Origin: a virus
Direction: 5' to 3' (one strand)
IMG/VR virus record: IMGVR_UViG_3300042691_014555
Span: 1-25,644 of that record
DNA length: 25,644 bases
This document shows positions 1-25,644 of the stretch, piece after piece. The notes beneath the pieces are model-generated. The model was not told the DNA's origin and did no database searches. It worked only from the letters and a program-made list of their open reading frames with translations. The translations under genes and the position numbers were made by a program. Positions within the stretch are counted from its first letter, which is position 1. Every line of letters starts with the position of its first letter.

Positions 1-91
1 TGTGTCCATCCAAGTCTTTGTTTGAGTTTGAATATGGATGTGCTTTTATCAGCGCGTCTAGCGCCTGCTGCATTAGTTCTCTGTCAGTCAT
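1..91 (-). CDS. Small phage protein, C-terminus cut off by the window edge
   Basis: The ATG is at 91 and the frame stays open to base 1, giving the first 30 residues, which begin MTDRELMQQALDALI. The start overlaps the stop of the gene upstream in an ATGA junction at 88-91, so it is probably translated by coupling. The upstream GGAG at 98-101 can serve as ribosome binding site. From memory, short phage proteins with this kind of opening are common and have no assigned function. Nothing in the visible part shows a domain. The start is well supported; the length is unknown. Confidence 0.7.
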   Translation of the reverse strand, partial: MTDRELMQQALDALIKAHPYSNSNKDLDGH

Positions 92-267
92 GTCAAGCTC
101 CTCCATTTGGACTTCGGTTCATTGGCCCGCTCCACATAAAAATGAATCAGGAAATTAAAAATCTGCACATACGTCATGTCGATACCCGTATCGCGCTTGA
201 TGCGCTCGCGGATCAGGTCGATGTCTTTTGTCACCGGCACCGTGATACGTTTGTATTGTGATTTCAT
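88..267 (-). CDS. 59-aa basic protein, candidate ribbon-helix-helix DNA-binding protein
   Basis: This 59-codon frame begins MKSQYKRITVPVTKDI and overlaps its neighbours by ATGA junctions at both ends. The layout resembles Arc/MetJ-type ribbon-helix-helix proteins: a short alternating hydrophobic strand (RITVPV, residues 7-12), a charged helix (about 15-25), and a second helix rich in aromatic and hydrophobic residues (about 32-47). Such proteins bind short palindromic operators as dimers of dimers. The assignment is inference from pattern and size; no diagnostic motif proves it. It could regulate the leftward operon, for example through the 16-bp palindromes found upstream in the same arm. 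Alternatively it is an unrelated small helical protein. Confidence 0.7.
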   Translation of the reverse strand: MKSQYKRITVPVTKDIDLIRERIKRDTGIDMTYVQIFNFLIHFYVERANEPKSKWRSLT

Positions 268-653
268 GAAGCTTTCCTTCTCGGTTTGGCTATGGATCTG
301 ACGTTCGCAAGTTCCATGTTTTTGCTACGGCGATACCAATCAACACGCGCACGGATAACGCGCCGACTCATGTCATCAACCCCACCCCCGGTCGGTTGCA
401 GCAGCGCCGCTCGGATGCCCTCGGGTGAGGCGCCAATAAGCGCCGCGTAGTTTGCAAATCGGGAGCGGTCATCGAACAGGAACTCAATGGCCTCTCGTGC
501 ATCTACATACAGGTTCATGCACTCCTTCTTTTCCTTCTCATGCGGGCGCTCACACGCATCGCGTATAGCCTGAACAATTATGGCTGTAAGCAACCGCGCA
601 CATGCTACGGTTTGCGGGTGTGCATCGGGGTGGGATGAAACGAAATCAATCAT
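264..653 (-). CDS. Hypothetical protein, 129 aa
   Basis: The frame opens at 653 with MIDFVSSHPDAHPQTV and closes at 264, overlapping the start of the next gene by four bases (ATGA) and the end of the upstream gene by eight. The protein looks largely helical. A segment around residues 55-90 reads AREAIEFLFDD followed by a small helix pair, which could be a helix-turn-helix, but no family is recognised. The C-terminal 25 residues are strongly basic (RRSK, KPRRKAS), which suggests nucleic-acid contact. No signal peptide or membrane segment is seen. The reading frame is well supported by the overlaps; function is unknown. Confidence 0.75.
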   Translation of the reverse strand: MIDFVSSHPDAHPQTVACARLLTAIIVQAIRDACERPHEKEKKECMNLYVDAREAIEFLFDDRSRFANYAALIGASPEGIRAALLQPTGGGVDDMSRRVIRARVDWYRRSKNMELANVRSIAKPRRKAS

Positions 654-894
654 GTTCGGTCCTTGTAAAGTTGGTTATCCAAAACACGGTCCCTACCCTA
701 TGACCTACGCCGGGGATGCTCCCAGTGTGATCAACGAGCTTGAGCACCGCTATGTACTTGCGCAGCCATCCGGGCAGCGCGTCATCTGAAAACCTAGTGA
801 CCGGTCCAACCGCAGTATTACGATTGAACGCGGTCACCTCCCAGCCCGTTTGGGTTTGGGTTATTCGATATGCATAATCGCTTTTTTGTTGCAT
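646..894 (-). CDS. Hypothetical protein, 82 aa
   Basis: The chosen ATG at 894 shares one base with the stop of the VWA gene upstream (TGATG), a typical coupled start; a TTG three bases further upstream is a weaker alternative. The product begins MQQKSDYAYRITQTQTGW and is rich in beta-type residues, with pairs such as YRITQ, WEVTAF and VGTVFWITNF. It may form a small beta sheet of unknown role. It lies between the VWA/metallopeptidase gene and the 129-aa gene and is almost certainly in their transcript. No family is recognised. Confidence 0.72.
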   Translation of the reverse strand: MQQKSDYAYRITQTQTGWEVTAFNRNTAVGPVTRFSDDALPGWLRKYIAVLKLVDHTGSIPGVGHRVGTVFWITNFTRTEHD

Positions 895-2063
895 CAAATA
901 TGTACCGTCACCCCTGCCGGGGCGGTGATGTGCTTGCTGTTAAGGCACCACAGCGTAGGTGCAGGCCAAGCCCCACCCCAGTCATCGCCTACGTACCCAT
1001 CGCTGAGCACGACGATGCAATCAGGGCGGATGTTGTTGTCCCGCATGTATTGCGTAACGCAGCTAGGTGCGGTGCCTCCCCCGCCCCTTGGTTTGGTGCT
1101 GCTACGCATCGTCTGGATCGTTGCCCCCTCGTAGACCTCGTGTGCTGCCACACTGTCGCCCCAGTACATGATGTCCACCATGTCAGGCTTGACTGACTCG
1201 CATATCCCTTGCGCCTCAGCAAGGAACTCGGCCAGCGTTTGGTTGTCAATGGACCCCGAGGTATCTACAGCCAACACCACCCGATGCACATGGTCACTGT
1301 ACGGGGTGGGCATAGTCATGCCTTGGCTTGTGAACCTGCGGTCAATGCGCCTGAACGTGGTGTAGTCATCACCGGGTTTACTGTTGCTGATGAAATCACG
1401 CAGCGCTGTGCGCCAGTCCACCTTGGGCTCCAGCATATCGGTGATGCTACGGTCCACGTTGGCGCCTGCCTTGCTTGCAAGGATGCTGCCCTGCCGCAGT
1501 GCTTGGTCTACCCCACGGGCCAGCTCCTCGATCTCTTCCTGCGACATACCCGCAGCGTTGCTCCAGTCGTGGTCATCGAACCCACCACTCATACCCAACT
1601 GAGCCTGCGCACCCGCATCATTGCCATACTTCTGCACCAGCAGGCGGTACACCTCCCCCGCGTCCATGCCACGGTACTGCTCATCAATGCAGCCACCCGC
1701 AGGCAGCGCGACGAATCTGTCGATGCGTGAACGGTCGAGGATGATGAGGTTGATCACGAAGTCACAGGCCATGTTGGCCAGCAGTGGGTTCTCTTCGTAG
1801 TAGTGCCGCCATGTGGACATGTGCTTGAACGCACAATGGAACTTCTCATGCAGCACAAGGCCCATCAGCTCAGGGTCAGTCAGTTTGTCGATGAACTGCT
1901 CACCGTAGAGCACGTTGACCCCATCGGTACGGGCTGTGATGTCCGGGTCATTGACGACCTCGGTGTTGCCATACACGATGATTCCTGCAAGGAACATGAA
2001 GTCCCTGTCACGCATGAGCGATACAGATGCCCGCTCAATTCGTTGTTGTGGTGTGAGTCCCAT
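894..2063 (-). CDS. DUF2201-like protein: HExxH metallopeptidase-like domain plus VWA domain (CobT-like partner of the AAA+ ATPase)
   Basis: The 389-residue protein has two recognisable parts. The N-terminal half carries HEKFH at 72-76, the HExxH zinc-site signature, in a context (GLVLHEKFHCAFKH) like the putative metallopeptidases of DUF2201. The C-terminal part is a von Willebrand A fold with an intact MIDAS: DTSGS at 267-271, a conserved acidic/Thr region near 325-332 (a Gly run followed by T331), and SDG at 354-356. The start at 2063 follows GAGGTAACT. It sits downstream of a MoxR/CobS-like AAA+ ATPase, matching the known pairing of such ATPases with VWA proteins. Likely role (inference): substrate adaptor or effector driven by the ATPase, possibly with peptidase activity. 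What it acts on is unknown. The domain call is firm; the enzymatic activity is not shown. Confidence 0.88.
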   Translation of the reverse strand: MGLTPQQRIERASVSLMRDRDFMFLAGIIVYGNTEVVNDPDITARTDGVNVLYGEQFIDKLTDPELMGLVLHEKFHCAFKHMSTWRHYYEENPLLANMACDFVINLIILDRSRIDRFVALPAGGCIDEQYRGMDAGEVYRLLVQKYGNDAGAQAQLGMSGGFDDHDWSNAAGMSQEEIEELARGVDQALRQGSILASKAGANVDRSITDMLEPKVDWRTALRDFISNSKPGDDYTTFRRIDRRFTSQGMTMPTPYSDHVHRVVLAVDTSGSIDNQTLAEFLAEAQGICESVKPDMVDIMYWGDSVAAHEVYEGATIQTMRSSTKPRGGGGTAPSCVTQYMRDNNIRPDCIVVLSDGYVGDDWGGAWPAPTLWCLNSKHITAPAGVTVHI

Positions 2064-2065
2064 AG

Positions 2066-2458
2066 TTACCTCAGAAATTTGTTGTATCTACTGTTTAACT
2101 CGGCGCGTTTGAGGTCACCCACTCTGCGCTCAAAATGTTCCATAGCGCGGTGAATCTCCTCTTGCACTGTGGCCCGAATGAGTTGCCGGATGCTGTCGAA
2201 GAAGACGGATCGCCCGAACGAGCTGCCCATCTGCCCGTGGTCGAACAGCTCATTCATCACCCGGGTCATGACAGGATGGCGTTCGTGTGCATCTGCGATC
2301 ATGAGGGTGTACAGAAAGCTCGTTGCATTGCGCTGTGAGGCGCCCCTATCGATAGGGTCGTTGAACAGCTTGCTCAATACATCCGCCACCTTCCGTTCAA
2401 CTACACCCGCGTCATGCAGGATGAAGAAGGCTTCGGCCTTGTCGTTGTCATCAGTCAT
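2066..2458 (-). CDS. Hypothetical protein of the AAA+/VWA cassette, 130 aa
   Basis: Start chosen at 2458 because GAGGTAACC precedes it at normal spacing; the GAGG overlaps the stop codon of the ATPase gene. A longer in-frame version would run into that gene. The product begins MTDDNDKAEAFFILHD and appears all-helical, ending in a highly charged stretch (EEIHRAMEHFERRVGD, then KRAELNSRYNKFLR) likely to form a coiled coil. It lies between the ATPase and the VWA gene, with only two bases to the latter, so it probably works in the same complex. No family is recognised; a linker or regulatory subunit is plausible inference. Confidence 0.8.
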   Translation of the reverse strand: MTDDNDKAEAFFILHDAGVVERKVADVLSKLFNDPIDRGASQRNATSFLYTLMIADAHERHPVMTRVMNELFDHGQMGSSFGRSVFFDSIRQLIRATVQEEIHRAMEHFERRVGDLKRAELNSRYNKFLR

Positions 2459-2465
2459 GGTTACC

Positions 2466-3536
2466 TCATGCGAAGAGATATTGGTTCTTGATGGCGAAGC
2501 TGGTGAACTTGTCACAGTCCATGACAAACGCCTTGCCCGGCTTCTTGATGACGGTGGTGCAGAACAATGCCTGTACTTCCTTGTTCATACGCGCCATGTA
2601 ATCCATCCACGGGTCGATGGTCACATCGTCCACCCAGTTAAGGGCTTGGTACGTCAACATCAGTTTGCCTGCCACCTGATCAGGTACACGCGCCCCAGTG
2701 GGGTTGCCGATGATCTCGGCCCGCTTGGGCAGGCTATCACCCATAGCGATCCACGCCTGCAAGTCCACAGCCGCAGGGGCACCGACCGTACCAGCAAGGG
2801 CAGCTTCCAGTGCAGCAGGGCTGAACATGTCACGCTTGCTGATGACCTTTGATGCCTGCTCCAATGAGCGATGGGTCACGAACGCGCTGCGCTGCGCTTT
2901 GGGGTGGAAGATGTACACGTTGTCATTGGCGTTGTCGTAGTAGTCATACGGGTGCAGCACATCGGGGCGCTCACCCACCCACATGAGGATCTCCGGCGCG
3001 ATGTTGTTGAACTTGGCCCAGTGGTTGATCCACGTTTCGGCATCGGTCTTTTGCATCTGCACAGATGACAGCCTGTTGCGGTGGTGTGCTTGAAACACAT
3101 CGCCCACGTTTTCCGCACCGAGGTTGGTCGTGGCAAACACGATGGAGTCAGGGTGTAGCTTGAAGTTGCCGAACCTACGCTCGACCAATGCAGGCATGGT
3201 TGCATCCTTCACAGGCTTGCTGGCCTTGCCATACTCATCGAGCATGAGGATCACAGGTACGTTGTCATGCAACCCAAACGACTCGTTGTAGTAGAACTCG
3301 GTGGTCTTCTTGTCGTGGTTGATAGCAGGGATGCGGATGTCACCCTCGTGCATCACGGTCATGTCCATGTACACCTTGCGATGCGTAGGAAAGCGCTCGG
3401 CTAGCGCGTTGATCAGGCTGGACTTGCCGGAGCCAATGTGGCCCTCGACAACTACAGATACCTCATGGCCGATGGCTGCGATGAGGTCCACGGTCTCGTT
3501 GTACGTGGTCTTGACGGAGTAAGCTTGCTTCTTCAT
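2466..3536 (-). CDS. MoxR/CobS-like AAA+ ATPase
   Basis: A 356-residue AAA+ ATPase. Visible motifs in order: Walker A GHIGSGKS (32-39), Walker B VILMLDEYGK (D100, E101), sensor-1 Asn in ATTNLG (N138), and HHRNRL (151-156), whose arginines are candidates for the Arg finger. Order and spacing match the MoxR/CobS (AAA_5) class rather than helicases or Clp unfoldases. These ATPases form rings that remodel partners, usually a VWA protein encoded nearby; such a protein is encoded two genes downstream at 894-2063. CobS-like genes are known in other phages, including T4-like cyanophages, where real cobalt chelation is doubtful. The start at 3536 follows AAAGGAACCACC. ATPase identity is confident; the remodelled substrate is unknown. 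Confidence 0.92.
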   Translation of the reverse strand: MKKQAYSVKTTYNETVDLIAAIGHEVSVVVEGHIGSGKSSLINALAERFPTHRKVYMDMTVMHEGDIRIPAINHDKKTTEFYYNESFGLHDNVPVILMLDEYGKASKPVKDATMPALVERRFGNFKLHPDSIVFATTNLGAENVGDVFQAHHRNRLSSVQMQKTDAETWINHWAKFNNIAPEILMWVGERPDVLHPYDYYDNANDNVYIFHPKAQRSAFVTHRSLEQASKVISKRDMFSPAALEAALAGTVGAPAAVDLQAWIAMGDSLPKRAEIIGNPTGARVPDQVAGKLMLTYQALNWVDDVTIDPWMDYMARMNKEVQALFCTTVIKKPGKAFVMDCDKFTSFAIKNQYLFA

Positions 3537-3554
3537 GGTGGTTCCTTTCAGGGT

Positions 3555-4424
3555 TTAGATTTCTAGGGAAAACTTGTCGGTCAGATCTTGCATCTTGACC
3601 TTGATTGCCTCACGCACTTCAGGCGATTGCCGCAGCGACTTGATATCCACATTGGTCAGTGAAAGCTCAAGCGCACGACGAGCCGCCTCAAGGTCGGGGT
3701 CATTCATAATGTTAAGTGACTTGAGAGTTTCACACAAACTCAAGGCGTTGTCCAGCATTGATTGATAAAGTTTTTGCGGCTTGCCATCTGCCTTGTCAAT
3801 CATCTTGTCCTTGATATGGCTGACCTCCTTGTACAGCCGCTCCCATGGCTCTTGCATCACGGTCTGCACGCGCTTGCTCACAGCCTGCTCAAAGTTAGCC
3901 TCGACCTGTGCCAATGCCTCAGCGGGCAGGTCCACACGGAAGTCCCCTGCTTGTGGCACGGGGGTGAACACGAATGTGAACCCGAACTTGTTCTCTATCT
4001 CACCTGCCGATGGGTACTCGACGGCAGAGAAGAACTTGCCCAGCTTGAACGCTTGCGCTGACACCTTGGTGCTGTAGTTGGTCAGGAACCGTTGCACCAG
4101 CTTGAAGAACTCTTGCTCGTGCTGATCCAACTCGTGGCTGATATCAAAGAACTTGCTTGTGGGCACAAGCCTCGTGCCGCCATCGGACCACGGCAGCGTG
4201 ACCTCATACAGCCACGCCCGCACCTTGCTGCCATACGCAACGATAGCCTCAAGGTCAGCGTCATCTGCGAACAGCGACTTGTACACGCTCGATGCCTTCT
4301 TGCTCTTGGCATTCTTGGCGGTGTTGATTTCCTCAGCGGTGGCCTTGTCTTGCTTGCGGCCCGTGTACGTGGAGATGTGCAGGTCCAGCAGCATGGCCGA
4401 ACCGGAGAGAGTTTTAGGTTTCAT
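3555..4424 (-). CDS. DUF3150-like protein, first gene of the AAA+/VWA cassette
   Basis: The 289-aa product begins MKPKTLSGSAMLLDLHIS and starts 10 bases after a GAGGTAACC element. It has a short N-terminal strand region (MLLDLHISTYTGRK), a Lys-rich stretch (residues 33-48), a central beta-type part (FGFTFVFTPVP, roughly 147-157) and a helical C-terminal half ending in a charged helix. From memory this layout, and its position next to a CobS-like ATPase and a VWA protein, match the DUF3150 family found with the same partners in mobile elements and phages; I cannot confirm the family by search. It lies 18 bases upstream of the ATPase. Likely an obligate third component of the machine. Confidence 0.8.
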   Translation of the reverse strand: MKPKTLSGSAMLLDLHISTYTGRKQDKATAEEINTAKNAKSKKASSVYKSLFADDADLEAIVAYGSKVRAWLYEVTLPWSDGGTRLVPTSKFFDISHELDQHEQEFFKLVQRFLTNYSTKVSAQAFKLGKFFSAVEYPSAGEIENKFGFTFVFTPVPQAGDFRVDLPAEALAQVEANFEQAVSKRVQTVMQEPWERLYKEVSHIKDKMIDKADGKPQKLYQSMLDNALSLCETLKSLNIMNDPDLEAARRALELSLTNVDIKSLRQSPEVREAIKVKMQDLTDKFSLEI

Positions 4425-4449
4425 GGTTACCTCGTTATGTGAAAGATGT

Positions 4450-4465
4450 TTCCTACGTGTAGGAG
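4450..4465. repeat. 16-bp palindrome, copy 1 of 7
   Basis: TTCCTACGTGTAGGAG: 7-bp arms around a GT centre, with one arm mismatch at the last base. It starts five bases after the stop of the 51-aa gene and lies 25 bases upstream of the DUF3150-like start. Confidence 0.8.
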
Positions 4466-4469
4466 AAAA

Positions 4470-4625
4470 TTAAACTTTGCGCTCGATTTGCTTGGCCAGC
4501 AACCACTTGTCACCCAGCCTGCGTACAGAGCGCACCCACTTACGTTGGTTGGCGCGGTTGACTTCCTGTGGAACGTGGGATGCGTTCCACAGTTGCCGCA
4601 CGTGTTTGAGCATGCGGATATTCAT
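4470..4625 (-). CDS. Small basic protein, 51 aa, overlapping the gene upstream
   Basis: An ATG at 4625 is preceded by AAGGAAAAAGCAA, a good ribosome binding site. The 51 codons read MNIRMLKHVRQLWNAS and on to a C-terminus IERKV. The product is very basic with alternating Arg/Lys and could bind nucleic acid. The frame overlaps the last 86 bases of the 139-aa gene in another frame, which is more than usual in this arm. Either both are expressed or the end of the upstream gene is shorter in nature. The palindrome at 4450-4465 follows its stop closely, as it does after three other genes, which supports this stop codon as a real gene end. Confidence 0.6.
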   Translation of the reverse strand: MNIRMLKHVRQLWNASHVPQEVNRANQRKWVRSVRRLGDKWLLAKQIERKV

Positions 4626-4959
4626 TTGCTTTTTCCTTGCTGAGTTGTTTGGCTAAATACAATGCGAAGTGCAGGTCAGTTTCAATGTCTGTCCTTTGTG
4701 TGCCCGCACTGAATTGCAGGAACGATGTAGCCCAGCCACTGTGATGACGCCAGCACAGGTGTGGTGACACAGAAGGTCTGTGTGTGTACCCATGCACAAC
4801 ACTTTTCACTTTTAGCAGGGCCTGCTTTGTCTGAAGATCGCCGCCCCCACAGATGTGACAGACATAACCCGAAGGCCGCTTCTTGGCCTCCTTGTATATG
4901 TGGTCAATCTGCAAGGTCAGTGCGTGTATTTTGGCTATATCCCGTGGGTTGAGCATCAT
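4540..4959 (-). CDS. Zinc-finger-like hypothetical protein, 139 aa
   Basis: The product begins MMLNPRDIAKIHAL and contains CHICGG (residues 34-39) and, after a basic loop, LCWRHH (68-73), a Cys/His set that could bind one zinc ion. After residue 75 come a beta/helical part and a helix (ALYLAKQLSKEK). The last 27 residues (after NEYP) are low-complexity Arg/Thr/Pro and coincide with the overlapping 51-aa gene, so they may be a by-product of that frame. The start overlaps the end of the 95-aa gene by 56 bases; the ribosome binding site is weak (AGG, five bases upstream), and the second ATG at 4956 is an alternative. No family is recognised; DNA or RNA binding is plausible. Confidence 0.65.
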   Translation of the reverse strand: MMLNPRDIAKIHALTLQIDHIYKEAKKRPSGYVCHICGGGDLQTKQALLKVKSVVHGYTHRPSVSPHLCWRHHSGWATSFLQFSAGTQRTDIETDLHFALYLAKQLSKEKANEYPHAQTRAATVERIPRSTGSQPRQPT

Positions 4960-5191
4960 CTTTGCCTATGGTCAATCCTTTGGTCGTCAATGCCAATGGT
5001 TCAAAGCGTAGCCCCGCCTTATGGCACAGCGCTGCTTCAAGCTCAAGCTTTTTGGTGTTGATGATTTGCACTGCCAGCTTGGCTACAGCCGCCGCCCTAT
5101 GGGCATCGCTCTTGCCATTACGTAGCAGATCGAACTCCTCAAACAAAGCCTCGCACAGCCCAGAGCTTGTGCGTTCAGTATAGGTATTCAT
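4904..5191 (-). CDS. Hypothetical protein, 95 aa
   Basis: Start chosen at the ATG at 5191 (MNTYTERTSSGLCEAL) because GAGG lies ten bases upstream, inside the end of the preceding gene; a TTG nine bases earlier is too close to that site. The protein is mainly helical (residues about 10-55, ending KLELEAALCHKAGL) and resembles the many small phage proteins with no known function. One base separates it from the upstream stop (TGACATG). Its end overlaps the next gene by 56 bases. Confidence 0.72.
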   Translation of the reverse strand: MNTYTERTSSGLCEALFEEFDLLRNGKSDAHRAAAVAKLAVQIINTKKLELEAALCHKAGLRFEPLALTTKGLTIGKDDAQPTGYSQNTRTDLAD

Positions 5192-5192
5192 G

Positions 5193-5567
5193 TCAGCCAA
5201 TCCTCATAACTTCAACGCAGTTGGCGTCAACGTCTTTATGGGTCGTGCTATTGCCGCTGCCCCAAAGGCGTAGTGTGTAGCTGCTCACGGTGCTATGCAA
5301 GGACTTCATGTTGCCCCCCTCATACATAGGCACACAGGCTACGTCACCGACCTGCATGTTATCCACATGGGTAGCTATGTGCTTGGTCAGCGCCCCGTGA
5401 GGGACACCACTACGCTGTGTGCGCTTGGGCACGGCAGGTGCCGTTGCCAGGATGAGGTCGCCCAGCATATGCATACCACCGTCACTGTCTTTGACGATGT
5501 ACTCAACGCCAAGGGCGGCGAGGGTTCTGAGGGTGCGGTCAAGGGTAAGTTGTTTGATGTTAGCCAC
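5193..5567 (-). CDS. Hypothetical protein, 124 aa, apparent GTG start, first gene of a promoter-led unit
   Basis: No ATG fits well; a GTG at 5567 with GGAG ten bases upstream gives a product that begins ANIKQLTLDRTLRTL after the initiator. A longer frame to 5630 would run through the promoter at 5602-5630, so the GTG is preferred. The N-terminal third is an amphipathic helix plus strands (EYIVKDSDGGMHMLGDLIL). The C-terminal part (about 90-124) reads SLHSTVSSYTLRLWGSG and ends VEVMRIG. That pattern is reminiscent of small winged-helix-like DNA-binding tails in phage proteins, but this is only a visual impression. Confidence 0.72.
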   Translation of the reverse strand: MANIKQLTLDRTLRTLAALGVEYIVKDSDGGMHMLGDLILATAPAVPKRTQRSGVPHGALTKHIATHVDNMQVGDVACVPMYEGGNMKSLHSTVSSYTLRLWGSGNSTTHKDVDANCVEVMRIG

Positions 5568-5601
5568 GATTTGGTTGCTCCAAAAGTTGATTGGAATACA
5601 T

Positions 5602-5630
5602 AGTTTACAAGATAAAGTTGAGAAAGTCAA
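5602..5630 (-). promoter_or_regulatory. Sigma70-type promoter for the 124-aa gene and those downstream
   Basis: On the minus strand TTGACT (5625-5630) and TAAACT (5602-5607) are separated by exactly 17 bases. Predicted transcription starts near 5595, about 28 bases before the GTG at 5567, which fits this late start. It would drive at least the genes down to the AAA+/VWA cassette. Confidence 0.6.
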
Positions 5631-5666
5631 GTTGGGTTAAAGGTGTGGTGTGTATCTGTTTCGATG

Positions 5667-5816
5667 CTATCCAGCCCTCCAATAAAGTAGATCAAGAACA
5701 ATGACGATGAGGGCAAGGCCCAGCGTTATCCACTCTACGGGGTACGTAGGGTTCCTGCGCTCGGTGGGAATGGGCTTGGGTAGCCCGTACTGCTTACTAC
5801 GCTTGGTGTGTCTCAT
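5667..5816 (-). CDS. Small single-pass membrane protein, 49 aa
   Basis: The ATG at 5816 follows GGAGG at ideal spacing and overlaps the stop of the peptidase gene in an ATGA junction. The product has a basic N-terminus (MRHTKRSKQYGLPKPI) and one strong hydrophobic helix (WITLGLALIVIVLDLLYW, residues about 29-46), ending RAG. With the positive charges before the helix, an N-in orientation is expected. Its role is unknown; a small lysis or membrane-modifying protein is possible but not supported by context. It is the last gene before the promoter at 5602-5630. Confidence 0.75.
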   Translation of the reverse strand: MRHTKRSKQYGLPKPIPTERRNPTYPVEWITLGLALIVIVLDLLYWRAG

Positions 5817-6955
5817 GCAGCCTCCCTGTACGTAGCGTCGAACAACTCGCAGCACACCGCGTTGGTATCCATGTAGCCAAGCATCTGCTCTGCGCTATCG
5901 AGGACTTCCGTGGTCAGCTTGTTGCGGTCAATGAACTTCTCAGCAAGCTCGGGGTCTTCGGGGTAGACCGTGCAAGCGATGAACTGCACCAAGGGGCTAA
6001 GCCGCCCGCTATGTGCTAAGTCCAAGCAGTCATACAGCTCATTGACCTCATCGTCTTCATTGCTGCCAGCCCACAGATTCACATCACGCGGGTCTACGCT
6101 GCCATAGCCACCAGCGGGGGCAGAAAGCCACCAGTTCTCGGGCTTTGGCATGGGGTCAGGCACCAGCGGGTCGCGCTGTGTGGGTAGCAAGTCCCACTGC
6201 ACCTTGAGTACTGCATCGGCAAGGTTGGCGAAGTGAAAGATATCGAGCTGCTCTTTGGCGCTGTGCTCGTAGTCATAGCCTACGCTGATGTTGGTGCATT
6301 CGGGGATGATGTCAGTGAACTCGGCTGTGTCTGTGTACACCCCTGTGTCATCGGGCAGGTACATCATGTGCTCGTTGCCTGCATTGAGCGCATCGGACAG
6401 AGCTTGTGCGAACCCATCGGAGCAGCAGCGCCCATACCCTTGGTGACTGATCACGCTGTCGATGCCACGCCTGTCGAACGCAATGGCGCGGCTGAACTGA
6501 TTGAGCAGGCCGGGGTAGTTATCGGCTAAGAACTTCGCACCGATGCCGCCGCATTCCTCGCCCTGCGTGAAGATGTAATAGCCCGGCACATGGTTGTGTA
6601 TCAGGTGCATGAGCATGGCACAGCCCGCACCGTCATCGGCACCCAGTGGCGCATCGTCTGCGTACCACATGGTCTTGGTCTTGCGGATCTTGTTGGCGCC
6701 CATCTCACGATGCACCGTGTCAACGTGGGCCACGAACAGTGTGCGGTTGGTCGCATCGATGCGGTTGTCGATGTGCATGTTGCCCGCTGCATCAAGCCAC
6801 ACAAGCTCAGGGTCATCGCGCAGATGTGCAGGTAGGTGCTCATACAGCCAGCCGGTGAAGTACTTGGTAGCCTGCGAATCGCCTGCTTTGTGTGGGCGCT
6901 TGATGGACAGGGCACGGGCAAGGGTGAGGTACAGGGGGGATTTTTTATTAAGCAT
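5813..6955 (-). CDS. M20/M28-like zinc metallopeptidase
   Basis: The 380-aa protein shows every expected metal and catalytic position of the co-catalytic zinc peptidase superfamily in order: HVD (H77, D79), GADDGAG (D107/D108), EE in QGEECGG (E133, E134), D161 in FDRRG, and H231 in YEHS. These make it a probable active amino- or carboxypeptidase, deacylase or related amidohydrolase, cytoplasmic because no signal peptide is seen. Residues after about 255 form an extra helical domain. The start at 6955 is preceded by TAGGA, which belongs to the palindrome at 6961-6976; longer frames run into the 432-aa gene. The substrate is unknown. Such peptidases occur sporadically in phage genomes. Confidence 0.88.
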   Translation of the reverse strand: MLNKKSPLYLTLARALSIKRPHKAGDSQATKYFTGWLYEHLPAHLRDDPELVWLDAAGNMHIDNRIDATNRTLFVAHVDTVHREMGANKIRKTKTMWYADDAPLGADDGAGCAMLMHLIHNHVPGYYIFTQGEECGGIGAKFLADNYPGLLNQFSRAIAFDRRGIDSVISHQGYGRCCSDGFAQALSDALNAGNEHMMYLPDDTGVYTDTAEFTDIIPECTNISVGYDYEHSAKEQLDIFHFANLADAVLKVQWDLLPTQRDPLVPDPMPKPENWWLSAPAGGYGSVDPRDVNLWAGSNEDDEVNELYDCLDLAHSGRLSPLVQFIACTVYPEDPELAEKFIDRNKLTTEVLDSAEQMLGYMDTNAVCCELFDATYREAA

Positions 6956-6960
6956 AATTT

Positions 6961-6976
6961 TTCCTACAGGTAGGGA
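6961..6976. repeat. 16-bp palindrome, copy 2 of 7, carrying the peptidase ribosome binding site
   Basis: TTCCTACAGGTAGGGA: AG centre, one arm mismatch. It fills most of the 22-base gap between the stop of the 432-aa gene (6978) and the peptidase ATG (6955). Read on the minus strand its right arm supplies the AGGA that serves as Shine-Dalgarno sequence. Confidence 0.8.
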
Positions 6977-6977
6977 G

Positions 6978-8276
6978 TTATTCGGTATCGGCATCGGTGT
7001 CATCGTCTGACTTAGGCATCTTGTCCTCGTCGGCGTAGTACTCACCGCTGTCCTCGTGGTGGTACACATCGCGCTTGAGGTGGTACTCGTCATCGTCAAC
7101 GCACATCACGATGCGCTCATCGTCACAGTGGTAGTAGTCACCGTCGACCTCGACGGTATTGTCGGCATGCTCAGCGTCACCGTTACGCAGGATCACGATC
7201 CCGTTGGAATCGAGGTACTCATCGTCGTAGTACTCTTGATGCGACTCGACATATATAGCATGGTCTTGGTGTACGTAGTACTGACGGCCGTTGCGGCCAT
7301 AGGCATACACATAGCTGTTCTCGCAGCAGGAGTTGCAGATAATGTCCTCTTCCCACGGGCCTGACCAATGGCCATCGCCGTCACGCACACGGTCACCACA
7401 GTCAGAGCATTCAGTGCCACCGCATTCATCAGCGTCACCGCCGGTGTTGTCGCATTTGTAGTCACCGTCATCCACGATGAGCAGGTAGTTGCTATTGCAA
7501 TTACCTTTGCGTGTTACCTCTTTAACGTTACCGTCGAGGAAGGGTGCAACGAACCCGCAGTCGTTGCGGGCCGGGATGATCTTGAGCTTGCAGTTCGCCC
7601 AATCACCCACCTTGGCATAGCCCTGAGCTTTGAGCCACACCTCAAGCTGCTCGTCGGCGGGGGAATACCCATCGACCTTTTTGTAGCTACGCACGAAGAA
7701 CTTATTGTCCCCAGCCTGCATGCACAGCGCACGGCCCACGGTGTCGCCACCTTGCATACGCACTGCCATGTGCCAGCCAAACGCAGGGTCATACACTTCA
7801 TACGGGTGGTGGTATACGCCGTCCTCACCCTTGACCCCGCTGTCGTCTTCCCACTGCATACATGAGCCCGGCCCCCGTTCTAGGTGGTAGATCATCTCGG
7901 CCATGGTGTGGATGAACTTGAACTCGGCGGACTGGGATTGAGCCAGCGCCACGATGTCCCGGATGGCATCGTCAGGCATCACGAAGTGGGCCCGCAGGTA
8001 CTTGCCAAGGGTTGTGACTGTCTGCCGGTTTTGCATCCCGTCCCGGTCGCTGCGGGTGTACGCCACCCTAGTCATGTCGTTTGGGTACGTCTTGCTCTCA
8101 TGCGGCCACTGCAACAGCAGCGCATGCCAGTCGATGGGCTGGAACATCTCCACTGCCTTCATCACGTACGGGTGATACCGGGCGGCTCCTGACTCCCGAG
8201 CGAACCACTCACGATGGCGGGCCACGATGAACCGGGCATCGTTCATTACATCTAACATGTTTTGTCCGTTGTACAT
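6978..8276 (-). CDS. Acidic protein with a Cys-rich zinc-ribbon segment, 432 aa
   Basis: The N-terminal 240 residues look globular and mixed alpha/beta (begins MYNGQNMLDVMNDARF). From about 255 to 320 there is a Cys cluster: CDNTGGDADECGG, then CSDCGD, then CNSCCEN, enough for one or two zinc sites. The last 110 residues are strongly acidic and rich in Tyr, His and Asp, with a loosely repeated unit of the type YYxDDEYxD followed by a turn (YYDDEYLDSNG; YYHCDDERIVMC; YYADEDKM). This could be a metal-binding or DNA-mimicking tail. The start at 8276 has only a weak AAAGA site; the in-frame ATG at 8258 is an alternative. No family is recognised. It precedes the peptidase by 22 bases. Confidence 0.85.
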   Translation of the reverse strand: MYNGQNMLDVMNDARFIVARHREWFARESGAARYHPYVMKAVEMFQPIDWHALLLQWPHESKTYPNDMTRVAYTRSDRDGMQNRQTVTTLGKYLRAHFVMPDDAIRDIVALAQSQSAEFKFIHTMAEMIYHLERGPGSCMQWEDDSGVKGEDGVYHHPYEVYDPAFGWHMAVRMQGGDTVGRALCMQAGDNKFFVRSYKKVDGYSPADEQLEVWLKAQGYAKVGDWANCKLKIIPARNDCGFVAPFLDGNVKEVTRKGNCNSNYLLIVDDGDYKCDNTGGDADECGGTECSDCGDRVRDGDGHWSGPWEEDIICNSCCENSYVYAYGRNGRQYYVHQDHAIYVESHQEYYDDEYLDSNGIVILRNGDAEHADNTVEVDGDYYHCDDERIVMCVDDDEYHLKRDVYHHEDSGEYYADEDKMPKSDDDTDADTE

Positions 8277-8300
8277 AGCATCTTTCTTTCAGTTGCGAAT

Positions 8301-8322
8301 GCCCCCTGAGTCGGCAGGGGGC
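8301..8322 (-). other. GC-rich intergenic hairpin
   Basis: GCCCCCTG (8301-8308) and CAGGGGGC (8315-8322) form a perfect 8-bp stem with a 6-base loop, ten bases from palindrome copy 3 and 25 bases upstream of the 432-aa gene. No T-run follows on the minus strand, so it is not a classic terminator. It may protect the transcript or slow the polymerase. Confidence 0.6.
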
Positions 8323-8331
8323 TAACCGTTT

Positions 8332-8347
8332 TTCCTACGGGTAGGAT
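8332..8347. repeat. 16-bp palindrome, copy 3 of 7
   Basis: TTCCTACGGGTAGGAT: GG centre, last base mismatched. It directly abuts the stop codon of the 65-aa gene at 8348. Confidence 0.8.
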
Positions 8348-8545
8348 TTATTGGGGTGGATAGCTCAGGTTATCTTTCACCCACGTGACCAGCAGGTGGG
8401 CGTCCAGTGCTGCATCTTTGATGGGTTCAAGGTGGTTTGGGTTCACCGTGCTGGCCTCCATTAAGTTTTCTGCCTCCCTGGCTATACCAGCCAGTAGTTT
8501 GTGCAGGTGGTCCAATGCATCGTGCAGGTTGTCGGGGTTTGTCAT
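8348..8545 (-). CDS. Hypothetical protein, 65 aa
   Basis: Start chosen at 8545, where GGAG precedes the ATG and an ATGA overlap joins it to the upstream gene. The product begins MTNPDNLHDALDHLHKLL and looks like a short helical bundle: two helices with a proline-containing turn (NPNHLEP) and a final helix (DAHLLVTWVKDNL). It resembles many small phage proteins without function. A palindrome copy follows the stop without a gap. Confidence 0.75.
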   Translation of the reverse strand: MTNPDNLHDALDHLHKLLAGIAREAENLMEASTVNPNHLEPIKDAALDAHLLVTWVKDNLSYPPQ

Positions 8546-8757
8546 TTGGTTTCTCCGTTGATGAGTGCCGCTATTTTTGCAGCGGGGGTGTTGAACACGC
8601 TTTCTACGCGGTAGCGTCCGTACATGGTGATGCACACCTCTACGCGGGGCATACCTGCGTGTATGCCTTTTTCATACGGCGTCTCTTGTTGCACATACAC
8701 TACATGTATGGGGTTGACCCACAGGTCAGTGTCGGGAAGTTTTACTAGCTTTTTCAT
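8542..8757 (-). CDS. Hypothetical protein, 71 aa
   Basis: ATG at 8757 preceded by AAGGAAAAACCGA. The product begins MKKLVKLPDTDLWVNP and is mostly strands (IHVVYVQQE, RVEVCITMY, YRVESVF) followed by a helix (AAKIAALINGE). The compact strand-rich fold followed by one helix occurs in several small phage proteins, but no family can be named. Its start overlaps the stop of an 11-codon mini-frame at 8754-8786. Confidence 0.78.
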   Translation of the reverse strand: MKKLVKLPDTDLWVNPIHVVYVQQETPYEKGIHAGMPRVEVCITMYGRYRVESVFNTPAAKIAALINGETK

Positions 8758-8786
8758 TCGGTTTTTCCTTGCAGTGCCTCGATCAT
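8754..8786 (-). CDS. Possible 10-residue mini-gene
   Basis: ATG at 8786 with AGGAG seven bases upstream and a stop that overlaps the next start (ATGA at 8754-8757). It encodes MIEALQGKTE. The site is as strong as those of its neighbours, so ribosomes probably use it, either to make a peptide or to carry translation from the 55-aa gene into the 71-aa gene. The short length keeps confidence low. Confidence 0.35.
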   Translation of the reverse strand: MIEALQGKTE

Positions 8787-8787
8787 G

Positions 8788-8955
8788 TCATTGCTCCTCT
8801 TTGTAAAAAACATGGTTGACGTACCAGTCCTTGCTGGCGCTGTCGGGGTCTTTGTCCAGCTCAGCCCACGCTAGGTCTTCAGCTTCGCTGGGGGTCTCGG
8901 CCTCCACCTCAATTTCAAGGAAGGCCGTGCGTTTGAACTCTACGTAAAACTTCAT
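8788..8955 (-). CDS. Hypothetical protein, 55 aa
   Basis: ATG at 8955 preceded by AAGGAGAAATCCA; the longer frame lacks a binding site. The product begins MKFYVEFKRTAFLEIEV: two beta strands and then a helix (PSEAEDLAWAELDKD), the beta-beta-alpha pattern of small phage proteins in which an EVEAETPSEAEDLA-type segment recurs. Acidic, no Cys. Function unknown. Confidence 0.78.
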   Translation of the reverse strand: MKFYVEFKRTAFLEIEVEAETPSEAEDLAWAELDKDPDSASKDWYVNHVFYKEEQ

Positions 8956-8971
8956 TGGATTTCTCCTTCGG

Positions 8972-9115
8972 TTAAATACAGTAACGGTACCCGCGCCCAT
9001 CATCGGTTGCGGTCAGGTGGCGCAGGTGCAACTCAGCCAGCACCTTGTCAATGAACACCGCCTCAAGCCAGGGCGTCTCGGTGTCACTCCCCCACAAAAG
9101 CCATACTTGTTTCAT
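8972..9115 (-). CDS. Hypothetical protein, 47 aa
   Basis: ATG at 9115 preceded by GAGGACAAC, with an ATGA overlap to the zinc-ribbon gene upstream. The product begins MKQVWLLWGSDTETPWLE and continues with a helix (FIDKVLAELHLRHL) and a short strand to CI. Very small soluble proteins beginning with strand-Trp-Gly-Ser patterns are seen in other phages; no function is known. The frame upstream of this ATG is not coding. Confidence 0.7.
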   Translation of the reverse strand: MKQVWLLWGSDTETPWLEAVFIDKVLAELHLRHLTATDDGRGYRYCI

Positions 9116-9318
9116 GTTGTCCTCTTGGGGTTTAACTGTTTCAGGGTCTCGGGGTTGGTGATGAGCATGTAATTGCTCTTGTTGATAGGTGCTGTGGTGT
9201 GCTTCTGCGCTTTGGCAAGGCGCTCGCCGCAGTCCATGCAGGTGCGGTATCCGAGCGCGGCGCGTCTGTGGTCTACGTGCCCGCCCCAGCAGTGGGTACA
9301 GAGAATCTTGTGGCTCAT
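9112..9318 (-). CDS. Zinc-ribbon protein, 68 aa
   Basis: ATG at 9318 follows AAGGAACCC. The product begins MSHKILCTHCWGGHVDHR and has CxxC at 7-10 and a second CxxC at 27-30 (CMDCG), a four-Cys zinc ribbon with His neighbours. The remaining 35 residues are basic and Thr/Pro-rich. Small zinc ribbons of this kind often bind DNA, RNA or a polymerase subunit; which one applies cannot be seen. It is the first clear gene after the 420-base leader that starts at the consensus promoter, so it is a candidate early gene. Confidence 0.8.
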   Translation of the reverse strand: MSHKILCTHCWGGHVDHRRAALGYRTCMDCGERLAKAQKHTTAPINKSNYMLITNPETLKQLNPKRTT

Positions 9319-9369
9319 GGGTTCCTTTCGTTGCGATAAGGTTGTGGTTGTGGTGCGGTATGCACCCCA

Positions 9370-9388
9370 AAGGACACGGGGTGTCCTT
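9370..9388 (-). other. Perfect 8-bp hairpin in the leader
   Basis: AAGGACAC (9370-9377) and GTGTCCTT (9381-9388) flank a 3-base centre, 52 bases upstream of the zinc-ribbon start. There is no T-run, so it is not a standard terminator. It may be a protein-binding site or a pause hairpin. Confidence 0.6.
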
Positions 9389-9580
9389 CAGGCTGGCTAC
9401 AGCATGTGAACGGGTGTGGATATTTATACCCAGCACCCGAATGTTTTTCTCATTGCTTGTTTGGTTTTACTTCGCCTACTCGTGCAGGAAGGTGTCCGGG
9501 CAAGGTGTGGTTTTCTTCTCTTGCGATCTACCTATGCACTTCTCGTTGGGGTTGCCCCGTATTAATCCGAGCGGCGAAGG

Positions 9581-9630
9581 GGGGGATGCATGGCATGGTG
9601 CGGGCTGCGAACAGCCGCACTACATCCCCC
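9581..9630 (-). ncRNA. Two-part stem-loop in the leader, possible structured RNA
   Basis: The outer stem pairs GGGGGATG (9581-9588) with CATCCCCC (9623-9630). The inner stem pairs 9598-9607 with 9612-9620, nine base pairs with one bulged base, and is closed by a loop that reads UUCG on the minus strand. A 9-base internal segment (9589-9597) lies on one side. Stems this long and GC-rich are unlikely by chance in a short gene-free stretch. No riboswitch class is recognised. Confidence 0.5.
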
Positions 9631-9664
9631 GAATGAGTTGTGAAAAAGCAGGTGGCGCGTAAAG

Positions 9665-9680
9665 TTCCTACGGGTAGGAA
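9665..9680. repeat. 16-bp palindrome, copy 4 of 7
   Basis: TTCCTACGGGTAGGAA with perfect 7-bp arms and a GG centre. It lies in the leader about 57 bases downstream of the predicted transcription start. Confidence 0.85.
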
Positions 9681-9743
9681 AAATCCGCAAGGTGAAGAAA
9701 CCCGTGCGCCACACAGCGGGACGATCCCCGACTGTTACTTAAC

Positions 9744-9772
9744 ATTATAAAGTAGTTCGGGGGGTTTGTCAA
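9744..9772 (-). promoter_or_regulatory. Consensus sigma70 promoter of the leftward operon
   Basis: On the minus strand TTGACA (9767-9772) and TATAAT (9744-9749) both match the consensus exactly, with 17 bases between them. Predicted start is near 9737. It reads into the leader and the small-gene run from 9318 downward. Such a perfect host-type promoter is typical of early phage genes. Confidence 0.85.
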
Positions 9773-9804
9773 GTTGGAACTATGATGTTTTTATGTATCT
9801 CTGG

Positions 9805-9818
9805 GGGGCTTTTGCCCC
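9805..9818 (-). other. Hairpin after the 167-aa gene
   Basis: GGGGCTTTTGCCCC forms a 5-bp stem with a 4-base loop seven bases after the stop at 9825. On the minus strand no T-run follows, so termination is uncertain. It may mark the end of that message ahead of the next promoter. Confidence 0.4.
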
Positions 9819-9824
9819 GTGCGC

Positions 9825-10328
9825 TCACGATACCCGCACCACCTTCAAATACCGGGCATGGTCTTTCGGATCGCCAGCGCCCACACGTAGGGTCTCGGTG
9901 CGGAACTCGCGGTCATGGTTCTTGGTGTGGTAATGGCAGGCCACGCGCAGGTTGTTGGCATGGACGAACGGCACGATCACGATCCCCCCGACTGGCATGG
10001 TTTTGATGTGGTAGACCGCCTGCTTGCGGTCCATGACGAGGTAGGTATCGAGTAGGGCTATGAGTTGGGCTTGGTGGGATGTGTCGTGCAGGCTGCGGCT
10101 GTCGGGGGTTAGGTTTTGATAGTAATGCAGGCGGGCCTGCACTTCCGCGTTGGAATTGATGCGGGCAACGCCGCTCAAGGGGTTGGTGGGGTTTGAGTGC
10201 TGGGCAGGGATGTCGGCAGCAGCATAGGCGCTGCGGGTCAGTTCGGGGTTGGGGTCCATGTCGGCAGGGGTGTCGAGGGTGCTGAGGGTGCTACGCAGGG
10301 GGCGTGGGGGGACGGGCTGAAAGGGCAT
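9825..10328 (-). CDS. Hypothetical protein, 167 aa
   Basis: Start chosen at 10328 (MPFQPVPPRPLRSTL) because GGAG lies seven bases upstream; a longer frame has no binding site. Residues 1-75 are rich in Pro, Ser, Thr and Ala and probably disordered. Residues 75-115 include helices (AEVQARLHYYQNL, AQLIALLDTYLVM), and the C-terminal 50 residues are strands with many His and Arg (ACHYHTKNHDREFR). No known motif is recognised. The gene stands alone between the candidate origin/control region and the main leftward promoter, so it may be a separate regulatory or replication gene, but this rests on position only. Confidence 0.75.
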   Translation of the reverse strand: MPFQPVPPRPLRSTLSTLDTPADMDPNPELTRSAYAAADIPAQHSNPTNPLSGVARINSNAEVQARLHYYQNLTPDSRSLHDTSHQAQLIALLDTYLVMDRKQAVYHIKTMPVGGIVIVPFVHANNLRVACHYHTKNHDREFRTETLRVGAGDPKDHARYLKVVRVS

Positions 10329-10408
10329 GAGGGTGCTCCGGTGGGTTGAAAAGGGTGATTGTACTACGTTCCTAAAAGTCACAATTGGGGACTACCTAAA
10401 GCTACTGA

Positions 10409-10571
10409 AAGCTAAGATGTTCCTAAGCGTGTTCTGGAAAAAAGGGGGTGAAAAGGGGGTGATTTAGGAAATGGTGAAATCGATTAGGGAACGGGGAAAC
10501 CCAATGAAATCGCGGGTTGTGGCGGGGGGTGCCTACCAAAAGCTAAGGAATTAAGCGATTAAAAAGCTAAG
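10409..10571 (+). repeat. Direct repeat AAAGCTAAG, three copies
   Basis: Exact 9-base copies at 10409-10417, 10539-10547 and 10563-10571, with a partial copy at 10397-10404. The last two are 24 bases apart start to start, close to two helical turns. Confidence 0.6.
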
Positions 10572-10596
10572 TCGTGAAAAATCAGCGCCAGCTTTT

Positions 10597-10612
10597 TTCC
10601 TACGGGTAGGAA
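10597..10612. repeat. 16-bp palindrome, copy 5 of 7
   Basis: TTCCTACGGGTAGGAA, perfect arms with a GG centre, preceded by a run of T. It lies inside the gene-free region between the direct repeats and the AT block. Confidence 0.85.
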
Positions 10613-10721
10613 GTTGAGGGGAATGAGTTGCAGCAAAAAGAGTTTACAAGGAAGTCCCAACAACCGGCCAAAATCCCCCAAGAAAATTTTCCAGAGCTGC
10701 CAAACGTTCTTTTTTAGGAAC

Positions 10722-10759
10722 ATTAATAAATTAATATAATATAGTATATTATATATATA
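10722..10759. other. AT-only block, possible unwinding element
   Basis: Of 38 bases only one (10744) is G; the rest are A or T, in a genome that is otherwise GC-rich. This would melt easily. It also contains TATAAT-like sequence on both strands. Confidence 0.6.
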
Positions 10760-10775
10760 GAAAAAGAGGTTTTAA
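10748..10775 (-). promoter_or_regulatory. Possible promoter for the 167-aa gene
   Basis: On the minus strand TTAAAA (10770-10775) and TATAAT (10748-10753) are 16 bases apart. The -10 box is perfect but lies in an AT-only block, where such matches arise easily. The leader to the gene would be about 400 bases. Confidence 0.35.
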
Positions 10776-10789
10776 TTTGGTCGCTGCTG

Positions 10790-10929
10790 GTGGCTGCTTA
10801 TGCTGATTGCCACAACTTATCATGTTCTGGTAGTTGTCTGGAACGTACTTGGAACAAAGTTTAGAATTTAGGTTTTTGTGAAAGCCGTGGTCGTGGCTGC
10901 TCTCGCCCGTGGCTGCTGCCGTGGCTGCT
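10790..10929 (+). repeat. Direct repeat GTGGCTGCT, four copies
   Basis: Exact copies at 10790-10798, 10893-10901, 10909-10917 and 10921-10929; the last three are 16 and 12 bases apart. They sit on the right side of the AT block and could be iterons. Confidence 0.6.
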
Positions 10930-11042
10930 CTTACCCACCAGTTCCCTCGGCGCAAGCATTGATGCTGGTTAGCAAGGGAAACATGTGCTATGGGTCTGGT
11001 TGATACGTGAACGTGGGCGTTCCAGAACGCAGACGCAAAAAA

Positions 11043-11060
11043 GCCCCGAAAAATCGGGGC
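11043..11060 (-). terminator. Rho-independent terminator, second of a tandem pair
   Basis: Stem GCCCCGA/TCGGGGC with a 4-base loop, followed on the minus strand by a T-run (11037-11042). It backs up the terminator at 11069-11088 after the 161-aa gene. Confidence 0.85.
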
Positions 11061-11068
11061 GCAAAAAA

Positions 11069-11088
11069 GCCCGGGTCAAAGCCCGGGC
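11069..11088 (-). terminator. Rho-independent terminator, first of a tandem pair
   Basis: Perfect 7-bp stem GCCCGGG/CCCGGGC with a 6-base loop, followed on the minus strand by six T (11063-11068). It ends the message of the 161-aa gene and isolates it from the gene-free region. Confidence 0.88.
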
Positions 11089-11092
11089 GGAA

Positions 11093-11108
11093 TTCCTACA
11101 GGTAGGAA
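11093..11108. repeat. 16-bp palindrome, copy 6 of 7
   Basis: TTCCTACAGGTAGGAA, perfect arms with an AG centre. It lies between the stop of the 161-aa gene (11112) and the tandem terminators. Confidence 0.85.
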
Positions 11109-11111
11109 AAA

Positions 11112-11597
11112 TTAGTCTTTAATTTCGTAACCCTCGGATTCAAGGGTTACACGGATCAGGTCAGATAATGAACCCTCATCATTGTCATATGACCCTTGCA
11201 GATCAGACACCAATGCAGCGAAACCCTCATGTGAAAACAGTTTTGCGAGAATCGGGAAAATTGTGGTGTCTTTTTCGCCCTTGCCCTTGCCCTTGGCGCC
11301 CTTGCCCTTGCTGGCCGAAAACGAAAATTCCGTGCCATTGTTGACACAATCGGCCACTGTGGTAACGTAGTTCATTAGGGTTTTTTCTGACTTACCCGGA
11401 AAACCTGCCTTATATGCATCGATTAGCTGCACGCGATACTGGCACGTTTTCTTCGATGCGCCGATTGTGACTTGCCCTTTCCGCAGGGTTTCGATGTGAC
11501 CCTTGATTACTGCAAGGGCGGAAAGCCCCGCATTGTGGGCGGATGCGATACCCTTGAAAAGGGCGATAGTGTCAATGGTGGATTGTGTAGTAGCCAT
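11112..11597 (-). CDS. Hypothetical protein with a Lys/Gly repeat linker, 161 aa
   Basis: The product begins MATTQSTIDTIALFKGIA. Two helical halves are joined by a flexible basic linker, KGKGAKGKGKGEKD (about residues 97-110), encoded by a tandem CCCTTG-type repeat at 11278-11311. The N-terminal half (residues 25-90) has Lys/Arg-rich helices with a GKSEKTLMNYVTTV segment that could be a helix-turn-helix. The gene is a single-cistron unit: its own promoter with an overlapping inverted repeat (11644-11697), and two strong terminators behind it. That isolation and its position at the divergence of the two arms suggest a regulator, which is inference. No family is recognised. Confidence 0.8.
   Translation of the reverse strand: MATTQSTIDTIALFKGIASAHNAGLSALAVIKGHIETLRKGQVTIGASKKTCQYRVQLIDAYKAGFPGKSEKTLMNYVTTVADCVNNGTEFSFSASKGKGAKGKGKGEKDTTIFPILAKLFSHEGFAALVSDLQGSYDNDEGSLSDLIRVTLESEGYEIKD
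11278..11311 (-). repeat. Tandem CCCTTG hexamer repeat inside the 161-aa gene
   Basis: About five hexamer units (CCCTTG with one GCGCC interruption) encode the Lys-Gly linker. Such tracts are prone to slippage, so the linker length may vary between relatives. Confidence 0.7.
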
Positions 11598-11643
11598 GAT
11601 ACGGAAAACCTTTCATTACGAAACCCGAAAACCCTCGGGGAGG

Positions 11644-11663
11644 CATGCACTTGTTTGTGCATG
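11644..11663. promoter_or_regulatory. Inverted repeat over the transcription start of the 161-aa gene, likely operator
   Basis: CATGCAC (11644-11650) and GTGCATG (11657-11663) are perfect arms with a 6-base spacer. They cover the predicted start of the minus-strand promoter at 11670-11697, the usual place for a repressor site. Confidence 0.55.
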
Positions 11664-11669
11664 GGGTCT

Positions 11670-11697
11670 ATTGTGACACATTGGTAGGCATTGTCAA
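11670..11697 (-). promoter_or_regulatory. Promoter for the 161-aa gene
   Basis: On the minus strand TTGACA (11692-11697, perfect) is followed after 16 bases by CACAAT (11670-11675, four of six). The weak -10 box suggests regulation. Palindrome copy 7 lies 13 bases upstream of the -35 box. Confidence 0.55.
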
Positions 11698-11710
11698 ATG
11701 GTATCAGTCT

Positions 11711-11726
11711 TTCCTACCGGTAGGAA
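11711..11726. repeat. 16-bp palindrome, copy 7 of 7
   Basis: TTCCTACCGGTAGGAA, the only copy whose full 16 bases are a perfect palindrome. It sits directly upstream of the promoter of the 161-aa gene, between the two divergent arms. Confidence 0.85.
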
Positions 11727-11926
11727 TTTCCCAGGCTGGCTGGCCAGCGGGCGGCGCGAGGGCGCAGCCAGTTCCCCCACCGGGGCGGCACCCCCCAAAA
11801 TGGCTTTGGGACTCCCGTGTTTGCATTACACTGTATTCCGCACAAACAAACCCAAAAAATACAAGAATCAAAAAATTAAAATCCCCCCGGGCTGACCCCA
11901 CCCCCTCGTTCTGGAACACACCCCCC

Positions 11927-11956
11927 TTGATGGTACCTAGACACTTTTCCTATATT
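11927..11956 (+). promoter_or_regulatory. Possible promoter of the structural operon
   Basis: TTGATG (11927-11932) and TATATT (11951-11956) are 18 bases apart. The predicted start lies close to the first possible terS start codon at 11973. Moderate match only. Confidence 0.4.
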
Positions 11957-12029
11957 GGGGTATCATTTTTCAATGATCACAGTCATTCCTGAACTGTCCG
12001 TGCCGATTCCCGAAGGGAGGGACGCGGTT

Positions 12030-12587
12030 ATGGAACTTCATGCCAAGGCAGATGCGCTGTTCAATACAGCCGAATTCCTTGAAGCCTTTGGGGTATCCAC
12101 AGAGCCCACCGAGGTTGATAAGGTTGCCGCCCGCTCCGCGTTTCACGCTTCGGCCACTTCCGCTCCGCCCGGGATGCCAGCACCGGGGCTCACCACTGCG
12201 ATCACCACATCGGCCAGTGCTAAGTACCTCAGATCAATCCTAAGTGAGTATGATCAGGTGGTGGTTCAGTCTGCCGTGCAGATCCGCACCTACGTCACCA
12301 ACAAGCTCATTGAGGAGACGACCAACCCAGATGCCAAGATCCGCATCCGTGCGCTGGAGCTGCTGGGTAAGGTGGGCGATGTGGGGTTGTTTGTTGAGCG
12401 CAGCGAAGTTACGGTCAAGCACAAAACCACTATCGAGCTTGAGGCGTCGATCAAGGACCGGGTTGCCAAACTCTTGGAACTCAAGTCCAAGCGGGAGATG
12501 GCTGAGGATGTGACACCCAAGGAGCCGGACCCCAAAGGTGCTGCTCAAAAACTGCTGGACGAGGAACCCGTTGACAACGGTAATTGA
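12030..12587 (+). CDS. terS: Terminase small subunit
   Basis: The gene lies directly before the large terminase subunit and overlaps it, the usual place of terS. The ATG at 12030 (MELHAKADALFNTAEF) has GGGAGG nine bases upstream; an in-frame ATG at 11973, giving 19 more residues, has no binding site but sits near the promoter. With the later start the protein has 185 residues. The middle (SILSEYDQVVVQSAVQI, then KIRIRALELLGKVGDVGLF) is helical, like the DNA-recognition and oligomerisation helices of terminase small subunits. The C-terminal half is charged (KDRVAKLLELKSKREMAE). Its role would be recognition of the packaging site. Assignment rests mainly on position and size. Confidence 0.75.
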   Translation: MELHAKADALFNTAEFLEAFGVSTEPTEVDKVAARSAFHASATSAPPGMPAPGLTTAITTSASAKYLRSILSEYDQVVVQSAVQIRTYVTNKLIEETTNPDAKIRIRALELLGKVGDVGLFVERSEVTVKHKTTIELEASIKDRVAKLLELKSKREMAEDVTPKEPDPKGAAQKLLDEEPVDNGN

Positions 12588-14115
12588 TTTCTCGCAGTTT
12601 TCACTGCAAGATTTGCTGGCACTGGATCTGAGCAAGATCGATCCTGCCGATCTTGAGGCGTTTGATGAGGCTCTGGAGGAGATGCAGGCCCGGGAGTCGG
12701 CGGCGCTAGCCCGTAGCAGCCTGCTGGAGTTCTGCATGAAGATGAATCCCGACTACAAAATCGGGGCACACCATCGCAGGTTGGCCAAACTGCTGGAAGA
12801 TATGGCGTTCAACCGCAAAGATCGCATTGCGGTGTCTATCCCACCCCGGCATGGCAAGTCATTTTTGGTCTCGGTGTACTTTCCGGCGTGGTTTTTGGGC
12901 AATTTCCCCGATAAAAAGGTGCTGATGGTGTCCCACACGACCGATTTGGCCGTGGATTTCGGACGAAAAGTGCGAAATTTGGTGGATCAGGACGCTTACA
13001 AAGCCATATTTCCGACAGTAACCCTGTCTGCGGACTCAAAATCAGCCGGTAGGTGGAACACAAATGCCGGTGGGGAGTATTTCGCTTGCGGTGTGGGCTC
13101 CGCACTGGCCGGACGGGGTGCCGACTTCCTGATTGTTGATGATCCGTTCTCGGAGCAGGATATCCTCAACGGTAATTTTGATGTGTTTCAGAAGGCGTAC
13201 GAGTGGTTTACCTTCGGTGCGCGTACCCGCTTGATGCCGAGGGGGCGTGTAGCCATTGTGCATACACGCTGGCATCCCAACGACTTGATTGGGATGATGG
13301 CCAAGGATATGGTCAGGAACGAGGAGTCCGACCAGTACGAATTCTTTGAATTTCCGGCCATATTTGATGAGGGCACCGACCATGAGCGGGCTTTATGGCC
13401 TGACTTTTTTGACCTTGATGCGTTGCATCGCACCAAAGCGTCGATGCCTGCGTACCAGTGGAACGCACAGTATCAGCAAAACCCCACATCCGAGGAAGGC
13501 GCCATCGTCAAGCGCGAGTGGTGGAAACTGTGGGAAGAGGAAGACGCCCCGGACGTTGAGTTCATCATCATGACACTTGATGCTGCGGCGGAGAAGAATA
13601 ACCGTGCCGACTTCACAGCGCTACTGACATGGGGGGTATTTAGCCACTCCAGACTTACCGAGGGCAAGCAGCACATCATATTGCTCAACGCCATAAATGT
13701 CCGGGTGGAGTTTCCCGAACTCAAGGATTTGGCCATGCGGGAGTATGAGGAATGGGAGCCCGATGCGTTCATCGTCGAGAAGAAATCTGCTGGGACGGCG
13801 CTGTACCAAGAGCTTCGACGCATGGGTATACCGGTGTCTGAATTTACCCCGCACAGGGGCACGGGCGATAAGGTGGCTCGGTTAAACGCCGTGGCAGACA
13901 TTTTCAGATCGGGCATGGTCTGGTATCCTGCGGGGCGGCGCTGGGCGGAAGCCGTGGTGGAGCAAGTCGCTGCGTTCCCAGCCTCAGAAAATGATGACAT
14001 GGTTGACTGCACAAGCATGGCCCTGACGCGCTATCGCAACGGGGGGTTTATCCAGCTTGAGTCCGACCTACGAGACGAACCCCTTTACCGCCCAAGACGC
14101 GGCGGGTATTACTGA
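12571..14115 (+). CDS. terL: Terminase large subunit (packaging ATPase and nuclease)
   Basis: All motor motifs are present. The ATPase has Walker A PPRHGKS (91-97), Walker B FLIVDD (186-191) and coupling segment HTRWHPND (231-238). The RNase H-like nuclease has acidic residues D337 (MTLDAAA), E403 (FIVEKK) and D476/D479 (ENDDMVDC). Length 514 aa is normal. There is no ATG near the start; TTG at 12571 with GAGGA five bases upstream is the best choice and overlaps the small subunit by 17 bases. A GTG at 12538 is the alternative. The enzyme cuts concatemeric DNA and drives it into the prohead through the portal. The motif set resembles the TIGR01630-type phage terminases (from memory). Confidence 0.95.
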   Translation: MTTVIDFSQFSLQDLLALDLSKIDPADLEAFDEALEEMQARESAALARSSLLEFCMKMNPDYKIGAHHRRLAKLLEDMAFNRKDRIAVSIPPRHGKSFLVSVYFPAWFLGNFPDKKVLMVSHTTDLAVDFGRKVRNLVDQDAYKAIFPTVTLSADSKSAGRWNTNAGGEYFACGVGSALAGRGADFLIVDDPFSEQDILNGNFDVFQKAYEWFTFGARTRLMPRGRVAIVHTRWHPNDLIGMMAKDMVRNEESDQYEFFEFPAIFDEGTDHERALWPDFFDLDALHRTKASMPAYQWNAQYQQNPTSEEGAIVKREWWKLWEEEDAPDVEFIIMTLDAAAEKNNRADFTALLTWGVFSHSRLTEGKQHIILLNAINVRVEFPELKDLAMREYEEWEPDAFIVEKKSAGTALYQELRRMGIPVSEFTPHRGTGDKVARLNAVADIFRSGMVWYPAGRRWAEAVVEQVAAFPASENDDMVDCTSMALTRYRNGGFIQLESDLRDEPLYRPRRGGYY

Positions 14116-14129
14116 TTTAAGGATTCAGC

Positions 14130-16622
14130 ATGGCCACCAGCTCAATGGACAAAAGTTTGTATGCCGCCCCGACGGGTATTGATTCGGGCGAAGATGGCGG
14201 TGTTGAAATTGATATCTTGAACCCGGAAGATGTGGAAATTTCCTTTGATGGAATGAGCATTGATCTGATGCCCGAAGAGGGCGATGAGGTTGAGTTTGAT
14301 GCCAACCTCGCTGAGCATATGGAGGAAGGTGAGCTGCAAAAGATTGCCTCTGATCTGCTGGGCCTCGTCGATGCAGATATATCTGCCCGCAAAGACTGGG
14401 TGGAGATGTATGTCAAGGGCTTGGAAGTCCTCGGCATGAAGTATGAGGAGCGCACGGAGCCGTGGGACGGCGCCTGCGGAGTCTTCTCAACCGTGCTGAC
14501 TGAGGCAGCAGTCCGGTTCCAGAGCGAGACCATCATCGAGACGTTCCCGGCAGCGGGCCCGGTCAAGACAGAGATCATCGGCGCCATCGACCGGCTCAAA
14601 GAGGAAGCCGCAGAGCGGGTGCGTGATGACATGAACTACCAGCTCACCGAGGTGATGGCTGAGTACCGGCCCGAGCATGAGCGCATGCTCTACAGCTTGG
14701 GGTTGGCGGGATCGGCGTTCAAGAAGGTGTATTTCGACCCGAGCCTAGGGCGGCAGACGGCGGTGTTCATCCCCGCTGAGGACTGCATCATCCCCTACGG
14801 CGCGTCGAGCATCCTCAACGCTGAGCGCACCACCCATGTGATGCGCAAGACCAAGAACGACATCCTCAAGCTGCAAGAGTCGGGGTTTTACCGTGAGATG
14901 GATCTGGGCGAACCGCAGGCCATCTTCACCGACATCGAGAAGAAAAAGGCCGAGGATCAGGGCTATAGCCTCACCTCCGACGACCGGTATCAGATCCTTG
15001 AGGTTTGCGTTGACTATGTGGTGCCGGGGTTTGATGGGGCCACAGCGGAGAACGTGGACAAGGCCATCGCCATACCCTACATCATCACCATCGACCGGGG
15101 CACACAGAACGTGCTGGCTATCCGGCGCAACTGGGAACCCGATGATGCGGCCAAGCTCAAGCGCAACCACTTCGTTCAGTACACCTACATCCCCGGGTTC
15201 GGCGCGTATGGCCTTGGCCTGATTCACCTCATCGGTGGGTACGCCCGGGCGGGCACGGCGCTCATCCGTCAGCTCATCGACGCCGGTACGCTGGCCAACT
15301 TGCCCGGTGGCTTGAAAGCTCGGGGCCTGCGGATCAAGGGGGACGACACACCCATCCAGCCCGGTGAGTGGCGCGATGTGGATGTGCCCAGCGGGGTGCT
15401 CAGGGATAACCTGATGAACCTGCCGTACAAGGAGCCGAGTCAGGTTCTGGCGGCGCTGCTGGAAAAGATCACCGACGAAGGTCGCCGCCTTGGCTCCATC
15501 GCGGATATGAAGGTCAGCGATATGTCGGCGCAGGCCCCGGTGGGCACCACGCTGGCGTTGCTGGAGCGTCAGCTCAAGCTCATGTCGGCAGTGCAGGCGC
15601 GGGTCCACTGGAGCATGAGACACGAGTTCAAGCTCCTGAAAAACATCATCCGTGACTACACTCCAGAGGAGTACACCTATACCCCCGAGGGCGGCGATGT
15701 CCGGGCCAAGCAGTCTGACTATGACATGGTGGAGGTTATCCCGGTCAGCGACCCCAACAGTGCCACTATGGCGCAGCGGATCATGCAGTACCAAGCTGCG
15801 ATCCAGTTGTCCCAGCAAGCGCCTCAGATTTATGACCTGCCGCAACTGCATCGGCAGATGCTTGAGGTGTTGGGTATCAAAAACGCCGAGAAGCTGGTGC
15901 CTGTCGATGAGGATATGAAGCCGCGTGATCCGCTCAGCGAGAACATGGCGTTCCTTAACAACAAACCGGTCAAGGCGTTCATCTACCAAGATCACGATGC
16001 CCACATCGCCACGCACACGGCGCTCAAGCAAGATCCGCTCATCATGCAGCAGATCGGCCAGAACCCGCTGGCGCAGAAGATGATGGCCGAGATCGACGCG
16101 CACATCGCAGAGCATCTGGCGTTCGCATACCGCAAGAAGCTGGAAGACCAGATGGGTATCCCCATGCCTGCCCCGGACGAAGACCTGCCGCAGGATCTGG
16201 AGGTCCAGTTGTCCCGTCTGGTGGCTCAAGCCGCTCAACAGCTTCTGGCACAGAGCAGGGCACAGGCCCAGCAGCAACAAGCGCAGCAGATGGCGCAAGA
16301 CCCCATGGTGCAGATGCAGCAGCAAGAGTTGCAGCTCAAGCAGCAAGAGGTGGCCATCAAGCAGCAGAAAGTTCAGGGCGATCTGGCGCTCAAACAGGCC
16401 GAGTTGCAGCTCAAGGCACAGACAGAAGCCAACAAGAGTGGGGAAGATCCTGCGCTGGCCGCAGAACGTCACGCCATGGAGCTACAGCAGGCTGAGCAGG
16501 CCCATCAGCAGAAGATGAGCCACGCTGACCAGCAGATGCAGCTCAAGATGCGGCAGCAGATGATGCAGCTTGCTCAGCGCATGTCGCAACCACAAAGACA
16601 ACCCAACCCGAAAGGTGAGTAA
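14130..16622 (+). CDS. Portal protein, very large, with Gln-rich coiled-coil tail
   Basis: 830 residues, directly after terL and preceded by AAGGA. An acidic N-terminal part (residues 20-70) leads into a portal-type core with segments such as PWDGACGVFSTVLTEA, GLAGSAFKKVYFDP and VRDDMNYQLTEVM; a long stretch RKTKNDILKLQESGF follows. From about 690 to 830 the protein is an almost pure Gln/Ala/Met/Lys coiled coil (many QQQ runs), the length expected for the barrel or crown seen in large podoviral portals such as P22. The dodecameric ring forms the DNA channel at one capsid vertex and binds terminase and connector proteins. The size and tail favour a P22-like or SU10-like short-tailed phage. Identity is confident from context and length. 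Confidence 0.9.
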   Translation: MATSSMDKSLYAAPTGIDSGEDGGVEIDILNPEDVEISFDGMSIDLMPEEGDEVEFDANLAEHMEEGELQKIASDLLGLVDADISARKDWVEMYVKGLEVLGMKYEERTEPWDGACGVFSTVLTEAAVRFQSETIIETFPAAGPVKTEIIGAIDRLKEEAAERVRDDMNYQLTEVMAEYRPEHERMLYSLGLAGSAFKKVYFDPSLGRQTAVFIPAEDCIIPYGASSILNAERTTHVMRKTKNDILKLQESGFYREMDLGEPQAIFTDIEKKKAEDQGYSLTSDDRYQILEVCVDYVVPGFDGATAENVDKAIAIPYIITIDRGTQNVLAIRRNWEPDDAAKLKRNHFVQYTYIPGFGAYGLGLIHLIGGYARAGTALIRQLIDAGTLANLPGGLKARGLRIKGDDTPIQPGEWRDVDVPSGVLRDNLMNLPYKEPSQVLAALLEKITDEGRRLGSIADMKVSDMSAQAPVGTTLALLERQLKLMSAVQARVHWSMRHEFKLLKNIIRDYTPEEYTYTPEGGDVRAKQSDYDMVEVIPVSDPNSATMAQRIMQYQAAIQLSQQAPQIYDLPQLHRQMLEVLGIKNAEKLVPVDEDMKPRDPLSENMAFLNNKPVKAFIYQDHDAHIATHTALKQDPLIMQQIGQNPLAQKMMAEIDAHIAEHLAFAYRKKLEDQMGIPMPAPDEDLPQDLEVQLSRLVAQAAQQLLAQSRAQAQQQQAQQMAQDPMVQMQQQELQLKQQEVAIKQQKVQGDLALKQAELQLKAQTEANKSGEDPALAAERHAMELQQAEQAHQQKMSHADQQMQLKMRQQMMQLAQRMSQPQRQPNPKGE

Positions 16623-16819
16623 TGGACGCTAAGGTAGCTGGGCTCCTCAATGAAAAACTTGAGGAGCGCAAGATTCAACTCAGCGAAGTTTTGTGTGCTG
16701 GTAATGCTAAGTCTTACGAGCACTACAAAGAGTTGTGCGGGCAAATCCGGGGTCTCATGACCGCACAACTAGAACTGTCAGACCTCGTGCGTAGATTGAA
16801 GGATGCTGAAGATGAGTGA
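16622..16819 (+). CDS. Small helical protein, 65 aa
   Basis: The start shares one base with the portal stop (TAATG), with GGTGAG upstream. The product begins MDAKVAGLLNEKLEERK and is one long helical hairpin (helices about 2-30 and 32-62) ending KDAEDE, probably a coiled coil. It lies between the portal and the GroES-like gene. Small helical proteins in this position are common in phage head operons and are often unassigned; it may help scaffold or connector assembly. Confidence 0.8.
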   Translation: MDAKVAGLLNEKLEERKIQLSEVLCAGNAKSYEHYKELCGQIRGLMTAQLELSDLVRRLKDAEDE

Positions 16820-17222
16820 AATCTTGATTGGGCAAACACTGGACCCGAAAGGGCCAGTATCCGTACTGCCGGGAACGGCTGAGGAGAAGGCAAAACAAGT
16901 GCCGGACCCATCCACCTACCACCTCCTATGTGTATTGCCGGAGGTCGATGAGGAGTATGACAGTGGGCTGATTAAGGCCGGTCAGACCATGCATTTCGAG
17001 GAGCTGCTATCTCCCGTTTTGTTTGTCGTGAAGATGGGGCCGGACGCCTATAAGGACGAGAAACGGTTCCCCAGCGGCCCGAGCTGCAAGGTAGGGGATT
17101 TTGTTTTGGTCCGCCCGAATACGGGTACCCGGATCAAGATTCATGGCAAAGAGTTCCGAGTCATATTGGATGAGTCGGTCGAAGCTGTTGTGCAAGATCC
17201 TCGTGGCATTACAAGGGTGTAA
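16812..17222 (+). CDS. GroES-like co-chaperonin (Cpn10 family)
   Basis: The ATG at 16812 with GAAGG nine bases upstream is preferred over 16803, which is too close to its site; it overlaps the previous gene by eight bases. The 136-aa protein has the GroES beta-barrel pattern: LLCVLPEVDEEYDSGLI (residues 38-54) as the first barrel strand and start of the mobile loop, VVKMGPDAYKDE (72-83), CKVGDFVLVRPNTGT (92-106), and FRVILDESVEAVVQD (115-129). Known phage Cpn10 homologues such as T4 gp31 cap host GroEL so that it can fold the large capsid protein. Its place among head genes fits this. The barrel call is fairly firm; whether it works with GroEL is inference. Confidence 0.78.
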   Translation: MSEILIGQTLDPKGPVSVLPGTAEEKAKQVPDPSTYHLLCVLPEVDEEYDSGLIKAGQTMHFEELLSPVLFVVKMGPDAYKDEKRFPSGPSCKVGDFVLVRPNTGTRIKIHGKEFRVILDESVEAVVQDPRGITRV

Positions 17223-17224
17223 TC

Positions 17225-18211
17225 ATGGCAACAGAAAAAGTTGAGTTTGAATTTCCCGATGAGGCGGAAATCAAAAACTCCAAGGCTGGGGGTAAGGTAG
17301 TTACACCTGAACCCGACGACATTAAAGTCGAGGCTGAGGATGAAAATGTGGAGATCGTTGACGATACTCCCCCCGAGGACCGTAACCGCGCCCCTATGTC
17401 GGAGCCTCCAAAAGAGGTTACTGAAGAGGAGCTGGCCAAGTATTCTGACCAAAGCCTGAAGGCCCGGTTAGCACATCTTGGTAGGGGTTACCACGAGGAA
17501 CGCAGGGCCAAAGAAGCGGCTTTGCGGGAGCGTGAGGAGGCCATCCGCGCTGCACAAGCCATTGCCGATGAGAATAAAAAGCTCAAAGGCTCCCTGTCAC
17601 AGGGGCAAACTGCACTGCTTGATCAGGCTAAAAAGGTCGTCAATAACGAGCTGGAAACCGCCAAACGCAAGTACAAAGAGGCGTATGAGGCTGGGGATTC
17701 TGATGCGCTGGTAGCCGCGCAGGAGGAATTGACTTCGGCACGTATCAAGTTTGACAAACTAGCCACTTTCAGGCCCGCCCCAGTGGAGGAAAAACAGCCA
17801 GAACCTGAAGCGGCACCGGCTCATGAACCCGCTTCGAGGGTTGATCCACGAGTGGTAGATTGGCGCAATCGTAACGCTTGGTTTGGTGATAATCGCAAAA
17901 TGACCGCATACGCTATTGCGGTCCATGAAGATTTGGTACAAAATGAGCGTGTATCCCCATCGAGCGATGAATATTTCAAACGCCTCGACGCGGAAATGCG
18001 TGAACGGTTCCCCGATAAGTTTGAGTCGAAGGAACCCGAGGATGCGCCATCTCCTCGCGCTAAAGCATCAAACGTAGTTGCACCGGCTACACGTAGTACA
18101 GCGCCCAAAAAAATCGTACTTACTAAATCGCAGGTGGAAATCGCCAAGCGGCTTCAAGTTCCGCTGGAACTGTATGCACGTAAGGTTGCGGAACAAATGA
18201 GGAGTCAATAA
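17225..18211 (+). CDS. Scaffold-like protein
   Basis: 328 residues, highly charged, with a long predicted coiled coil (about 80-165, RRAKEAALREREEAIRAA onward), a Pro/Glu/Ala-rich linker (about 185-205), and a basic C-terminal helix region ending in KRLQVPLELYARKVAEQMRS. This layout and the position just upstream of the capsid genes match phage scaffolding proteins, which co-assemble with the major capsid protein and leave before or during packaging. The C-terminal helix would bind capsid subunits. The start follows GGGTGTAATC. No protease gene is seen nearby, so scaffold removal is unclear. Confidence 0.82.
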   Translation: MATEKVEFEFPDEAEIKNSKAGGKVVTPEPDDIKVEAEDENVEIVDDTPPEDRNRAPMSEPPKEVTEEELAKYSDQSLKARLAHLGRGYHEERRAKEAALREREEAIRAAQAIADENKKLKGSLSQGQTALLDQAKKVVNNELETAKRKYKEAYEAGDSDALVAAQEELTSARIKFDKLATFRPAPVEEKQPEPEAAPAHEPASRVDPRVVDWRNRNAWFGDNRKMTAYAIAVHEDLVQNERVSPSSDEYFKRLDAEMRERFPDKFESKEPEDAPSPRAKASNVVAPATRSTAPKKIVLTKSQVEIAKRLQVPLELYARKVAEQMRSQ

Positions 18212-18687
18212 TGGAAGATCAGAAAGAAGATGGTCGCAAGACCCGTAGTTCGGAATCCCGTCACTCGGAGTCTCGTGAGTATTCGTTGCGTCCAGCAAAG
18301 TGGGCACCTGCACAACTGCTGCCTGATCCCGAGCCTGAGCCGGGGTGGGCCTTCCGTTGGATTCGCCTGTCAACGCTGAACAACCCTGATCCGACCAATA
18401 TCTCTTCCAAGCTCCGCGAAGGTTGGGAACCCGTCAAGGCATCGACACAGCCCCGGCTGCGTTTTCTGGCTGATCCGAAGAGTCGGTTCCCCGACTCCAT
18501 CGAGATTGGTGGATTGTTGCTTTGCAAAACCCCGGTGGAATTTACTGAGGATCGAGATGAGCATTATCGAAAACAGTCGGAAGCTCAGATGGCCTCTGTG
18601 GATAACACCTACATGCGTGAAAGTGATCCTCGGATGCCGCTTTTCAAAGAGCGGAGTTCAAAGGTTACTTTCGGTAAAGGTATTTAA
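18211..18687 (+). CDS. Hypothetical head-operon protein, 158 aa
   Basis: Start overlaps the previous stop by one base (TAATG). The first 25 residues are charged and Arg/Ser/Glu-rich (MEDQKEDGRKTRSSES), followed by a Pro-rich stretch and a compact domain (WAFRWIRLST, LREGWEPVKA, IEIGGLLLCKTPVEF). It ends in a charged region (ERSSKVTFGKGI). Proteins of this size and wording lie between scaffold and capsid genes in related phages (from memory), with no assigned function. A minor capsid or assembly role is likely by position. Confidence 0.78.
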   Translation: MEDQKEDGRKTRSSESRHSESREYSLRPAKWAPAQLLPDPEPEPGWAFRWIRLSTLNNPDPTNISSKLREGWEPVKASTQPRLRFLADPKSRFPDSIEIGGLLLCKTPVEFTEDRDEHYRKQSEAQMASVDNTYMRESDPRMPLFKERSSKVTFGKGI

Positions 18688-18702
18688 TTTTTGGAGTAAC
18701 AA

Positions 18703-19563
18703 ATGGCATATCCCACTGTAGATGCCGCTTACGGTTACAAAGCCATCAACGAACTAAATGGCCTCCCGTATGCTGGCGCTATCCGCCAGATTCCAATTCA
18801 GCGTAACTACGGCACCAGCATTTTCAATGGTGACTTGGTTAAGTTTGAATCGGGTCTGATTGAGGCAACCGACCTGACGGTTTCCAGCACTTCCGCTCTT
18901 GGCGCTGCTGGCGTGTTTGTTGGCTGCTCTTACACCAACCCCTCGACCGGCCAAAAGCTGTTTGCTCAGTACTACCCCGCTACTACTGCTGCAAACGACA
19001 TCGCTGCCTTTGTGGTGGATGATGACCGCGCTGTGTTTAAAGTCGCCATGATTGCTCAGGCAAGCACCGGCGCTCTGAATACCGCTACGGCCATTGGTTA
19101 CGCTTCGCAGGCGTTTGTGGGCACCAACTTGTTCCCGGTCACGGGCACGGCTGGTAGCACAACCACCGGCAACAGCGCAATGGGTGTTTCTGGTGGCGCT
19201 CCCTCCAACGGTTCTGGCAACACCCGCGTGTTGACCACTGCTCCGTTCCGGGTTGTTGGCATTGTTCCTGAGACTGGCATTACCCTGTCTGGCTCTGGCA
19301 CCTGCTCGACCACTACCATCACTCTGGCAGCAGCCGTTACGGGCCTTCAGGCTGGTATGCAATTTATCGTCCCCGGCGTGACCAACGCCAATCCGGGTGA
19401 CTATAACTTGGTTACCAACGTGAACAGCACCACGGTGACTATCAGCCGTTCTGTGACTATCGCTGCTGCCACTGCTATGACCTTCGTGGGTTTCCCCGAA
19501 GTGCTGGTCAAGTGGAATCAGGGCTATCACAGCTACGATAACCCATTGGCTACCGGCCTGTAA
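18703..19563 (+). CDS. Capsid-associated protein, possible decoration protein
   Basis: 286 residues beginning MAYPTVDAAYGYKAINEL, with GGAG upstream and directly before the major capsid gene. It is rich in Ala, Thr, Ser and Gly, with several beta-type repeats (about 140-270, for instance VTGTAGSTTTGNSAMGVSGG and TITLAAAVTGLQAGMQF). Such composition is typical of surface-exposed head proteins. It may be a head decoration or minor capsid protein; alternatively a second capsid-type protein. No protease motif is visible. The reading frame is clear. Confidence 0.82.
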   Translation: MAYPTVDAAYGYKAINELNGLPYAGAIRQIPIQRNYGTSIFNGDLVKFESGLIEATDLTVSSTSALGAAGVFVGCSYTNPSTGQKLFAQYYPATTAANDIAAFVVDDDRAVFKVAMIAQASTGALNTATAIGYASQAFVGTNLFPVTGTAGSTTTGNSAMGVSGGAPSNGSGNTRVLTTAPFRVVGIVPETGITLSGSGTCSTTTITLAAAVTGLQAGMQFIVPGVTNANPGDYNLVTNVNSTTVTISRSVTIAAATAMTFVGFPEVLVKWNQGYHSYDNPLATGL

Positions 19564-19576
19564 GGAGTAACTTAAA

Positions 19577-20488
19577 ATGGCAATTTCTCGTGCCCAACTA
19601 CTGAAAGAACTCCTGCCGGGTCTGAACGCTCTGTTCGGTCTGGAATACGCCAAGTATGGCGAGGAGCACAAGGAAATCTACGAAACCGAAACCTCGGAGC
19701 GTAGCTTTGAAGAGGAAACCAAGCTGTCTGGCTTCTCCGCCGCACCGGTGAAGAACGAGGGCTCTGCCATTGCTTATGACAATGCGCAGGAAGCTTGGAC
19801 TGCACGTTACAACCACGAAACCATTGCGATGGGCTTTTCCATCACTGAGGAAGCCGTGGAAGATAACCTGTATGACAGCCTCTCCAGCCGCTACACCAAG
19901 GCTCTGGCTCGTGGTATGTCCTACACCAAGCAGGTCAAGGCTGCTGCTATTTTGAATCAGGGCTTTAACGGCGCCGTTACCTACGGTGACGGTGTTAGCC
20001 TGTTCAATACCGCGCACCCGCTGATCTCCGGTGGTGTTAACAGCAACCGCCCTTCCACTGGCGCTGATCTGAATGAAACCTCGCTGGAAAACGCCGTGAT
20101 TCAAATCGCTGCGTGGACCGATGAGCGTGGCTTGCTGATCGCTGCTAAGCCCAAGAAGCTGGTTGTTCCCCCGAGCCTGATGTTCGTTGCTACCCGTCTG
20201 CTGGAAACCGAACTGCGTGTCGGTACCGCTGACAACGATATCAACGCCATCAAGAGCAACGGTTCGATCCCCGGTGGTTACTGCGTTAACCACTTTTTGA
20301 CCGATCCGAATGCTTGGTTCCTGTTGACCGATGTTCCCAACGGTCTGAAGCACTTCGTTCGTACCCCGCTGCAAAACAGCATGGACGGCGATTTCGATAC
20401 CGGCAACGTCCGTTACAAGGCCCGTGAGCGTTACAGCTTCGGCGTTTCGGACCCGCTGGGTATCTTTGGCTCACCGGGTTCGTCCTGA
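19577..20488 (+). CDS. Major capsid protein
   Basis: 303 residues with a strong binding site (AAGGAGTAACTTAAA) and a very regular codon pattern, consistent with high expression. The early part (ALFGLEYAKYGEEHKEIYE) and the segment GFSITEEAVEDNLYDSL resemble Mu gpT/HK97-fold capsid proteins; residues about 75-130 hold the long spine-helix region and 145-200 the peripheral part. The last third carries strands ending in RYKARERYSFGVSDP. It is followed immediately by a rho-independent terminator, as expected for the most abundant product. Fold assignment is by resemblance, supported by position. Confidence 0.88.
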   Translation: MAISRAQLLKELLPGLNALFGLEYAKYGEEHKEIYETETSERSFEEETKLSGFSAAPVKNEGSAIAYDNAQEAWTARYNHETIAMGFSITEEAVEDNLYDSLSSRYTKALARGMSYTKQVKAAAILNQGFNGAVTYGDGVSLFNTAHPLISGGVNSNRPSTGADLNETSLENAVIQIAAWTDERGLLIAAKPKKLVVPPSLMFVATRLLETELRVGTADNDINAIKSNGSIPGGYCVNHFLTDPNAWFLLTDVPNGLKHFVRTPLQNSMDGDFDTGNVRYKARERYSFGVSDPLGIFGSPGSS

Positions 20489-20496
20489 TGAGTTTG

Positions 20497-20526
20497 AAAA
20501 GGGGGCCTTGTGCCCCCTTTTCTTTT
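20497..20526 (+). terminator. Rho-independent terminator after the major capsid gene
   Basis: AAAAGGGGGC (20497-20506) and GCCCCCTTTT (20512-20521) form a 10-bp stem with a CTTGT loop, followed by CTTTT. Partial read-through would lower expression of later genes relative to the capsid. Confidence 0.88.
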
Positions 20527-20630
20527 GGTGTATATTGCTTTCATTCCGGGGTTTCCGGCGTTTCTGACAGTCCCGGCTGACGACAAGCAGACAGAGCGCC
20601 CACAGATTAACTCGCTTGTGAGGACACGCA

Positions 20631-20939
20631 ATGGCTAATACCACCTTCAATGGCCCGGTTCGGTCGCAAAACGGTTTTGAAACCGTCTCGATCAATTCCA
20701 CCACGGGTACCGTAACGACCACTTCTACGCTTGGCGCTGATTCCAGCGTTACCAGCGTCACCGTCTCCAGCTTTTTGAAGCTGACCCCCATCCTGACCGC
20801 TGCGCTCCCCCTTGCCGCTGCCGGTAATGCTGGTCAAGTGCGCTTGATTAGTGACAACGGCGCTGGCAATAACGAGTATTGCCTTGTGATCAGCACGGGC
20901 TCTGCTTGGGTCACCGCCGTCGGCGCAGCCCTGTCCTAA
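20631..20939 (+). CDS. Small Thr/Ser-rich structural-type protein, 102 aa
   Basis: ATG preceded by GTGAGGACACGCA. The product begins MANTTFNGPVRSQNGFET and alternates Thr/Ser-rich strands (TTGTVTTTSTL, SVTSVTVSSF), ending in a compact beta domain (GQVRLISDNGAGNNEY). From memory, short proteins with this opening lie after the capsid gene in many uncultured aquatic phages and are probably virion components such as decoration or spike proteins. Exact role unknown. Confidence 0.8.
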   Translation: MANTTFNGPVRSQNGFETVSINSTTGTVTTTSTLGADSSVTSVTVSSFLKLTPILTAALPLAAAGNAGQVRLISDNGAGNNEYCLVISTGSAWVTAVGAALS

Positions 20940-20954
20940 TAGGAGTGCATCACC

Positions 20955-21236
20955 ATGATGCAAACTGATGTCAAAGCTGGCGTATGTGCAGTCGCAGGTA
21001 ATACTGCGGTAACCACCTATCGCTCTCGCATCAAGGCAATTGCATTGACCACCACTTCTGCTGGCGGTGCAATTACCATTACTGATGGCGATGGTGGACC
21101 AACCTTGTTTGCGTTTACCCCCGCACTAATCGCTGAGTCCACATACATGCTGCTTCCCGGCGAGGGCATCCTTGCTCAAAACGGCATTTATGTGACCACC
21201 GGCACTGGCACTGGCGCAACGGTGATGTATGGCTAA
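20955..21236 (+). CDS. Small structural-type protein, 93 aa
   Basis: Preceded by TAGGAG; two ATGs in a row at 20955 and 20958, the first with better spacing. Begins MMQTDVKAGVCAVAGNT. Beta-rich and Gly/Thr/Ala-rich, with two repeating strand pairs (IKAIALTTTSAG, GGAITITDGDG) and an end GIYVTTGTGTGATVMYG. The pattern is typical of small virion proteins such as head fibres or decoration proteins. It follows the 102-aa gene by 15 bases and overlaps the next gene by eight, indicating one operon. Confidence 0.78.
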   Translation: MMQTDVKAGVCAVAGNTAVTTYRSRIKAIALTTTSAGGAITITDGDGGPTLFAFTPALIAESTYMLLPGEGILAQNGIYVTTGTGTGATVMYG

Positions 21237-21483
21237 AACCCCAGCATGGCAACGCAAAGAAGGCAAGTCGGAGAAGGGTGGTCTCAACGCCAAGGGGCGG
21301 GCCTCCTACAACAAAGCCAATCCCGGCAAGCCGGGGCTCAAGCCCCCTCAACCCGAGGGCGGCAGCAGGCGCGACTCTTTTTGCGCAAGGATGTCTGGGA
21401 TGAAGGCCAAGTTGACCGGCGAAAAGGCCAAGAAAGACCCGAACAGCCGCATCAATAAGAGCCTGAGAGCGTGGGCATGTTGA
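21229..21483 (+). CDS. Basic phage protein, DUF6321-like, 84 aa
   Basis: The start overlaps the previous stop (ATGGCTAA). The product, beginning MAKTPAWQRKEGKSEKGG, is Lys/Gly/Pro-rich with a central SRRDSFCARMSGMKAKLTG and a conserved-looking end, DPNSRINKSLRAWAC. From memory this matches the short DUF6321 proteins common in phage structural modules. No function is known; the high charge suggests DNA contact, possibly as a packaged protein. It precedes the endonuclease VII-like gene with a 7-base overlap. Confidence 0.82.
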   Translation: MAKTPAWQRKEGKSEKGGLNAKGRASYNKANPGKPGLKPPQPEGGSRRDSFCARMSGMKAKLTGEKAKKDPNSRINKSLRAWAC

Positions 21484-21917
21484 CAGCAAAACGCGATTGG
21501 GGCCGAGTACCAAAAGCCCCAAATCAAGACGGACTTTTCCGGTGCAGCAAGTGCCGGGAGTGGAAAGCGCCGTCCGCGTTTAGCAAAAACCGAAACCAGA
21601 CTACCGGGTTGAACTACGCCTGCAAGCCCTGCATGAAGCAACACACGCGCAAGTACAACCTGCCTGCAAAGTACGGTATTACCGCTGCGCAATTTGCAGA
21701 AATGCTGCTCGCACAAGGTGGTAAATGTGCGTGCTGTGGAGTACAGTTCAACATGGAAGGCAAAGCTTCAGAAAGAGCGTGTGTTGACCATAACCATGCA
21801 ACAAATGAGGTGCGAGACTTGTTGTGTGGGCGGTGTAACTTGGCAGCAGGTAACGTCATGGATTGCTCTGCTCGTGCTGACAAGCTGGCAACCTATCTCA
21901 AGAAGTGGAATTGCTGA
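21477..21917 (+). CDS. Endonuclease VII-like nuclease with an N-terminal zinc ribbon
   Basis: 146 residues from the ATG at 21477. Residues 23-52 carry two CxxC pairs (CSKC, CKPC), a zinc ribbon not needed by the classic enzyme. Residues 80-125 match recombination endonuclease VII: GGKCACCG (C84, C87), DHNH (104-107) with the catalytic His/Asp, and LLCGRCN (C117, C120, N121). T4 endonuclease VII resolves branched DNA before packaging and trims junctions; the position among head genes fits this. Small homologues are also used as selfish homing nucleases in phages, which remains an alternative. The start is supported by GAGAG upstream. Confidence 0.88.
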   Translation: MLTAKRDWGRVPKAPNQDGLFRCSKCREWKAPSAFSKNRNQTTGLNYACKPCMKQHTRKYNLPAKYGITAAQFAEMLLAQGGKCACCGVQFNMEGKASERACVDHNHATNEVRDLLCGRCNLAAGNVMDCSARADKLATYLKKWNC

Positions 21918-21918
21918 C

Positions 21919-22167
21919 ATGGACATCTCGCTGTGGAACGCCGCACTGTCCTTCGTCTCAGCTCTGATCCTCTTCTGGGTCAAGCTGTCAACGGACGAGG
22001 TAAAGCGCATCCAGATTCTCCTCAACCGGACACGGGAAGAGATCGCAAAAGAATATGTCACCAAGTCAGAGGTGCATACGGACATCAATCGTGTCTTGGA
22101 CCGGCTGGACCGGCTTGAGAAAAAGATTGATGATTTCATGAAGGAGCAGCGCAGTGCCCTCGGCTAG
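21919..22167 (+). CDS. Small membrane protein with a coiled-coil tail, 82 aa
   Basis: ATG one base after the endonuclease stop. The product begins MDISLWNAALSFVSALILF: one transmembrane helix (residues about 5-22), then a long charged coiled coil (STDEVKRIQILLNRTREE, and INRVLDRLDRLEKKIDDF). This is the layout of DUF2730-like and small holin- or spanin-type proteins. It could be a holin-type or tail-associated membrane protein, but no lysin gene is seen nearby, so lysis is only a guess. A longer frame upstream is the antisense-free shadow of the nuclease gene and was not used. Confidence 0.8.
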   Translation: MDISLWNAALSFVSALILFWVKLSTDEVKRIQILLNRTREEIAKEYVTKSEVHTDINRVLDRLDRLEKKIDDFMKEQRSALG

Positions 22168-22534
22168 TCAGAAACAGCATAATTTGATGGCGATGGTTGC
22201 AAACAACCCCGCCGCAGCAAAGCGCCTTGGCATCCCACAAAAGGTTGGCAAGGATTTCACGGAGGCCGATAAAGGCCGCAAATTTGAACGAGGTGGCGAG
22301 ATGAAAGAATCCAAGAAAATGGTTGGCAAAGAGCTGGCTTTCATGAAAAAGAAAGGCGCTCCCAAGTCCATGATCAAGCATGAAATGGCTGAGGCTGGAA
22401 TGAAAAATAGCGGCAAAGCTAAAGGCTATGCTGCTGGTGGTCTTGCTGCGGGTCACAAAGCTGCGGATGGTATTGCCAAAAAAGGTAAAACCAAGACAAT
22501 GCAAGTGAAAATGATGCGCGGCGGTAAGTGTTAA
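22154..22534 (+). CDS. Basic Lys/Gly-rich protein, DUF3008-like N-terminus, 126 aa
   Basis: Apparent GTG start at 22154 with AAGGAG upstream; no ATG fits, and it overlaps the previous gene by 14 bases. It begins PSASQKQHNLMAMVANN after the initiator, similar to the short DUF3008-type opening (from memory), and continues with FTEADKGRKF. The second half is Lys/Gly/Met-rich (YAAGGLAAGHKAADGIAKKG, then a Met/Lys tail to GGKC). Net charge is strongly positive. The tail GIAKKGKTKT recurs in the next gene. Likely a DNA-associated or virion protein; function unknown. Confidence 0.82.
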   Translation: MPSASQKQHNLMAMVANNPAAAKRLGIPQKVGKDFTEADKGRKFERGGEMKESKKMVGKELAFMKKKGAPKSMIKHEMAEAGMKNSGKAKGYAAGGLAAGHKAADGIAKKGKTKTMQVKMMRGGKC

Positions 22535-22564
22535 TAAGCCCCAATTTGGTGATAGGAGGCCGTT

Positions 22565-23098
22565 ATGCCAATTGATGCACTGCGAAGGTTTTTCAGATCG
22601 TTATCCGAAAAGAAAGACCCGCCCAAGAGAGGCGCTAGAAAACCAGTGATTGAGGATTACGTTACTGGTGAAAAGGCGGAGTTTCCTGCCGATTCTGACC
22701 CTTTTCGCGTAGAAGTTGCCAAAGATCTTCTTGCCACCCCAAGGAAGATTAGGGGCAAGACGCCTGCTGAAATTGTAGCGATGACCAGTTCGGATACGTA
22801 CCGTAGCCCAACGGATTCCGAACTGCGCCGCCATGCCGATAAATTGGATGCGGATGCAAACGAACGCAGTATGCGTAACGCGCCCGGTGCGACCAACCAA
22901 CGGCTTGTTCGTACCGGGTATGGCGGTGGGATCAAGGCAGGTGATGGGAGTTATTGGAAGTTTGGCTCCGATGACCCTCAACCGGCTTATGGCATGAAAA
23001 AAGGCGGTAAGGTCAAAAGCCGTGACTCCACCACCGGTGTATCTAAGCGTGGTGATGGTATTGCTCAGCGGGGCAAGACAAAGGGCAGGTTTGTATGA
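22565..23098 (+). CDS. Basic protein with GDGIAQRGKTKG tail, 177 aa
   Basis: Start preceded by ATAGGAGGCCGTT. The product begins MPIDALRRFFRSLSEKK and has an acidic/mixed central part (PADSDPFRVEVAKDL, SPTDSELRRHADKLD) and a Gly/Lys-rich end: GMKKGGKVKSRDSTTGVSKR followed by GDGIAQRGKTKGRFV. The final motif matches the end of the previous gene in wording. From memory it is frequent in uncultured aquatic phages. The tail may be a nucleic acid-binding or packaging signal. The rest shows no known domain. Confidence 0.8.
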   Translation: MPIDALRRFFRSLSEKKDPPKRGARKPVIEDYVTGEKAEFPADSDPFRVEVAKDLLATPRKIRGKTPAEIVAMTSSDTYRSPTDSELRRHADKLDADANERSMRNAPGATNQRLVRTGYGGGIKAGDGSYWKFGSDDPQPAYGMKKGGKVKSRDSTTGVSKRGDGIAQRGKTKGRFV

Positions 23099-23610
23099 GG
23101 GCCAGCCGTGGTATGGGAGCCATTCTCCCATCCAAGATGCCCGGAGCCAAACGCAAGGCTCGTCGGGATGACACCGACTTTGACCAGTACGCCGAAGGTG
23201 GCAAAGTAGAAACAAGCTTTGAGCCTGTAAAAACTGACTATAGCGTAAGAGCTATGGGCGCGTCTGGAGAATCGGGTGCTGGTGGTGGCGGACGCTTTAC
23301 GATGCGAAAGAACTTGGGCAAAGACCTTGATTTGGAAGCGTATATTGAAGGTCAGGCCATGAAGCCAAAAGGTATGTCTCCACGGGGAGACATCACCGGT
23401 GGCGGAGTTAAATTGACCAAACGGTTTAAAGAAGGCGGGAAGTCAAAGGTCAATCAGGCTGGCGTTTACACAAAGCCCGGTATGCGCAAGTCGCTGTTTG
23501 AGTCCATCAAGTCTCAGGCAGTGCAGGGTACGGGCGCAGGCCAATGGTCTGCCCGGAAGGCGCAGTTGCTTGCAAAGAAGTACAAGGCCAAAGGTGGTGG
23601 GTACAAATGA
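23095..23610 (+). CDS. Basic Gly-rich structural-type protein, 171 aa
   Basis: ATGA overlap with the upstream gene. The product begins MRASRGMGAILPSKMPGAK, has YAEGGKVE at about 32-39, a Gly run and a repeating basic pattern (LTKRFKEGGKSKVNQAG), and ends in GQWSARKAQLLAKKYKAKGG. The SARKAQLLAKKYKAKGGGYK-type end occurs in other phage and environmental proteins, apparently as a small basic helical domain. The central part may be disordered. Likely virion or DNA-associated; unproven. Confidence 0.8.
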   Translation: MRASRGMGAILPSKMPGAKRKARRDDTDFDQYAEGGKVETSFEPVKTDYSVRAMGASGESGAGGGGRFTMRKNLGKDLDLEAYIEGQAMKPKGMSPRGDITGGGVKLTKRFKEGGKSKVNQAGVYTKPGMRKSLFESIKSQAVQGTGAGQWSARKAQLLAKKYKAKGGGYK

Positions 23611-23840
23611 AAGACCCGCAGCAGTCGCTCAAGGACTGGGGTGACCAGAAATGGCGCACCAAGTCTGGCAAGCCGTCAAGCAAGACGGGGGAGCGGTATT
23701 TGCCGGAAAATGCTATCAAGTCCCTATCCTCCGCCGAGTACGCCGCCACAACCCGCGCCAAGCGGGCCGGTAAGGCCAAAGGCAAGCAGTTTGTAGCCCA
23801 GCCCAAAGGCATTGCCCAGAAGACATCGAGGTTCCGATAG
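23607..23840 (+). CDS. Small basic protein, 77 aa
   Basis: ATG at 23607 overlaps the previous stop (ATGA). The product begins MKDPQQSLKDWGDQKWRT and contains KWRTKSGKPSSKTGERYLPE and SSAEYAATTRAKRAGKAKGK, two segments that also occur in short proteins of algal viruses and environmental bacteria (from memory; family name not certain). Strongly basic, helix-rich and without Cys. Probably DNA-binding. It ends directly before the connector gene. Confidence 0.8.
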   Translation: MKDPQQSLKDWGDQKWRTKSGKPSSKTGERYLPENAIKSLSSAEYAATTRAKRAGKAKGKQFVAQPKGIAQKTSRFR

Positions 23841-24554
23841 ATGGCTACCACCGGCACATACGATTTCAACCTTGAGTTCACCGAGGTCGCTGAAGAGGCG
23901 TGGGAGCGGGCTGGACGGGAGATGCGTTCAGGGTACGATCTGCGTACTGCACGGCGCTCGATGAACCTGATGACCATCGAGTGGCAAAACCGTGGCATCA
24001 ACATGTGGACCATTGATGAGGGCACCGTAGACCTCATACAAGGGCAAAACACATATGACCTACCTGCCGATACTATTGATCTTCTTGAGCATGTTATCCG
24101 CACTGGTGCAGGTAATGTTTCCACTCAGTCCGATCTGACGATAACTCGGATCAGCGTCTCAACCTACGCCACCATCCCCAACAAGCTGCAACAGGCACGG
24201 CCTATTCAGGTCTGGGTTCAGCGGTTGAGGGATGCTCCGAAGATCACGGTCTGGCCCACTCCCGATCAGGGCACCATGGGCAACCCTTATTACGTGTTCA
24301 AGTACTGGCGTATGCGCCGTATTCAGGACGCTGGATCGGGTGTTCAGACCCCTGACGCCAACTTCCGTTTCCTCCCTGCCTTGACCGCAGGTTTGGCCTA
24401 TCACATCGCCATGAAGGTGCCTGAGCTTGCCCAGCGAGTGCCAATGCTCAAGGAAGCCTACGATGAGCAGTTCAACCTTGCGGCTGGTGAAGACCGCGAG
24501 AAGGCCGCTGTACGGTTCGTGCCGCGTAGGCAGTTCATCGGTGGGGGGTACTGA
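23841..24554 (+). CDS. Head-tail connector or tail tubular protein (gp4-like)
   Basis: The ATG follows the previous stop without a gap. The 237-aa product begins MATTGTYDFNLEFTEVAEEA; the segment YDLRTARRSMNLMTIEWQNR (residues 33-52) with following RGINMWTI is typical of short-tailed phage connector proteins that attach to the portal (P22 gp4 and T7 gp11 are the functional analogues, recalled rather than compared). The central part is beta-rich (VDLIQGQNTYDLPAD, then APKITVWPTPDQ), and the last third is a helix bundle. Its role would be sealing the head after packaging and joining the tail. Class assignment fair; exact family uncertain. Confidence 0.8.
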   Translation: MATTGTYDFNLEFTEVAEEAWERAGREMRSGYDLRTARRSMNLMTIEWQNRGINMWTIDEGTVDLIQGQNTYDLPADTIDLLEHVIRTGAGNVSTQSDLTITRISVSTYATIPNKLQQARPIQVWVQRLRDAPKITVWPTPDQGTMGNPYYVFKYWRMRRIQDAGSGVQTPDANFRFLPALTAGLAYHIAMKVPELAQRVPMLKEAYDEQFNLAAGEDREKAAVRFVPRRQFIGGGY

Positions 24555-24943
24555 TGAGCAATCGGTTTGCATCGGGCAAAAAAGCTATCGCCATGTGCGA
24601 TATCTGCGGCCAGCAGTACAAGCTCAAGTACCTGAAGACTGAGGTCGTCAAGACCAAGAACGTCAACATACTGGCTTGCCCTGAATGCTGGTCGCCCGAT
24701 CAGCCGCAGCTTCAGTTGGGCATGTTCCCTGTGGATGACCCACAGGCGCTCAGGAACCCCCGCAAGGACAACACCTACGTTCAGGCGGGCGTGAACACCG
24801 CAGGATTCCCCACAGGGGGCTCCAGAGACATTCAGTGGGGTTGGGCCCCGGTCGGAGGCTCCAGCCTCTATGATGCGGAGCTGACCCCGAATAACCTAGT
24901 ATTGACCGTTCAGATCGGTACGGTGACAATTGCAACCACTTAA
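24554..24943 (+). CDS. Zinc-binding structural-module protein, 129 aa
   Basis: One-base overlap with the connector gene (TGATG). The product begins MSNRFASGKKAIAMCDIC: CDICG at 15-19 and CPECW at 42-46 give a four-Cys zinc site, followed by SPDQPQLQLGMFPVDDP and LRNPRKDNTY, a wording that recurs in this position in other phage structural modules (from memory). The C-terminal 45 residues are beta-type with strands (LVLTVQIGTVTIATT). Probably a small head-tail or tail component held together by zinc. Function not established. Confidence 0.8.
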   Translation: MSNRFASGKKAIAMCDICGQQYKLKYLKTEVVKTKNVNILACPECWSPDQPQLQLGMFPVDDPQALRNPRKDNTYVQAGVNTAGFPTGGSRDIQWGWAPVGGSSLYDAELTPNNLVLTVQIGTVTIATT

Positions 24944-24953
24944 GGAGTTGGCC

Positions 24954-25130
24954 ATGGACGCAAAGAAAGCAGTTCACAAGCATGAGGCAAACATGCACCC
25001 CGGCAAAGCGCCGACCAAATTTGCCAAGGGCGGCAAGACCAACATGCAGATGCGCACCATGGGGCGCGGTCTTGCTAAGGTCGCCAATCAGAAAAAATCG
25101 GTGCGCTCTGTGCCGAAATCGGGGATCTGA
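24954..25130 (+). CDS. Small basic protein, 58 aa
   Basis: ATG at 24954 preceded by AAGGAG at ideal spacing; the longer frame to 24930 has none. The product begins MDAKKAVHKHEANMHPGK and includes FAKGGKTNMQMRTMGRGLAK, another Gly-Gly-Lys element like those in the 171-aa and 177-aa proteins. Lys/Arg-rich, likely nucleic acid-binding. Two bases separate it from the next gene. Confidence 0.8.
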   Translation: MDAKKAVHKHEANMHPGKAPTKFAKGGKTNMQMRTMGRGLAKVANQKKSVRSVPKSGI

Positions 25131-25132
25131 TC

Positions 25133-25393
25133 ATGGCTTACAGCATGAAAAAGATGGGCAAGGAGGTTGGCCCTGCCAGCGTCTACGCCAAGCCGCACAC
25201 AATGAGCGGCAAGAATGTCACTGTCGAGCAGAACCCGGGTAAAGGCCCAAACCACAGCCGCGCGGAAACTGTTGACCCCTCCGTTGGGAACATTTCCAAG
25301 ACCGATGGCGTGGGCGTCAAAACTAGCGGTATCAAGATTCGTGGTACTGGCGCTGCCACCAAAGGCATAATGGCCCGTGGCCCTATGGCGTGA
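25133..25393 (+). CDS. Small basic protein, 86 aa
   Basis: ATG two bases after the previous stop. The product begins MAYSMKKMGKEVGPASVYAK and ends in a Gly/Ala/Met-rich tail, GVKTSGIKIRGTGAATKGIM followed by ARGPMA. A tail of this wording recurs, from memory, in uncultured aquatic phages. Presumed virion or DNA-associated protein; no domain recognised. It leads directly into the adaptor gene. Confidence 0.78.
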   Translation: MAYSMKKMGKEVGPASVYAKPHTMSGKNVTVEQNPGKGPNHSRAETVDPSVGNISKTDGVGVKTSGIKIRGTGAATKGIMARGPMA

Positions 25394-25400
25394 GGTATAG

Positions 25401-25644
25401 ATGAACTACTCTGAGCTTGTCACCGCTGTTCAGGATTACTGTGAGAACACGTTTCCCACGGTGGATATGAACACGATGATCCGCAATGCAGAGCAGAACA
25501 TCTACAACACGGTTCAGCTAGCCAGCCTTCGCAAGAACATGACTGGCTCGTTGTCTACGGGCAACCAGTACCTTTCTGCCCCCAATGACTTCTTGTCTGT
25601 GTATTCCTTGGCGGTTATCAAGACAAACGGCGAGTATTTGTACC
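25401..25644 (+). CDS. Phage adaptor-like protein, C-terminus outside the window
   Basis: ATG at 25401 with GAGG six bases upstream; 81 residues are visible. It begins MNYSELVTAVQDYCENTF and continues with NTMIRNAEQNIYNTVQLASL. This opening resembles the SU10-type adaptor proteins of short-tailed phages (from memory), which sit under the portal and connect it to the nozzle. The next part (TGSLSTGNQYLSAPNDFLSV) is a beta-type segment typical of that class. The context after a connector gene supports it. The frame runs off the window edge. Confidence 0.75.
   Translation, partial: MNYSELVTAVQDYCENTFPTVDMNTMIRNAEQNIYNTVQLASLRKNMTGSLSTGNQYLSAPNDFLSVYSLAVIKTNGEYLY

What the first reader, a model, noticed from the sequence alone, without database searches (positions are those of the whole stretch)
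4450..11726. Seven copies of a 16-bp palindrome restricted to gaps between leftward genes
TTCCTAC-NN-GTAGGAA occurs at 4450, 6961, 8332, 9665, 10597, 11093 and 11711. Arms are almost invariant while the 2-base centre varies (GT, AG, GG, GG, GG, AG, CG). All copies are between genes; four begin zero to five bases after a stop codon, one is in the leader of the main operon, one inside the candidate origin, and one just upstream of a promoter. I found none in the rightward arm. Conserved arms with a free centre suggest a protein-binding site. The minus-strand flanks do not supply a consistent T-run, so they are not terminators. A phage-specific operator, processing site or dispersal element are the options.
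Basis: partly seen in the sequence, partly recalled or inferred. Interest (0 to 1): 0.78.

Follow-up and report, generated by a model that had tools for sequence, protein, structure and literature searches.

The report
Lineage-specific phage operator palindromes, matched regulator
A large, unstudied group of freshwater phages dots its early genes with copies of one short palindrome; each lineage has its own palindrome, and it changes together with one small neighbouring gene, which is therefore the likely protein that reads it and controls the early genes.

Summary
The seven palindromes are real (0.5 matches expected within 3 mismatches; 0 of 100 shuffles reach the count). They sit only in gaps of the leftward early arm. 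About 40 relatives from metagenomes (TerL 78-92% identical) carry them at the same positions and none in the structural arm. The arms are nearly invariant. Spacers are 2 or 3 bp. Arm changes are almost never compensated (39 one-sided, 1 two-sided), which argues against an RNA hairpin.

The decisive finding lies outside the window. Related phages sharing the same early genes have a repeated palindrome of their own at the same places (66 of 70 loci; 0 of 70 shuffled), for example CGGGTCAC-N-GTGACCCG, GGCGGAAC-N-GTTCCGCC or GGGGACA-N2-TGTCCCC. The palindrome sequence follows one small gene beside the terminase genes (window 11112-11597), not the other early genes tested (Mantel r 0.42, p 0.0001; control genes p above 0.3). 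In one family of these proteins, residue 90 (His or not) matches the innermost base in 30 of 30 non-redundant sequences.

Best reading: a distributed operator array bound by the small protein, which represses its own promoter and the early operon. It works like mycobacteriophage stoperators but is palindromic, and no integrase or resolvase was found. Binding and repression are inferred, not shown.

The parts
11711..11726 (.). site c1, TTCCTAC-CG-GTAGGAA, 13 bp upstream of the -35 of the promoter of the small regulator gene
   Evidence: in relatives c1 lies upstream of, or in the leader of, the same promoter
11670..11697 (-). promoter of the small regulator gene, TTGACA-16-CACAAT with extended -10
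   Evidence: promoter region recognisable across lineages
11112..11597 (-). 161-aa small gene, proposed cognate site-binding autoregulator; N domain of helices with conserved Lys/Arg, Lys-rich linker, helical C domain
   Evidence: found only in site-bearing phages of this lineage; gene identity covaries with site sequence across lineages
11093..11108 (.). site c2, 3 nt after the stop codon of the small gene, directly before its terminators
   Evidence: same position in nearly all lineages
11043..11088 (-). tandem intrinsic terminators after the small gene (11088-11069 and 11060-11043)
   Evidence: syntenic in relatives
9744..9772 (-). consensus sigma70 promoter of the main leftward early operon (TTGACA-17-TATAAT)
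9665..9680 (.). site c4, in the leader of the main early operon, about 60 nt downstream of the promoter
8332..8347 (.). site c6, directly after a stop codon, 55 nt before the 432-aa early gene
6978..8276 (-). 432-aa early gene of unknown function (the '480-aa family'), flanked by sites; used to reach other lineages
6961..6976 (.). site c7, 1 nt after a stop codon, 5 nt before the M28 peptidase start
5813..6955 (-). M28-type peptidase gene, early operon
   Evidence: (Pfam PF04389)
4450..4465 (.). site c8, 4 nt after a stop codon, 25 nt before the DUF3150 gene

Best explanation
The palindromes are double-stranded DNA operator sites for a protein that the phage itself encodes. The best candidate is the 161-aa product of the first leftward gene (11112-11597). 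It would bind as a symmetric dimer with one protomer per 7-bp arm, and some flexibility would allow 2- or 3-bp spacers. Bound at c1 (next to its own promoter) and c4 (just inside the main early transcript) it would limit initiation and early elongation. Shown here: site conservation and placement, lineage-specific site types, covariation of site type with the small gene, and one residue-base match in a related family. Inferred: direct binding, dimerisation, repression as the sign of the effect, and the roadblock step. My confidence is about 0.85 that these are DNA sites for a phage-encoded protein, 0.75 that the small gene is that protein, and 0.55 that it represses.
For: Syntenic copies in about 40 relatives, only in the early arm. 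Arms invariant, 39 one-arm versus 1 two-arm change in 143 copies. 66 of 70 loci of the wider group have a repeated palindrome of at least 3 copies in the same region versus 0 of 70 shuffled, and copies in a locus share one arm sequence. c2 follows within 0-5 nt of the stop codon of a 123-217-aa small gene in 22 of 23 loci examined. Site similarity correlates with small-gene similarity (r 0.42, p 0.0001; given the 432-aa gene r 0.42, p 0.0001), but not with the 432-aa gene (p 0.32) or the M28 peptidase (p 0.34). In the group A small protein His90 goes with innermost G in 7 of 7, and non-His with C or A in 23 of 23 (next best column 26 of 30); Lys42 and Lys77 go with outer AT instead of GG, 4 of 4 versus 26 of 26. 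c1 is upstream of the promoter in some lineages and in the leader in others, as expected of an operator.
Against: No recognisable DNA-binding domain in either small-protein family: no Pfam match, no confident fold match. The centre is asymmetric and oriented with transcription (C first), which a simple symmetric dimer does not explain. On the tree only 2 of the 5 His90/base changes lie on well-supported branches, so the covariation is not significant by the strictest test. The distance from c1 to the -10 varies (about 35-50 bp). No expression or binding data exist, and the host is unknown.
Confidence: 0.7

Rival explanations
1. RNA hairpins in the leftward early transcript (nut/boxB-like antitermination or an RNA-binding regulator), read together with boxA-like sequences.
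For: The centre is oriented with transcription. Hairpins can form (-4.8 to -7.9 kcal/mol for this motif). The main leader copy c4 is followed by boxA-like GTTCTTTAAAAACAT in many relatives. Most copies are transcribed.
Against: Stem invariant and loop variable, the reverse of protein-bound hairpins; 39 one-arm versus 1 two-arm change. Spacers only 2 or 3, never 4 or more apart from insertion-like cases. c1 lies upstream of its promoter in the window lineage and in several group A lineages. boxA-like sequence is absent after many copies.
Confidence: 0.12
2. The same DNA sites are bound by the phage protein as an activator, origin or partition factor, or DNA organiser rather than a repressor.
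For: All copies cluster within about 8 kb and one lies in a non-coding region near AT-rich DNA. Spacing to the promoter varies.
Against: Placement next to promoters, after stop codons and before starts fits control of transcription better. No ParB_N homologue found, although that search rings in 10 control genomes.
Confidence: 0.2
3. Sites for a host transcription factor that the phages exploit, as proposed for CtrA in alphaproteobacterial phages (PMC9437464).
For: No classical regulator recognised in the phage proteome.
Against: Site type differs between phages that share early genes and follows one phage gene.
Confidence: 0.05
4. Hairpin promoters of an N4-like virion RNA polymerase, or dispersed mobile or recombination elements.
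For: Oriented small-loop hairpins in the early arm; a giant late protein has a weak match to the N-terminal, non-catalytic part of the virion RNA polymerase family; copies within a genome tend to share the centre dinucleotide.
Against: The giant protein has no HD motif in 4 of 5 genomes and no PDB match; it is a polyvalent protein with LPD38 or ART domains. Copies are syntenic and conserved, flanks are not shared. No integrase or resolvase found.
Confidence: 0.03

Closest known systems
Stoperators of Cluster A mycobacteriophages (L5, TipsytheTRex; PMC9283540, PMC6550527)
   Same: Many copies of one short site in a genome, at promoters and in short intergenic gaps, mostly in one orientation relative to transcription; site sequence differs between lineages in step with the repressor; one site near the repressor's own gene.
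   Different: L5 sites are 13-bp asymmetric and bound by an HTH monomer in temperate phages with integrase or parABS. Here sites are palindromes with spacers of 0-3 bp depending on lineage, the proteins are unrelated to any recognised family, and no integrase or resolvase was found in 15 large records.
KorB/O_B and ParB/parS dispersed palindromes (from general knowledge)
   Same: Short palindromes scattered in intergenic regions, bound by one dimeric protein that also autoregulates.
   Different: No ParB_N homologue found; sites confined to one arm of a phage genome; specificity turns over quickly.
lambda-type nut sites (boxA/boxB) with lineage-specific N proteins (from general knowledge)
   Same: Small early protein and palindromic site change together between lineages; boxA-like sequence follows c4.
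   Different: Several copies per operon, invariant stem with variable centre, no compensatory changes, and one copy outside the transcript in some lineages.

Membership tests
Cluster A stoperator system | many dispersed copies at promoters and in intergenic gaps of early genes | tested here: met
Cluster A stoperator system | site sequence covaries with the repressor between lineages | tested here: met
   with the candidate gene:
Cluster A stoperator system | asymmetric 13-bp site | tested here: not met
   sites are palindromes
Cluster A stoperator system | repressor with HTH domain, homologous to L5 repressor | tested here: inconclusive
   no Pfam match, weak fold hits only; no direct comparison with the L5 repressor
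Cluster A stoperator system | temperate phage with integrase or parABS | tested here: not met
   PF00589 and PF00239 absent in 15 records of 47-66 kb, controls ring; ParB_N absent in 10 records; records may be incomplete
Cluster A stoperator system | bound protein stops transcription elongation | not testable with these tools
   needs transcription assay
nut/boxB antitermination | site is always transcribed | tested here: not met
   c1 upstream of the -35 in the window lineage and upstream of the promoter in several group A lineages
nut/boxB antitermination | conserved loop, stem maintained by pairing | tested here: not met
   39 one-arm versus 1 two-arm changes; loop variable
ParB/parS | ParB_N protein encoded | tested here: not met
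   0 of 10 records, controls ring
N4 virion RNA polymerase promoters | virion RNA polymerase with catalytic motifs | tested here: not met
   the PF00940 search had no ringing control
intrinsic terminator | T-run after the stem in the direction of transcription | tested here: not met
   separate true terminators follow c2

The most novel reading that the evidence does not exclude
A superfamily of apparently virulent freshwater phages uses small DNA-binding regulators of unrecognised fold whose palindromic specificity switches repeatedly, with all 4-9 operators in the genome switching in concert. This would set up immunity-like incompatibility groups in phages without lysogeny.
Probability: 0.35. 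Interest if true: 0.9.

Novelty: new variant of a known kind. Interest (0 to 1): 0.8.

Why it matters
It gives a natural experiment on how a DNA-binding protein and all its sites change specificity together: more than ten site types and several protein families in one syntenic locus, with candidate specificity residues (His90, residues 42 and 77 in group A). It also points to a repressor-and-operator-array style of control, so far studied as lysogenic immunity, in phages with no detected integration genes. If the small protein silences co-infecting relatives, site type would predict which phages can co-infect.

Tried and rejected
N4-like hairpin promoters: giant protein checked, no RNA polymerase motifs. 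ParB/parS: no ParB_N. Known regulator by Pfam/PHROGs in one relative's proteome: none seen, though PHROGs output lists only 25 of 71 families. Fold search with the 161-aa and the group A models: no Foldseek match with E at or below 0.001; best VIA Z 5.4 and 4.6, within background. Hosts: no match for TerL or the small gene in genome contigs, no close isolate in phage records. A ribbon-helix-helix-like ORF (88-267) as binder: not found among the ORFs shared with relatives. 161-aa versus 134-aa families: not homologous by profile comparison. Rhizobium phage Pasto, a distant relative by the 432-aa gene, was fetched but not analysed for palindromes. Search with alignment A7 failed for lack of conserved stretches, and L360's protein alone found only itself. 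One search used an out-of-frame M28 translation and is void; one search replaces it. The literature search found no description of these palindromes; most subscription papers are not in that library.
Full report
OBSERVATION. TTCCTAC-NN-GTAGGAA occurs seven times in the window at the stated positions and only there; chance expectation at up to 3 mismatches is 0.5. All copies are in gaps of the leftward arm. Four start 0-4 nt after a stop codon, one lies about 60 nt downstream of a perfect sigma70 promoter, and one lies 13 bp upstream of the -35 of another. The window is a 25.6-kb metagenomic virus fragment with a terminase, portal and capsid arm to the right and an early arm to the left (DUF3150, AAA ATPase, DUF2201 metallopeptidase/VWA, M28 peptidase).

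RELATIVES. Scanning IMG/VR for the motif and for the TerL protein gave about 40 contigs with TerL 78-92% identical whose left arm carries the motif. Copies are at the same places, numbered c1 to c8 outward from the terminase genes. In near-complete genomes of 48-66 kb all 4-9 copies lie within about 8 kb left of the terminase genes and none in the structural arm. Relatives with TerL 45-56% identical lack this motif. Apparent exceptions L157, L176 and L185 carry the same arms with a 3-bp centre.

ANATOMY. In 119 de-duplicated copies the arms are close to invariant and flanks are only AT-rich. The 2-bp centre starts with C on the leftward strand in 88 copies and with G in 5. Spacers are 2 (116) or 3 (23), mixed within a genome, and otherwise absent apart from a site split by an inserted small hairpin. 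Of 143 copies, 37 have arm changes; 39 positions changed on one arm and 1 on both. RNA folding is modest. This is the signature of a DNA sequence read on both arms, not of a maintained RNA helix.

THE DECISIVE COMPARISON. Using the conserved 432-aa early gene (window 6978-8276) as a probe I fetched 80 further loci. A search for repeated palindromes without any template found other arm sequences in the same region: GGCGGAAC-1, GGGGGAAC-1, CGGGTCAC-1, CGGGTCAG-1, CGATTCAG-1, GGGGACA-2/3, GTGGGACA-2/3, GTGAGACA-3, GTGTTGCAC-1, CGTCATAC-2, GGGGAAGN-2, AGAGAGAA-0 and others, where the number is the spacer. Counted uniformly, 66 of 70 loci have a family of at least three copies, against 0 of 70 shuffled sequences. 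Copies in one genome share one type.

WHICH GENE GOES WITH THE SITE. In 22 of the 23 loci examined a copy (c2) begins within 0-5 nt of the stop codon of a small gene next to the terminase genes; for the other (L365) no such gene was found. These small proteins fall into several families. The window's 161-aa protein and its homologue in L360 (31% identical) go with TTCCTAC and CGTCATAC sites. Group A goes with GGGTCAC, CGGGTCAG and CGATTCAG. Group B goes with GGGGACA. Group C goes with GGCGGAAC and GGGGGAAC. Across 18 lineages, site similarity follows small-gene similarity (r 0.42, p 0.0001, unchanged when the 432-aa gene is partialled out) but not the 432-aa gene (r 0.06, p 0.32) or the M28 peptidase (r 0.05, p 0.34, n 17). 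One search had a frame error and is disregarded.

RESIDUE-BASE MATCH. Group A was extended to 80 loci. Among 30 sequences less than 90% identical, His at residue 90 goes with innermost G in 7 of 7 and another residue with C or A in 23 of 23; no other column exceeds 26 of 30. Lys at 42 and 77 goes with outer AT, Glu42 and Val77 with GG. Of the loci that first seemed to lack a site after the stop codon, L455, L456, L457, L458 and L460 carry CGGGTCAC further on or overlapping the stop, consistent with their Arg90; the short locus L453 showed none and L454 was not examined. On a tree built without these columns the His90 label needs five changes, all matched by the base, but only two are on well-supported branches, so the strict test is not significant.

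PROMOTER CONTEXT. The small gene's promoter region is recognisable across lineages. c1 lies upstream of it in the window family and several group A lineages, and in its leader in groups B, C and D. An RNA element could not act from upstream; a repressor's operator can lie on either side.

MECHANISM. The most economical reading is an autoregulating early repressor with an array of operators, working on initiation near promoters and possibly on elongation in untranslated gaps. AlphaFold models of the 161-aa protein (pLDDT 84) and of group A (pLDDT 89) are mainly helical and match no known fold with confidence. Whether the effect is repression, and whether elongation is blocked, is inference. The oriented centre is unexplained by a simple symmetric dimer; in Cluster A phages, reversing a stoperator abolishes repression (PMC9283540), so a directional effect on RNA polymerase is one possibility.

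COMPARISON WITH KNOWN SYSTEMS. Cluster A mycobacteriophage stoperators are the closest analogue (PMC9283540, PMC6550527): dispersed, gap-located, mostly one orientation, lineage-specific with their repressor. They are asymmetric, bound by an HTH monomer, and belong to temperate phages. Here sites are palindromic, the proteins unrecognised, and no integrase or serine recombinase was found in 15 large records although both searches ring in control genomes. So this works like a stoperator system but is not filed as one. Nearest isolates by TerL are Pelagibacter phages HTVC023P and HTVC027P and phage DSL-LC04 at 43-46% identity; a paper on the HTVC023P group does not mention palindromes.

LIMITS. 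All relatives are metagenomic contigs, many fragmentary; the host is unknown; no functional data exist; small genes were located by their adjacency to c2, so lineages without c2 are under-represented.

Noticed in passing
window 9665-9680 and downstream; relatives L042, L163, L189, L205: In relatives the main-operon leader copy is followed by a boxA-like sequence (GTTCTTTAAAAACAT, TTGTTCTTTAACATC), suggesting host Nus-factor antitermination of the long early operon.
   Followed up: partly
motif copies in relatives: The centre dinucleotide tends to agree among copies of one genome (28% versus 16% in permutations, 0 of 5000 as high; some near-duplicate genomes remained), a sign of homogenisation or of trans-acting preference.
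   Followed up: partly
L189, 5444 bases left of TerL; L316 position 1263 relative to the 432-aa gene: A c7 site is split by an inserted small hairpin (AGCAGAGC...GCTCTGCT) that leaves the two arms about 28 nt apart.
   Followed up: no
window 894-4424: Gene trio of DUF3150 protein, AAA ATPase and DUF2201 metallopeptidase/VWA protein, conserved in nearly all relatives examined.
   Followed up: no
L241:14985 to L242:2427; L225:8072-14998; L229:10045-15960: Giant late protein of about 2000-2500 aa; LPD38 polyvalent domain in two relatives and an ADP-ribosyltransferase domain in a third.
   Followed up: partly
window 16803-17222: GroES-like co-chaperonin gene in the structural arm.
   Followed up: no
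L288:39-183: A contig found only through a pattern match carries clustered GCGGAACA repeats and two GGCGGAAC palindromes.
   Followed up: no
upstream of the small gene, e.g. L163, L177, L046: A variable number of GACAA direct repeats between c1 and the -10 of the small gene's promoter.
   Followed up: no
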